A stretch of DNA of 64,000 nt from Hyaloperonospora brassicae (taxonomy: Eukaryota > Oomycota > Peronosporomycetes > Peronosporales > Peronosporaceae). The stretch lies in contig CANTFL010000363.1 of the NCBI GenBank assembly GCA_947650285.1, positions 186,001-250,000 on the forward strand, written 5' to 3'. The notes below the pieces were generated by a model that had not been told where the DNA came from, made no database searches, and saw only the letters and a program-made list of their open reading frames with translations. Below are positions 1-64,000 of the stretch, in pieces; the first letter of the stretch is position 1; every line of letters begins with the position of its first letter. The translations under genes were made by a program, and so were the position numbers.

Positions 1-1
1 C

Positions 2-481
2 GATGATGACTTCATCGTGCTAGATCTGGATGACAAATTTGATGTCATCCTGGGATTACCTTGGCTCAGAAAGTACGAGCCAAGGGTGAGCTGGCAGCAT
101 CGATCCGTGAAGATGCCTGCCGCTTGTTCATCAGATGGCCATCTGATGAACATCTTGGAGCGTCCACAAGCGTGTGGATGTTCTGCGAGTGAGTGCGATG
201 GCCTCACTTGCGGTACGGTCGTTAGCACGACGGCACAAGATCACAGTGTAGTTGATCACTACACTGTGGAGCAAGCTCCCGGCGGCTGTACAGATGTACA
301 GGCTGCGCCGAAGGTCCACCACTCGAATAAGTCGAGTGGACCGGGACATGGATGCATGCCTAGCGGGCAGCATCTTAGAAGAAAGAAATCTGTTGCCCCC
401 AAGGGGCAACATGAAAATCCTAGGTCGACTGGAGAGTCGACCGTAGAGGATCGGTGCCTGACTGTGGTTGCACAGCCATAG
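2..481 (+). pseudogene. Retropepsin C-terminal region of copy 1 Pol (partial)
   Basis: The open frame runs in from the window edge. It carries the DVILGLPWL segment typical of the C-terminal half of retroviral-type aspartic proteases. The catalytic Asp lies outside the window; in copy 2 it is present in a DCGAS motif. The frame ends at an in-frame TAG (479-481) and then continues in the same frame into the reverse transcriptase. Copy 2 has the same TAG at 16101-16103. The stretch after the protease fold has no recognisable domain. Confidence 0.7.
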
Positions 482-571
482 TCGGAAGACGTCGAGGGAA
501 TAAGTCCCCACGTACTTGAGGAAGGAATTCCTCAAGAGTCGCTTGCTGAGGGATCAGGCCCTCAGCAACCT

Positions 572-2480
572 GTGGAAGCAAGTTCCCAGGAAGAAACCGA
601 GACGTTGAACGTCTTGGTTAATGACGGATCAAGCGTAGGCGCTTATACGCTTGATCTGATTGTGCCTCCGAAGTTGACTTCGGAGATAACTCAGTTGCCA
701 ACGCTAGAACCGAAACGGTTCTTGCGTGATCTGCGTAGTGGCAAAGTCAAGCAGATCTGCATACTCGTCACAGAGGATGAGTATGTGACCGATATTCGGT
801 CGGCAACAGTATTTGCTGAGAACTAACGGGTTCTCAGCAGCTCATCGATGGACGAAAGTGTCCTCGATGAGAAGACTCGGATTGAGCGATACGCGTCCCA
901 ATCCTGGGAGTCACTTCAGGCAAATCCTTTGTATGAGGATTTGATCGAATTCAGGGATGTGTTCCCTGAATCCGTACCTTGCGAGTTGCCTAAGGACAAA
1001 GGCACTCGACACGAGATCGAGCTCAAACCGGGCTCGAAGTACTGTGTCATGAAGCAGTGGCCACTGCCTCGTGAACAAGTACTAGCGATCGACAAGTTCT
1101 TTGCCGATCGCTTAGCAGCGGGCCATGTGTAGGGAATCAACATCCCCTCACAGCTCTCCGACCTTCTGTGTGCGAAAGGCCACAGGAGGGTGGCGGATAG
1201 TGCACGCATTCAACAAATTGAATGCTGCAACGGTACCGGCTCAGACGCCGATACCGAGGAAGGACGTAATCATAGATGGTATGTCAAAGAGTACCATCTT
1301 TTCGTCCATGGATCTGATGGATGGATTCTATCAGATCCTGATGCGTGAACGGGACGTCCCGTTCACGGCAGTGAGTACCCCCAGCGGGATGCTGTGAAAG
1401 TGGCTAGTGATGCCACAGGGGCTGAGTAATGCCCCTGCAACATTCAACAGATGTGTTGCAAATCTGTTGAGACCGGTGCGAGACTTCGCACCAAGTTACT
1501 TCGACGATGTGTTCGTCCATAGCCGGGCTATGGACGGAAAGACGGACGTTGAAGTTCACAGAACTCACGTTCGTCAGGTTCTTCAACTTATGCGCAAGTA
1601 TAAGTTGTACGCCAACCTCAAGAAGTGTATATTCGCGGCTAGCGAAATACCACTTCTTGGGTGCATCGTGGGTAAACACGGCGTACGCCCTGATCCCGAA
1701 AAGATCAAGGCGATCACCGACTGGCCAGTGCCAGTCGATGTCAAGGGACTAAGGAAGTTACTTGGTCTTGCGGCGTACTTGCACAAGTACTCGCGCAACT
1801 ACGCCGAGATGACTGTTCATCTTTCTTGCTTGCTCAAGAAAAATGTCAAGTGGTCATGGAACGCTGAGTGCCAGCGTTCCTTTGAAGGTATCAAGCAAAA
1901 CTTGATGCAATCGCCGATCTTGGCGATTGCAGATCAGGACAGACCATTTCATGTGGTCTGTGACGCCAGCGATTTCGCAATCGGCTGTGCGTTAATGCAG
2001 TTCGATGCAGATGGCGCGGAGCGCGTCATCTGTTATCAGTCGCGTCAGCTGCAAGCAGCTGAGCGTAATTACCCAGTGCATGACATGGAACTCCTTGCCA
2101 TGAAATACGCACTGGCTAAGTTTCGCGTCTATCTCTTGGGAGATAGACCGTTTGTTGTCTACACGGACCATGCGTCATTACGCACGGCCGTAAACAGCCC
2201 ACACCTCTCGCAAAGAATGGCGAGTTGGCTGTCTTTCTTCGCGGAGTGTAACTTCTCCGTGGAGTATAAACCAGGACGACTCAATGTCGTCGCTGATGCT
2301 CTTTCGCGCCGGCCCGATTTCGAGCCGGACGCACAATCCAACAGTGAGGATAAGCCCACTGTTGCGACACTGTCAGTCAGTGTCCCGTCGTCAAGTTTAC
2401 TTGACGACGTACAAAAGGCATACGCGGAAGATAAGGATCTTCTGCGATTGATGGATCATCTGGTGAATCCATCCAGTTAA
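572..2480 (+). pseudogene. Reverse transcriptase and RNase H of copy 1 (interrupted)
   Basis: Reverse transcriptase motifs are plain: the MPQGLSNAPATF block at about 1410-1450 and the catalytic YFDDVFVHS box at about 1498-1524 (usual form YxDD). The Ty3-type RNase H follows, with the CDASDFAIG and TDHASL blocks at about 1960 and 2165. In-frame stops fall at 824-826 (TAA), 1395-1397 (TGA, where the family has Trp before the LVMPQG block) and 2478-2480 (TAA). An extra G near 1129 shifts the frame relative to copy 2. The enzyme cannot be made from this copy without multiple read-through events, although nearly all catalytic motifs survive. Confidence 0.88.
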
Positions 2481-2501
2481 TCCAAGGGGGATTTACCGGC
2501 T

Positions 2502-3842
2502 TTGTACCGATCCTCATCGGATCGGTATAGTACACGCAACGGATTGCTGTACTATACAGCTGTTGCCGACGACACGCCTCGTGTCGTCGTACCCGCTCAT
2601 CATGATTTGCGTTTGCGCATCATGTATGAGTGTCACGATGCCCCAACAAGCGGCCATCGTGGAAGGGAAAAGACTTACCTCACGGTAAGTCGTGACTTTT
2701 ACTGTCCCCGCCATTATCAGTTTGTTCGCAAGTACATACGTGCTTGCGAGGTTTGTCAACGGGTGAAGCCTAGTCCTTCATCCCGTGCGCCATTGCAGCC
2801 TCTGCCTGTTCCGACAGAGTGCTGGCAGTCCGTTTCAATGGACTTCGTCTTCGGTTTCCACGAAGACGCTCACAAGAATAATGGTATTCTTGTGTTTGTT
2901 GACCGATTCAGCAAGATGGTCCATCTTGCTGCTGTCCCTGAGTCGATCAAGGCTCAAGGTTGTGCTCGTGTCTTTCTAGACACGGTCTTTAGACTCCACG
3001 GGTTACCCCGTGAACTCGTATCCGACCGTGACCCTCGGTTCACGGCGGCATTTTGGCAAACCGTGTTCCGTACTCTCGGAACACGATTGAAGATGTCCAC
3101 TTCTGACCATCCAGAAACAGATGGTCAGACGGAACGTGCGAACCGTGTCCTCGAAGAGATCCTTCGAGGATATGTCCACTCGTTTCCGAGTTAGAGCGAA
3201 TTCCTACCCATGGTGGAATTCGCCATCAATAATTCGGTGCATGCTTCAACACAGCACACACCGTTTTACGTGAATGGCCTACGCCATCCACGAGTGCCCA
3301 CCCTTATAGAGTGTGACTCTTGGATAAGGGGGGGAGGGACTCGCTCGAGCAAAACCCGTTTTGGCTCTTGCTCATCACATGTCGACGCTAACGTCGTCAC
3401 GTATGATTCCGATGTCGATCAAGTCGACATCGATGAAGAAGATCGCCTCAATAATAGCGATGACGCTATTATTGACTCGGATGATGATGACGATGCTGGT
3501 ATATTCAGCATCGTCAACGATTATGCCAGCGAGGAAAAAGACAACCTCGCTGAAGAAGAGAGCAATCTCTTAGCAGTGCGCACGGAGCGCAATGAAAGAC
3601 AAAACAAAGAGTCAGCAGAGAACTTCCTGCTGACTCGAGAAGCGGTAGTCCGTTTCGTTCAGGACTCCATCGCAAATGCGGTGGACCGTCAGAAACGGAA
3701 CGCAGACAAGAATGGAAGAGCAAATGTTCTTTCATTTAAGGTTAACGACCTAGTACTACTGTCTACGGTAAACCTACCTGGACATGCAGTCACTAGTGTC
3801 GGCAGTAGCAAACTACTGCCGAAGTACATTGGGCCATTTTGA
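2502..3842 (+). pseudogene. Integrase of copy 1 (interrupted)
   Basis: The zinc-binding HHCC head is visible (H..H then CEVCQRVK at about 2748-2771), followed by the DDE core: DFVFG near 2840, SDRDPRF near 3021-3041 and the TDGQTERANR block near 3118-3147 with the catalytic Glu. An in-frame TAG at 3192-3194 sits where Trp is expected in the SWSEFLP segment. After it the frame resumes through the AINNSVHAS block and an acidic Asp/Glu-rich spacer to the GPF motif, where TGA (3840-3842) interrupts again. The acidic insert (about 3400-3570) between the integrase core and the GPF region is longer than usual for chromoviruses. Confidence 0.85.
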
Positions 3843-4714
3843 ATGTTGCATCGCAAGGGCAATGCATACACACTCGAATTGCCACGTAGGATGCGCACGC
3901 ATCCTACGTTTTACGTGGGGGGCTTAGGTCGTACTGTCAGTACGAGCCTTCTTCTTCCGATGAAGATAGCCCCCACGTTCAAGAACATCCATCAAGTTTT
4001 TGCGTTCGCGCTCCAGACGATCCGTCTGGTCGCGCAGATATAATACCTCGGAACTCAACCGAGATATCTCCCCGCGAGCTGTCGCCAGCTCGCCGAATAG
4101 GGAGCGGACATCCCGCTCGACCTGAAGCTGCGCTGTGGCATAATCGGCGCGATCCCTCGCCCGATCAGCCTCGTGACCCTTGCGGTTCTTCCGCACGGTA
4201 TCGGTCAAAGCGTAGCGCCGGTCGCGCTCGTGCTTCAATTCATCGCGCAATTCATCGATTGCGCGATCCATCTCGTAAGGATCGAGATGGTAAACCGAAT
4301 CATCTGGAGGAGGTCTTTCCTCCTCCACCACATCCTTTGGTGGATGCTCACGGTGATCAACGCTTTCTAGTGGAGCGTATCTTGAATCACCGTGACGATT
4401 CAGGATCAAGGACGAGCTACCTCGTCCAGTGGCGGGGGTATCCACCCTCTTGGAACAGCTGGGAGCCCCGCTCTCAGCTGTTGATGGATGTTGAAGGTCT
4501 CGTCCGCCAGTATGACGAGACCCATCCGATGAGTCCTGTAGCCCATCGGCAAACACGCGCCCTAGGCGCTTGTAGACGGATTGCAAGTTTGCAATCGCGT
4601 CACGCATCTCAGCCGAGATGTGTGCCCTTCCCCAGGGCGAATTTAGGGAATACACATCCCTTTGAGCACGCTGCGAGTTGTCAAAACAACTCGCACAAGG
4701 GTCTCCCCATGTGA
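3843..4714 (+). pseudogene. Integrase C-terminal end and chromodomain of copy 1
   Basis: The frame restarts after the TGA with the GNAYTLELP block, then loses frame near the G-run at about 3917 (compare the coding trend downstream). The chromodomain is at about 4366-4530 ([10 protein letters not shown] ... [17 protein letters not shown]), the histone-binding module that Ty3/gypsy chromoviruses fuse to integrase to choose chromatin targets. The aromatic positions of the methyl-lysine cage appear partly kept (W in QWRGY, Y after it). This segment overlaps the C-terminal half of the antisense ORF 5531-3924. Confidence 0.8.
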
Positions 4715-5531
4715 GGCAAGGAATGCCTGCCTCACTCGATAAACTGTGCAACCGGTACCTAGCACCGGTTGGCGTTCTCCTTTTGAACCTGAGGCGTGTC
4801 GCCTCAAGTTTCTTGAGCCACCCTTCTCGTCCAAAATTCTTTACGTTTTGGATGAACGCGTTCCACGCAGCCAAAAGCGATGTTTTGTCACGCTTTTGGT
4901 TGCTGTTGTACCATCGATGTCTAAGAAAGACATCGAGATAAAAGTCTTCCTCAGCGCGAAAGTTCTTCGCGCTGGAACTCAAGCCGTGAAGCTCGGTTGC
5001 ATCGAATAAGGGTATTCGATGGTGTTGGCCTGTCTCGTGAGACAGGCTATTGATGAGCCGTTCGGGCAAACGCCACGGCTTCGACTCATCACGCTTCACA
5101 GTGGTACCCTTGTCGGTACCACGGCTCCCAGATTGACGACGGCTCGCGCCATCGTCATCACGCTCGTGCGAAGACGCACGAGCCGGTGGTGGTAAGGAAT
5201 AGAATTCCTCACCACCCTGATCATCATCATCACTGCCGAACAGACTGTGATGCAAATCACTAGTCCGTTCGTTCGCCAGTGGTCTTGGCGAATGCTGAGG
5301 CGTCGCCGGTGAGCGAGACGCCTCTGGATCATTGCCCGAGTCAGACACGTCTGACTCGCCAGAGTAGATGACCTCTACATCAGGGTCATCGTGCGCACGC
5401 GGTGTGATACCGCGTGCACCTGCAGCACCTGTTGCTGCAGGCGAAGAAGGGGCGGCAGACGACGAATCGTCTGCCGCAGAGGCTGGCACAGCACCGGGCT
5501 GTGTAGGTCTTGAGTCACCTCGCATAGACAT
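3924..5531 (-). CDS. Antisense accessory ORF of the retrotransposon (intact, 535 aa)
   Basis: The ATG at 5531 lies 131 bases inside the 3' LTR, and the frame runs 535 codons against the direction of gag-pol. The N-terminal third is Ser/Pro/Ala/Asp-rich and probably disordered. The middle (about residues 150-300) is a denser, Trp/Arg-containing region ([31 protein letters not shown]). The C-terminal 150 residues are charged and heptad-like ([28 protein letters not shown]), a likely coiled coil ending in a basic RKKKAR tail. The C-terminal half lies opposite the chromodomain, while the N-terminal half covers about 0.9 kb that has no sense ORF. I recognise no family. Antisense ORFs between pol and the 3' LTR are known in some plant gypsy elements (for example Grande). 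Expression is inferred, not shown. Confidence 0.6.
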
Positions 5532-5646
5532 GTTAACTATGCGAGGTCAAGCGGAAAGTGAATGGAACGGACCCAACAAGTGCTCCCTGTCCCAATGGTG
5601 GCCAACGGGTGGCCTCCATATTTTCGATAGTCACACGGTGACTATC

Positions 5647-5661
5647 AGTTAAGGGGGGTGA
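5647..5661 (+). other. Polypurine tract of copy 1
   Basis: AGTTAAGGGGGGTGA lies immediately 5' of the 3' LTR. It is the expected plus-strand priming site of an LTR element, and the same tract is found at the equivalent place in copy 2. Confidence 0.8.
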
Positions 5662-6052
5662 TGTAACGGGGCAGCCCGTTACATGAAATTGTCACTTTAA
5701 GGAAAGTGACAATAAAGAATATAAAGATGGATATTCTTTAAACAATATCACCAAAGTGGTGATATTGAAGGGTCGACCAAAGGGTCTGTTCATTGGTTGA
5801 TTTCTTGATGATATCAACCCACCAATCGCCGCAAGACGCACGCAATGAGTGGTGACGAGACGTCACCATACATCCAATTATTTTAGTATAGTTAAAGTAA
5901 GTCAAACGAAGAGACAGTAGTTTAAAGACTTAATTATATTAATATAACAGTTCTACTTTTACCCTACCTACGCTTCCTCGCTTGCCACGTGTACGCCTGT
6001 CGGGGCACCCAAAACCCTTGCGTTAAGTTACGCAAGGGTGTGCCCCGTTACA
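5662..6052 (+). repeat. 3' LTR of copy 1 (391 bp)
   Basis: It starts TGTAACGGGGCAGCCC and ends GCCCCGTTACA, with the canonical TG...CA termini. Its length is identical to both LTRs of copy 2. It contains strong hairpins such as 5757-5770 and 6013-6038. By eye most of it matches the left LTR of copy 2, while its last ~70 bases share variants with the right LTR of copy 2, so it is a mosaic. Confidence 0.93.
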
Positions 6053-9000
6053 GTAGCTCACTTGTGTCAGCTGTGTCTTCCCGGAGCGTGTCCGGGCGCT
6101 TTTGTACGTATCACAACGTATAATCGACTTGCTTGTGCCGCAGACCATCGATGCAGCTGTTTACAATGATTGCCCAGTGAATTGCACAGAACTTCGGCTT
6201 CTTGTTATATCTTTTTTAATCCCACGCTGATGGATGCCTTGCATTGCTTTGCATGTCCTTTCAACGAAACTGATCGTCACCAATTTGTGAAATAGAGGGT
6301 AACAGCCTTAAACGCCGTCAAGGTGCTTGGCACCGCCGTAAATAGTGCATCGCCACTTCGTTGGTGCGTACTGGTACAATAAGACGGACCGGACCGTGCA
6401 TTATACTTTGATCCATAGAATATTCACTGATACATGTATCGCACGGAACATGAAACGAAGCAAAATGTCTCGACCACCAGCGTATCGATACATGAAAAGA
6501 GCTACTACTGCAAGTGAAATGCGAAACTGCGTGAAAAATACGGCACTATTTCCAGACAATCTACTAGCGAATCGGTATCGGACAACAGTGGCTCGTCTCG
6601 GGCCTTTTGGGCGTCCATGACCATGCAAAGAATTACGAGTCATCGATCAGTATACACAGCGATAACGACCAGGTTGAATTTGGCTTGAGCTGATGCTGCA
6701 GTACTGTATAGAAGATGGAGAGAGACATGTCGTATGTTATCAATCGATTAATAAAGAGGTCAGCACAAATACCGGAAGTGTGAACACTCTTACTTAGCTG
6801 TTTATGAAGTCGACAGGCATGCAAAGATTTGCTTACTTGTATACTGATCAACTTTCTAGACAACAGCTTCATCATGGATCGTACCTCCTGGAATAACTTC
6901 TGCTTTCACAGTCAAACAGATACACGCGCAATAGATCATCAGATCAGTCGTGCGCCGACCCCTCCGTAGCTTCCGGCGAAGTGATTGAAAAATTGAAGTA
7001 TTACGCTCGTAATACTTTACATTCGTCCGGCTAATTGATGTAGAGATTTTCCAGCCTTCGTCTCGTGACCTTGTATGCACGATCAAACATTGATGGATGG
7101 AGATCCGAGGCGAAATATCAGACTTTTACTAACATATACGTGTAAACTATTTCGCATCGAAGTCCATATTGTATCATTGTATCATAGTCATCACTGCCCT
7201 CATTCAGCAGGCGACCGCTACGGAGGCAGCACATCAGAACATGCCGCGTTTTACTGCAGACATGTTGCCTCGATTGTAAGATGATGCTCACATCATCTTG
7301 AGACCGGATGTAGAAGATTTTGACGTTGTCATGCTTTCTACTAACAATCGTTGTTTAAAAAGATCCTTATTCTGTGGCAAGCCACACCAGTTATGTAAAT
7401 CACCTGCACATGGGCTTTGGATCAGTGCTTATCTCGATGATAGCTGACAGGGTTGTCATGATTGTAAGACTGCAGCCAAGTTTTTGGGCTCACAAATAGC
7501 GATAATGTGACACAAGTGTTTGGGTCTTGCGATATTCAGTAATGCACTGTGCAACGTAAAGGTTATGCAATCATTGGCTTTTGCATTACGTATGTTTACA
7601 CTACGTCGGCAGACTCATCCGGTGAACGACGGTCAAGTTCCCTCGATCGTACAATCGTGCGTGCGGTGTGACATTCGATAAGTGAAAGTGCGAAGCCTTC
7701 ATCCTGGCCTCATTTACCGCAATTATCAAAATGTCGCTGATCTTTTGTCCTACGATGCGCAGCAACGTCGCTTGTACGACAATATACAATCGTATGATCC
7801 ATTGCCATTACAATTTTGCCGTACTACATTCATAATGCGGACAGGACACGCAATGAACATACCATACTGAGAAAGGATACACTACGTGATGGCCTTTAAG
7901 AATCACCGTTTCTGGTGCAGGCGGTGTGCGCTGCAACCCTTCCCTTCTAACTTCTATCAATGGATTTAAGTGCACAGTGTTATATTTGTAGACACTTTGT
8001 ATTATCTGGTCAGGCACGGTGGACAATACATTCGAAAAAGCATTGATATCCCGGTAATATTAATCCGGGACGAGCCGCCTCTAAAGACCCACCATATCGG
8101 GGCACTCACAAACCGTAATACACTGCCTACACTCCGCGCTCGTTAAAATCTTAGCCCAACACAATTTGCGACCTGTTCGCCTACATCTGACGCGTATTTA
8201 AATAAGAGCTGCATCTATAGTGATCAAATCGGTCCCTAGCGGCTCAGATTTGCCTGGGTCTATGTGTCTAAAAGCGCTGATGCACCTTCAGTAACCATCA
8301 AAGGAGCGGCACGATAGGCCTTATATCAGACGATTGCCCATCCATGAATACTATTCGGGCCCACATCAGCCATTTTCCAGCTTCTACGATGAACCAGAAG
8401 TATAAAGAGCTGCCACAATCATAATAATGCCCGATGTACCGAAATCGACGCTTTCATATAACGTCGAATCAAACGTAAAACATGTGCTCGGATGGGAGTT
8501 CAGGGTAGTAACGAAAGCCACCATACCATCACAATGAAATCTCATCTGGAGGTAAACCTATACAGGAAAAAGAGCTACCCGACTTTTGAGATTACAAGAG
8601 GTCATCACGCCATCAGCCGGAAAATGCATGGCGATGGCCGAAGCCCAAGCTGTGACGTATTCCGCTATAAAGCACTTACAAATGGCCTGGAGCTCTATCC
8701 ATCGAGATCAAGACATGACGGGTCATGAAGGTGGTGAAGCGCAACTGCAAGACATTTTACAAGTAAGGTCCGGCCTTACGTAATTGGCTGTGAAGTGACG
8801 CCTTGACAGATGAAACAAGAAGGCACGGGCGTTTTGTGAAGAGAAGAGAGATGTGATGGAGAGAGACCGACGCCACGTGACAAGTTGACACTAAAGGCGG
8901 AAAGATAAGAACGCAATATTCAACTTGACACGATCAAGGTGTAGTGTCGTTAAGGATGCATGTCGTAGTGTTGACAAACGAGAGTAATTAGGACTGAATA

Positions 9001-9899
9001 TACCGTATTTAACTCTATCTCTCTTGAGATAAGTGCACGATAGCGTCTACTAACTGATAGATATACCACTCACGCCCACTGGTGAGGGACCAGACCCGTA
9101 TTCGGAGGGACTCTTGGTAAGAATAGTTAAATATTCAATATATATGGACAGACGTTTTCAATCTGCACAAGGGCTGTACTTGCGACGAGATAATACCGGG
9201 TCATTTGACGAAGTCCTGCACCGCAGGACCTGTAGGATTCGAAATGCCCTTTTTTCCACAAAGACACTTATAAGTTTACAGAAAGTCGGTAAATCCGGCG
9301 TATGACAAATTCTGCATGTTTTGATACCAGAAGGTCACATGACCTGGTCCGGTCACTTCATTCTCGCCTCCACCAGAACCTCGAACATCTCCTACGGGGT
9401 CAAATTTGACTGGGATGTCTTGGAATCTGACGTTCCTCGAGCGCCAGTTCGCATGAGGTCGACGCCTCTACCGCCTATTTCTCAGCCTTTTTGTTACCGA
9501 AGTGACGAAAGACACAATCTCCCTCGCTTGTAGTCAGCAGTCGTGCTTCATCGTACGCTGTTTTACGACAGGCGATTCTCCTCACAGCACCTTTGCTACG
9601 GTTTTCACCTCTGTCGCCCTCATCTACTGTTGGTGGCTTTAATGCCGCTTGATGTCCGGATATGTGCGGCGGACCTTCTTGCCTGCCGTCCGCATTGTCT
9701 AGGAGAGCAGTTGCGCCTCCCTTATGCTACTTCCCAACTTTGCGTCAGGCTGATCCTACGTTTCCATCCCCATTGAGACGTGGTGGTGGAGTGGTAGTTC
9801 ATTTTATTCGAGAAAGTATCACTATTGATCCTTTACATACCCGAATACCTGTGTCCATTAACTTTCAGGATTTCCGGCTTGGTGGTGCACCTTTTTGAC
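6053..9899. other. Intergenic spacer between the two retrotransposon copies
   Basis: I see no gene here. Open frames are short (under about 95 codons), use non-ATG starts or lack any recognisable motif. The region is AT-richer than the gene-rich right half. It also lacks the hairpin chain that fills the flanking retrotransposons, which makes it a useful internal control. Confidence 0.6.
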
Positions 9900-10060
9900 C
9901 CTTCGATGCACTCCCTCTACCGGATGTGACAATATTAGGCCCAGCCGGTGGCGCGGCCTGTAACTCGTTCCGAGGTAAACGGAGATGCCCATCTGCCGAG
10001 CTCGAACCCACAACCCCCGGTCGGAATATCTGTGGCTTGACCACTGCACCGCCCCAATTT
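9900..10060 (-). repeat. tRNA-derived SINE-like element
   Basis: Read on the minus strand from about 10055, the sequence begins GGGGCGGTGCAGTGGTCAAG, a good RNA polymerase III A box. About 45 bases further on lies GGGTTCGAGCTC (10009-9998), a B box (consensus GGTTCGANTCC). The intervening and flanking bases do not fold into a full cloverleaf, so it is not a functional tRNA gene. tRNA-derived SINE families are known in Phytophthora. The 3' boundary is a guess and I did not find flanking target duplications. Confidence 0.55.
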
Positions 10061-10529
10061 TTTGGAAAAGTTAATGGAGGGTGTTTAGCTGCGTCGTGTG
10101 GGAAATGTGGCTGAAGCTTATTCGCTTACTGCATATAATGATTCTCTCATACAATGTAGATCAAAGAGTGGGGCTAAAGACAGAGGCACGGGGTACAAGC
10201 CTGAATATGAAATGTAAAACAACAAAAAAGCAGGAAACTTCACAATACGACTGTGCTTGATCTTTACAGTGGAACAGTGTCTGCATTTCTAAACGGGCTT
10301 AAATATTGAGCAGATACGTTCGATAAGAGATATTTGCGCAGACGTGACTTTTACCAGACGGCCGTGTCTGAAATGCTTAAGTATACAGTATGAGGGGCAT
10401 TGTAGTCACTTATGATGTTTGGCGGCATACCAGTGACGAACCTGGAACAATATCATTATACAAGCTTGACCCCAGAAGCATTGACAATATGGCGCAGACA
10501 TTGGAAATCGCTCAAATGAATCTGGCATC
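10061..10529. other. Spacer left of retrotransposon copy 2
   Basis: Nothing recognised: no motif-bearing ORF and no repeat seen by eye. Confidence 0.5.
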
Positions 10530-10534
10530 AGGGT
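10530..10534. repeat. Target-site duplication, left (AGGGT)
   Basis: AGGGT directly precedes the left LTR and recurs directly after the right LTR at 18515-18519. A five-base duplication is typical of Ty3/gypsy integration. It shows that copy 2 is one complete insertion event. Confidence 0.88.
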
Positions 10535-10925
10535 TGTAACGGGGCACACCCTTGCGTAACTTAACGCAAGGGTTTTGGATGGCCCGACGGACGTACACGT
10601 GGCAAGCGAGGAAGCTTAGGTAGGGTAAAAGTAGAACTGTTATATTAATATAATTAAGTCTTTAAACTACTGTCTCTTCGTTTGACTTAGTTTAACTATA
10701 CTAAAATAATTGGATGTATGGTGACGTCTCGTCACCACTCATTGCGCGCGTCTTGCGGCGATTGGTGGGTTGATATCATCAAGAAATCAACCAATGAACA
10801 GACCCTTTGGTCGACCCTTCAATATCACCACTTTGGTGATATTGTTTAAAGAATATCCATCTTTATATTCTTTATTGTCACTTTCCTTAAAGTGACAATT
10901 TCATGTAACGGGCTGCCCCGTTACA
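10535..10925 (-). repeat. 3' LTR of copy 2 (left end)
   Basis: 391 bp with TG...CA ends. In sense orientation it starts TGTAACGGGGCAGCCC directly after the polypurine tract. It differs from its partner LTR in three small clusters (near 10577-10584, 10613 and 10702-10708) and at 10787-10791. Confidence 0.95.
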
Positions 10926-10940
10926 TCACCCCCCTTAACT
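10926..10940 (-). other. Polypurine tract of copy 2
   Basis: The reverse complement reads AGTTAAGGGGGGTGA and abuts the 3' LTR, exactly as in copy 1. Confidence 0.8.
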
Positions 10941-11055
10941 GATAGTCACCGTGTGACTATCGAAAATATGGAGGCCACCCGTTGGCCACCATTGGGACAG
11001 GGAGCACTTGTTGGGTCCGTTCCATTCACTTTCCGCTTGACCTCGCATAGTTAAC

Positions 11056-12664
11056 ATGTCTATGCGAGGTGACTCAAGACCTACACAGCCCGGTGCTGTG
11101 CCAGCCTCTGCGGCAGACGATTCGTCGTCTGCCGCCCCTTCTTCGCCTGCAGCAACAGGTGCTGCAGGTGCACGCGGTATCACACCGCGTGCGCACGATG
11201 ACCCTGATGTAGAGGTCATCTACTCTGGCGAGTCAGACGTGTCTGACTCGGGCAATGATCCAGAGGCGTCTCGCTCACCGGCGACGCCTCAGCATTCGCC
11301 AAGACCACTGGCGAACGAACGGACTAGTGATTTGCATCACAGTCTGTTCGGCAGTGATGATGATGATCAGGGTGGTGAGGAATTCTATTCCTTACCACCA
11401 CCGGCTCGTGCGTCTTCGCACGAGCGTGATGACGATGGCGCGAGCCGTCGTCAATCTGGGAGCCGTGGTACCGACAAGGGTACCACTGTGAAGCGTGATG
11501 AGTCGAAGCCGTGGCGTTTGCCCGAACGGCTCATCAATAGCCTGTCTCACGAGACAGGCCAACACCATCGAATACCCTTATTCGATGCAACCGAGCTTCA
11601 CGGCTTGAGTTCCAGCGCGAAGAACTTTCGCGCTGAAGAAGATTTGTATCTCGATGTCTTCCTTAGACATCGATGGTACAACAGCAACCAAAAGCGTGAC
11701 AAAACATCGCTTTTGGCTGCGTGGAACGCGTTCGTCCAAAACGTAAAGAATTTTGGACGAGAAGGGTGGCTCAAGAAACTTGAGGCGACACGCCTCAGGT
11801 TCGAAAGGCGAACGCCAACCGGTGCTAGGTACCGGTTGCATTGTTTATCGAGTGATGCCGGCATTCCTTGCCTCACATGGGGAGACCCTTGTGCGAGTTG
11901 TGTTGACAACTCGCAACGTGCACATAGGGATGTGTATTCCCCTAAATTCGCCCTGGGGAAGGGCACACATCTCAGCTGAGATGCGTGACGCGATTGCAAA
12001 CTTGCAATCCGTCTACAAGCGCCTAGGGCGCGTGTTTACCGATGGGCCACAGGACTCATCGGATGGGTCTCGTCATACTGGCGGACGAGACCTTCAACAT
12101 CCATCAACAGCTGAGAGCGGGGCTCCCAGCTGTTCCAAGAGGGTGGATACCCCCGCCACTGGACGAGGTAGCTCGTCCTTGATCCTGAATCGTCACGGTG
12201 ATTCAAGATACGCTCCACTAGAAAGCGTTGATCACCGTGAGCATCCACCAAAGGATGTGGTGGAGGAGGAAAGACCTCCTCCAGATGATTCGGTTTACCA
12301 TCTCGATCCTTACGAGATGGATCGCGCAATCGATGAATTGCGCGATGAATTGAAGCACGAGCGCGACCGGCGCTACGCTTTGACCGATACCGTGCGGAAG
12401 AACCGCAAGGGTCACGAGGCTGATCGGGCGAGGGATCGCGCCGATTATGCCACAGCGCAGCTTCAGGTCGAGCGGGATGTCCGCTCCCTATTCGGCGAGC
12501 TGGCGACAGCTCGCGGGGAGATATCTCGGTTGAGTTCCGAGGTATCATATCTGCGCGACCAGACGGATCGTCTGGAGCGCGAACGCAAGAACTTGATGGA
12601 TGTTCTTGAACGTGGGGGCTATCTTCATCGGAAGAAGAAGGCTCGTACTGACAGTACGACCTAA
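11056..12664 (+). pseudogene. Antisense accessory ORF of copy 2, frameshifted
   Basis: This is homologous to the intact 535-codon ORF of copy 1 and starts at the equivalent ATG (11056). The frame is open to 11979, but its true continuation lies in another frame up to 12664. The difference from copy 1 is one extra C in a C-run at 11939-11942. The two halves together match the copy 1 protein with few substitutions, so the break is recent or is a sequencing error. The charged coiled-coil-like C-terminus is intact in the second half. Confidence 0.6.
12036..12548 (-). pseudogene. Chromodomain region of copy 2 Pol
   Basis: A 170-codon open frame contains the chromodomain ([10 protein letters not shown] ... 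[17 protein letters not shown]) after a long basic/Pro-rich linker. It is the targeting module at the C-terminus of chromovirus integrase. It is now separated from the integrase frame by the GPF-TGA stop and a frame change, and it lies opposite the antisense ORF. Confidence 0.82.
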
Positions 12665-12745
12665 GCCCCCCACGTAAAACGTAGGATGCGTGCGCATCCT
12701 ACGTGGTAATTCGAGTGTGTATGCATTGCCCTTGCGATGCAACAT

Positions 12746-14082
12746 TCAAAATGGCCCAATGTACTTCGGCAGTAGTTTGCTACTGCCGACACTAGTGACT
12801 GCATGTCCAGGTAGGTTTACCGTTGACAGTAGTACTAGGTCGTTAACCTTAAATGAAAGAACATTTGCTCTTCCATTCTTGTCTGCGTTCCGTTTCTGAC
12901 GGTCCACCGCATTTGCGATGGAGTCCTGAACGAAACGGACTACCGCTTCTCGATTCAGCAGGAAGTTCTCTGCTAACTCTTTGTTTTGTCGTTCAGTGCA
13001 CTTCGTGCGCACTGCTAAGAGATTGTTCTCTTCTTCAGCGAGGTTGTCTTCTTCCTCGCTGACATAATCGTTGGCGATGCTGAATATACCAGCATCGTCA
13101 TCATCCGAATCAATAATAGCGTCTTCGCTATTATTGAGATGATCTTCTTCATCGATGTCGACTTGATCGACATCGGCATCAGACGTGACGACGTTTGCGT
13201 CGACACGTGATGAGCAAGAGCCAAAACGGGTTTTGCTCGAGCGAGTCCCTCCCCCCTTATCCAAGAGTCACACTCTATAAGGGTGGGCACTCGTGGATGG
13301 CGTAGGCCATTCACGTAAAACGGTGTGTGCTGTGTTGAAGCATGCACCGAATTATTGATGGCGAATTCCACCATGGGTAGGAATTCGCTCTAACTCGGAA
13401 ACGAGTGGACATATCCTCGAAGGATCTCTTCGAGGACACGGTTCGCACGTTCCGTCTGACCATCTGTTTCTGGATGGTCAGAAGTGGACATCTTCAATCG
13501 TGTTCCGAGAGTACGGAACACGGTTTGCCAAAATGCCGCCGTGAACCGAGGGTCACGGTCGGATACGAGTTCACGGGGTAACCCGTGGAGTCTAAAGACC
13601 GTGTCTAGAAAGACACGAGCACAACCTTGAGCCTTGATCGACTCAGGGACAGCAGCAAGATGGACCATCTTGCTGAATCGGTCAACAAACACAAGAATAC
13701 CATTATTCTTGTGAGCGTCTTCGTGGAAACCGAAGACGAAGTCCATTGAAACGGACTGCCAGCACTCTGTCGGAACAGGCAGAGGCTGCAATGGCGCACG
13801 GGATGAAGGACTAGGCTTCACCCGTTGACAAACCTCGCAAGCACGTATGTACTTGCGAACAAACTGATAATGGCGGGGACAGTAAAAGTCACGACTTACC
13901 GTGAGGTAAGTCTTTTCCCTTCCACGATGGCCGCTTGTTGGGGCATCGTGACACTCATACATGATGCGCAAACGCAAATCATGATGAGCGGGTACGACGA
14001 CACGAGGCGTGTCGTCGGCAACAGCTGTATAGTACAGCAATCCGTTGCGTGTACTATACCGATCCGATGAGGATCGGTACAA
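12746..14082 (-). pseudogene. Integrase of copy 2 (interrupted)
   Basis: The HHCC head, the DDE core (SDRDPRF, TDGQTERANR) and the acidic spacer are as in copy 1. The core frame is 13390-14082. It ends at the shared TAG (complement of 13390-13392), and the remainder to 12746 is split by a one-base difference in the G-run at 13250-13255. The frame is also offset from RNase H by one missing base in the run at 14094-14097. Confidence 0.85.
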
Positions 14083-14102
14083 AGCCGGTAAATCCCCTTG
14101 GA

Positions 14103-16010
14103 TTAACTGGATGGATTCACCAGATGATCCATCAATCGCAGAAGATCCTTATCTTCCGCGTATGCCTTTTGTACGTCGTCAAGTAAACTTGACGACGGGA
14201 CACTGACTGACAGTGTCGCAACAGTGGGCTTATCCTCACTGTTGGATTGTGCGTCCGGCTCGAAATCGGGCCGGCGCGAAAGAGCATCAGCGACGACATT
14301 GAGTCGTCCTGGTTTATACTCCACGGAGAAGTTACACTCCGCGAAGAAAGACTGCCAACTCGCCATTCTTTGCGAGAGGTGTGGGCTGTTTACGGCCGTG
14401 CGTAATGACGCATGGTCCGTGTAGACAACAAACGGTCTATCTCCCAAGAGATAGACGCGAAACTTAGCCAGTGCGTATTTCATGGCAAGGAGTTCCATGT
14501 CATGCACTGGGTAATTACGCTCAGCTGCTTGCAGCTGACGCGACTGATAACAGATGACGCGCTCCGCGCCATCTGCATCGAACTGCATTAACGCACAGCC
14601 GATTGCGAAATCGCTGGCGTCACAGACCACATGAAATGGTCTGTCCTGATCTGCAATCGCCAAGATCGGCGATTGCATCAAGCTTTGCTTGATACCTTCA
14701 AAGGAACGCTGGCACTCAGCGTTCCATGACCACTTGACATTTTTCTTGAGCAAGCAAGAAAGATGAACAGTCATCTCGGCGTAGTTGCGCGAGTACTTGT
14801 GCAAGTACGCCGCAAGACCAAGGAACTTTCTTAGTCCCTTGACATCGACTGGCACTGGCCAGTCGGTGATCACCTTGATCTTTTCGGGATCAGGGCGTAC
14901 GCCGTGTTTACCCACGATGCACCCAAGAAGTGGTATTTCGCTAGCCGCGAATATACACTTCTTGAGGTTGGCGTACAACTTATACTTGCGCATAAGTTGA
15001 AGAACCTGACGAACGTGAGTTCTGTGAACTTCAACGTCCGTCTTTCCGTCCATATCCCGGCTATGGACGAACACATCGTCGAAGTAACTCGGCGCGAAGT
15101 CTCGCACCGGTCTCAACAGATTTGTAACACATCTGTTGAATGTTGCAGGGGCATTACTCAGCCCCTGTGGCATCACTAGCCACTTTCACAGCATCCCGCT
15201 GGGGGTACTCACTGCCGTGAACGGGACGTCCCGTTCACGCATCAGGATCTGATAGAATCCATCCATCAGATCCATGGACGAAAAGATGGTACTCTTTGAC
15301 ATACCATCTATGATTACGTCCTTCCTCGGTATCGGCGTCTGAGCCGGTACCGTTGCAGCATTCAATTTGTTGAATGCGTGCACTATCCGCCACCCTCCTG
15401 TGGCCTTTCGCACACAGAAGGTCGGAGAGCTGTGAGGGGATGTTGATTCCCTAACATGGCCCGCTGCTAAGCGATCGGCAAAGAACTTGTCGATCGCTAG
15501 TACTTGTTCACGAGGCAGTGGCCACTGCTTCATGACACAGTACTTCGAGCCCGGTTTGAGCTCGATCTCGTGTCGAGTGCCTTTGTCCTTAGGCAACTCG
15601 CAAGGTACGGATTCAGGGAACACATCCCTGAATTCGATCAAATCCTCATACAAAGGATTTGCCTGAAGTGACTCCCAGGATTGGGACGCGTATCGCTCAA
15701 TCCGAGTCTTCTCATCGAGGACACTTTCGTCCATCGATGAGCTGCTGAGAACCCGTTAGTTCTCAGCAAATACTGTTGCCGACCGAATATCGGTCACATA
15801 CTCATCCTCTGTGACGAGTATGCAGATCTGCTTGACTTTGCCACTACGCAGATCACGCAAGAACCGTTTCGGTTCTAGCGTTGGCAACTGAGTTATCTCC
15901 GAAGTCAACTTCGGAGGCACAATCAGATCAAGCGTATAAGCGCCTACGCTTGATCCGTCATTAACCAAGACGTTCAACGTCTCGGTTTCTTCCTGGGAAC
16001 TTGCTTCCAC
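14103..16010 (-). pseudogene. Reverse transcriptase and RNase H of copy 2 (interrupted)
   Basis: The N-terminal RT half is uninterrupted at 15734-15186, which shows that the frame break in copy 1 near 1129 is private to copy 1. The YFDD catalytic box lies near 15085 and the RNase H blocks CDASDFAIG and TDHASL near 14620 and 14415. The shared stops are at 15756-15758 (TAA), 15186-15188 (TGA) and 14103-14105 (TAA). The 84-codon piece at 16010-15756 upstream is a linker with no recognised motif. Confidence 0.88.
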
Positions 16011-16100
16011 AGGTTGCTGAGGGCCTGATCCCTCAGCAAGCGACTCTTGAGGAATTCCTTCCTCAAGTACGTGGGGACTTATTCCCTCGACGTCTTCCGA

Positions 16101-16874
16101 CTATGGCTGTGCAACCACAGTCAGGCACCGATCCTCTACGGTCGACTCTCCAGTCGACCTAGGATTTTCATGTTGCCCCTTGGGGGCAACAGATTTCTTT
16201 CTTCTAAGATGCTGCCCGCTAGGCATGCATCCATGTCCCGGTCCACTCGACTTATTCGAGTGGTGGACCTTCGGCGCAGCCTGTACATCTGTACAGCCGC
16301 CGGGAGCTTGCTCCACAGTGTAGTGATCAACTACACTGTGATCTTGTGCCGTCGTGCTAACGACCGTACCGCAAGTGAGGCCATCGCACTCACTCGCAGA
16401 ACATCCACACGCTTGTGGACGCTCCAAGATGTTCATCAGATGGCCATCTGATGAACAAGCGGCAGGCATCTTCACGGATCGATGCTGCCAGCTCACCCTT
16501 GGCTCGTACTTTCTGAGCCAAGGTAATCCCAGGATGACATCAAATTTGTCATCCAGATCTAGCACGATGAAGTCATCATCGTACTGTTCGCCCTCTAACG
16601 TGTAGTGGATTCCTACTACACGTTTCTCAACGGTAATCGATGCGCCTGTTGCAAGGCGCACCGTCATCCTTGTGAGGTGAATGTCGCGCTCAACGAACTT
16701 GAGCCTACGACCCTCTAGTGACTGGCGACGAACAAAGTTGTTCGACGCCCCACAGTCTACTAGGGCACGAAGCGACAAATCATTTGTCGCTTCCAACTTC
16801 AAGGTGATGAGCGAAACGTCATCACCAGGTGCAGAGACACACAATGATTGTGTATCTGGAGCAACTTTCGTCAA
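16101..16874 (-). CDS. Retropepsin region of copy 2 Pol
   Basis: A 257-codon open frame with the aspartic-protease active site as VDCGASNNFV (about residues 38-47 from 16874), where the usual motif is D[ST]GA, and the second structural motif DVILGLPWL. The first codon of the frame is TTG, so it is probably expressed as part of Gag-Pol rather than from its own start. It lies in a different frame from Gag, 50 bases downstream of the Gag stop, which implies frameshifting or decay at the Gag-Pro junction. It ends at the shared TAG. The roughly 110 residues after the protease fold are unassigned. Confidence 0.7.
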   Translation of the reverse strand: MTKVAPDTQSLCVSAPGDDVSLITLKLEATNDLSLRALVDCGASNNFVRRQSLEGRRLKFVERDIHLTRMTVRLATGASITVEKRVVGIHYTLEGEQYDDDFIVLDLDDKFDVILGLPWLRKYEPRVSWQHRSVKMPAACSSDGHLMNILERPQACGCSASECDGLTCGTVVSTTAQDHSVVDHYTVEQAPGGCTDVQAAPKVHHSNKSSGPGHGCMPSGQHLRRKKSVAPKGQHENPRSTGESTVEDRCLTVVAQP

Positions 16875-16924
16875 GAGATTTGCAAATTCTCTTGAGGTTG
16901 CTGGATCAGTAGGGCGCTCCGCCC

Positions 16925-18079
16925 CTACTGACCCCGACCATTTTTTGATGGTCCGTCTCGCTGTTGCGGCTTCGCAACAGCGCTGGACCCACGCCCATTG
17001 CCCTTTCTGGCGAATGTTCGTCCATTTCGCTCAGTACTGTTTGGTACTGGGCGTGGAGCACTACACTCGTATGCGTAGTGCCCTAACTTCTGACAGCGAT
17101 TGCACCTCTGCAATCGCTTGTTGTTCGAAGAGCGAGGTCTCTCGCTCTCAACATAGCAGAGGTCCATTGGTTCTGGACCTCCGATCTCGTGTCGTCTCGG
17201 TGGACGGTAAGATTTTGAGCTAGCATGAGCCTGTCTCATGCTAAAGTCTTCCTGTTCCGCGGCTGATATCGCTTCTTCAAGCGTATTCAGCTCAAGGCGG
17301 AACAGATGGCTCCTGACGGGCCCTTCTGCGAGCCCTTGCATGAACACCGTAATCAACGTGTGTTCATGGACTGGGTTGGCAGTTATACTACTCGCAAGGA
17401 GTCGTATATGTTGTGCGTAAGCGTGCACATCACGCTTACCCTGCTTGAGTTTCAGGAGCTCTGAACGAGCCCTGAACTCAGCCCGTGGCGGCTCAAACGT
17501 TTGTCTGAGCCGGGACTTGAAGTCATCTAGCGACCTAAACACATTTGGGTCGCTACTCTCGAGTCCCAGGGACCAAGTTTTGGCACGCCCTGCCAAGTGG
17601 GTCTGAGCAAATGTGAGTTTCATTTGCTCATCTTCGACGCGACGAGCCCTTAGGGCTCTGTCGAGTTCGACAAACCATAGTAACAGGGAGTCCTCCGGGA
17701 CTCCACTGTACTTGGAGATGTCAACTTTCATGACTTCGGGACGACGCGCATGCGCCGTCCCGCCCACAGCAGCATGGAATTGCTGCTGTCTCAACAGCTC
17801 CGTCTGTTGAGCACCGAGTTCTCTCAACTGCTCGGCCTGTTGAGAGCCTTGCTGGTGAAGCAAGGCTACTTTCTCCCTCTCGAGAGCAAGTTCATTCTGA
17901 ATGAACTTGGCAATAGCGGCATGTTGTTGGTCTCTGTCTAGAGACTCCAACATGGCGCTAACGACGAGTTCGCCCACGGTAGAACTCATTCGTTCTACCG
18001 CACCCCATTCGATGTCACTCAAATGGGTAAACCCTTCACGCGTGGCGTGAAAGGTGTCTTCTTCATCCAACATGTTCAT
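16925..18079 (-). CDS. Gag of copy 2 (384 aa, one zinc knuckle)
   Basis: The ATG at 18079 follows the 5' LTR and primer-binding site by about 40 bases. Residues about 60-110 form a Gln/Glu-rich coiled coil (QQGSQQAEQLREL). The middle, with YSGVPEDSLLLWFVEL and a downstream Leu/Arg-rich part, is the capsid-like retrotrans_gag region. Near residue 335 there is a CCHC knuckle (CNRCQKLGHYAYEC, C-x2-C-x4-H-x4-C), followed by a basic Gly/Arg tail. The reading frame is intact, unlike Pol. Gag would form the particle and bind element RNA. Confidence 0.85.
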   Translation of the reverse strand: MNMLDEEDTFHATREGFTHLSDIEWGAVERMSSTVGELVVSAMLESLDRDQQHAAIAKFIQNELALEREKVALLHQQGSQQAEQLRELGAQQTELLRQQQFHAAVGGTAHARRPEVMKVDISKYSGVPEDSLLLWFVELDRALRARRVEDEQMKLTFAQTHLAGRAKTWSLGLESSDPNVFRSLDDFKSRLRQTFEPPRAEFRARSELLKLKQGKRDVHAYAQHIRLLASSITANPVHEHTLITVFMQGLAEGPVRSHLFRLELNTLEEAISAAEQEDFSMRQAHASSKSYRPPRRHEIGGPEPMDLCYVESERPRSSNNKRLQRCNRCQKLGHYAYECSAPRPVPNSTERNGRTFARKGNGRGSSAVAKPQQRDGPSKNGRGQ

Positions 18080-18104
18080 GTTGGATGATGTGGTCCTTGG
18101 AAGG

Positions 18105-18121
18105 ACTACAAAGTGCTACCA
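18105..18121 (-). other. Primer-binding site of copy 2
   Basis: Two bases inside the 5' LTR the sense strand reads TGGTAGCACTTTG. TGG complements the CCA tail of a tRNA, and TGGTAGC resembles the initiator-tRNA-Met site used by some elements such as Ty1. The exact tRNA cannot be confirmed without the host tRNA set. Confidence 0.5.
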
Positions 18122-18123
18122 GG

Positions 18124-18514
18124 TGTAACGGGGCACACCCTTGCGTAACTTAACGCAAGGGTTTTCGGTGCCCCGACGGACGTACACGTGGCAAGCGAGG
18201 AAGCGTAGGTAGGGTAAAAGTAGAACTGTTATATTAATATAATTAAGTCTTTAAACTACTGTCTCTTCGTTTGACTTAGTTTAACTATACTAATATAACT
18301 GGATGTATGGTGACGTCTCGTCACCACTCATTGCGCGCGTCTTGCGGCGATTGGTGGGTTGATATCATCTCGATATCAACCAATGAACAGACCCTTTGGT
18401 CGACCCTTCAATATCACCACTTTGGTGATATTGTTTAAAGAATATCCATCTTTATATTCTTTATTGTCACTTTCCTTAAAGTGACAATTTCATGTAACGG
18501 GCTGCCCCGTTACA
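18124..18514 (-). repeat. 5' LTR of copy 2 (right end)
   Basis: 391 bp, TG...CA ends, followed on the right by the AGGGT target duplication. It differs from the left LTR by about nine bases by eye, in small clusters. Confidence 0.95.
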
Positions 18515-18519
18515 AGGGT
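18515..18519. repeat. Target-site duplication, right (AGGGT)
   Basis: Same five bases as 10530-10534, directly abutting the LTR terminus. Confidence 0.88.
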
Positions 18520-21446
18520 TGCATACTGAAAAGCGAAATTAGTTTGCAAAGAAATCGCTGGCTCTATCAGACAATTGCCATGAAATATAGTGAGACGATG
18601 TCACTCGTGCAATAAGGTCGGGTATTGTTGATAGCGTCAATGCGTACTTAAATCAACTCATATATCGAAGAAACTTGTCATGGAATTGAGTGAAGTCTGT
18701 AGATTGTACTTGGATCATCAGTCATGGGTGTAGCCTACATTTGGTCAGCGGTGAGTCGTAGCTGGCAATGCTGTTCCATGACATTTACATCACTTCAGCC
18801 TTTATGTCATCACACTAGAGTCGACCTAAAAAGAAAGAGCACGTAGATAAAGATATGTACGGCTAGTAAAGCTGACCGTATGCTGACACTGACGAGTTTA
18901 TTCTCTGCTCTAGGGTTTGTCCATAATGTGGTTTTGTATGAGATGTAAATAGTGCCAAAAGCGTTGAAACGCAATGAACATTAGGATGTACGCATTAAAA
19001 CTATATATGTGTACATATACAAGAATTCTAGTGCAGAAGTGTATGAAGATGAGGTCTTTGATTTGTTTTGTATTGTTTCGGCCTCGTATTTGTGGTTCCA
19101 GTGGTAAATAACATTTCAGCATCCTTCAGGCAATCTAGTGCAATTTACGTCGTCTAGGACACCGAAACTTTGCCACCATCGAAGAGATGCACAGTGACAC
19201 TTTTCCTGACACCGCTTATAGGCGAGTAGAAAGCAAGTCGTATAACTTGTGCTCGAGGTAAATTGACCAAGGTGCCATGGTCGATCCGATATATATTACA
19301 GCACAAATGCATCGATAGAATTAAAATTGTCTGTTCTCGCACATCAACGTTCCGTCGACCTCGAGGGATCGTCTGAGCGGCCGATGCGTGCTTACTTGTG
19401 TTTGACTATGATCCGATAGGTGGACGTTTACCCGACCCCGAAACGTGATAAAGTGCTGTGAATAAGAGGTTGGACCTCATCTGCTACTTTACAAAATATG
19501 ATTTAGCTGTCAGATGCACGTTCTTCGCATGTACCCACAGGCAAAGTACCATAGCAACAATTCATGTTGCAAGAGGACGTGCGCATCAAGACAAAGAAGA
19601 GGACCTAGCAATTAAGTCAGCATGTTGATTTCTATCGAATGCATCGTATGTGTCATGAATTTGGCTCATATGATGATGTTCGTAGGTCGTTGTTTACCGC
19701 CTAGTATCCGAGGTAGCGGTGAAAAACGCTGCATAAACTATATTCCGGGCCCCAAGAGTGCATATACTGAAAAAGCCGCCACTTGTAATGATGCTGTAGA
19801 CACAGACAACCGCGTGAGATTATGGTCATTGGATGGCCATACACGCTTAAAAAAGATTTGAGCAACAACTTCTTGGCTAGCGGGCTAGCAAGTATCTGTT
19901 CTTGGCTTCAGCGAGTAAATCAATACTGTATTGTGCTTTTTACCATAGTAGGATTTTCTTCCTACAATTATTTCAAGAAGAAAACTCAGACATTTAATGA
20001 TCCATAAAACATCTGAATGCCAGGAACTGCATATGCTGAAATAGTGCTTGTGACTGACAATTAGATCGCGCGTGATATAGACCAAGACAGCGATACATCG
20101 AGGACCGCGAGGATAAAAGGGATAAAAAGAAAGTTCTCACAAAACTCTCTGTGGACGGAAAAACACGAGGACTTGACGAGGTCGACGGGCACGAATGAAC
20201 TTTCCAGCCGTAGACAAGACACTGACAATGCAAACACTGAGGATGATGTGGTCATCACTACCGAAACAGAAGCGCAATGAAACTTTGGTGAGGCCATGCG
20301 TAGTAGTTGCTAAGAATAGTGGATGTAATAAAGGTCGAAAGAATCGCTAGTTTCTGAGAGCCTTGGGTGTCCAAGCACTGTGAGAGCTCCATAAATGTCC
20401 GAGACAAATCTAGAAATGAGCTTAAAAGTGTGAGCGCGCCACATTACGCAATGCCGGATCGATTGAGAGCGGGATATGCTGCATGCGTAAGCGCGATGGT
20501 TCATAGAGATAATTATGGGATCGCTTTCGCGGCCGTGGTTGACATGTCCAGCATAACGATGATTTGTTCTGGCAAGAACGTGGAAGCATTGCACGCGAAG
20601 CAAAGAGACGTTGCGATGTTTATATTCATGCGATAAGGTAGAGAGTATGAATACATACACCCAAGTCGTGCAGGTGTTGCAGCTTGTAGAAAGTTGAGGT
20701 ACTTTTGTGGGTGTTTCGACGACCGATGAGCTTGTGAGATTGGTTCAGAGCAAAGAAAGAGCTGTATATAATGAATGAGCAAACGTATGTGACGTGACTC
20801 GATGCGTGAGAAGTTAATTGACCTTCTAGTCACAGCAAGTAATAACAGCTCTATGAATGCATCATTGGCGAGTACACATCGCTGTCGGTAATCAGCCGCG
20901 GATGTGCTCGTCCGTTTTGGTCCTACACAGGCGGCTCAATGGCCTCGCAGTCGGTGTGTAATTGGCCTCGTGGACGTCACTACTTGTCGCTTGCAACCGG
21001 TATATCCCGAGAAAAAGGGCAATCACGGCCGATTACCGTCCGTTAAAACTTGCGGCTACCATCGCGACCGCGCACCCCTATTCAAAGTGTACCCTCCACT
21101 TCATCATATCCAACCAGCTGCGCGGCGTCATATCGGCAAACTACGGTGCAGAAAAAGTCGTCGCTCGCGCGCGCAAGTTGCTCGAAGGCCGTCGACCCGC
21201 TGCAAGTGATTGATGCCCTTGTCCCGTCGACGTGGCAGCCCTCGCGCCTTCGCTCATGACTGTCGCCACGTGGCCCAGCGGTCCTTTGCCATCAAGTGAT
21301 GACGAGTGGGAGAAGGAGTTGTACGTGTCGCGAGAGCGCGCGGCGGGTCATTGCGCTTATGTTGCACGAACGATATGACCTGCTCGGTCTCCGTACTGAC
21401 CTGTTGGTGTGCTTGTGGCTGCAGCTTTACGACGTGGGTGCGACTG
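18520..21446. other. Intergenic, possible gene relics near 20.1 and 21.0-21.4 kb
   Basis: No supported gene. At 20065-20280 (+) a 71-codon frame rich in charged residues ends in TETEAQ and looks once-coding. At 21257 (+) an ATG opens about 40 codons (starting MTVATWPSG, with an acidic SSDDEWEKEL segment) just before the chromodomain gene, and may be its first exon. Confidence 0.4.
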
Positions 21447-23000
21447 ATGGAGCGGCAGAAAGACGAGACACAGCTGTTGAAGACGCTGCAGCGTCTGTTG
21501 ATGACGCCGGCGGTACGGGGCGAAGCGGCGGGTCTCGTCCAGGACGCGAAGCACCACGTGAACATGATGCGGGCCAATGACAAGAGCGTGAACGAGTTGA
21601 CGGCAGTGCTGAACGACTGTTTCTTCCGAGCGGTTCTGCCCGCGCTCAAGAGAGCGCGACGAGCGGACCGCAGTAACGAGAGCCGTAGCACTCGTGACGC
21701 TGAGGAATGGGAAGGCGATGTTGGTGTCGATGTCGGCGCTCGTGAAGAAGGTACCGAGCGGCCGCAGGACTCGTTGGACCGGTACTTGGAGCACGGTGAC
21801 GACGGCGATGACGACGACGACGACGGTTTGGCAATGCCTCAAGCTTTTGTCGACGACATGAGCGGCTGGGCGTGTGCGCCCCGAGCAAGTCTGGGGCAAG
21901 AGGCACTGCCCAACGAGCAACAGCAGCGAGAGGATATGGTAACTGCTGCAACAAGCGCTGCAGGCGCTTTGTCGAGCGTTGCAAGCGACGACGGTGAAAA
22001 AGGTGATGGAAAAGCGAGTGCAGGTGGCGACGAGTCGGACGATGGGATCCCGAACGACGCGTTCCACGACATGTTGATCGCCAACAACTTGAAAACGACT
22101 GCTATGCGTGCCGTGGACAAGGGGAAGACGCACGAGCAGTTGCCGCGTTCCGTCGCGACCGACGCGTCTCCGCGACCGAAGCCTGTGCTCACGAAAGTAA
22201 CGCGGCTATCGCTAGCACCGCAGAGTCGAGTGACTTATGCAGCTCGACGGAAGGACCGCATTGGGGAAAAAGCTGCTGCTAGTCTCGTGGCTGACCAAGT
22301 TCTGGATGTGCGCACGTATGGGAAGTGTAAAGAGTATCTCATTCAGTGGCAAGGTAGAGATACACCCCTGTGGATCGCACGCCGCCGGTGCCCGCCGAAA
22401 ACTAAGGACCTGATCGATACGTACGCTGCGACGTTGCAAGCAGGAGGTAGCACGCGTGCGGCCCGAAAACAGACTCGAGGAGCTCGTCGTACGGAATCGG
22501 TGCGCTCTGCGAGTCACGAGAGTTACGAAACTGAGGTGCAAGACGCAGGCAGTGAAGACGACGAGGCAACGGCGCTGTACAATGTCGACCACATCGTTTG
22601 TCATCGTGTGCGGTACCACAAAAAGGAGTACCTCGTGCGGTGGGAAAAATACTCCAGCAGCTACGACACGTGGGAAAACGCCGAGAAATTGCGTCTCGAT
22701 GTGCCCGAGATTGTTAAAGCCTACGAGGACGAATTGCAGCGCGTCTGTGGCGAAGACATGGCTTTCGACTCGGCAAATCCCGAGCCGAGTGTCAGCAAAG
22801 TGAAGCGGATCAAGTCTACGGACAAGAAACAAAGCAGTGTGGGTGAGGATACGACAGGGGACAAGAGCGAGACAGAGCTTTCGCATCGAGGTGCACCCAA
22901 GCACGTCAGGAAGAGGCGCGGGCGTGTTTCAACAGATAAAGAAAGCTTCGAGTCGTTGCCAATGCATCGAAAGCGGGCCAAGAAGACGACAGGCGTTTGA
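21447..23000 (+). CDS. Protein with two chromodomain-like modules (517 aa from this ATG)
   Basis: A probable chromatin-binding nuclear protein. The first chromo-like module is at about residues 281-335 (VADQVLDVR ... YLIQWQGRDTPLWI). The second, at about 376-435, is a good chromodomain (YNVDHIV ... YLVRWEKYSSSYDTWE), with Tyr, Trp and Tyr at the positions that form the methyl-lysine cage in HP1/Polycomb proteins. The rest is acidic and low-complexity, with a basic C-terminal tail (KRIKSTDKK, RKRRGR, HRKRAKK) suggestive of nuclear localisation. The open frame extends further upstream but starts there with GTG and a Cys-rich stretch unlike protein, so I chose the ATG at 21447. An upstream exon joined at the acceptor CTGCAG (21419-21424) is possible. 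The domain pair recalls HP1-like or CMT-type readers, but no orthologue is claimed. Confidence 0.72.
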   Translation: MERQKDETQLLKTLQRLLMTPAVRGEAAGLVQDAKHHVNMMRANDKSVNELTAVLNDCFFRAVLPALKRARRADRSNESRSTRDAEEWEGDVGVDVGAREEGTERPQDSLDRYLEHGDDGDDDDDDGLAMPQAFVDDMSGWACAPRASLGQEALPNEQQQREDMVTAATSAAGALSSVASDDGEKGDGKASAGGDESDDGIPNDAFHDMLIANNLKTTAMRAVDKGKTHEQLPRSVATDASPRPKPVLTKVTRLSLAPQSRVTYAARRKDRIGEKAAASLVADQVLDVRTYGKCKEYLIQWQGRDTPLWIARRRCPPKTKDLIDTYAATLQAGGSTRAARKQTRGARRTESVRSASHESYETEVQDAGSEDDEATALYNVDHIVCHRVRYHKKEYLVRWEKYSSSYDTWENAEKLRLDVPEIVKAYEDELQRVCGEDMAFDSANPEPSVSKVKRIKSTDKKQSSVGEDTTGDKSETELSHRGAPKHVRKRRGRVSTDKESFESLPMHRKRAKKTTGV

Positions 23001-26000
23001 TGTAGAGCTTGAAGCGTGTAGACGGATTGAATCGTTGGTCTCAGACTAATGTGACTGTCGTTGCGGTACTGTACGGTCATGGAAAAGGAGCAGCTTGCGA
23101 GTTCATCCGAGTCAATTCGTTTGCTCGCGCTCCTCTACGTACAAGTTTGACAGCACGGACTATAGTATGCGGCGTATTTCCATCTTGGGACTCCAACCGT
23201 CGTTGTCGAAGGGAGCTCACGTTGTGCTGATGAACGCATTCTGTGACGGCACAACCTGCTGACGCCCCAAGAAACGGAACACAATCGTCTGCTTCTTCCC
23301 GGAAGTGGCAATTTTTGCTGAACTCCCAATCGGGGGGCAGCTCGCCGCTAGACTAGACGAAAAGTCTCTCTTTCGTGCTCGTGCGTGATTATGTAGTGCA
23401 GTTACCGGTCACATGATCTGCTGTCAACGCACTCTCGTCACAGGTGGTCTGGTCGATTTCACGGCCGCTTACCGGCGGACTTCACTTTGATTGAATTGGC
23501 GCTGCTAGAAGCTTTTGGACGGTATTGCCACCTGCTCGCGTGCAGCATGAGAATCAGATCAGTAGACAGAAGGGTCGCAACAATCGGGCGGCCCGATTCT
23601 GCTGCGCGTAGGTCCTAGGGCCCGGTCGATATAACTGTTCTGTGTCGCTTTGTCTGTCTCGGGTCGACATTGACAACGCTGGCGAAAGTTAAGAACGTGG
23701 CTCCGTTTGCTTTGACGACCAATGCATTGTCGTATCGTGTGTTTCGTCATACCTACAGCTCGTGCTGTTTCGGAACACAACGCAAATTCGGAGCATGCGA
23801 TCTGCTGAGGACCCACAGCTCTCTTTTGCAGTCCGAAGTTTGCCATTACCAATGCAACACTTGTCTGCTAGAGCTGCCTTTGCGCAGGTCGTTCGTAATG
23901 ATGGTAAAGCAGCCTAGAAGTTGCAGCTATTTTTTTTATCTACATGCGGTACGACACGTGGTAGCCGGGTACAATGAGGAAAGGAAAAGAGCGAGCGCCA
24001 CGACATCTGGGCGACCATACGATAGCTTTAGACTCGTCGACTCTCTTCGCCACGACATCTGGGCGACCATACGATAGCTTTAGACTCGTCGACTCTCTTC
24101 GCCACGACATCTGGGCGACCATACGATAGCTTTAGACTCGTCGACTCTCTTCGCCACAAATTAGATTTGATAGATTTGTGCAAGATGCACGTCATCGATA
24201 AGCTACTGGGCGATCACGCGTGATAGTATGGCGCGGTCAACGCTTATGCTATAAGATAGACGGATGACGATAAATTAGACTTGTAAATGTGCTGAGGAAT
24301 CATCAAAATACGACGCGGTAGTTATGTTTGCTCACAGACACCATCCAGTGTCAAGCGTCAGCACCTGCACGCACCGGCGCTCCATGAAAAATGTATTGCC
24401 AGCTCTGGGATTACCACAAAGACAAGACCGACAGCTCCTATGCTGTAACTGAAGCATCGCGAGGTTGTCATAAGACGTCTCGTGCGAGACTGAGCTTGTG
24501 AAAGTCGCTGAGCTATGGGTGTTGGAAATGTGTCAATCAAAGCTACGCATGAAATGGTGATTCGGCATGGCTCCAAATTTACGTGCGGAAACATGTGCTA
24601 AAGATCATCAGGATGTATAATTACAAGCAATCGGATATGGTGAGCGCTTAACAAGCAGCTTACTTTTGCCGAGAGTTGAAGAGTTGAACAATGGCATGCA
24701 GTGTATCTTCACCTCCGCTACTACGTACACTTTGTGGTATGACGCTGTTATCGTTTGTTGCCTGATGAGATTTGGCTGGAAGTATGTGAGTACACGATTG
24801 CATATGCATACTCTGTGACACTTCGGAGCTTGTTGGCGAGCTCGATCCGTTCGCCACTTTACCGTGATCGACAATGTCACGTTGTGGATAAACGATAGCA
24901 TATTAAAACTACCTGGCAGCCAATGTGCAATGTGATGGTCAAAATCAAAAGTGGGCTGTACAAATCCTACACTTTGCCGTATCCACCGGTTCTACTTCGG
25001 CTACCGACTTAAACGCGCCACCGTGCAAAAGTAAATTACGTAACCTTAATTTTTTGCAAAAAGGAGATAAGGTACTCGGCATATGACACAAAGAAGAAAA
25101 GGACAAAAGTTGTAGCAGCTTACGTCTATCTTAATGCTTCAGCCCACCCCTAAATTTATAATTTCAGTTAGTGCTCTGCGATTGACTTGAGAAAACTTCC
25201 ACGAGGTTGTCGTTGACCTCATCTAGTGATTGTATACATTTAGTGTTCATAATTCTGTTGCTATGGTCGTCGTTGACCGCTTATAGTGTCATCTACTGTT
25301 TGTACATCGTAGGACAAGGGCATATGCAGGGAGTGTCGATCGTGCTTGCACAAAAGTGCTTCTGCTCGAACATCTACTGAGTTTGCTGCGTCTCAATTCG
25401 ATGGTTGAATTGTTTGTCAATAGCACTGAACAGATTGACTTTCCATTTCTACTATCTAATGCGAGCGCCAAGTGCCACATTTGGCATGTTGCGCTCGAAT
25501 TTGTCATGAGAGGTGCAATAGTGTCTGTCATTTTGCAGCCAGTACCTCTGTCACTTCAGCTAAGCTATCTCTTTTGTACGCGGATCGAAGCCAATCACCC
25601 TCTGACCAGTGACAGCCAATTTCCGTGCTGCCGTCTTTGTTTGTGTAACAAAGCATCGCTGCTTGCTCTTTGACGCAGGCTGTGTCTCGTGCAGCCTGGA
25701 CGAGGCAAAGAAAGATCATTGACAGATGTGCGCAAGCGTCCGCGACACGTAAGAGGATGCAATGGTCGTTCCAATGCGAGCTAGAGACTCGGAATGGTCA
25801 TTCTGGTCACCAAAGTCAGTGCATATCGGTTCGAGCCGCTTCGCTAGCGTATACTTGTCGATGTGGTACAGAATCATCAGCGCACTTTCTTTGATTTCGA
25901 CTTACTGCATGCACAGCTGTGGTGGATGTCTGTCGGATTCGATTGAAGCGCTTACGATGGCTTTTTGATGCGCGATCAACGATGACGTGACTAGTCTGTA

Positions 26001-27753
26001 GCAGCAAACTAGCTCAACAAGCTGGTATCGCGCTGTCGGCAGTCGATTTTGTCTGTTTCAATTACAACAACGAGCAGTTCTGTATCGTCGTTCATGCTGT
26101 TCGATGCTTTATTGCACAACCTGTGACCTCATTAACCGGCACTCACACTTCCTCCGCTTCTTTCGATACATCTGCTGTTCCCTGACGCAGCTCTTTGACT
26201 TGTAATTAATGATGTCACTGGAGCGTCAATTTTATTCATTCGTTTAGTATGTCGGACACCCCAACTCGAGTGGACGGACGTCATTGCGCGAATTCTCATG
26301 ACCTGAGATATGAACTTTGTATACGTTTGCACAAGCCCATCAAACGCTTCTCGCAGCTGTGTAATCTTGGAATGCCATGAGAGCAACGGTCTCGGATGGC
26401 TTCGATTGGCGCATTCTCAAATACTTTGAGGTAGAAACATCTCTCTCTGGAATCGCTCCAACTATAGAGCAATTCACGACCTCTTTTATCCTCATGGAAA
26501 GGTTATGCGCGGGGTTTGAGTCCAGGTGCGTTATCAGTGTGCGTAGCGTACGCAAATAAGTGGTAGCTCGAACACGATCAATCGACGATGTGTCTGTTTG
26601 CGTAAATGGGCTTTGCTCTGCCGGTCGCCGCATATACGCGAGACCGACTTGCAGTTTTTACCAAGTGAGACAGATCTCGTCCATGCTGCGAGCTCCTGGA
26701 GTCATCGTGTCTCACGAAAGTTGAGGCACATCTGATAAGCTATCCGAACTTCTTCCTACGAATGGATCGCCAGTATATAGCACGTTGATGCGAAGATAGA
26801 TCCGACAAATGTGATAAACCTTGAATCGATGACTCCTCACGTTTAATGGATAACTACTCCCGTTGAATCGATGCTGATGCATGACGGCGCGCCGAATGTG
26901 CATTGTTGCTTGCAATTTAGTGTTTGATGAGGTGCACTGCGCATCCCGCGTACCATACCTGAAGATGTATCCTACTTGCAGGTATCAGGTGCCGAGTGCG
27001 GCGGTAGCGCTACATGCATCCAAAACTACGACAAGCCGTTGTTTACAGCTGTGCAATTGTGCACTCGCAAGACAGCTGCAGATTCGTTCATCGTCCACGG
27101 CCACCCCTTGACCACTCACTGATCACTCACTCATACTTCGACTCTACGTTGAGCTACATTGCGCTTGCTGTGGATTGTCGATGGGTAGTATTCGTGAAGC
27201 AAAAGAAAAGTCTATGAATGAAATTGTGCTGGGGTGGAATCTTCATGTCGAGCATGTCATCGCCGTGTTCAATTGCAAAGCAGCGAATAAAGCTCTCGAC
27301 AAACGCACGATTGGATCCATATCGGCGACAACATTGACACTCTAGTCCGGGACAAAGTGATGAGGATTGAGGTCCACAGAGTTTGCCTCGTCAAATAGAC
27401 AGGACAACGCCTGATCGCTGCAGGTCCGACGAGTCAACAGCGTATCAACGACGACGCGAATAGGAAATGTACCAAAACGACACGGGCTCAAATGTGGGGT
27501 CTTTTCGCTTATTTGCAAGCTATAGCCACACTTTACACTACAGTTCTCCATTCGCCTTCAATTACCTCTTGCGTTCTCTGACTTCATCGTTACATGCTGC
27601 CGCTGTCAATGCTTTCGTCGAGCCCAACTTGATACATCTCCAGCACCGACGCGCCATCCATTCTACTTCTATTCTTCCCATTTACAAGTCTGGTCCTACT
27701 ATGTGCACACACACCCCTTGTCACGACGTCAAAGTGCTCTTGTAGCTCTTGTA
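23001..27753. other. Long intergenic region without recognised genes
   Basis: Apart from the 52-bp tandem array at 23996-24157 I see nothing supported. ORFs here are short, many start with non-ATG codons, and none shows a domain motif. Confidence 0.5.
23996..24157. repeat. Tandem repeat, three copies of a 52-bp unit
   Basis: The unit begins CGCCACGACATCTGGGCGAC, starts at 23996, 24048 and 24100, and is followed by a partial copy (CGCCAC) at 24152. By eye the copies are identical, so the array is young or homogenised. There are no unique spacers, so it is not a CRISPR. Confidence 0.92.
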
Positions 27754-29714
27754 CTAAATTGATCCGCTATACACAGGCTGCTCCTCGAGATGAGCATCAT
27801 GGTGTCTTCGACCGTGAGGACCATGCCACTCGCCGTCAGACTTGTCCTTTGCTTGCCCGTGGTCGTGTTCATTGACACATCCGCTTGAATGCCCATTGCG
27901 GTCAAAAACACGACTCTTCAAGGGCGTGTAGCGCACTGAAGCGTACTCGCTTTCGCGATCATCGAAACTTTTTCGACCAAATGTGCTGTACGAGCGGCCT
28001 TGCGGCGACAGAGGTATGAGGGCGCCGAAATGGCCCGTCAAGTGCGCGAGGTGGAGCGGAGAGCTGAGCTCCGGGCCATCCAGATCATCAACTTCGCCTT
28101 CTCCGTGCTTTGACAACAAGTAAATGCCCACAATGATAACTGGACAAAGAACACAGCGTCCTGACGTAAGCCATGTGACACAAAGCGCGAGAGATAGCTC
28201 CATCGACACTTTGAACGTACATGCTAGCGCGATCGGCAAACAGATCCAGTCGAAGAGCGAGAAACGCGTGTACTTCTCATAGAATACGACGCCACCAATG
28301 ACACTGGACTACCAAAGTGCAGCACGTTTGTCAGTTTCCAATTGCCCCAAGCAACTCCTCTTCGGTCCGAGAAAAACAAGCAGCAAACACGTACTCCAAT
28401 CCAAAAGCACTGAAACATCGGAAACACGCTGAGCGTATCGCCCGCCATGATCGCCCGGTTCAGCAGGTCCGTCTGCAGCACGAGCGTGCAGATCATGCCG
28501 CCCATGAACAGGTACGTCGTAAAGTAGACAAACTGGTTCTCGCCACCGATCGTCAGGATGATCAGAATCGACGCGCACTATGCACACACACACACAAAAG
28601 AAGACAGCAGCCCAACGCAGCTCCTCTGCTGTGAGCAATAACCCACCCACAAGCATCAAACAAGTGGCGAGTCAGTCCACTGACACACTCGTCGTACCTT
28701 AGCCAGCAGCACCGAGAACGAGCCAAAGATCCCCGACGCCGTCGCGTACATGAACGGCAGCACTCTGTACTTGGCCTCGTTGGGCGATCGGGGGAGTCTT
28801 AGAATGGCGTCAATTTGGGCGAAAATCACAGCGAGCACAGCGGTCTGCAACATGGGTACAGCATATGTCAATATGTCCATTTCAATTGCGTCTCTCTCGT
28901 TTTGCTTCACTTCTCTTCTTCTCTTCTTCTCTTCTTCGTTTCTTGATGCACGTACCATAACGCCGAGATAAATGAGGAACCCGAGCTGGTAGAACTGGAA
29001 CTCGAGCTCGCCGAGCGACAGCTGTTCGTCGGGTTCGTTGGCGACCGTACTAAGTACGACGCCAATAATGATGAGCAGCGTGCCTAGCACATCGGTCTTG
29101 GTCAAGATCTGCCCTAACCACAAGTGCGCAAAGAAGACATTGGCCAGCACTGTGAAGCCACCGCCCACGGCCGCCACGAGGGCCTGCGGGGCAAAGCCCA
29201 GTGCTTCAAAGTCTCCGACGGCGCCTAACACCACGAGGATCAAACCCGTGAGCCACAGCGGACGCGTGTAGTACGTCTGGCGCTCAAATAAGGGCTTCTC
29301 TTCCTCCTGACACGTGATACACACACACACAACAGATACAACAGACACAACCGACACAACAAACAACAGTTAGGGGAGTGAGTGACTGGATATCACATAT
29401 CTCGAGTGCGCACTCGACATGCACAATGCAACCATTGCGTATATCATGTATCTCGAGTGCGCACGGAAGGTGGTATCAGGTATCTCGAGTGCGCACTGCA
29501 GCGCGCACCAACGCCGAGAGAGAGAGACGATGACGGGAATCAACTAAGAGGGTGCTCTTACCCGCACATGCGAGAGCTTCTGTACGTTGACGCCCAAGTT
29601 CGAGAGCACGGCAGAGCTGATGACAATGCCCAGGCCGATCCACTTGCCCTGTACGTTGTCGGCGTCGTCGGCGCTTCCCATTGCGGCACTCACGAAGTGC
29701 GCAATTCCCTCCAT
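27754..29714 (-). CDS. NIPA-type magnesium transporter (435 aa, six exons)
   Basis: NIPA proteins (DUF803) are multi-pass carriers moving Mg2+ across plasma or endosomal membranes. Exons by GT/AG sites and phase: 29714-29562, 29306-28956, 28844-28698, 28577-28395, 28308-28221 and 28139-27754. Together they make 1,308 bases with no internal stop. Family marks include LGIVISSAVLSNLGVNVQK (first helix), LGFAPQALVAAVGGGFTVLA, the DVLGTLLIIIGVVL helix and CASILIILTIGGENQF. About nine hydrophobic helices are visible, then a hydrophilic, His-rich cytosolic tail of about 110 residues. All junctions keep phase, which makes the model strong. Intron 2 (111 bases) has no stop and is a multiple of three. 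Intron 1 carries three copies of a 23-base repeat. Family assignment is by motif recognition; the transported ion is inferred. Confidence 0.85.
29391..29496. repeat. Three 23-bp repeats inside intron 1 of the NIPA gene
   Basis: Copies at 29391-29413, 29442-29464 and 29474-29496 share TATCA-NN-TATCTCGAGTGCGCAC. They are identical except at two central bases. The first copy runs into the 12-bp palindrome GAGTGCGCACTC. Confidence 0.85.
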
Positions 29715-32700
29715 TGACAAAGATTGAGAGGCAGCGCCGGGCCGGCGGTAATTAATTTATAGATCCGACACACCTCACTGTCAAACTTGGCGTGGTGCAA
29801 GAGCGGATAGGGCTAGTGAAACGGCGCTGTCGAAACTTAAAGTGACAGGTGCGTTGTGCTGCAGCGTTGATGGCGGGTGGAAGAATTAAGTATGACAACC
29901 CGACGTCGACTCGTCCACGGTGGCAAACGACGGTAGGGTTAGCCTCGAGTTCGATCACGTACCCCGAACCGCAGTATCCAGAGGATGGTGTGTCCCGCGT
30001 CACGTTTCTGACGACCGACCGACCGACGGACTGACGACGTTGACGACCATAATCAATCGCAGAGGATCAATTCGTGAGCGGCACATACATCGTCGAACGT
30101 GGTTTATTCTTGATGGGGGGGACGGGAACATAGCGAGACAACGTGTTTATGCTGCAGTTGGTACAAGAGTCAACGGACGCTACGAGCACAAAGTCTTCAG
30201 AGAAACACACGACTATCGCGTGTACGTCACAGCTATCGCGTGTGCGCGAAGATGACACGTCCACGAATAAGAAGTCGCTCGATAGAATGTACAGTTCTCG
30301 AGCCGGCGCACTGTCGCCATGGACGGCGCCCTTCCGACGTTGCCAATCGAGCCATAAAGCCAGATAGTGATTGAGCTGACTACCCGTCTTCGGTAGCCAG
30401 TAATGAACGCGAGACCATCAATTTGTGGCTCAAATGCAGGGCGGGCACCATTGGTCGTCGGCTTATCCCGTTGTGTAAACGAATAGCATGCGGTGTACAT
30501 GTTTTTGTTCGTCGTAAAGCTTCTGGCAATATTGCACGTACCTGCTGGCGCTCAGCTTGGCAGTAACGATGTGGATCCACCACGACTTTCACCTAGTCGA
30601 CAAAGTGCTCTCGACGCCGCAACCTTGTGCAGTGTTGTGAGAAATTGTATTTGACGTACCGTTGGAATGCTTGTGCGTGCCCGGTCAGGTGTAAAGTGTG
30701 CTCGACCTCATGTATCACCTATTTGGCATTCGACAGGCTTCAAGACCGTGAGTCGAAGTTGGCGATCAACGCTTTCGACCAGTCCATCAGCTTGACACTA
30801 TGATCCACGCTCTTCGAGTCGTGCTCGTCTCAGAGCTACGCGACAGGTTGTACCCGGTCGTAGACACTTGCAACCGAGGCAAAGGCGATGAGGACGGTAC
30901 GACGAATGGAAGAGGGAGCGTCCAAAAGCAGCACGTTGTGAGCTTCATCCCGCTGGATGAGCACAACGTACGCACCAGATGATGTAGAAAAACGAGTTGA
31001 TTTTCAGCCAAGTGCCGATGTGTGATAAGGATCATACGTCAGCGTTACGACTCACGCCTTTGCAGCATGTAGCGCGGCAGAATCGCAGAGAATCTGGTCG
31101 TGCGTTACGTAACAAACCCGCTCCTTCCCTGCCCAGCTATGCTGTAATCCAAGACACAGTTGTCAGCGATACGCCAGTCGTACCGGCAGGTCGGATCGTT
31201 GACGACGGCCTCGAAAAGGCGCACTGCATCGTCAAGACTTAGGAAGTAGCCCTTTTCATTACAAGCGCAAGCAGAAGTTCGCCTTGTTGCTCGCTCCACC
31301 ACACTACCTGCCAAACGCAAGATACATACTCGCAATACACGCTCCAGTCCGAATCGTCCATCACGCAAACCCAGCGTTGAAGTATCTAGTGATGACATTC
31401 GTGGGCTCCAGGTCGTAAACACTGCGCTTATTCCACACACTCACTCATCCAGAAACGACTGGTAGAAAGGATGCCGCGAGTGTACAGACGATTTCAATTG
31501 ATGTATTGTTCGATGGCAGTCAATCGTCGATAAAAGTGGCGACGCACGCGCGAGACGAGAGCAATGTGCTGATGGAATGAGGTTGACGTTGCACTAGTTC
31601 GATCCGACAACTACGACAGAAGAGCTGGTTGCTGCTAGCGACAGCTGTCCTTTCGTCATTGTTGACGATGCTGACTTACTTGGTATGTCATGTACTTACC
31701 ATACCAAGCTTGACTCAGCAGTAGTAGCACTTTTGCCGTAGGTTTTGCGTTCCACGTCCGATCAATTGTAAGTCGCGTAAGTTAGCACAGAGCCCAAGTT
31801 AACACGAGCTGATCGTACATGTGCACCTCAGACAAGCCTGGTCTCTGTATCATGGCATAATCACTTTGACAACGGCCTTGCAGCGCAGACGTCTGTTTCA
31901 GAAGCAGTAGATTCGACGAAGTAGACAGCGCAATAAGTATGGTGAGCTAGCGAGCACATTCGTAGAGGAATACGACACTGGTGAGGTGGGCAATGCGTGT
32001 GCCGCTTTTCTTTCTTGTTACGGAGTGGGCAGTCTGGTGAGAATGACAAAACGACGGAGTGCGTAGAGCAGCCTATGACGCAACAATAAAGCACGCAGGC
32101 CGTTGTTACAATGGTGCGATGTGCACTCTCTTTGACGGCGAACAGCTCGAGGTGTCTGTGTAATTAAGGACCGCCGCATCGGCTCATGCGCGACTATGTA
32201 GTGTGCTCTTTGCCGCAACGACATCAAGTGTGAGCTCGAGTGCCCAACGTACAACGTTGTGGAATCGAACAAGTTGTTTACAACTCGTGGTCTCCCTGGT
32301 CGCAGACCGGGCGCATACAACCCAACATCACTGATAGCAGTTGCAGCAAAGATGTCACTGCGCTTTACGCTGTCTTTGACCTCGTGTGCATGCAAAGAGG
32401 TCGTGTAGCAGCATTGGACATTGGCGAGAACTTGGCCATGTCAATGCAGAAACGCCTGCGTCGAAAAGTGATTTCGTGGCTCATGAACGTTATCTACGAC
32501 CGCTCAGCCATCACATCATACGCTAAGATGGCGTCGGCCACGTCTGACGTCGCCATGCAACGCGCCTTACTACAAGAAGCTTCTTACGCCACATGCTTAG
32601 TGGGCTACTTCTACGTCTATTGGATTCTTCCAACCAGACGACAGCTCGTGTCGTCGCTGATTACTCACACAGCGACAACCTCAATGGTACAGTACACATG

Positions 32701-32917
32701 ATAATGCACTTGCAGTCGCTGCACGAGACAATAAGACAACAGTGACAACAGTAGAAACAACACATCACACTCTGGAGTCGATGCGCTGCATGTTTACCTG
32801 TTCGAGCGAACACGAAAACGATCGGGTCGTGCTATTCGAGTCACGTGGATGTCTTTCCAGTCCATCGCACTCGCTAAGCTCCTCACGCGTCCACGAGTTC
32901 AAGTCGCTCGAACACCT
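29715..32917. other. Intergenic between NIPA and arabinanase genes
   Basis: No gene is supported. A minus-strand segment at about 31105-31255 reads like coding sequence (YFLSLDDAVRLFEAVV) but has no flanking exons I can join. A 153-codon plus-strand frame at 32240-32701 has no recognisable domain. Confidence 0.4.
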
Positions 32918-33919
32918 TTACGGCTTCACAACCGGCCAGCCACTCGAGAAGTCGAGTTTGTTCCAGCCAAACTGCTTCTGGCCGTCTGCATAGCCAATGC
33001 TCTTGTTCACGTAGTGGTAGTACAGAACGGGTCCGTACTTGGGGTCTTTGTACACGCCCTGGCCGCCCGGTCCGTACACGTCGCCGTGCGACCCCAGCAC
33101 GACCGTACCGCCTCCGTCGATGCAGCGTCTGCCCTTCGCATCGCGAAAGTCCACGACCCCGGGCTTCGAGCGGCATACTTTGATCTTGTACTCGTCGATC
33201 GCTGTCACGTCCTTCTTGTCAAACCCACAGCAGTCGCCGTGCGAGAAGAAGAGGTAGTTGTGGCCGCCATGTTTGAACATATTGGAGCCTTCGTTCGCAT
33301 GGGGCTTCGCTGGCTGGTACGCGAGCTTCACGTACGTGTTCGGGATGACCGCAGTTGGCGGGTTCTTCATCGACGCTTGATACAGCCCCTCTTCGTAGCT
33401 CCCAAAGACCATGTACATGTGGCCGTCCTCGATGAAGAGGTCCGGGTCAATGGCATTGTACTCACTGGCGTCGTTGCTCTTGATGCCCGTTCCGCCCAAG
33501 TCCTTCCACGAGTCCATGGCCATGGTACGGGACGTGGCGACCCCGATTTCTGCGAGGTTGTGGCCGTCAAAAGACGCATTTCGCACGGCCGAGTAGTACA
33601 AGTAGTACGTGTCGCCCACGAGGTGCACGTCGGGCGCCCACACGTCCATCGCGTGCTCCCAGAGTTTGATCTTCGAGCCTTTCGGGAGCACGGGCCCTCT
33701 GTACTCCCATGGCCCAACGAGGTCGGGAGCCGTGTGGACCGCAATGCCGCCGCCCGTTGAAAAGCGAAAGTACGTGCCGTCCTTCGCACGGATAACGCTC
33801 GGGTCGTGCGTATTGACGCAGACGCCGGCACAGGCACCAGGCCGAGGGTAAGTCGTTGCACTTGTGCCGCTGTGTAGCAACGAAGAGATGCCGAGTGTTG
33901 CAATGGAAACGAGTCGCAT
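32918..33919 (-). CDS. Secreted GH43 endo-1,5-alpha-L-arabinanase-like enzyme (333 aa)
   Basis: GH43 arabinanases cut the alpha-1,5-arabinan side chains of pectin outside the cell, a fitting activity for a plant-associated oomycete. The three catalytic acids are visible: the base Asp39 in THDPSV, the pKa-modulating Asp158 in AIDPDLF, and the acid Glu210 in ANEGSNMF. Other family blocks are WAPDVH, YYLYYS and YLFFSHGDCCG. The first residues (MRLVSIATLGISSLLHS) are a signal peptide, so I chose ATG 33919 although the frame is open further upstream with a non-ATG start. The length is right for a single-domain family member. No intron is seen. Substrate preference within GH43 is inferred from resemblance to arabinanases. 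Confidence 0.9.
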   Translation of the reverse strand: MRLVSIATLGISSLLHSGTSATTYPRPGACAGVCVNTHDPSVIRAKDGTYFRFSTGGGIAVHTAPDLVGPWEYRGPVLPKGSKIKLWEHAMDVWAPDVHLVGDTYYLYYSAVRNASFDGHNLAEIGVATSRTMAMDSWKDLGGTGIKSNDASEYNAIDPDLFIEDGHMYMVFGSYEEGLYQASMKNPPTAVIPNTYVKLAYQPAKPHANEGSNMFKHGGHNYLFFSHGDCCGFDKKDVTAIDEYKIKVCRSKPGVVDFRDAKGRRCIDGGGTVVLGSHGDVYGPGGQGVYKDPKYGPVLYYHYVNKSIGYADGQKQFGWNKLDFSSGWPVVKP

Positions 33920-36900
33920 GATGACGGGATGGGACGAGAGCTGTTCAGGTGGGGGTTGAGGCAAATTGGACAATGAACGATCGACACGAGTGCTGGACAA
34001 CCCAACAAGTAACGAAGTACGACGGCAGTGTGACGAGGAGAAGATGGGAACCGTCACTTGCTGTGCCGTATAGTCATTGAGCAGCAGTGTCTGGGAATCG
34101 TTTTCGAGGAAGTTGGGTTCGGGACAGCCTTTTGTAGCTAAAGAAAGACACACAGTTTTCGCATATCCAAAGCGTTCTCCGTCGAGCAAATCGTCCGTCA
34201 GTCGTTTGAAGACTTTTTATGGCTGCGAGAAGAAGAGCAAAGTCGGCTTTGAAGCGACTGAACTACCCACTGATCGAGCGCACGCCAAAGCAGCGGAAGG
34301 CGGCGTTGACGAACGTGATGGAGGCTCACGATATCACGAGCCTTTCGACATGGACTTTATATCGAATGTAGTGGCTGTCGCTGGTACTTGCTCTCGCCTT
34401 GGACCAGATGGACTGCGTGTAGGATAGCGGATGGATAGCGCAGCCATCACGTCAACAGGAAGTCAGGCTCCCGAGAGATTGAGAGAGTAGGGAACAGGAC
34501 GACAATCCTGTACGTATTTGCTCTCTATCTCCTTCTGTTTCCTGCGAGATAGACTGAGAGAGCAGGTAGGGGATCGTCAAGGCGGTAGGGAAGGGCTTGT
34601 CTCCCATTTCGAGCGGGTTCGTTCATGTATAAATCTGAACAGTCTCAAATGTCGTCGGGTTGAGGGATCGCACGTCCATCGAGGCGCTACAACTAACTCA
34701 CATCGAGGACAGAGAGTCCATGAAGAAGTGGTCATCAGACTGTGATCCTTGACGCTAACACTGTAGTACGATCGAGACGCTACAAGTTTCTGCTCCAGCC
34801 CGCAATGCCGGCAGACACATTTCTACCGTGGAAACTTAGCTGCGTGGCCGTATGGGCCACAGGGCATGCGCAACGACGAACGACGATCTCCACATGTGCT
34901 GCTGAGGCACGCGGCGATGCTACAGCTGTTGGCTGAGACAGTGCCACCGTGCGTCTCGCCTGACAGGAGGAGTGGACTCGAAGGCCAAAGTCGCACCGTC
35001 GCAGTGGGTTGTTCAATTCCACACCCACTAGCACGAAGTACAGCAGCGCAGGTGATGAAACGCACGCAAGAGACGGAGAGAGAACCTGCTGCAGTTGTAC
35101 GCGTACACAATGCGTAGATGTTGCAATCGAATGCTTCACTAAAAGCCCGAGCCTTGGCAAGAGCAGCAGTCGTCATGAACGGCTGTGTAGTTGGTAGCAA
35201 ACGCTGAGCAGCAACTCAAATGAGCGAACACGAAGCTACCGGACGTGCGCGCGAAGTCCTTTCGTGTCTGACTGTCTCGCGAGGACGCAATGCACCAGTA
35301 AAACGCCGAGAAGCGACAGGTATATCGCGGTTGAGAGTCAGGAAGGAGCGCTGGCTACCGACCATCGATAGCGCACGTCGGTACTCTGCACAACGCGTGA
35401 GAGTTGGTGGAATGGCTGTGCAAGTACGGCTACTGGTGCTTCAAACCTGCTTCTCGGCAGCCGTAAACGTGTACCGGATGCATATTCCCAACACGAAGCA
35501 TGTCGTGCTTGACGTTGTATCGAAAGCAAAGAAAAGGGACCGGGCACGAGTTGTGGCAGATGCGTTCGCACAGGTGCGGATCTCGATTGTGCAATGACAG
35601 AGCCTACATGCATCATCGACTCGCACGCGTTAGGGATATCCGAAAGGGGCACACATGGCCACACGTGTCTTACTCTTTGCTATGCAACACGTGGAACTGG
35701 CCGATTGATCCGAGAAACCCACTTCTGGCTTGATAGACGCAGTTTTGGGTCTGGGCTCACAGGCTGCAGCGATCCGAACTCGCGGGTATGCAAATGCCCT
35801 TTCGATTGCATTCGTACCCAACGGTGTTTGAATGAATGAGAGCGATGGACTGAGCTCATATCGAGCAGCCATCGAACGACTCGGCGGCTTTTTCGGGCAC
35901 AAACAAAGACACATGCGAACCACATCCATGCCCCGATATGTTTTGCCGAGTAGAACGTGTTCGAAAGCTGTCTACAGGACACTTTGTTGTTGTTGTTGTC
36001 GTTGTCAAGCAACGCACATGAGTATCATCGAATGTCGGGCTGTAACTGGGTTACGCACTTGCTTTATAAATAGAGTTGTGTGTCGTATGTGTATAATTAA
36101 CGTAACGTGGGCCCTCTATTCGGTTTCGCAATCCTTCCCGTTGCACTCGGAAGTTTACGATTGGCGGTCACTTTCCCAATATTTGGCAAACTCGGACACA
36201 AGGTCAAGCACATCGTGGCGATAGGCGGGTCTATTAAACTCGCAGAAAAGCTGGGAAAGCCCACAGCCATATTGCTCTCACGCGAGGCGCATCGTGCATT
36301 CAGCCGAGAGCATTTTCGATCACAGGAAGAAGGACAAGCGAGTCGTACGGCTATTGATTTGGTGCATTTGAACGCACACTTCTCGGGTATTTAGTGTTGT
36401 CACGTCCATTTGCGGCCGGGACATCACGTCGTGCAGACGATCGTCGTCGACCAAACCTCGACAAACGCTGGTCGCCCGCTTTCTGACCTTCGTCTATGAG
36501 TTGAAGAGCCCACTTTTGCCCTTCACACGCATAGGTCCCACCTCCGAAGTAAAACGGTCTGACTCTCTATGTCGCGTAAGATGACAGATTCAAATTCTTG
36601 AAGAAGACGCTGTTGTTATGCTTAGCTGTCGTACGAAGTTTCTCTCATAATTAAGCAGTTGCTCAATGAGCGACACATTAGCGGCACAAGTTTATCGTAA
36701 TAATGCTATGGTAAGCGAATAGCGTTAGTGTGCTGTTTGCCGATGCAAAGCCGGCAGTAGCGATAGCACGAGACGAGTTCTCTCTCTCTCTCTCTAGACA
36801 TCAAGTGCCTGACCGGGTCTTTAGTTGGCTCGCTGACTGCTCATCGTCGTGTACAGTGCAGCGCGAGATGGCTCACAGCATACCAGTCTTGTATCCGACC

Positions 36901-37380
36901 ACAAGCACTAGACCGTTGATATATTGTTGCAAAAGCGGTAGAGATGATCGATCTCACATCGTCAAATGGGTAGTCGTGTCATCGCTGCTTGCGTCTGACC
37001 CCTACACATCCCGAAGAAGCTTCTGATTGCTTGCATGGACTGCTGAAAGTATAAGAGTATCGCCATCGACTGTCGATTGCAGTGCTCATGATACTTGTCA
37101 CACACCCACTCTAGGATGAATACGGCAACGGTGCAGTGGAACGGTGTGAAGACTAAGCCCTATCGATAGACCGCGCAAAGGTCGTGGACGACGACACCCC
37201 ATCATACCGACCAGACCCTGTGCTCGCGAAAGGAGTGTACAAACCACCAAAAAGGACCTCAAGCTACATTCCAATTACCCGAGCAGCTCCACCCTCGCTC
37301 AAAATCAACCTCGAACAACTCGTAGCCCTCGCGACAATCCTTCCATCAGACTGCGCCAACGCTGCAGCACCACTTGCCAC
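33920..37380. other. Intergenic, nothing recognised
   Basis: ORFs up to about 130 codons occur on both strands, overlap one another and show no motifs. Short (TTG)n-like and (TC)n tracts occur near 35980-36005 and 36778-36796. Confidence 0.5.
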
Positions 37381-40185
37381 TTACAGCAGAGGCGTGTAGT
37401 GGCGACGAGCTCGGCGCTCGGACCACGATCGAGCAGCCGCCACATTCGCAACAATGAGACCCACACCGACGAACGCGTAAAAGACGCTGTGCGTCTCAGC
37501 CGAACTGGCAGCCGCCAAAGTGGCGTCAGTCTGCTGCACTTTTGACAACGACATCGTCATCAGATCGGCCACGTCGGACGTCACACTCGCCGTGAATGTG
37601 CAGTTGGGCTCGTCCGATAGCAACGACTTCACCGTCTTGATGGTGTAGTGCACCGGGACCTTCGCTGGTACAGCCACAGGCTCATACACCGCAACCTTGT
37701 TCACGGCCGCTGGATGCACAATCGAGCTCGTCTCACGCCAAAACCACCAGCCCTTGACCTTGACCTCCGTCGGTGGCGCGTTCACGTAGCCCACCTTGCC
37801 CCACACCGACGTCAGAACCGTGAGCTTGTCAGTGACCTGCACGAGCATCTCGCCATTACCCCACACGTCCACATTCGCCTTTTCCGCCACAATCGACCCA
37901 ACAAGCAGCTGTCCGGATCCAGACAGAGTCAACGACTCCTTCTCGACAGAGCCCGCCGTAGCAAAGCTGGCAACACCGGAGCCATACACTGAAGCCTGAA
38001 GCTTCCGGGCATCCAAATTGCTCGTGTCTACCACAATGTCGCCCGAGCCGGAAAGCGTGCACTTGACATCGTCCGCCGTTAAGTCGTCCGTTATCAACGC
38101 GACGACACCGGTACCTGCGACTTCCACGTCCAGTTTCATCTCAAGACTCACCGAAGGAATCTCGAGTTGCACCAGGCCGGCGCCCATAACTTCCACGTCC
38201 AATGAACCAAGCGTCGCGTTCGATTGGGACTTCAAGAACAGCTTGCCGTCGCCCACACACGCGAGTTTCACGTCCGCTTCAGCGTCATCGAGCATCACTA
38301 CATTCTCGTCCAGTACCACGTCACCCGAAAAAGCTGTCGTCACTTGGTGCAACATGTTCTTCTCATACAGGTAAATCTGCGTCAGCACGAGTCCTTCGAC
38401 CAACGCGTCTTCGTTCTTCAGCTGAAGTTTGATCCCGTCGTTGCGGCCAGGGTGCAGCGGGACGATTTCAATGCTGTTCAACAAGTCGCTCGAATTGCTC
38501 GAGACTACAATCCTGGCCACCAATTCCTCTTCATCATGCGAGCGGTCGTCGCAATCGTGCTCGCAGCGATGGTGGCGGTGGCGATGGTGGCGCAATATCA
38601 TGGCCGGAACATCGATGGCTTTGCCTACCAACTTCGTGTCATTCGCGTCAGGCCCGGATTCGACCAGGCCCGGGCTCGATGATGGCGATGATCCAGGGAT
38701 GAATCCAGGCTCGACGCCCGGCACGAATCCAGGCTTGACACCCGGCGTGACTCCAGATACAACGCCTGGAATAGCAGCAGCAGCCTTGGCTGCGGGGGCA
38801 TCGGCAGACGACTTCGAGTCACCAGATGGCGATGATCCAGGGATGAATCCAGGCTCGACGCCCGGCACGAATCCAGGCTCGACGCCCGGCGTGACTCCAG
38901 ATACAACGCCTGGAATAGCAGCAGCAGCAGCCTTAGCCGCGGGGGCATCGGCAGAAGACTTCGAGTCACCAGATGGCGATGATCCAGGGATGAATCCAGG
39001 CTCGACGCCCGGCACGAATCCAGGCTTGACGCCCGGCGTGACTCCAGACACAACGCCTGGAATAGCAGCAGCAGCCTTGGCCGCGGGGGCATCGGCAGAC
39101 GACTTCGAGTCACCAGATGTCGATGATCCAGGGATGAATCCAGGCTCGACGCCCGGCACGAATCCAGGCTCGACACCCGGCGTGACTCCAGACACAACGC
39201 CTGGAATAGCAGCAGCAGCCTTGGCCGCGGGGGCATCGGCAGACGACTTCGAGTCACCAGATGGCGATGATCCAGGGATGAATCCAGGCTCGACGCCCGG
39301 CACGAATCCAGGCTCGACACCCGGCGTGACTCCAGACACAACGCCTGGAATAGCAGCAGCAGCCTTGGCCGCGGGGGCATCGGCAGACGACTTCGAGTCA
39401 CCAGATGGCGATGATCCAGGGATGAATCCAGGCTCGACGCCCGGCACGAATCCAGGCTTGACGCCCGGCGTGACTCCAGACACAACGCCTGGAATAGCAG
39501 CAGCAGCCTTGGCCGCGGGGGCATCGGCAGACGACTTCGAGTCACCAGATGGCGATGATCCAGGGATGAATCCAGGCTCGACGCCCGGCACGAATCCAGG
39601 CTTGACACCCGGCGTGACTCCAGATACAACGCCTGGAATAGCAGCAGCAGCCTTGGCCGCGGGGGCATCGGCAGACGACTTCGAGTCACCAGATGGCGAT
39701 GATCCAGGGATGAATCCAGGCTCGACGCCCGGCACGAATCCAGGCTCGACGCCCGGCGTGACTCCAGATACAACGCCTGGAATAGCAGCAGCAGCAGCCT
39801 TAGCCGCGGGGGCATCGGCAGACGACTTCGAGTCACCAGATGGCGATGATCCAGGGATGAATCCAGGCTCGACGCCCGGCACGAATCCAGGCTTGACACC
39901 CGGCGTGAATCCATCCACCACACCCGGCACAGAAGGAGCTCGATCGGCAGGCGCGTCGGTCTCTGGCAACAGCGATGGGTCGAGCTGGACAAACACACGG
40001 CCGGGGAGTGCCAGGTACAGCTGCTCTAGCTGGGCAAAGCTCGAGATGGTCCACGAGCGGTACAGCGGCACGTGGACGTCCCCCTTCTCGCCCGCTGAGG
40101 TCCCGTTCGACGCGTTGAACGTCCACGCGGTCGCAGGGCCGAGAGCCAATGCGACCGCAGCAACGAAAGCCGCCGGGAAGTGCAT
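37381..40185 (-). CDS. Membrane-anchored surface protein: nine 48-residue repeats plus GIN-like beta domain (934 aa)
   Basis: A signal peptide (MHFPAAFVAAVALALGPATA) starts at ATG 40185. Residues about 91-501 are nine near-identical repeats of 48-49 residues built on PGV/PGF steps and a Ser/Asp/Ala-rich tail (GDSKSSADAPAAKAAAA). A His/Asp-rich linker follows at about 528-545 (RHHRHRHH). Residues about 560-800 carry regularly spaced GSGDI, GSGQL and GNGEM turns like the DUF2807/head-GIN fold of putative adhesins, a right-handed beta solenoid. A hydrophobic segment at about 901-918 and a basic tail (RSWSERRARRH) suggest a type I membrane anchor. Extracellular or wall location is inferred. The repeats would form a stalk and the beta domain the head. 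The opposite strand is also open through the repeats; that is a composition effect. Confidence 0.8.
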   Translation of the reverse strand: MHFPAAFVAAVALALGPATAWTFNASNGTSAGEKGDVHVPLYRSWTISSFAQLEQLYLALPGRVFVQLDPSLLPETDAPADRAPSVPGVVDGFTPGVKPGFVPGVEPGFIPGSSPSGDSKSSADAPAAKAAAAAIPGVVSGVTPGVEPGFVPGVEPGFIPGSSPSGDSKSSADAPAAKAAAAIPGVVSGVTPGVKPGFVPGVEPGFIPGSSPSGDSKSSADAPAAKAAAAIPGVVSGVTPGVKPGFVPGVEPGFIPGSSPSGDSKSSADAPAAKAAAAIPGVVSGVTPGVEPGFVPGVEPGFIPGSSPSGDSKSSADAPAAKAAAAIPGVVSGVTPGVEPGFVPGVEPGFIPGSSTSGDSKSSADAPAAKAAAAIPGVVSGVTPGVKPGFVPGVEPGFIPGSSPSGDSKSSADAPAAKAAAAAIPGVVSGVTPGVEPGFVPGVEPGFIPGSSPSGDSKSSADAPAAKAAAAIPGVVSGVTPGVKPGFVPGVEPGFIPGSSPSSSPGLVESGPDANDTKLVGKAIDVPAMILRHHRHRHHRCEHDCDDRSHDEEELVARIVVSSNSSDLLNSIEIVPLHPGRNDGIKLQLKNEDALVEGLVLTQIYLYEKNMLHQVTTAFSGDVVLDENVVMLDDAEADVKLACVGDGKLFLKSQSNATLGSLDVEVMGAGLVQLEIPSVSLEMKLDVEVAGTGVVALITDDLTADDVKCTLSGSGDIVVDTSNLDARKLQASVYGSGVASFATAGSVEKESLTLSGSGQLLVGSIVAEKANVDVWGNGEMLVQVTDKLTVLTSVWGKVGYVNAPPTEVKVKGWWFWRETSSIVHPAAVNKVAVYEPVAVPAKVPVHYTIKTVKSLLSDEPNCTFTASVTSDVADLMTMSLSKVQQTDATLAAASSAETHSVFYAFVGVGLIVANVAAARSWSERRARRHYTPLL
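38681..39912 (-). repeat. Nine-unit coding minisatellite (144/147 bp)
   Basis: Each unit restarts at the GATGATCCAGGGATGAATCC block. Seven spacings are 144 bp, and units carrying an extra Ala codon are 147 bp. Differences are mostly single synonymous changes or the Val-Lys/Val-Glu switch, pointing to recent expansion or homogenisation. Confidence 0.9.
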
Positions 40186-42651
40186 GCGACAAAAAGAGAA
40201 CGAGAGAGAGAGACAGACAGACGGAAAGATTCGGTCGGCAGCGCTTTTCTCGCGTCGTGGCAAACTCCAAAGTGAGGAGCTCCAGAGGTTCCTGAGGTGT
40301 TGGCCCAAGTCCTACGTGAAGGGCGACGTGCGATAGGCGGAAGGAGCGGAAGTTCGCTTTGACCTGCGAAAGATAATACGCGCTGGACGGGACGGAAGAT
40401 CGTATTGAAATCCAGCACGCGGCGCCCAATGGATGCGAGCGACGACTGCCTGCCCGTGGTCCGGCCAATATGCTATTCAGTAGTGCAGGAAACAGAGCGG
40501 CCGCGTGGCCAGGTCAGCTGAGAATCAGGTGCAACCCCTTTTTTGCAAGGGCTGCGCCTGGTGTCGGTCCGCCGAGTCTGCTCACGGCCGTAGCAGACAG
40601 TCCTGCGAGCGCCGGAACGCACAGGAGGAACGTCTGCAGCTGCAAACGAGTGTGCGGGTGAACGTCAGGTGACCGACGTCCAGCGCGTTGGGAATATTTG
40701 CTCATTTGCTGGTACTGTGATATTTGTCGGACAATGTCACGAACGCGCGGCCCTCGTCAGAAGTAACGATACCCGTCGCGAGGTCGTTTCTTTTTATATA
40801 CAGTATCGATGTCGAACGATGAGACTGGGAAGGTCACGCTTTTCGCGTATACAGGATGCAGATGGAAGCTGACCCACGTCACGCGAACGAATGAGTCGTG
40901 AGCCGAAAATCTCTTTTTTGACACACGTGGCCGTAGCGCAAGTCTGGTCAAGTTGGTTACCTGCGCAGTCACATGTGGGACGGGGATGGCGCACTGCGAC
41001 TCATCAAGACGTCGCTTTAGTATTGCACGAGCTCGAGCTCAACGAACTGATGCGACACTTGTGCTTCATTCGACAAGGAAGTGAATGATCCTCACATTGT
41101 CGCAACTGGACGTATGATATCGCAAAGTAGACGAAGGAACGGATAGATGTGGCTCTGCCTCGACAATCACGACAGTAAGAGGTGGCCATAGCGTGCTGCG
41201 ACTTTTGCGTCGATGTTACACATGCAGCAAACGCTGACATTCCTGACGGAAGCCGTAACGGCATATACGCTGCATGTACGAGTATGTACGTCGGGCTTTC
41301 GCGAATTGACGCCCTGACATGCGGCGTGATCAATCAGAGAATGTACATCCCACGAACGGAACTGAAGCCGCGCCTGACAGCGTGAATCAGCAGCTTTTTC
41401 GTCAGCTTTTTCGTCAGCTTTTTCGTCAGCTTTCGCATCAGCTTTCGCGTCTCGACTACGACGAGGAGTCGGATCTGTAGTCAGTGCCAAAACACTGCAA
41501 CTTCAACAAGCCGCTGCCACTTTTCGATTCTCGACAGCTCTACACGCTACAGGAGTAGCCGATCGACGTCCACAACATCGGCATGTAGTAGTTGCTGTTG
41601 ATTCAACGACGAGACGAATGCTTTCGCTCGATTGCAGCACAGCTAATGTCCGTGTCGACCGAGTGCTCGTTGTTCTCGGTGGGCTCACTCACGCGTTCCA
41701 ATCGTATAAGATCATCATCATCATCATCATCATCATCCCACGTCGGATGATGCCTCAGATCGGTACGTGCGCCAGTAATACAGACGACCACACACACATA
41801 TCTATCTATCTATCTATCTATCCGTCCATCCAACATGCATCCAAACATCCATACGTTCTAGTCGAGGTATTGCAATATTCTCCACCCATTGGGGCGCAGA
41901 GCCCAAACGGCGGGGGATGGGCACGGACGCGGGCAGCAGCCGATGGCGACCGGTCATTGGCTAGTCGTCGCGCCCGCCACGGCGCCGCTGACCACTTCTG
42001 TTGCCGTCTTAGTCTGCCGGTGTCAACTTCGCAGAGAACGGGCGCTCGTGTCTCATCCGCAACGAGCAGTGCACGACGAGGGCGTCCGTCGTGCGTCATG
42101 TACCGCGTCCGAGTCAGTTAAGTACGCACAAGTCCCCACCGCACCCGAATCAAACGATCGACCCGTCACCACAAATGACAGTTCATTCGGTTTCGCAGTC
42201 GTGTCGCAGAGCGTGATCGGTTATAAAACGAACACCCGCGTGGACCACTTCAGCAAAGCCCATCCGACGTCAGAGGCGCACTCGACCACCGAGCGAGTTA
42301 AACCCCACCCACCCACGACAGACCTTTTATCGCCCGCGGTACAAATTAAATTAGAGAGGAGGGACCCAAAACGACGCACGGCGCGTCGCTGGCCGCGACA
42401 AAAAACGAGCGCCCCCCCCGACCCGCACGTCCGCGCATAAGGCAATTTGCACGCCCGTCCACAGGCCGTCCGTCCGTCCGTCCGTTGTCCACGTCGTCGC
42501 TCTCGCTCCAGCGCTCGTCCACGACGTCGAGCCACAACTCGCAGGGCACTCGACCGAAAAGCAGCACGCGGGTCGCCCCCCTCGATAAGCATAAAACCCA
42601 TTCACCCACTCACCCACTCACCATTCACCATTCACCCACGGCAGGACGGCC
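40186..42651. other. Intergenic between divergent genes, simple repeats
   Basis: No gene is supported. Simple repeats: a 12-bp unit CAGCTTTTTCGT repeated at 41391-41450, (CAT)n near 41709-41738 and (TATC)n near 41798-41820. At 42595-42647 there is a run of CACCCACT/CACCATT units just before the MYB start codon, probably 5' UTR or core promoter. I cannot assign a start site. Confidence 0.5.
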
Positions 42652-45503
42652 ATGACCCACGACGCAATGGGCGCAGACACGCAACCAGAGCCCGCGCCGC
42701 CCACGGACGACGGCCTCCCGCCATCGACGTCGTCGGCCGTCGACAACTTTGGCGACCTCCTCGCGCAGCTGCTGCAGTCGCTGCCGGCCGAGTCGTCGCG
42801 GCTGTTCCTCTTGGCGCTCAGCGGCCTCTCGCCCAGTGAGAGCGCTGAGCTCTGCCGCTACGTGGACCGTCTGCGCGACGAGAAGCAGTTCCGCGTGGTC
42901 AAAGCAATGGCCGAGTCGACGTTCGACGGGAAGAAGAAGTTTATCGTCAACTTGCGCCAGAAGTTTCAGGTCCAACAGGCGAAACTCGCGCAGGCGCAGG
43001 CGCAGGAGGAGCGGGCGATGGCGTCGCACGCGATGCGCAAACAGGCGATGAATGGTACGGCAATGGCTCGTCTGCTTTTTCTTCTTTGCGGCTTCTTCTG
43101 TGCGCCTTCTGCGCGCCTTCTGTGCGGCTGTTGGTGTGGTGGTCTGACGGGCCGTGGATGGCGGGGGAAAAAGCACTTTGTTTAGTGTGGTTCGCTGCTT
43201 TTTTGTGTCGCTATTAGCTGGGGGTGGAAGTACAATATGTGACGGTTCGTATGGCTCTTTGTTTTGATTGCTGCAGCTGCCGACCGCGTCAAGATGCTGA
43301 ATGGTGGCGCGAATAAATTCCACTCGTTTAACGCGGTTGTGGGTCCTGATGGGTACGTTTGGTCGACCAGTGGTTGAGTTTACCTGATCGATTGTGCGAT
43401 TGGCTTTATCGTAGCGGTCGCCTCTTGTGTAGCCATACGGGTGTGCAAGCCGATGATTGACAGAGCTCTTGTGTATCGCTCTCTCTGCTGTGTCTGTTTT
43501 CTGATCATGCAATGCGTCACGTCCAGCAAGGAAGTCCAGACGAGCAAACTGACCGCTCAGAATTTGGCTGGTATGCCGAATGCCGACGGTGTTGTCGTAG
43601 GCCGATCGCTGTCGTCGTCGTCCGTAGTGATCTCGAAAGAAGACATCTCGCACATGGGGCGATTGCTGAGCAACTCGCACATCAACGAGTCGGAGATGAA
43701 TCTACGCGAGCTCGAAATCAACAAGAAGGGCTTTATTCCGAGCGGCAACACCGCATCGAGTTCCACACACGACGATAGTGACGACCAGTCAACAGTGAAG
43801 CGCGACCGTCCACAGAGCAGTCGAGTGCTCGTCGAAGGAGAGCAGAAGCCTACACAACGCACGCGCCCTGACACTGGTTCATCGGTAGCAGCTGGAAACA
43901 ACGAGGACGGCGAGAGTTGCAAGAGCAACGCGGAAGCAGTGGACGATCTGGATGCTCCAACAACCAAGCGCTGGACGAAAGGCCAGGACACTGCCCTTCG
44001 GGAGAGTGTCCGCATCCACGGCGAAAAGAACTGGAAAGCTATTGCTGAGCTAGTACCAGGTCGGAATCATGCCCAATGCTTGCAGCGTTGGCGGAAGGTT
44101 CTGAAGCCAGGCCTCGTAAAGGGTCATTGGTCATTCGAAGAGGACCAGGTGCTGGAGTATTTAGTGACACAGGGTTGCAACAATTGGGGCCAGATAGCAG
44201 AGCGTATTCCAGGACGTACACCAAAGCAGTGCCGTGAGCGATGGAAAAATCACTTGGACCCGGCCATCAACAAGGGACCTTACACTGAAGAAGAAGACTC
44301 GGTGATTCTTACCGCGCAGGCAAGGCTCGGGAACAAATGGTCGCAAATTGCTCAGCTCTTGAAGGGTCGCACAGAGGACTCGGTGAAAATCCGCTGGAAG
44401 TCGCTCAAGCAAAACCCTAGCAAGGCCGCCGCTTCGCACGCACAGCACAAGAAGAACCAGCAGCAGGCACAAGCTGCCGCGGCACAGCAAGCGGCAATGG
44501 GCTACAATAATCCGACATTGATGCGTCAGCGACAGCTGCAATTATTGCAACAGCAGCAGCATATGCAGGCGCACAATGCGGAAGCTGTGCAGCAGCTCGA
44601 TCAACAGCAGCAGATGCAGCAAATGCGTCTTCACGAGAAGCTCATGCAGCAACAGATACAGCAGGGTCAGCACGTCAGCCACGTTGCCATGCTGACGGAG
44701 GATCTGAAGGCAGAGCCGTACCAGCAAAACCGCGCAATGCTCATGAGTCACTCGCCTGGGGGCGATCCGAGTTTATACGCTGCCAGTGCGTACGCTCCGC
44801 AGCCTTATGCCCCTCAGCAGCAGTACGAGAGTCAGGAGTATGTCACCGACAGTAGCTATGACCCGCGGTACTACGAACGTCAGCCATCGACTGGAGCAGT
44901 TAGTCAAGGGACGTCTCCAGCGCATCAGCTGGACCACCACCACCACCACCAGCAGCAGAATGTCGGCGAGTCGTGGCTCGTGCCCGGCGTTGCCGGCACC
45001 ACCGGAGACATCATTCAAGACGGGCTGCCCCGAATGGGTGACAACCAGCAACAACCCCAGCAGTCCCAGCAGCACGGCGTCACGAGCATGTGGGATTCGT
45101 ACCCGCGTCCACAAGACACGACGTCCCAGCTGAGTCCGCTGAGTCTGCAGGTGAGTGACTTTGTTTTCTGACAGCCGCAAGCGAGCGAGCGAGCGAGCAC
45201 GGAGGACTGTGGTGCTGGATGCCGACCTGTTGCGTCGTGAGAGCGGCCGAGTTGAGCTTGCGTTGAATGCTGACTGAATCGTTGGACCTCTCGCGTGCTG
45301 TGCTGTGCTGTGCTGTACAGACCCTGTTGCAAGACCCCGCACGTGGCGGCGCACTGGACGCGAACTTCTACCAGACGATGGGGCAGCACGAGCACGAGCA
45401 GCAGCAGCAGCAGCAGCAGTCGTCTGCGTTCCCCTTTGAAAGTGGGCTGTCCAGTTTCGACAGCTCGTCCGCGATGGCGTTTTCGCACACACAGGCGCTG
45501 TAG
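42652..45503 (+). CDS. Three-repeat MYB (R1R2R3) transcription factor (761 aa, four exons)
   Basis: DNA-binding regulator. Exons by GT/AG sites and phase: 42652-43054, 43277-43352, 43527-45150 and 45321-45503, total 2,286 bases, no internal stop. Three tandem MYB repeats lie at about residues 307-353 (KRWTKGQDTALRE ... NWKAIAELVPGR), 358-404 (GHWSFEEDQ ... NNWGQIAERIPGR) and 410-454 (GPYTEEEDS ... NKWSQIAQLLKGR), each with spaced Trp or aromatic residues and the QCRERWKNHL recognition helix. This arrangement is that of animal c-Myb and plant 3R-MYB cell-cycle regulators. The C-terminus is Gln- and His-rich, an activation-type region. The N-terminal 140 residues are helical, Leu-rich and unassigned. 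The exon 2 to exon 3 join uses TCCAG at 43522-43526; the frame upstream of it in exon 3 is intronic. Confidence 0.88.
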
Positions 45504-45997
45504 CGTCCCGAGCGACGGCAGAACGAGTGTGTGCGTGTGTGTGTCTCGCCGCCGGTCGTTGGCAGTAGGAGGTCCGTAGGTCGCACGTGTCAAGAATCGA
45601 GTCGTGTCATTACGTGTGCAACTGTGTGTGTGTGTGTGTGTGTATCCTCTCGCAGCGTTATAGCTGACCAGCGTTGCATGTGTCCTCCACAGGGTATCGT
45701 CACCTAAGCGTCCGCCAGGGTATCATCCCCTCCGAGAGTGTCCTCCCGAAGGGTATCAACTATCAGAGAGCCTCAATGCGCCCGCGACGCAGGCAATCGC
45801 TCGTCCCCCTCGACACTATCCCGTCCAACCCGATACAGCCCGCGCTCGTCGAGTATCACAGGGTATGCGTTCTCCCCGCACTCACGCGCCCCGCCCTGCC
45901 GCCTTCTTTCTCGAACCAGACGAAGAACAACAGGCCACGTACCGACGTACGTACGTCAGTCAGTCTGTCAGTCTATCTGTCTATCTGTCAGTCTGTC
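45504..45997. other. Spacer with (GT)n and (GTCA/TCTG)n microsatellites
   Basis: A (GT)n tract lies near 45623-45643 and a TCAGTCTGTC/TATCTGTC array near 45955-45997, directly before the next start codon. The open frame crosses this array in repetitive VSLSVYLS-type sequence, which looks like untranslated leader rather than protein. Confidence 0.6.
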
Positions 45998-47485
45998 ATG
46001 GCCGACGCCGACCTCTTTGACGGACTGCCGCTCGACTGCATCTTCCTCGAGGGCAGTGGGCCGCCGCCCGCCGCCGCTGCGTCGCTCTCGGACCAGACGC
46101 TGCTCGACAGCGACGTGCCGGGCCCGTCGTCGCCCGCGCTGACGCCAAAGACCGAGAGCGACGACCTCCTGACGCCGCTCTCGTTCTCGTTCGTCCCGAG
46201 CGGACGCCCTGCGGCCGACGGCGGCGGCGGCCCCAGTTACCGCGTGGCGCCGCAGCACCGCCACAAGCGCGTGCGCTCGAATCCCGACGTGCTGCGGGGG
46301 GTTACGGTGGCGCGCACGTCGCCACCCGACGGGCGGCTCGAGTTGGGGCCGCAGCTGCTGCCGGAGCTGCCACTGGGACCGGCGCCAGTGCCGTTCGCGC
46401 GACGCCCGACAGCGACTGCACCGGCAGCAGCCGCAGCGCCAGGAGAGGCGTTTGAAGAAATGGACGCGTTCCTGCAGGAGATGGCGTGGACGGAGCTCTA
46501 CGCGAGTCACCAGCAGCAGCAGCAGCTGCAGCCCCACATGCTCAGTGAGAGCGCTGCAGTGGCGGACGGGTTTAATGGCTGGCCGTGCGAGGCGTCGCCC
46601 GTGGCGTACCGCTCGCAGCGTATACAAGAAGGCGTGAAGGAGCTCAAGATGAAGCGCAAGCGGCCCGCGAGTTACCACTTGCGACACCACTCGAACCCGA
46701 TCGACTTGCTGCACAATTTGGACCAGTTTCGCATGCTGGCGGACCAAACAAAGCAGAAACAAGAGCAGCAGCAGCAAGTGATGCAGTCCCCACAACAGCA
46801 TCACATGCAGCAGCAGCAGCACGTGCAGCAGCAGCATCAGCACCAGCAGCAGCATCAGCACCAGGTGCAGCAGCAACGGCAGTCGGATCAGGCGTACCTC
46901 GATGCGACTGCTGCCTTGCAAGACGCGTCGATGTTTCTCGAGCCGTTGCAGCAGAACCTGCAGCAGTTTCAGTTCCAAGTGCCCTCTCCGATTGCCAGCG
47001 GTGCTGTGCACTCACTGCATGGCCGTCGGTCGTCGCTAGGCAGCACGTTGCCTCCGCGTGCCGCCGCGCGTCGACGTGGTGGTCCAAACCGCTCGTCCGG
47101 ACTGTCGATGGACATGTCGCAAATGAATCTGGAATTCCTCTCCGTGCCAGAGGAACCAAGCATCATCAGTGGCCTCAACCCGCAGGAGCTACCGGCGCAA
47201 AGCAGGACGAGTACCTCTGTCTCTTCATTTGACAGCAAGAAGATACTCGCTGACGACGCGAACCGGAAGATGTACAAGTGCGGTCGCTGTGGGCAGCCCA
47301 AAGTGGGTCATGTCTGCACAATGCCCGACCAGCGCAACAACTGGACGCAGGTGGACTTTGAGGTCACGAAAGGCCTGAAGGGCAGCTCGCGCAGTAGCTG
47401 CCACGTAATGACGGTGAAGAGCAAGTGGAAGGTCCAGTGCAACGACCATGAACCGTTGCAACTTGCACCGAAGCAGCGACGCTGA
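45998..47485 (+). CDS. Gln-rich protein with C-terminal CxxC...GHxC zinc-knuckle (495 aa)
   Basis: I do not recognise a named orthologue. Visible parts are a short acidic N-terminus (MADADLFDGLPLDCIFLEG), a Pro/Arg-rich region, a basic conserved-looking block at about residues 213-240 (KELKMKRKRPASYHLRHH), a Gln/His-rich tract at about 255-305, and near residue 426 a putative zinc knuckle (CGRCGQPKVGHVC), then about 55 residues of compact sequence to the end. Related CGxCGxPKxGHxC knuckles occur in stramenopile proteins of unclear function. The composition suggests a nuclear or transcription-associated role, which is inference. ATG 45998 is chosen because the upstream frame crosses a microsatellite; ATG 45776 is an alternative. 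It follows the MYB gene in the same direction by 494 bases. Confidence 0.72.
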   Translation: MADADLFDGLPLDCIFLEGSGPPPAAAASLSDQTLLDSDVPGPSSPALTPKTESDDLLTPLSFSFVPSGRPAADGGGGPSYRVAPQHRHKRVRSNPDVLRGVTVARTSPPDGRLELGPQLLPELPLGPAPVPFARRPTATAPAAAAAPGEAFEEMDAFLQEMAWTELYASHQQQQQLQPHMLSESAAVADGFNGWPCEASPVAYRSQRIQEGVKELKMKRKRPASYHLRHHSNPIDLLHNLDQFRMLADQTKQKQEQQQQVMQSPQQHHMQQQQHVQQQHQHQQQHQHQVQQQRQSDQAYLDATAALQDASMFLEPLQQNLQQFQFQVPSPIASGAVHSLHGRRSSLGSTLPPRAAARRRGGPNRSSGLSMDMSQMNLEFLSVPEEPSIISGLNPQELPAQSRTSTSVSSFDSKKILADDANRKMYKCGRCGQPKVGHVCTMPDQRNNWTQVDFEVTKGLKGSSRSSCHVMTVKSKWKVQCNDHEPLQLAPKQRR

Positions 47486-49414
47486 GCGCGAAGGCGATGC
47501 TGCAATTGAGCTGCTGAGCCTTTGAGCGCACACGTGTCAAGTGCATGTAATACTCGTATACACTGCGGATAATGTGGACACAATGGGAGTCATGTTTGAT
47601 TCGTGAATGCTGAAGCCGTGCAAGCATTGGACCGCGCACACCTCTGACACTTTGGGGTATCTGTGTGGATGTACTTCCGTGCAATGCGTGGACACAATAC
47701 GAAGAACGGTACCGATGAAGCGCATTTGTGTACGCCTTATCCACAACTACAACAAAGTACTGCGTTCGGAGACCGCTAACATGTACTACTTGGAGTGTGT
47801 TGTGGCAGACAGTTTTTCGTGCATTCGAGTGCTGTTACACTTGTAAACTCGATGGATATGCGATACAAAGGGAAGGAACGTTGACGACAAAAGGTACTAT
47901 CAGTGGAAGACGTGTGTCCAGCTCCATCGCTAAGGTCAGCTTCCAACCCCATCTTCTCGTGCACATGTGAACTAGGCAAGACGTCCACTTCGTGCCCAGC
48001 CTCCTGTCCCATTTCATCGCTGTCCGCCCGTCTCTTACAAAAGTTCATTTGCTTTACCAACCGGTTGTCTCGCTCCGAGCTATGTAAATGATGACCTCAA
48101 TCTTCTTTGTGGGCGTCCGCCAGCTCGAGCACTTGACGGCCATTTGCCACATTCTACCGGAGCTCATGGCCTCACGAGCCCTCGCGTCGTCTCATACTGA
48201 ATATGGTCCTGTGCCGCTTTCAAAGAGACCGAAAGAACGTTCTTCAGAGGTAGAAAGGCAGCGGACTGTTGCGATCAATTGACCTCGTGACCCCTTAGAC
48301 ATCCGCGCGACTTGTTTGGTGCCTCATGGCTTGAGGTTTGGGCAAGTCAGCTTCCGCTCGTTGTGTTGAATGCCCTCTGACGCGTTTCGTCACCACGCGC
48401 TTCAACTGGCTCTTGCTCCACTGCCATGGCAGCAGTTCACGGCACGTGGATCTTCTTCCCACCGGCCATCAATTGCAACTCGTGCTTGACGCATCGGTCA
48501 TGGGCGGCCGGTGTCGTAGACGATGCTGCTGCGCTCATCCCCTACTTGAGCCAACCAACGACGCGATGACGACAGAGGAATGACTTACGAAGCGATTGCG
48601 AAGCGCCTGTTCCTTCGATACTCAGGTCTTTCCACGTTTGTCGAGGCCAAGCGGCAATGGCACAGGGGTCGTCTCTTCCAGACAAACCGACCCACTCATC
48701 TGAAACGCTTGCGATCGACATGATAACGCGCGCCCGTTTCGGCGACGTCCAAGGGGTCGGCTACGACTTCGTGTCCTCCAACGAAATTGGTTGGGCCCGT
48801 TTTGGTCATTTTGAGCGTCGAGTTGGGTTGATGCAAGTCATACTATCGCTCGATACGCTGTCCTGTGGTGGCTCTTTCGGCAACAGGCCGAGTTCCCATC
48901 TACACAGTCTCGATATGCAGTGTGAATGCCAGGATGATACGCGCCATAGCACTGATCGGTTTTATAGACGACCACAAAAACGCAGTCGACGTAGGCCTAA
49001 TGGATGCACGAAAGTATCCTTACGCGCACATGAATTCGGGCTGGAAACAGACGGCAGGATGGAAAACAAGGGAACTTTCCCTTCGACAGTCATCATTGGA
49101 TGTGCGGTTGTTCTCAGCTACATTCTCCGGCTAAGTGCACTAGCCCCTAATTGAAGCGTGATGTACGTCTACGAGATGAGATGAGCTGGTTTGATGTCTA
49201 CCCCCGCTTTTCTCGCGTCAAGGGCATTACGACGCATCATTCTAACATACTAACAACATAACATATTGGCCGCGCCCTAGAGGCCCTGGCCACTTGCCAT
49301 GGGAATACAACGTATTTTGGTGCTCACGAGTAAGTACCCTGCAAAGAATCCCACGTTCGGCGAAGGAGTGGCGGGAGTCTTGAGCTTGAGCAGCTGAGCA
49401 GATTGGACAATGAT
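47486..49414. other. Intergenic, decayed-looking ORFs only
   Basis: A 165-codon frame at 48657-49154 overlaps an 89-codon frame in another phase. Neither shows a domain. I treat both as non-genes. Confidence 0.45.
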
Positions 49415-49748
49415 TGTAACGGGGTGAGCCGCCCGTTACGTAAAACTCGATACGAATGTATCCCTTTTTGAATAGTCTTCGTTTAGATAATATTCAATCA
49501 GCATTACTCGAGAAGAGGTGATGTTGGCGGGATATTATCTTCGAGGGTAATCTTCTTGGGTGCTCCACTTATTGGTTGATGTTGACGCTTCGTCAACCAG
49601 ATTGCCCACCAATCGCTGCTGGATGTGCGCAATGGGTGGCGAGCAAGAAACCCACGGAGAAGATTGTAGTTTAATCTAGCTAGATGAAGACAAAGATGGG
49701 CTCATATCTAAATCGCTAATATTTTCTCTCTGCGATCATTTTGTGACA
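49415..49748. repeat. Diverged solo or truncated LTR of a related gypsy element
   Basis: It starts TGTAACGGGGTGAGCCGCCC and ends TTTTGTGACA, keeping TG...CA ends. Inside, ATTGGTTGAT, CCACCAATCGC and GCGCAATG-GTGG align in order with the plus-strand LTR of copy 1, and the terminal and internal hairpins are kept. No matching 5-bp duplication flanks it. A C-run directly after the end (49749-49756) resembles a polypurine tract on the minus strand, so the orientation is unresolved. Confidence 0.6.
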
Positions 49749-52019
49749 CCCCCCTCTTATGTAATATTGCTGCATATTATTGACAATGAATATATTGTAA
49801 AGTATTATCCACAAACACCACAATATATCAATATAGTATCCACATTTACATTCACTTCAATCGGGACCTTATATTTCGAGCTCAGCCCACTTCACTGCAT
49901 TAGACACGACTTCTCCGCCTGGGCCGTGTCATGCAAAGCATCTTTGTCTCAGTGACGTTCTCGTGTTTGGCAGCAGCACATTCGGTCAGGACAACATACC
50001 ACGCAGCTAACGCAAGTCAAAGCTCGACGGCAAAGTATAGCACAATGTTGTGGACAATAGGTGTATTGCAGTGGCGACCCTTACACATGTGTCACTGCAA
50101 ACAGCTCATGTTTTGCACCGCCAACACGTAGACGACTCGATAACTTCCACCGATCATTTCAAACGATTCCGCTCCTCACCTTAGCACAGCTGCAGCATCT
50201 TGTGATGAGAGACTCCCCCCCTCCCCTCGCGCAAGTCGAACAGGGAGATCTGTTTTAGTGACGCCATGTACGCGGCAACAGGTCGTGCACACGGCATTAT
50301 ATATACTGCGCATTTGATCCACGAACAGGGACCCCGTCATGGCTTGCGGCGTCCCGCACCACATGTCTTCAGACTGACGACTGCGCACTCCCTCGACGAC
50401 ACGGCGGATTTATCGTACCGATCGCTCCATTCCACTCCTCCAGCTGTATTCCCATCAGCCTCCCTCTATACCGTGCATTCGTCCGCAGGTATAACCTTTA
50501 GTAGCTCAGTCCGCAGACGCCGCTTTCTAACGACTTGACGTCGTCGGTGTGTGACGTATAGCGACCTCGCCTGACGACCTCGCCATTTGTTTGCATCGTT
50601 GGATTAGTTCCTGAGGGTGTCTGATTGCGTAGTAGATAAGCGCTACACGCGATGGATTTCTAGCGTAAACACTACTTCGACGGACAGCACTTTCGACAAC
50701 ACAGATTCCATACTCAAGTGCACTGTGCTTGTCAAGTTGTTCTCGAATTTGACTCGACCGTCGCTACCAGCACTTGGTGAATGTACGCGACACCGCACTT
50801 GTTTCTGCGTGTTGCTTCTACCTTACTATAATGACGTCCTGCATCGCCGCTGGATTCGCTACGGCATGTACTTGATCAGGCGGTATTCCATCGTCTTGGC
50901 ATGATCAACATCGACGTCGTTGTAAACGAGGGCGCTGCTTTCTTTGCCGCAGGTGTCAGACCTTTTGGCGCAAACTCTTCTCCTCAGCTATCTGCACGTT
51001 TACTTTGACTCAGCCAGCGAAAGTTTGCATTGCAGCACCGACTTCTCTGCTTGTTGCCACGATGTCGGAGAGTCGGCTAAACGACGTTGCAAAAAGGTTG
51101 TTGCGTTGTCCTCTTCAACAATTGTTTTATTCTGAACGACAGCGCAAAGAAGACAACAGTCGCATTGAAGCGGCCACGTGTGTCGATACTTTGCGGATCA
51201 ATGGACAACAAGTCGCGGGCAGACGGAAGCAAAGACGGAGAAGAGACTGACACAAGTGGAAACGAAATTGTCTCGCTGTTCGATCCGACCACGTAACGTT
51301 TCGCTCCATCGCTCTATCGCTCGTCAAGAGTCCACGAGGACAGATCAGTGAACTATACGTATCGTTGTTAACTTATCGTGCGCCTCAGCTACTTTCTGGC
51401 CACTTTGATTGCGACGTTGCCACGGCGTGCACACTGCAGGATCTGATGCTGCAGTCACGAGGCAGAAAAAGGAACGCCGGCCACGACACGCGTGCTGGCG
51501 CATGTCTTTTGTACCGGTTTGGTCTTTCTCTGACCACCAAAAGGAATCGGTGGCTCACTACTATCTGCTTGTTCCGAGCCATGCAAATGGGCCGACGCTT
51601 TGCGCTACTTCAGCGCGACGAGGTCTGGTCCCGCCCGAGCACGTCGAGTCTCCCGAAAGTCGTCATCCCTTAAGTGTCGCTTCGAACGGCGGACCACGCA
51701 GTACAACGTCACGTTTCACAGGCCGATCGATCAAGTCGGTTCTTTCTTTGTGCGGCCACTGACTACTTCAGACATGGCGAGCGCTCACCCCCAGCAGCTG
51801 CTGCCCCGGGCTGTCTGCCTCGTCTGCGGGCCACATCCCCACAGGCGCCGAGTGTGGGTGAGAGCGTGTCGACCCCACCCACAACTGGTTATCCTCCAGT
51901 GAGCGGCCCGCGCTGCCCGGCCCATACAAAGACCAAGACGTCTCGTGTCGCAGGTTTCTCCCTCCCCGGCCAACTGGCCAACTGGCCAACTGGCACCAGA
52001 CGCGACCGCACTCGCCGAA
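49749..52019. other. Intergenic upstream of the pseudokinase gene
   Basis: No recognisable gene. Short ORFs overlap on both strands from 50.2 to 51.9 kb without motifs. Confidence 0.45.
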
Positions 52020-54221
52020 ATGCCCCCACGCCGGCGCCCGAGAGCGCGCGCGTGGCCGCTCGTGTGGCCACTGCTCCTGCGCGGCGCGTCGTGGGCCGTG
52101 CGGGCCGACGACTGGACCGCCACGCGCGACTGCAGCAGCCCGTGCCCGCTCGACGCGCCGCCGTGTCTCGTCTCGTCTGCACGCGGTCGCCAGTGCCTCG
52201 CGCTGGCGCCGACCAATGGCACGCGGCCTCACGAGTCGCGCGTGGCGCTCGGGGACGCGGCGCATGGCTACACGTTCGGCGCCCTGGACTTGGCCCACGC
52301 GCCCGACGTCGAGACGCTGTGGCTCGACGGCGACGGCGCGCGCGTGGCGTTTGACGCCGCCGGTCGATGGACCGCGGCGCGCCTCTCGTCGCTCGTGCTC
52401 TCGGGGCTGACGCTCTCTGTCGCAGCGCTGCCGACACCCGCGCCGTCGGTCCGACACGTGCAGATCCGGCGCTGCGTCTTGGACCGAGCGCCGCTGCAGT
52501 GGCTGTTGACGCTGCCGCACGTCGAGACGCTCGAGCTGCTCGACACGCGCGTGACGGCCGAGTCGTCGACGCTTCTGACAGTGAGCGAAGCGCAGTACGT
52601 GCGACTGCGCCGTCAATGGACGGGCGACGGGGCGCAGGAGACGAGACAGGTGCGCGACGCGCTCGGGGACAGGGCGTGTGCACGTGGATTGGACAGCGGC
52701 ACAGTGCAGCACGTCGGTGGATGGCCCGTGTGCGTCACGCGGGCCGCGGCGCTGCGTGGGCGTCGACGGCTGATGCTCTTTGAGAGCTTAGGGACGGACG
52801 AGAAGGCGCTGGGGGGCGCGGGCGGCGACGACCACGACACGCCGACGCTCGTGGTGCTCAGCTTGAGTTTGCCGTTCGTCTTCTTCTTGTACAAGACGGG
52901 GCTCTTTGTCTTCTTCCTGCGGACGTACGGGCGGTATTGCCGAGAGAACGGGGCCGTGCGGGCGACCGCCGCGCCGGACAAGCGGGCGCGGTACTTGACG
53001 CTCGAGAGCAGCGACAGCTGCGACACGTCGAACGCCTCGAGCACGACGCCACTGCCGTCTCCGTCTCCTCACGGCCACCGACGACGGAAGAAACAGCGAT
53101 CGAGCGTCGCCAGCAGCTCTCAGTTTTGGGTCACGGAGGAGCTCCAGCCGTGGCGGTTGGACTTCCAGCGCCTGAAGATGCGCAAGAGTTTGACGTTGTT
53201 GCCGACGGAGCGACGTTGCACGCTGCGGAAACAGAGCATCACGAGCGCTATGAACCCCCGCGAGATCTGGTTGGCCTCGCTCGCGACACGAGACGCGTCG
53301 ACTGCCGCCGTGTCGCCTGGAGGAGGCACGACTGAAACTTTGGTAGTGGTGAAGTTCCTGACACCCAGTGGAGACGAAGATGTGCGCGCACTGAAGGACG
53401 ATGGCGATGGTGGCGGGAGCGCTCGGGACAAGCTGCAGCGCGAGCTGAAGCGACAAGCCACGTTCTCACACCCGCAAGTCGTGACCTTTATCGGTGTCGC
53501 CTGGTCGCTCGAGACGCACTTGTGCGCTGTAACAGAGTACATGGCTCAAGGCGATCTCCGGCACTGGCTGCATCGCACTGCGAGCAAACAGTCAGGTCAA
53601 TGGTCGTACCTGAAAGTGAACATGCTGCTGGACGTGAGCAAGGCGCTGCTTTACCTGCACGCGATGCACCCGCGTCTGGTCCACGGCAACTGCAATTCGC
53701 GAAACGTGTTGCTGGACCAGTCGCTGCGTGCAAAGCTGAGCGACTTTGGCCAGGACGGCCGATCGGAGGTCCTGACGGAGCAAGAGCTCATGTCGTACAG
53801 CGCGGTCGGATCGGGCCGGTGGATCTCGCCCGAAGCGCTTTTGGGGCGCGAAACGAGCGCGTCGTATCCGGACGCCAGCGACGTGTACTCGCTCGGGATC
53901 CTGATCGCCGAGATGGACTCGCACGCGCTTCCGTTCTCCGACTTGATGCAGGCGAACAAGTCGGCTGTACCCGAGACGGACATTTTGCAACTGATTGCAA
54001 GGGGCGCGCTCTCGCCCACGCTGTCGCCGTCGTGTCCGAAGAGCATTGTAAAGCTCGTGAATGCGTGCACGAGCTACAAACCCGAGTACCGACCGAGCAG
54101 TGCCCAGGTACAGGAAGATTTGCGGCATATTTTGGAAGACTTTCGCGAGTTCGAGAGTCAGGCGACGGCGACGATCTCAATAGGAGCACCACGTTCAAAC
54201 CCGCCGTCGAATTTGGTTTGA
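52020..54221 (+). CDS. Single-pass membrane protein with cytoplasmic TKL-like pseudokinase domain (733 aa)
   Basis: A basic signal-type N-terminus (ending GASWAVRA) leads to an extracellular region of about 240 residues with weak leucine-rich periodicity (VETLWLDGD, LSSLVLSGLTL, VETLELLDT). A membrane segment lies at about residues 275-300, followed by a juxtamembrane stretch and a kinase fold at about 415-710. The VAIK lysine is present (Lys445 in VVVKFL) and so is DFG (575-577), with WISPE (601-605) in place of APE and a late conserved Arg (YRPS). The HRD catalytic triad reads HGN (555-557), so the catalytic Asp is Asn, and the catalytic-loop Lys is Asn559. The Gly-rich loop is also not evident. 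It is probably a pseudokinase receptor that signals by binding. The fold resembles tyrosine-kinase-like LRR kinases, which are expanded in oomycetes. Ligand and partner are unknown. Confidence 0.82.
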   Translation: MPPRRRPRARAWPLVWPLLLRGASWAVRADDWTATRDCSSPCPLDAPPCLVSSARGRQCLALAPTNGTRPHESRVALGDAAHGYTFGALDLAHAPDVETLWLDGDGARVAFDAAGRWTAARLSSLVLSGLTLSVAALPTPAPSVRHVQIRRCVLDRAPLQWLLTLPHVETLELLDTRVTAESSTLLTVSEAQYVRLRRQWTGDGAQETRQVRDALGDRACARGLDSGTVQHVGGWPVCVTRAAALRGRRRLMLFESLGTDEKALGGAGGDDHDTPTLVVLSLSLPFVFFLYKTGLFVFFLRTYGRYCRENGAVRATAAPDKRARYLTLESSDSCDTSNASSTTPLPSPSPHGHRRRKKQRSSVASSSQFWVTEELQPWRLDFQRLKMRKSLTLLPTERRCTLRKQSITSAMNPREIWLASLATRDASTAAVSPGGGTTETLVVVKFLTPSGDEDVRALKDDGDGGGSARDKLQRELKRQATFSHPQVVTFIGVAWSLETHLCAVTEYMAQGDLRHWLHRTASKQSGQWSYLKVNMLLDVSKALLYLHAMHPRLVHGNCNSRNVLLDQSLRAKLSDFGQDGRSEVLTEQELMSYSAVGSGRWISPEALLGRETSASYPDASDVYSLGILIAEMDSHALPFSDLMQANKSAVPETDILQLIARGALSPTLSPSCPKSIVKLVNACTSYKPEYRPSSAQVQEDLRHILEDFREFESQATATISIGAPRSNPPSNLV

Positions 54222-56175
54222 TGCTGCTATCGATTATTTACTCGGATCATAGAGGACTTGTGTCTGCTCGAAAGAGCTTTTTGTGTCTGCCCATCTTTCG
54301 TTACGGAGACTTGGCGTACGACAGGGTACGGGGGCTGTCGTGGCCCTTTGCACCCATCACGACGCGCTTGTTTTCGGGCACGGACAAGACCCGACCCGTG
54401 GGACGAGATGCTTCCAGTTGCGTACACGCACCTGATCGTGCGCACATTTAGGGCGAGTGGCAGTTTCCACGCGACATGGAATGCCTGCGCCTGCCTGCGT
54501 GCTGGATCGAGGTCACCGAGTGGCAGAAAGAACGTTTCGGCGCGGACGACCTCCTGCCCTTGCACACGACCTGTAAAGTTCTCGACGGCACGCACGGAGC
54601 ACGCACGCACGCAACAAACCACACGACGCATCATCGCCTTCACCGGAAGTCCGCATCATCAATGTCCATACCGATGCAGCCACAAGGACAATGCAATGCT
54701 CGACGAGAGCTGAGTGAGCACTGCGAGTGTACGACACTGTCGTCACTTGTCGTGTGGTGACGGGACTGGTGGGTCAAAGTATGTGGGAAAATGATCTGCC
54801 GGTCCTGATTGCATCCGATGGTTTGCGCACATACTTTAGGCGCTCAGTCAACGCGGGCGGTAGATCGAACGACTCTGTCATTTCCTTGCGCAGTTTACAG
54901 CACGACTGGATCTGTTCACGAGAGGCCACCGTTCTATTCTTCTACGCAAAGCGCATCGTGTCAGCTGACGCAGCTCTGCGAGATTTGCGGGTCTTTCATC
55001 GATCGATCGATCGATTGATCGGTTGGATGGAGGGAACGAAAAGCTATCTACAGACTGAGCTCGTCCTTGTGCATGACGACGAGCTACAGCACACACCGAT
55101 GGAGTGGCACAACTGGTACTGTAGTGGCGTCTCCGCGTCTCGATCTCTAGGCTCGGGATACGGGCGTAGCAAGTCGAGGTCAGCCGCACGCAACGATCAT
55201 GTCGTGGCAAACATTAGAGCTCCTCCGACGCTTATGCAGAGGGAAACTGCACGTGGGGCTCTAGAAGTTTGCCAAACTTTGGCGGCAAATCGGTTTGAAT
55301 CTCGTCGCGGCTCCTGCGTCTCGTGCTCGGCCGTCCGAAGCTTAGCCACGACGAGGAACATAGCGCGTGCGTGGCGCTCGCATCCAGATCAAGTCAAGTG
55401 TCAAGTACTCTGTCCGATGCAAAATGCTACGACGCGTTCTTATACGAAGGATAATACTCTCCTTGTAGGCAGACAGTAGGTAGACCGACCACATGGTGTC
55501 CTACACTCTCGGCCGTGACGATTCCCTCGTCTCGCACGCTCAGCCCTTCGGTTCTCCCGACCGGCCGAATGACGGACAATAAATGCCTTGAGCCACCAGC
55601 CCAGTCGAGAGCGTAGCTGCATTGAAAAGGCGACATGAAGTCGCGTGTTTCATTGCACGACGACAAAGTCGTGCCGTTATCGAGAGAGGGACAGCCGTAG
55701 AATGCGTCACGTACTTGCAGCTGTCCTGTGCAGTCACGTCCGTTCGAGCCGTCCGTCGTCTGTAGGGTCGACTGGTGTTGTACTTGCCAAGCGATCGACT
55801 CGTTCGTTACTGCGCGCGAGCAACTAAGTGGCATGGGTTGGGAAGTCCATTGCATGGCCCCGGGAAGGCTGAGGTCGACGTGAAAAACGGCCTCGAGGTA
55901 CAGAAGTCTCTTTGTCTGAACACGAGGTCCTTCACGCACTCGTCTACGATCCGATCTCCTTCCTGCAAACGAGTCCGCCCGCTCTCCTTCTGCTTCTGCT
56001 TCTTCTTCTGCTTCTTCTTGTCCTCCTCCTCCTCCTCCTTCTTCTTCTTCTTCTTCTTCTTCTTCTTCTTCTTCTTGTCATGCGCAATTTGCTCGCGTCG
56101 ATCGCTGCTTTTCTACGGCCGTGAAACTTCAGGGGTCCATCAATAGTCACTACTGAGTTTGCTGCAGGCACGCAC
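54222..56175. other. Intergenic with two doubtful ORFs and a (CTT)n/(CTC)n tract
   Basis: A plus-strand frame at 54727-55479 (first ATG 54781) and a minus-strand frame at 55427-55939 (GTG start, six cysteines, ending YYPSYKNAS) are the longest. Neither has a recognised domain; the minus frame could be a terminal exon of a Cys-containing protein. A CTT/CTC microsatellite lies at about 55987-56074. Confidence 0.4.
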
Positions 56176-57992
56176 ATGCGTGTGGCCGGAGAGGTCGAGA
56201 CCACTCGTCTTCTTGACGACAACGTGCCAACTCGACGTGATCGATTGCAGATGACGTCGACGGAGCACGTCGAAGAAGAGATAAAGGAGGAGGAGGAAGA
56301 GGAGGAGGAGAAGAAGGAGGACGAGGAAACGAAAGGAGCAGGAGGAGGAGTCGAGCCGTCTGAAGCTGCAGGCGGTCTCAAGCGGTTGCTCGCGTACGAG
56401 CTCGTGACAATGCTCCGCCCCTCACCGTCGGACGTGTCGTCGAACGGAGACGGCACGTTAACGTACGAGTACGACGACCTGCCGATCCTCGAAAGCAGTC
56501 GCCCGTCGTGTTGCACGCCGGGGCACCCCATTGTGTTGGCCCTGTCGACCCCAAGCGACCGCATCGATCGACTCGATCGACTGAGTGACTGCTGCCTCAT
56601 GAAAGGTGAGCTGCACGTCTGGGTCTACGAAGCCTGTCGCCTATTGCCTCCACGGTCGTCGACCGTCGGAGCAGAGGCAGTGGACGACACGTACGACGGG
56701 GTCCGCGTGCGGTGCGACTTCCTCGGAGCGGCTCAGATGTCGCCGAGCCATTTGAACCATTCCGACATGCAGAATCCCGTGTGGCGTCACGCCGATCACG
56801 GCCTTCGCGACGGGAGGAGCGGACACTTTGCATGGGCCGTCCACGAGCTGACAGCGACGACACGAGACGATCGACTCAGTGCAGCAACCGCAACCGGAGC
56901 AGCAGTCAGTGGCAGCGACTGTCAGCTCGACATTGACGTGGTCTGTGGCGAGCGTGTCGTGGGTTCAACGAGTGTGCCATTGGGAGACTTACTGCTCTCG
57001 TCCAGGGCGGACGGTAACGAGGACAACGAAGATAGTAACGATGGTGCTGATGCACTCGAACGAGACGCAGTGGACCGTGCAGAGACCACTTACCTGAGTC
57101 CACATTGGCTGCCACTGGCAGGAAGCAGTGCGGGGCTCCTTCAGGTCGCATTGGAATTCGTCCCGACGTCGCAGCAGCAGCAGCAGCAGCAGAATGTTGT
57201 GAGAAGTATCGACGGTACGGAGACGAACATGAGCTTCTCGGCTCGTGACAACGGCGACGATGCGAAGGAGTCGTTGGTGGAGGCTGAAGACGTGGAGATG
57301 GATCGAGTAGGACGTAGCAGCGTCCACTTGGCTCGTGATCGGACGGACGGACGTCACGATCGTGTGGCACTGAATGGAGACGACGCTGAGCTCTCGAGGA
57401 GTAAAGTTGTCGTCTCACGAAGCGGTGGCGTCACAATGTACGTCCCGACGTCCAACGAGACAAAGGCACACGCACTCGAGTCGATCGACCGCTTGGCGTG
57501 CAGTGGAAAGTCGTCCACGTCGACGTTTGCCTCCTCGTCGTGCGGCAAAGTCGAGCACACACTGGACAAGCAGCTGCAGGATCTGTACGACTTTGGCATT
57601 GCATCGGACCCTCCGAAGGCCGCGACAAGGGCACAGGACTCGGAGCGGGTGACGCGCACGGCGAGTATGGCGTCCATGTACAGCGGCAAAGCAAGTACGT
57701 GTGCTAGCGATGCGTTCGCCTACAACGAGCTCATCCGCGACATGGAGAGTGCCATGAACCCAATGGAAGACACGGCACCTTCGACCAGTCAAACTCGTTC
57801 CAGTCACGCAGAGGACGGCACGAGGAATCGAGCTCAAGTGGAAGAGGTGGAGTCCATGAGCGGGTCGACCCCGACGCTCAAACTGAAGAACCGTCGCAGG
57901 AACAGGTCCTTTCGTGCGCTCAGCAGACCTTTCGACCGCCTCCACTCGCTATGGCCCGAGACAAGAGCCCGTGCGAGTGACAGCAGCAGCAG

Positions 57993-58042
<50 letters not shown>

Positions 58043-58137
58043 CGATGACGAAAGCAGTCCAAGTGATCCTCTTCGAGAGCGCAGCGGTGTCCGAAAGATC
58101 AAACTCCGCCTCGGCAGCAGCAGCGCTGGTCCCATGA
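56176..58137 (+). CDS. C2-domain protein, N-terminal part of a C2 + CAP-Gly gene (653 aa as read)
   Basis: An acidic low-complexity N-terminus (residues 30-60, Glu/Lys-rich) is followed by a C2 domain at about residues 143-330: GELHVWVYEACRLLP, DGVRVRCDFLG, NPVWRH, LDIDVVCGERVVG, WLPLAG and LLQVALEFV follow the beta-strand pattern of C2 folds, which bind phospholipid or protein at membranes. The usual Ca2+-binding Asp cluster is not obvious. The rest is polar and probably disordered, with a poly-Thr tract from (AAC)n read in the ACA frame. After that tract the frame ends quickly (SASAAAALVP). The other frame continues through a natural-looking segment into the CAP-Gly ORF, so I read the two ORFs as one gene with a frame change in the microsatellite. 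Confidence 0.7.
57993..58043. repeat. (AAC)17 coding microsatellite
   Basis: A 51-base pure AAC tract sits at the point where the coding frame appears to change between the C2 and CAP-Gly ORFs. Confidence 0.9.
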
Positions 58138-58895
58138 CCCTTCTCCTGCGTGACCGAAGTCCTTCTTCCGTGCCACGAAAAGGTGCCGTCGAGCTCGATC
58201 CTCCCGATCAGCCCGTGCAGGTTCCGTTCCAGCGCGCGTCTTGCCACGAGGACGTCCGTCACACGACGAGCCGAACAACACGAGACCGACGAGCAGCTGG
58301 GGACGGACCAGGACGGCTCTCGCTTCCCATTACCTCCTTTTCGTTCCAACATCGACGAGAGATACTCGCGCGGCAGCATTCAAGTCGCCCACATCGACCG
58401 CAGATCGAGGGCGAACTCGGACTGCAACCGTTTCTTCTGGAAAGCGTGGACCCGCCTCTACTCCGTCGCGGTCGAAGCGACTCCACGTACGCAGTGAGTG
58501 ATTTGTACTCGCCAAAGAGCGAACCGACCGACGTGTCGGTTGCAAGAACTTCCACGAGAACGACCGCCACCAGCGCAGCGCACCCCGTCCCAAGCCCCGC
58601 TCTTCGACGAGCAACTTCAGGACCAGGAGCACGTCGTCATTCAGGCAGTAACGTGGCTTACATTGACGGCGCGCCGTCGTGCATTGGCAAGTTGATAACC
58701 GTTGGCAACGTACCAGGAGTGGTGCGCTTTATTGGCACAACGCACTTCGCTACGGGGACGTGGGTGGGCATTGAGCTTTGTGAGCAAAAGGGCAAGAACA
58801 GCGGCACGATCGATGGGCAAAAGTACTTTAGCTGCGCCCCGAATCATGGCATTTTCATCCGTGCGAGCCGCTTGGGCCTCTCGTTGAAGCTGTAG
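58134..58895 (+). CDS. CAP-Gly domain protein, C-terminal part of the same gene (253 aa as read)
   Basis: The C-terminal 65 residues form a CAP-Gly domain (from about residue 184: GVVRFIGTTHFATGTWVGIEL ... GKNSGTIDGQKYF). Its GKNSG motif replaces the usual GKNDG that binds the EEY/F tails of tubulin and EB proteins. The part before it is Ser/Arg-rich. The ATG at 58134 overlaps the stop of the previous ORF (ATGA), but the same frame is open further upstream through a plausible peptide to the (AAC)17 tract, so this ATG is probably internal. An overlapping frame at 58150-58497 also looks protein-like, so a second frame error or an intron in 58.15-58.5 kb is possible. A C2 plus CAP-Gly layout suggests a link between membranes and microtubules (inference). 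Confidence 0.65.
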   Translation: MTLLLRDRSPSSVPRKGAVELDPPDQPVQVPFQRASCHEDVRHTTSRTTRDRRAAGDGPGRLSLPITSFSFQHRREILARQHSSRPHRPQIEGELGLQPFLLESVDPPLLRRGRSDSTYAVSDLYSPKSEPTDVSVARTSTRTTATSAAHPVPSPALRRATSGPGARRHSGSNVAYIDGAPSCIGKLITVGNVPGVVRFIGTTHFATGTWVGIELCEQKGKNSGTIDGQKYFSCAPNHGIFIRASRLGLSLKL

Positions 58896-60705
58896 CATCG
58901 GTTGCTTTCGAAGGTGGCATGAAGACGGTCTCATCGCGACGAGCAGCAATAGAGAAGAGCCACACGACAGCCAGAAGGACAATCGCAATCGATGTTCGGA
59001 GGAAAGAGTGACGGCCTGTGGACGTGAGGGAAGCAGCACTGCAGGTCGCAATGCGTGTTGTCGGGATCGCTGCCAGGGTATAAATCGGATCGCACAACAA
59101 CGTCACTTCTCTGCTTTGTCGGTAGTTGGCGGGTTTTGTGTGTTGAGGCATTCTTTCGACTTCGAGATGCTAGTGGTAGTCTGCATTCGAGCTGTAAGTT
59201 GCCGAGTGTAAGTGGCATTACGACGCTGCGCCCATTTGACCACAGTCGATTCAATGGTCGATTCAATGGTCGACTGTACAAAGGTCGCGTATCTGCTTAT
59301 GGCCTTGGATGGATGCCAAGTACTGCATGTTGCAGAGACGACTCTACGGACTGAACCGCTTTGCAGTGTTCCACTCAATGCTGTATATGTGTCTGCATTC
59401 ATCAAGTGAATGGCTGCCGAGACAGCGTTCATGCAGGCACATGGTCAGCAATGGAAGATGAAAAATAGTGAGGCAACTGCAACGTCTCTTTTGTCGCTAT
59501 CGTTTGCTCAGCGTGCTAGAAAGCCCCTGGTCAGGTGCCACGTAGTCCTTCTGCACATTGTGCGATGCGAAATTCGGAGCGCGAAGGAAGACGTGTACAT
59601 GCAATACACGTCACTTGAGCCTTGATTCTGCATGGTGTTTGCCAAAAGTAATGGCATCAGGGATACCCAGCGAGGAAGATTGGTCCAAATCGAAAGTCTT
59701 TTGCTTTAGGTCTTGCACTACGTTTGGCACTGTCGATGAGCAGATCAACGGATCACGAAGTCGGCAGAACGTTGCGCTCTTTCAGGTTCGCAGCACATTG
59801 AACTCCACTACGTCGTCGCTAAGCACTCATTCGTATACCTGCTATCTCGTCGAGCCTTATTAACGACACAAGACTCGTGGCATTTGACGATACAAAGCGC
59901 AAGACAATACGTAATGACGACGTCAGTATCGACAGTTAGCTCCTAGCAAACTCGATCGGGTGTTCTTATAATGTACACAGTGAATCGGCCATCTAAACTT
60001 GCCCGAAAGTAAACTTTGGGATAGTTTGCAAGCCAGGCAGGAAAATATGTCCACAGTTTATTCAGCTTTAGCGTCCCAAAAAGTCGTCGTGACGCTGCGT
60101 GTGTCCTCGACGTCCGTTCGCGACCGGCTGGTGCGACAAGACGTTACTCTGTCTCACTTTCGTTTGAGCTAACACACTGCGTCGAACGTCAATCGTTTGC
60201 TTCGCGCGTCATCTGCTGTGTTGTCCATCCCGAGAGAGAGTGCAGAGCCTTTTTCCACCTGCTGAAGTTGATCCGATTGAGGTCGTGAGTTGCAACACAC
60301 CCGACTTTTGCAGCGGCACTTTCTTCCTTTTCTCAAGCACTTGTGCGGGTCGCTTTCGATTCTGCTGTGTCCGACTAACATCGACACTCGTGTCGAGATC
60401 GAGTCCGAGGTCGGCGCTGTTTTCGTTCTGTGGCTCACTCGTGCAACTTCTTCACATGACGGGATAGTGGGCGAGAGCAAACACACACTCTGTGGCTACA
60501 CCCAGTGGCAATTGCGCCGTCGAGCAGGGAAGGGCCACGTCGTGTTCAAGCCAACTGCTCTAGACAGCCCAACCCATCCTTTGCTTGCATTGTTAACTCG
60601 CAACGTGCATGTTTTTATAGATAGAGAGATACGAAGGGGTCGTCGACACGCTCGAGCGCGTGCGTTGACTTGCTCCATAAACAACACTGTTTCACAACAC
60701 CGACT
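58896..60705. other. Convergent intergenic region
   Basis: Lies between the 3' ends of the CAP-Gly and FYVE genes. No supported gene. A short direct repeat (GTCGATTCAATG twice) is at about 59245-59270. A minus-strand 105-codon frame near 60169-60486 is Lys/Arg/Cys-rich but unassigned. Confidence 0.45.
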
Positions 60706-62442
60706 CTAAGCTGCGATCACACGCGACGCCCGATCGTCAATGGCCTTCTGCGCGTTCAGTCTCGCCTGCTTCATTGCAACAGCAAACGCTGAAGCTGCTA
60801 ATGCAGCGGTTGGGCTTCGTGCAGAAGTGGTGGCCCGAATGTCGTCCTCGGCCACGGCCGGGGCCTTTGCCACATCCACCGCTAGAGCAGCAACGTCGGC
60901 TTCCAAGTCCTCCAGCTGCATCTTCCCACTTCGCTTCGGACTGCGGCCGCGCTCCTTCTCTTCGCTCAACGAGCTGCTGCTGCTGCTGCTGCCGCTGCTC
61001 GTGACCGTCTCGGCCGGACTCTTGGGCGCTTGTGGCTTGGACTTGGACGTCGTGCACCGACTGTCGGCGGACCGATGCGAAGCCGATGCCACTGGCGTTC
61101 GGGCCCTATGCGACCGATCCCGCACGTTCGCGACCTCAATCCCGACCTTGTGCCGCGCAGTCAGCGCGCGCTCGACCGCAGGCGGCACTTGGACTTTCGT
61201 GCCATTGGCGTTCGTGCCGGCGACCAGCAGCCCCGGGACGTCGATCCGCCACGCCATCGGGTCGGCGCAGGTCAAGTTGACTGCAATGGCCGGCGCCCCA
61301 CCGTACAGCCGCTGGAAGACTTCCCACACTTCGGGCGAAATCAACTGAAAGTCCGCGCCGTCGTCCCCGGCGCTCGCGGCGTCGCCGGAGAACGCCTCGT
61401 CCCGCACGAGGCCGGGGCGACGCACCAACTTGCCGCCCGAGAGCTCCAGCAGCGACAAATTGTCAATGGGTCCCGGCGCACTGCCTGCGCTCTTGGCGTC
61501 GACGTTGTGCCGGGGAGACGCCGCCACGGCCACGTCGGTGCTGAAGCCGTAGCCCAAACTGCACCGCGAGTCGTAGCTCGAGGCCGACGACGTGAACGCC
61601 ATCCACTGCCGCAGCCAGCGGCTCGAGATGACGTACATCTTCTTCTCGGCGCTCGCGCGACGCCGCGACAACTCGCCGGCCGCCATGACCCGCTGCACTT
61701 CCGTCAGTCGGTCGCGATAGCGCGGCGTGGCCACGGCCGCGGGCATCGACGGCGAGTGGCACGTGGCCCCCACGGGCGCCGACTGGTGGTGCCGCTTGAA
61801 GGGCGCAGCGCCGGCCCCGTCGGCCTCGACGACCTTCACGCGGCCGTCGCCCGCGCGCGCCATGGCCTGCAAAAGGCCGCAGCAGGCCGCGCAGGCGCGC
61901 CGCGGGGCCGTGAACTTGTCCGTGAGCGACACCATCGCCTGCGAGCACGCGCCGCACACGAGTTCGCCGCACACGCGGCAGTGGTGGCGCCGCCGCGACA
62001 GCTTCGTGAACATGGCGAAGCACAGCTGGCAGCACGCGCTGTCGTCGTCCTCGCGCCACGCCACGTCGTACTTGACGCTCGGGCGCGCGCCCGCCGACGC
62101 GTCCAAGCGCTCGGACGCGCGCGTGAAGCTCTGCGACATGCGCGAGAACGCGCCCCCGGCCCCGCGCGGCCGCAGGTCCCTCGAGCCGGTGCTCGCGGCA
62201 AAGTCCGCTCTGGCGTCGACGTCGAAGCGGTCGTCGCCGCCGCCGCGTCGGGACCGCGGGGACTCGTCGTCCGACAGCTCGTTGTCCGTGAACATACTGC
62301 TGCAGCTGCTGGTGCAGCTGTCGAGCGCCGTTGTCGGTGGCGCAGTTGCTGCGGCGCCGGTCGCCGTTGACGCGCTGAGGGCCGCCACAGCAGTGGGGGA
62401 GTAGTAGATGACCATCGGCCGCTTGCGGTCGCGCGACAACAT
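60706..62442 (-). CDS. FYVE zinc-finger protein (578 aa from this ATG)
   Basis: FYVE fingers bind phosphatidylinositol 3-phosphate on endosomes. The domain lies at about residues 129-192 with all its marks: WRED (the WxxD motif, Trp129), cysteine pairs 138/141, 155/158, 163/166 and 184/187, the basic RRHHCR motif (151-156) and RVC (156-158). After it come about 390 residues with a possible phospholipid- or START-like region (MYVISSRWLRQWMAF, AIAVNLTCADPMAWRIDVPG) that I cannot assign, and Ser/Ala-rich tails. The ATG at 62442 is probably internal: the same frame upstream reads naturally (YNSASYSHNSSGSSTAIES) back to a stop beside a G4/C4 run, beyond which another frame starts at ATG 62696. The gene is convergent with the CAP-Gly gene. 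Confidence 0.82.
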   Translation of the reverse strand: MLSRDRKRPMVIYYSPTAVAALSASTATGAAATAPPTTALDSCTSSCSSMFTDNELSDDESPRSRRGGGDDRFDVDARADFAASTGSRDLRPRGAGGAFSRMSQSFTRASERLDASAGARPSVKYDVAWREDDDSACCQLCFAMFTKLSRRRHHCRVCGELVCGACSQAMVSLTDKFTAPRRACAACCGLLQAMARAGDGRVKVVEADGAGAAPFKRHHQSAPVGATCHSPSMPAAVATPRYRDRLTEVQRVMAAGELSRRRASAEKKMYVISSRWLRQWMAFTSSASSYDSRCSLGYGFSTDVAVAASPRHNVDAKSAGSAPGPIDNLSLLELSGGKLVRRPGLVRDEAFSGDAASAGDDGADFQLISPEVWEVFQRLYGGAPAIAVNLTCADPMAWRIDVPGLLVAGTNANGTKVQVPPAVERALTARHKVGIEVANVRDRSHRARTPVASASHRSADSRCTTSKSKPQAPKSPAETVTSSGSSSSSSSLSEEKERGRSPKRSGKMQLEDLEADVAALAVDVAKAPAVAEDDIRATTSARSPTAALAASAFAVAMKQARLNAQKAIDDRASRVIAA

Positions 62443-62696
62443 GCGGCGGTGCGCGGGGCGGGGCGGCGGCTGCGACGCCGCGAGCGACTCGATGGCCGTC
62501 GAGCTGCCACTGCTATTGTGGCTGTAGCTCGCGCTGTTGTAGCTACTGCTGAGGGCATTGCTGTGACTGTGGGGCTACTGCTGCTGCTCTTCTTGCCCTG
62601 CAAGCGGCGAAAGAGCGACGACGACGACGACGACGTCTTGTCGACGCTGGCGGTGCGTTCCCTCCGCGAGTGCGAACCGGACGACGTGTGGCTCAT
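62443..62696 (-). other. Probable N-terminal coding part of the FYVE gene, in another frame
   Basis: ATG 62696 opens MSHTSSGSHSRRERTASVDK followed by a poly-Ser stretch and RRLQGKK. It runs in frame to the CCCC (minus strand; GGGG at 62571-62574), after which the natural continuation is in the frame of the FYVE ORF. A single-base length change at the C4 run joins them. No intron with good GT/AG sites was found that does the same. Confidence 0.5.
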
Positions 62697-62879
62697 GAGC
62701 GCGTGCGGGGCGGACGAAGAGCAGGAGAGCAGGCAGAGACGAGGAGGGGCTGGAGAGGCGACGGACGAGTCGCCACGACCGCCAGCCGCTGTGGCTCGGG
62801 ACGGGACGCGTCGAAGTGGCGCGGGGGACCAGCGCGTGCAGCGTGGCGGATTCGATTGTGGGGCAGAGGGCCGTCGAAC

Positions 62880-62915
<36 letters not shown>

Positions 62916-64000
62916 ACGGACGGACGGACTGACTCCCTGGCGCGGCCAGTAGTGTGCGTTATTGGTGTGCGTGGTGTTTATTGATGGGCCGACCGACGAG
63001 CGTACGGCGACTGGAGCAGCCCTCGCAATGTCTCAACTTTCTTGCCCGATCGTTGAGCCTTTTTGCCTATTTCAGCACGACGCGACGAGTGATACACCGG
63101 AGAGTGTCGTAGATCGGCTTTCACAGGTCGATCGATGACTAACCCACACACACACATGCACATGCACACACACACATGCACAGACCGACACGAGTCATTG
63201 TAAACTCGGGCCCTGCGTTTCCCCGCCTGCAATTTAGAATCGCAAAGTTGCGTACAGTTCAAATGAGTTGTTCTTGTGACAAACTGGCGATGTCCATTGA
63301 TGTTCCGTGACCTTCGAGATCGAAGCACCGGCATCGACTTCGCTTCCGTGCCGCTTCGAGGGCGTTGCGTCGGTGGCAGTCTAATGGAGGCACCAGGAGA
63401 GAGCTCGCGATGCTACTTGCTCGTGTCGGGCCAACGACAGTTCGATGGATCTGTCTGTGCCTCCCAATGCTCAAGCCCAAATTTCACGCTTTGCATTGCT
63501 GCCCGTATAATGGACAAATCGCTACTGAAGACGGAAACGTGCGGTGGATGACGCGCATCTAATCGGCAGTCCTTTCGCTTGCATACGGGGCTCACGGACA
63601 GCATCAGCAGCTGCCGTACTGATGGTCAAGGACGTGAGGCAGCACCTGTGTGGTCGTGGGCAATTCGGAGCGGTGCGTCACGCACACTTGGCGTCGAGCT
63701 TGACTCAGCTGGTACGATATCGAGGCTGCCATGACACTCGCCTCTCCACTGCGATCGTTGTCCTACTTTTGCCTCTATAGCGCGGACGCACTTGATGGGC
63801 GCTGTGCGGACGAACGTCGAGTTTCGTGACGAAAGTTTGACGACGGGCTCGTGCACCGGTTGTTGTTCCAGCGGGGAATTACAAACGTTTGCCGCTACGA
63901 TTGTACGCTCTTTGGACAAAGTTGGTGACAAGCTGAGCGAACGTCCTGACCGCCCAAAGCGATCGTCAGTCGCTCAAGTCCACCCCTGCACGGAACAGGC
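62697..64000. other. Right-end intergenic region
   Basis: A (GAC)n tract at about 62882-62914 and (CA)n near 63145-63180. Only short motif-free ORFs otherwise. Confidence 0.5.

Follow-up and report, generated by a model that had tools for sequence, protein, structure and literature searches.

The window, a stretch of 64,000 nucleotides of the Hyaloperonospora brassicae genome, opens inside a retrotransposon that a first-pass annotation described as a near-continuous chain of short hairpins. The locus raises the question of how far this description holds, and of what makes and keeps such hairpins in a protein-coding mobile element.

Architecture of the element

Judged by its sequence, the element, herein called family A, is a multi-copy Ty3/gypsy LTR retrotransposon with a chromodomain. 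Two copies lie in the window in opposite orientation and match each other by 93–100% in pieces. Their parts are:

1–6052, + strand: copy 1, hairpin-rich Ty3/gypsy element, 5′ end beyond the window
127–150, no strand: perfect 24-bp palindrome, copy 1
1344–1367, no strand: perfect 24-bp palindrome within the RT-coding part of copy 1
1407–2480, + strand: open frame of copy 1 encoding the 3′ portion of RT together with RNase H (Pfam RVT_1, RT_RNaseH, RT_RNaseH_2)
2502–3194, + strand: integrase, open frame of copy 1 (Pfam Integrase_H2C2, rve)
3924–5531, − strand: antisense ORF of copy 1, 535 aa, covering the element's 3′ portion and facing the chromodomain on the other strand
4364–4561, + strand: chromodomain of the pol polyprotein, copy 1 (Pfam Chromo, E 6.2e-15)
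5651–5658, + strand: PPT-like purine run directly 5′ of the 3′ LTR of copy 1, seen by eye
5662–6052, + strand: 3′ LTR of copy 1, TG...CA, 391 nt, matching the outer LTR of copy 2 at 97%
10535–18514, − strand: copy 2, complete between its LTRs, 7980 bp, with a 5-bp direct repeat at its flanks
10535–10925, − strand: 3′ LTR of copy 2
11056–12664, + strand: antisense ORF of copy 2, broken into two overlapping frames
13390–14082, − strand: integrase of copy 2, 100% aa identity to copy 1
14103–15176, − strand: RT–RNase H of copy 2, 98% aa identity to copy 1
16925–18079, − strand: gag with zinc knuckle, copy 2 (Pfam Retrotrans_gag, Ty3_capsid, zf-CCHC_3)
18124–18514, − strand: 5′ LTR of copy 2

The Ty3/gypsy features comprise the 391-nt LTRs, the 5-bp target repeat and RT–RNase H preceding the integrase (an order read in family A locus L012); the best PDB matches are 4ol8_A and 7q5b_A, the latter being Ty3-G Gag-Pol. 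With its chromodomain 3′ of the integrase the element is, by domain order, a probable chromovirus. With chromoviruses and the oomycete Chronos group it shares the order Gag–protease–RT–RNase H–integrase–chromodomain, the LTRs and the 5-bp target repeat, as given in the Chronos paper (PMC5348765), but it differs from them in its hairpin chain and its antisense ORF. Chronos has, according to the same paper, a second, archaeal-type RNase H, whereas Pfam detects none in L012, whose open frame of 1221 aa shows RT_RNaseH and RT_RNaseH_2 as its only RNase H domains; a diverged one could escape. The word hairpin is absent from that paper, and a literature search, with subscription papers largely outside it, found no retroelement with such a hairpin chain.

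The antisense ORF has no match in Pfam. Its N-terminal 320 aa are stop-free in 114 of the best 125 genome matches, counted by hand. A search of positions 1–20000 against Rfam gave no match, and no relatives of the element were found in viral or prokaryote contigs. An ORF at 21306–22997 was considered as part of another element and dropped, there being no such RT beside it within the window.

Hairpin density and codon choice

All six inverted repeats named in the first-pass annotation lie at the positions it gave, the two listed palindromes included. Stems were counted as non-overlapping perfect stems with an arm of at least 7 bp and a loop of at most 15 bases, with dinucleotide shuffles as the null. 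Copy 1 holds 100 stems (16.5 per kb, 38.5% of its length covered), compared with 0.81 per kb or about 5 stems in shuffles, and copy 2 holds 136 (17.0 per kb against 0.78). The element thus carries about 17 stems per kb, roughly 20 times chance, versus 1.3 across the remaining window, and the description as a hairpin chain is borne out. Arms of at least 9 bp number 52 in copy 1, 70 in copy 2 and 5 across the remaining window. All 60 of the loci L001–L060, which lie on many contigs, show 8.4–17.7 stems per kb. The spacing claimed earlier, one hairpin every 25–35 bases, was too dense: even at a looser cut (arm at least 6, loop at most 20), copy 2 yields 174 stems in 7980 bases, about one per 46 bases with 49.5% coverage, and stem-free gaps of 60–200 bases are present. 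Only one of these 174 stems has an arm longer than 12 bp.

That the palindromes are fitted largely by codon choice, as had been proposed, was examined by 100 synonymous-codon permutations per ORF. The stems fall from 17 to 1.07 (maximum 5) in RT–RNase H, from 12 to 0.95 (maximum 3) in the integrase, from 29 to 2.31 (maximum 6) in the antisense ORF and from 20 to 1.65 (maximum 5) in gag. Since synonymous permutation abolishes the stems, the hairpins are met largely by codon choice. Third-position-to-third-position pairing is rarer in the stems, and permuted sequence tends likewise. The further claim, that host genes and the spacer lack the property, stands for the spacer between the copies (3 stems in 4.5 kb) and for five of six non-element ORFs, which lie near the permutation null; the sixth, the ORF at 45674–47482, has 7 stems versus 2.60, equal to the maximum of its 100 permutations. 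The 45.5 kb to the right of copy 2 contain 63 stems (1.39 per kb; shuffles 0.92), slightly above chance, as ten shuffles total 35–57.

Predicted folding on both strands and constraint on the arms

The folding-energy comparison that the first-pass annotation had proposed agrees with the stem counts: the predicted folding of copy 2 exceeds that of shuffled sequence by 46.6% in sense and 46.2% in antisense, and all 44 of its fragments reach at least 28% (mean 46.6%). Among the vertebrate RNA viruses in the GORS paper, the top excess listed is 23.4%, and SARS-CoV-2 has 15%; family A folding is hence about twice that of the most folded vertebrate RNA virus given there. GORS viruses resemble family A in a whole-genome folding excess, hundreds of short-range coding stem-loops and stem positions poorly conserved among relatives (PMC3950689); accordingly, none of 22–24 family A stems is kept in the related families B, C, D or E. 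Family A differs in being an LTR retrotransposon, in the size of its excess, and in its long perfect Watson–Crick arms, strand symmetry and antisense ORF. The RNA of phage MS2 (L090), a known structured genome run through the same protocol, is likewise strongly folded on both strands (28.3% sense, 23.8% antisense). However, MS2 has 2.2 perfect stems per kb versus 17.0 in family A, and G-U or A-C makes up 22–26% of its extended stems versus 6–8%.

It was considered at first, as the simplest reading, that the sense RNA alone is selected to fold, for packaging, nuclease resistance or hiding from RNA sensors, comparable to the GORS RNA viruses. The folding excess, the turnover of positions and the codon-level constraint match GORS, and the loops of gag-pol stems are A-rich (P=0.007), a hint of sense-strand selection. 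In family D, G-U-extended stems outnumber A-C-extended ones (21 versus 12 in D1, 16 versus 13 in D2), which hints at single-strand RNA selection there, and the antisense strand of D folds no worse than the sense strand. Against this reading, family A stems contain almost no G-U, and G-U is no commoner than A-C inside them (13 versus 7, P=0.26; 7.7% versus 6.1% in copy 2, 8.0% versus 7.4% in L012), sense and antisense fold about equally, and a tetraloop preference is absent, with GNRA in 1 of 29 loops in sense and 3 of 29 in antisense. The strand-symmetric pairing and folding lowered it to a rival that is now rather unlikely; since MS2 is also symmetric, strand symmetry is not a sharp test of it. 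Because the pairing is almost strand-symmetric, it appears that the two strands both fold, or that the DNA does.

Substitutions were compared in 2.2 kb of pol, with arms defined in older copies. In the replicating lineage, variable sites amount to 3 of 664 in arms versus 32 of 1530 outside, and at third positions to 1 of 226 versus 28 of 506. Private changes of 34 older copies are spread almost evenly (0.244 per site in arms versus 0.269 elsewhere, ratio 0.91). Changes in arms are held back during replication of the lineage, whereas the private changes of older copies show no such restraint. The pattern suggests that the need for self-folding is unusually strong. An earlier estimate from close copies (arms mostly 0.000–0.003 versus 0.02–0.03) was discarded as biased, its stems having been defined in the window copy. 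Codons for the same degenerate residue are also kept more often in arms, both between B and C (0.59 versus 0.21) and between D1 and D2 (0.71 versus 0.59). Compensatory change is too rare for a covariation proof of the stems. Of the causes first proposed, selection for pervasive folding fits the arm constraint in pol, while the sense RNA is not singled out.

Selection could also act on DNA, with hairpins in the single-stranded cDNA or the DNA copy aiding reverse transcription, integration or chromatin. The strict Watson–Crick, strand-symmetric pairing, LTRs included, agrees with this, and a constraint confined to the replicating lineage fits a cDNA stage. The unconstrained arms of older copies weigh against any function of the stems in a copy resident on the chromosome, and we know of no DNA-level role for hundreds of short stems; this reading is judged improbable.

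Template switching during reverse transcription, which would make and perfect palindromes without any benefit, had likewise been put forward. Its products resemble these hairpins in being perfect inverted repeats with short loops, according to PMC8794818, but family A has no excess of templated clusters. Across 63 copies, clustered changes within the same stretch of pol (2.2 kb) were compared with simulation. Clusters matching a nearby inverted copy number 3 of 664, versus 2.3 simulated, and 4 of 396 among distinct clusters. Changes are more clustered than simulated (664 versus 506 clusters; 228 versus 148 with at least three changes), a surplus that this reading may claim, and the two LTRs of copy 2 differ by two clusters of three changes. 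Conversely, alternative Watson–Crick pairs occupy 28 cells versus 716 broken ones of 21,913; the A lineage has four polarised pair-making changes, each a single substitution at a place of its own; and correction predicts many changed-yet-paired positions, whereas kept stems show 0–2 per comparison. Ongoing template switching as the keeper of the stems has left no recent footprint and is quite improbable, and perfecting of palindromes may have taken place at the origin of the element. Chance, base composition, or an assembly or reading artefact is a negligible explanation, with shuffles and codon permutations far below the real counts and the density recurring across 60 loci.

Related families and the proposed role of self-folding

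The genome also holds three related families, whose hairpin sets are weaker and mostly at other positions: B and C have hairpins of their own, and D has a surplus of 5–6 bp hairpins. At A stems, the pairing fraction in B, C, D and E is 0.35–0.45 versus 0.25–0.28 in a slid control. Between B and C, 4 of 12 and 5 of 17 stems are retained; A retains some of the short D stems (8 of 37 and 5 of 37), hence hairpin positions are partly linked between families. The folding excess of family B over shuffles is only 6%, so strong folding is not needed by every relative. Distant RT loci and copia loci have stem densities near chance. Two candidate relatives were reassigned: L077, taken for a distant hairpin-rich relative, proved to be an insertion of family A into a decayed gypsy element (20 of 21 stems in the insert), and L089, first counted as the fifth family (E), is related to C at 94%.

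The preferred reading, held tentatively at a probability of about 0.45, is that the whole element is selected during retrotransposition to fold on itself and that the transcripts of both strands self-fold and thereby escape silencing. Herein, the nucleic acid of the element would be kept folded on itself end to end, and the sense and antisense transcripts would each self-fold instead of pairing mutually or with small RNAs, which would keep the element from being silenced. Almost pure Watson–Crick pairing, equal on both strands, together with the antisense ORF, suggests that both transcripts fold on themselves. Arms of up to 12 bp are shorter than a good Dicer substrate requires. Since the replicating lineage accepts few changes in the pol arms compared and relatives bear mostly different hairpins, the pressure seems to be for foldedness and not for particular structures. 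A wider version, that a retrotransposon clade evolved both-strand self-folding against duplex-triggered small-RNA silencing, with each family inventing its hairpins by codon choice, is more doubtful.

The whole-element folding reads as a new form of genome-scale ordered structure. It is now testable whether foldedness, whatever the sequence, shields a transposon from its host, as one genome offers for comparison the extreme family A, the intermediate B and C, the short-arm D and retroelements that are unfolded, and the contrast between a replicating lineage and older copies separates selection on nucleic-acid structure from mutation. If the wider version is true, self-folding would serve a mobile element as a counter-defence that is general and independent of sequence.

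Architecture and copies of the hairpin element

The hairpin-rich Ty3/gypsy element (family A) occurs as copy 1 (1..6052, + strand), whose 5' end lies outside the window, and copy 2 (10535..18514, − strand), which is complete between its LTRs and has a 5-bp repeat on both sides. Copy 2 contains a gag with a zinc knuckle, and the natural open frame of another family A copy, L012, shows protease, RT, RNase H, and integrase in the gypsy order (both by Pfam). The RT has its best PDB matches in 4ol8_A and 7q5b_A, the latter being Ty3-G Gag-Pol. Two further features are found in copy 1:

4364-4561, + strand: chromodomain (Pfam)
3924-5531, − strand: antisense ORF of 535 aa over the 3' part of the element, opposite the sense chromodomain, with no Pfam match

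The genome of the window itself, a eukaryotic one (100.6 Mb, 898 contigs), contains at least 114 RT matches with ≥96% amino acid identity, 111 of them stop-free within the match (best 114 of 5970 candidates). The antisense frame is likewise open: among the 125 top-scoring genome matches to its N-terminal 320 aa, 114 are stop-free, and this best-first selection favours good copies. The LTRs of copy 2 (10535-10925 and 18124-18514) differ at 9 of 391 sites, six of which form two groups of three, each group confined to 5-6 bases.

The first-pass annotation described copy 1 as a chain of short hairpins, and the six inverted repeats that it named (127-150, 1344-1367, 1858-1880, 1907-1930, 5028-5047, and 5101-5122) are all present. 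Counted as non-overlapping perfect inverted repeats (arm ≥7, loop ≤15), stems number 100 in copy 1 (16.5 per kb) and 136 in copy 2 (17.0 per kb), as opposed to about 0.8 per kb after shuffling. Between the copies (4.5 kb) there are 3 stems; rightward of copy 2 (45.5 kb) there are 63 (1.39 per kb versus 0.92 shuffled), slightly more than expected by chance. With arms ≥9, there are 52 stems in copy 1, 70 in copy 2, and 5 in the whole remaining window. All of the loci L001-L060 show 8.4-17.7 stems per kb (60 of 60).

Permutation of synonymous codons within an ORF, which leaves protein and codon usage unchanged, abolishes the excess in the ORFs of the element: 17 stems versus 1.07 in RT-RNase H, 12 versus 0.95 in integrase, 29 versus 2.31 in the antisense ORF, and 20 versus 1.65 in gag. 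Five of six non-element ORFs of the window are close to the permutation null; ORF 45674-47482 (+) has 7 stems versus 2.60, equal to the maximum among 100 permutations. At arm ≥6 and loop ≤20, copy 2 contains 174 stems covering 49.5% of its length. The four arm lengths from 6 to 9 bp occur at similar frequencies; above 9 bp, the frequency roughly halves with each additional base pair, and only one stem has an arm >12 bp. Loop lengths peak at 4-5, the gaps between stems have a median of 14 nt (14 gaps exceed 60 nt), and the excess is greatest for loops <20 nt and weak above 40.

Further features of the window are an ORF at 21306-22997 (+; 564 aa, chromodomain) that lacks a clear hairpin excess, has no RT of the family A kind beside it, and is possibly a host gene, as well as a tandem repeat of about 144 bases at 38629-40086 (nine partly overlapping register copies, 60-98% identity) within ORF 37384-40308 (−), which has a DUF2807 match.

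Folding energy and related families

Folding excess compares the minimum folding energy of 350-nt fragments with that of dinucleotide shuffles. For copy 2, it amounts to 46.6% in sense (44 fragments, minimum 28.3%) and 46.2% in antisense, so that both strands of the element are predicted to be folded. Excesses of 2.3-3.8% are obtained for the spacer and two host ORFs; of two other retroelement loci, L073 (distant gypsy) shows 0.3% and L063 (copia) 2.8%. PMC7642675, on genome-scale ordered RNA structure (GORS) in coronaviruses, puts HCV at 7-9%, SARS-CoV-2 at about 15%, and the top-ranking vertebrate RNA virus at 23.4%; the comparison is only approximate, since shuffling program and step differ. 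Phage MS2, treated by the same protocol as the element, shows 28.3% in sense and 23.8% in antisense, with 2.2 perfect stems per kb versus 17.0 in copy 2.

Three related families of the same genome, B (L086, L078), C (L085), and D (L087, L088), were each compared over 1.4-2.2 kb, together with L089 ("E"), a 94% relative of C. Across a pol stretch of about 1.4 kb, B, C, and D are 53-63% identical to A in amino acids. In 1.4 kb, B has 9 and 7 stems and C has 11 (arm ≥7), numbers reached in 0 of 200 synonymous permutations. D has stems of a length range unlike that of A: 27 and 28 with 5-bp arms (about 11 expected), 12 and 11 with 6-bp arms (about 3 expected), 1 and 0 in 1.4 kb at 7 bp, which is chance level, and none beyond. 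B folds about 6% and C 12% more strongly than shuffled sequence; for D, the figure is 11-13% in sense and 16% in antisense.

Twelve copia and three distant RT loci (L073, L075, L076) carry 0.5-2.5 stems per kb versus 0.7-1.2 shuffled; with 8 of its 12 loci at 1.6-2.5, copia slightly exceeds chance, and the synonymous test of a 1.4-kb part of one of them, L063, showed no excess. Stems are sparse in two loci diverged by 25-26%, at 4.7 per kb in L080 and 2.6 per kb in L083. L077 is a decayed gypsy of distant relationship that was interrupted by the insertion of a family A element, and the stems lie almost wholly in the inserted part. A scan of viral and prokaryote contigs revealed no relatives of the element.

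Allowing one broken pair, 0 of 22-24 A stems are kept in B, C, D, or E, and 35-45% of their pairs still pair there versus 25-28% in a slid control. In the reverse comparison, A retains 1 of the 12 stems of B and, for the two D loci, 8 of 37 and 5 of 37 short stems; between B and C (74% amino acid identity), 4 of 12 and 5 of 17 are kept. The hairpins of A thus differ from those of its relatives, and the property is common to the clade while single hairpins turn over, which resembles GORS as characterised in PMC7642675.

Constraint on the stem arms

Substitutions were analysed in 66 aligned sequences over 2.2 kb of pol. Arms were defined in older copies, so that changes of the young copies, which represent the replicating lineage, do not set the stem calls. 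Sites with a minor allele in at least 3 of 30 young copies number 3 of 664 in arms versus 32 of 1530 elsewhere (P=0.0045). For the third positions of codons, the figures are 1 of 226 versus 28 of 506 (P=0.00035). If all variable sites are counted, whatever their allele frequency, they become 16 of 664 versus 82 of 1530. Private changes of 34 older copies, mostly made after insertion, are nearly equal (0.244 per site in arms versus 0.269 in the rest, ratio 0.91). Therefore, arms are not cold spots for chromosomal mutation; within this stretch, they are protected during replication of the lineage. A lower mutation rate in arms, limited to the replication cycle, is a possible alternative.

In comparisons of related sequences, degenerate codons for the same residue agree more frequently inside arms than outside (B-C, 0.59 versus 0.21; C-E, 0.96 versus 0.88; D1-D2, 0.71 versus 0.59). 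Amino acids of A-arm codons are less conserved toward C than those outside (0.51 versus 0.63, P=0.03), and in the same direction, more weakly, toward the other families. Judged by these sequences, hairpins may carry a small protein cost.

Perfect hairpins can be made and repaired by template switching (PMC8794818). Under this process, changes should occur in clusters templated by an inverted sequence close by, and the two arms of a stem should change together. The evidence speaks against it as the present keeper of the stems: clusters matching a nearby inverted copy stay at the simulated level (3 of 664 in 63 copies versus 2.3 simulated; 4 of 396 distinct clusters), and alternative Watson-Crick pairs are few (28 cells versus 716 broken, of 21,913). 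Clusters overall exceed simulation (664 versus 506; 228 versus 148 with at least three changes), for which shared ancestry and uneven constraint can be sources. Polarised changes that make pairs on the A lineage are 4 of 29, all single substitutions in separate places. A role of template switching at the origin of the stems is possible.

Strand of selection and proposed role

If a stem were selected in sense RNA, G-U should be better tolerated in it than A-C. In copy 2, the single mismatches that adjoin stems are 13 G-T versus 7 A-C (P=0.26), and extended stems contain 7.7% G-U or 6.1% A-C there and 8.0% or 7.4% in L012. A role of the hairpins in cDNA or DNA is possible; the equal folding of sense and antisense is no proof of selection at the DNA level, because MS2 is similarly symmetric. 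Sense-strand selection is hinted at by A-rich loops in gag-pol (29.7% A versus 22.4% T, P=0.007) and by family D, where G-U-extended stems outnumber A-C-extended ones. Between the stems, A likewise exceeds T (25.2% versus 22.8%), loops of the antisense-ORF region show no A-richness, and loops show no preference for stable RNA tetraloops.

A literature search, with subscription papers mostly outside its coverage, yielded no retroelement with such a hairpin chain; PMC5348765, which describes oomycete gypsy groups, does not use the word hairpin. In Phytophthora, 25/26-nt small RNAs derive mainly from transposable elements and 21-nt small RNAs from inverted repeats (PMC3804510). PMC3950689 associates GORS with RNA that innate defences recognise poorly.

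For the element, we infer antisense transcription, folding in the cell, and reduced silencing. With arms of at most 12 bp, an RNA would be folded, yet a poor Dicer substrate, provided that the host is like Phytophthora. Folding would prevent the pairing of sense and antisense transcripts and conceal them from small RNAs, and the element would be silenced less.
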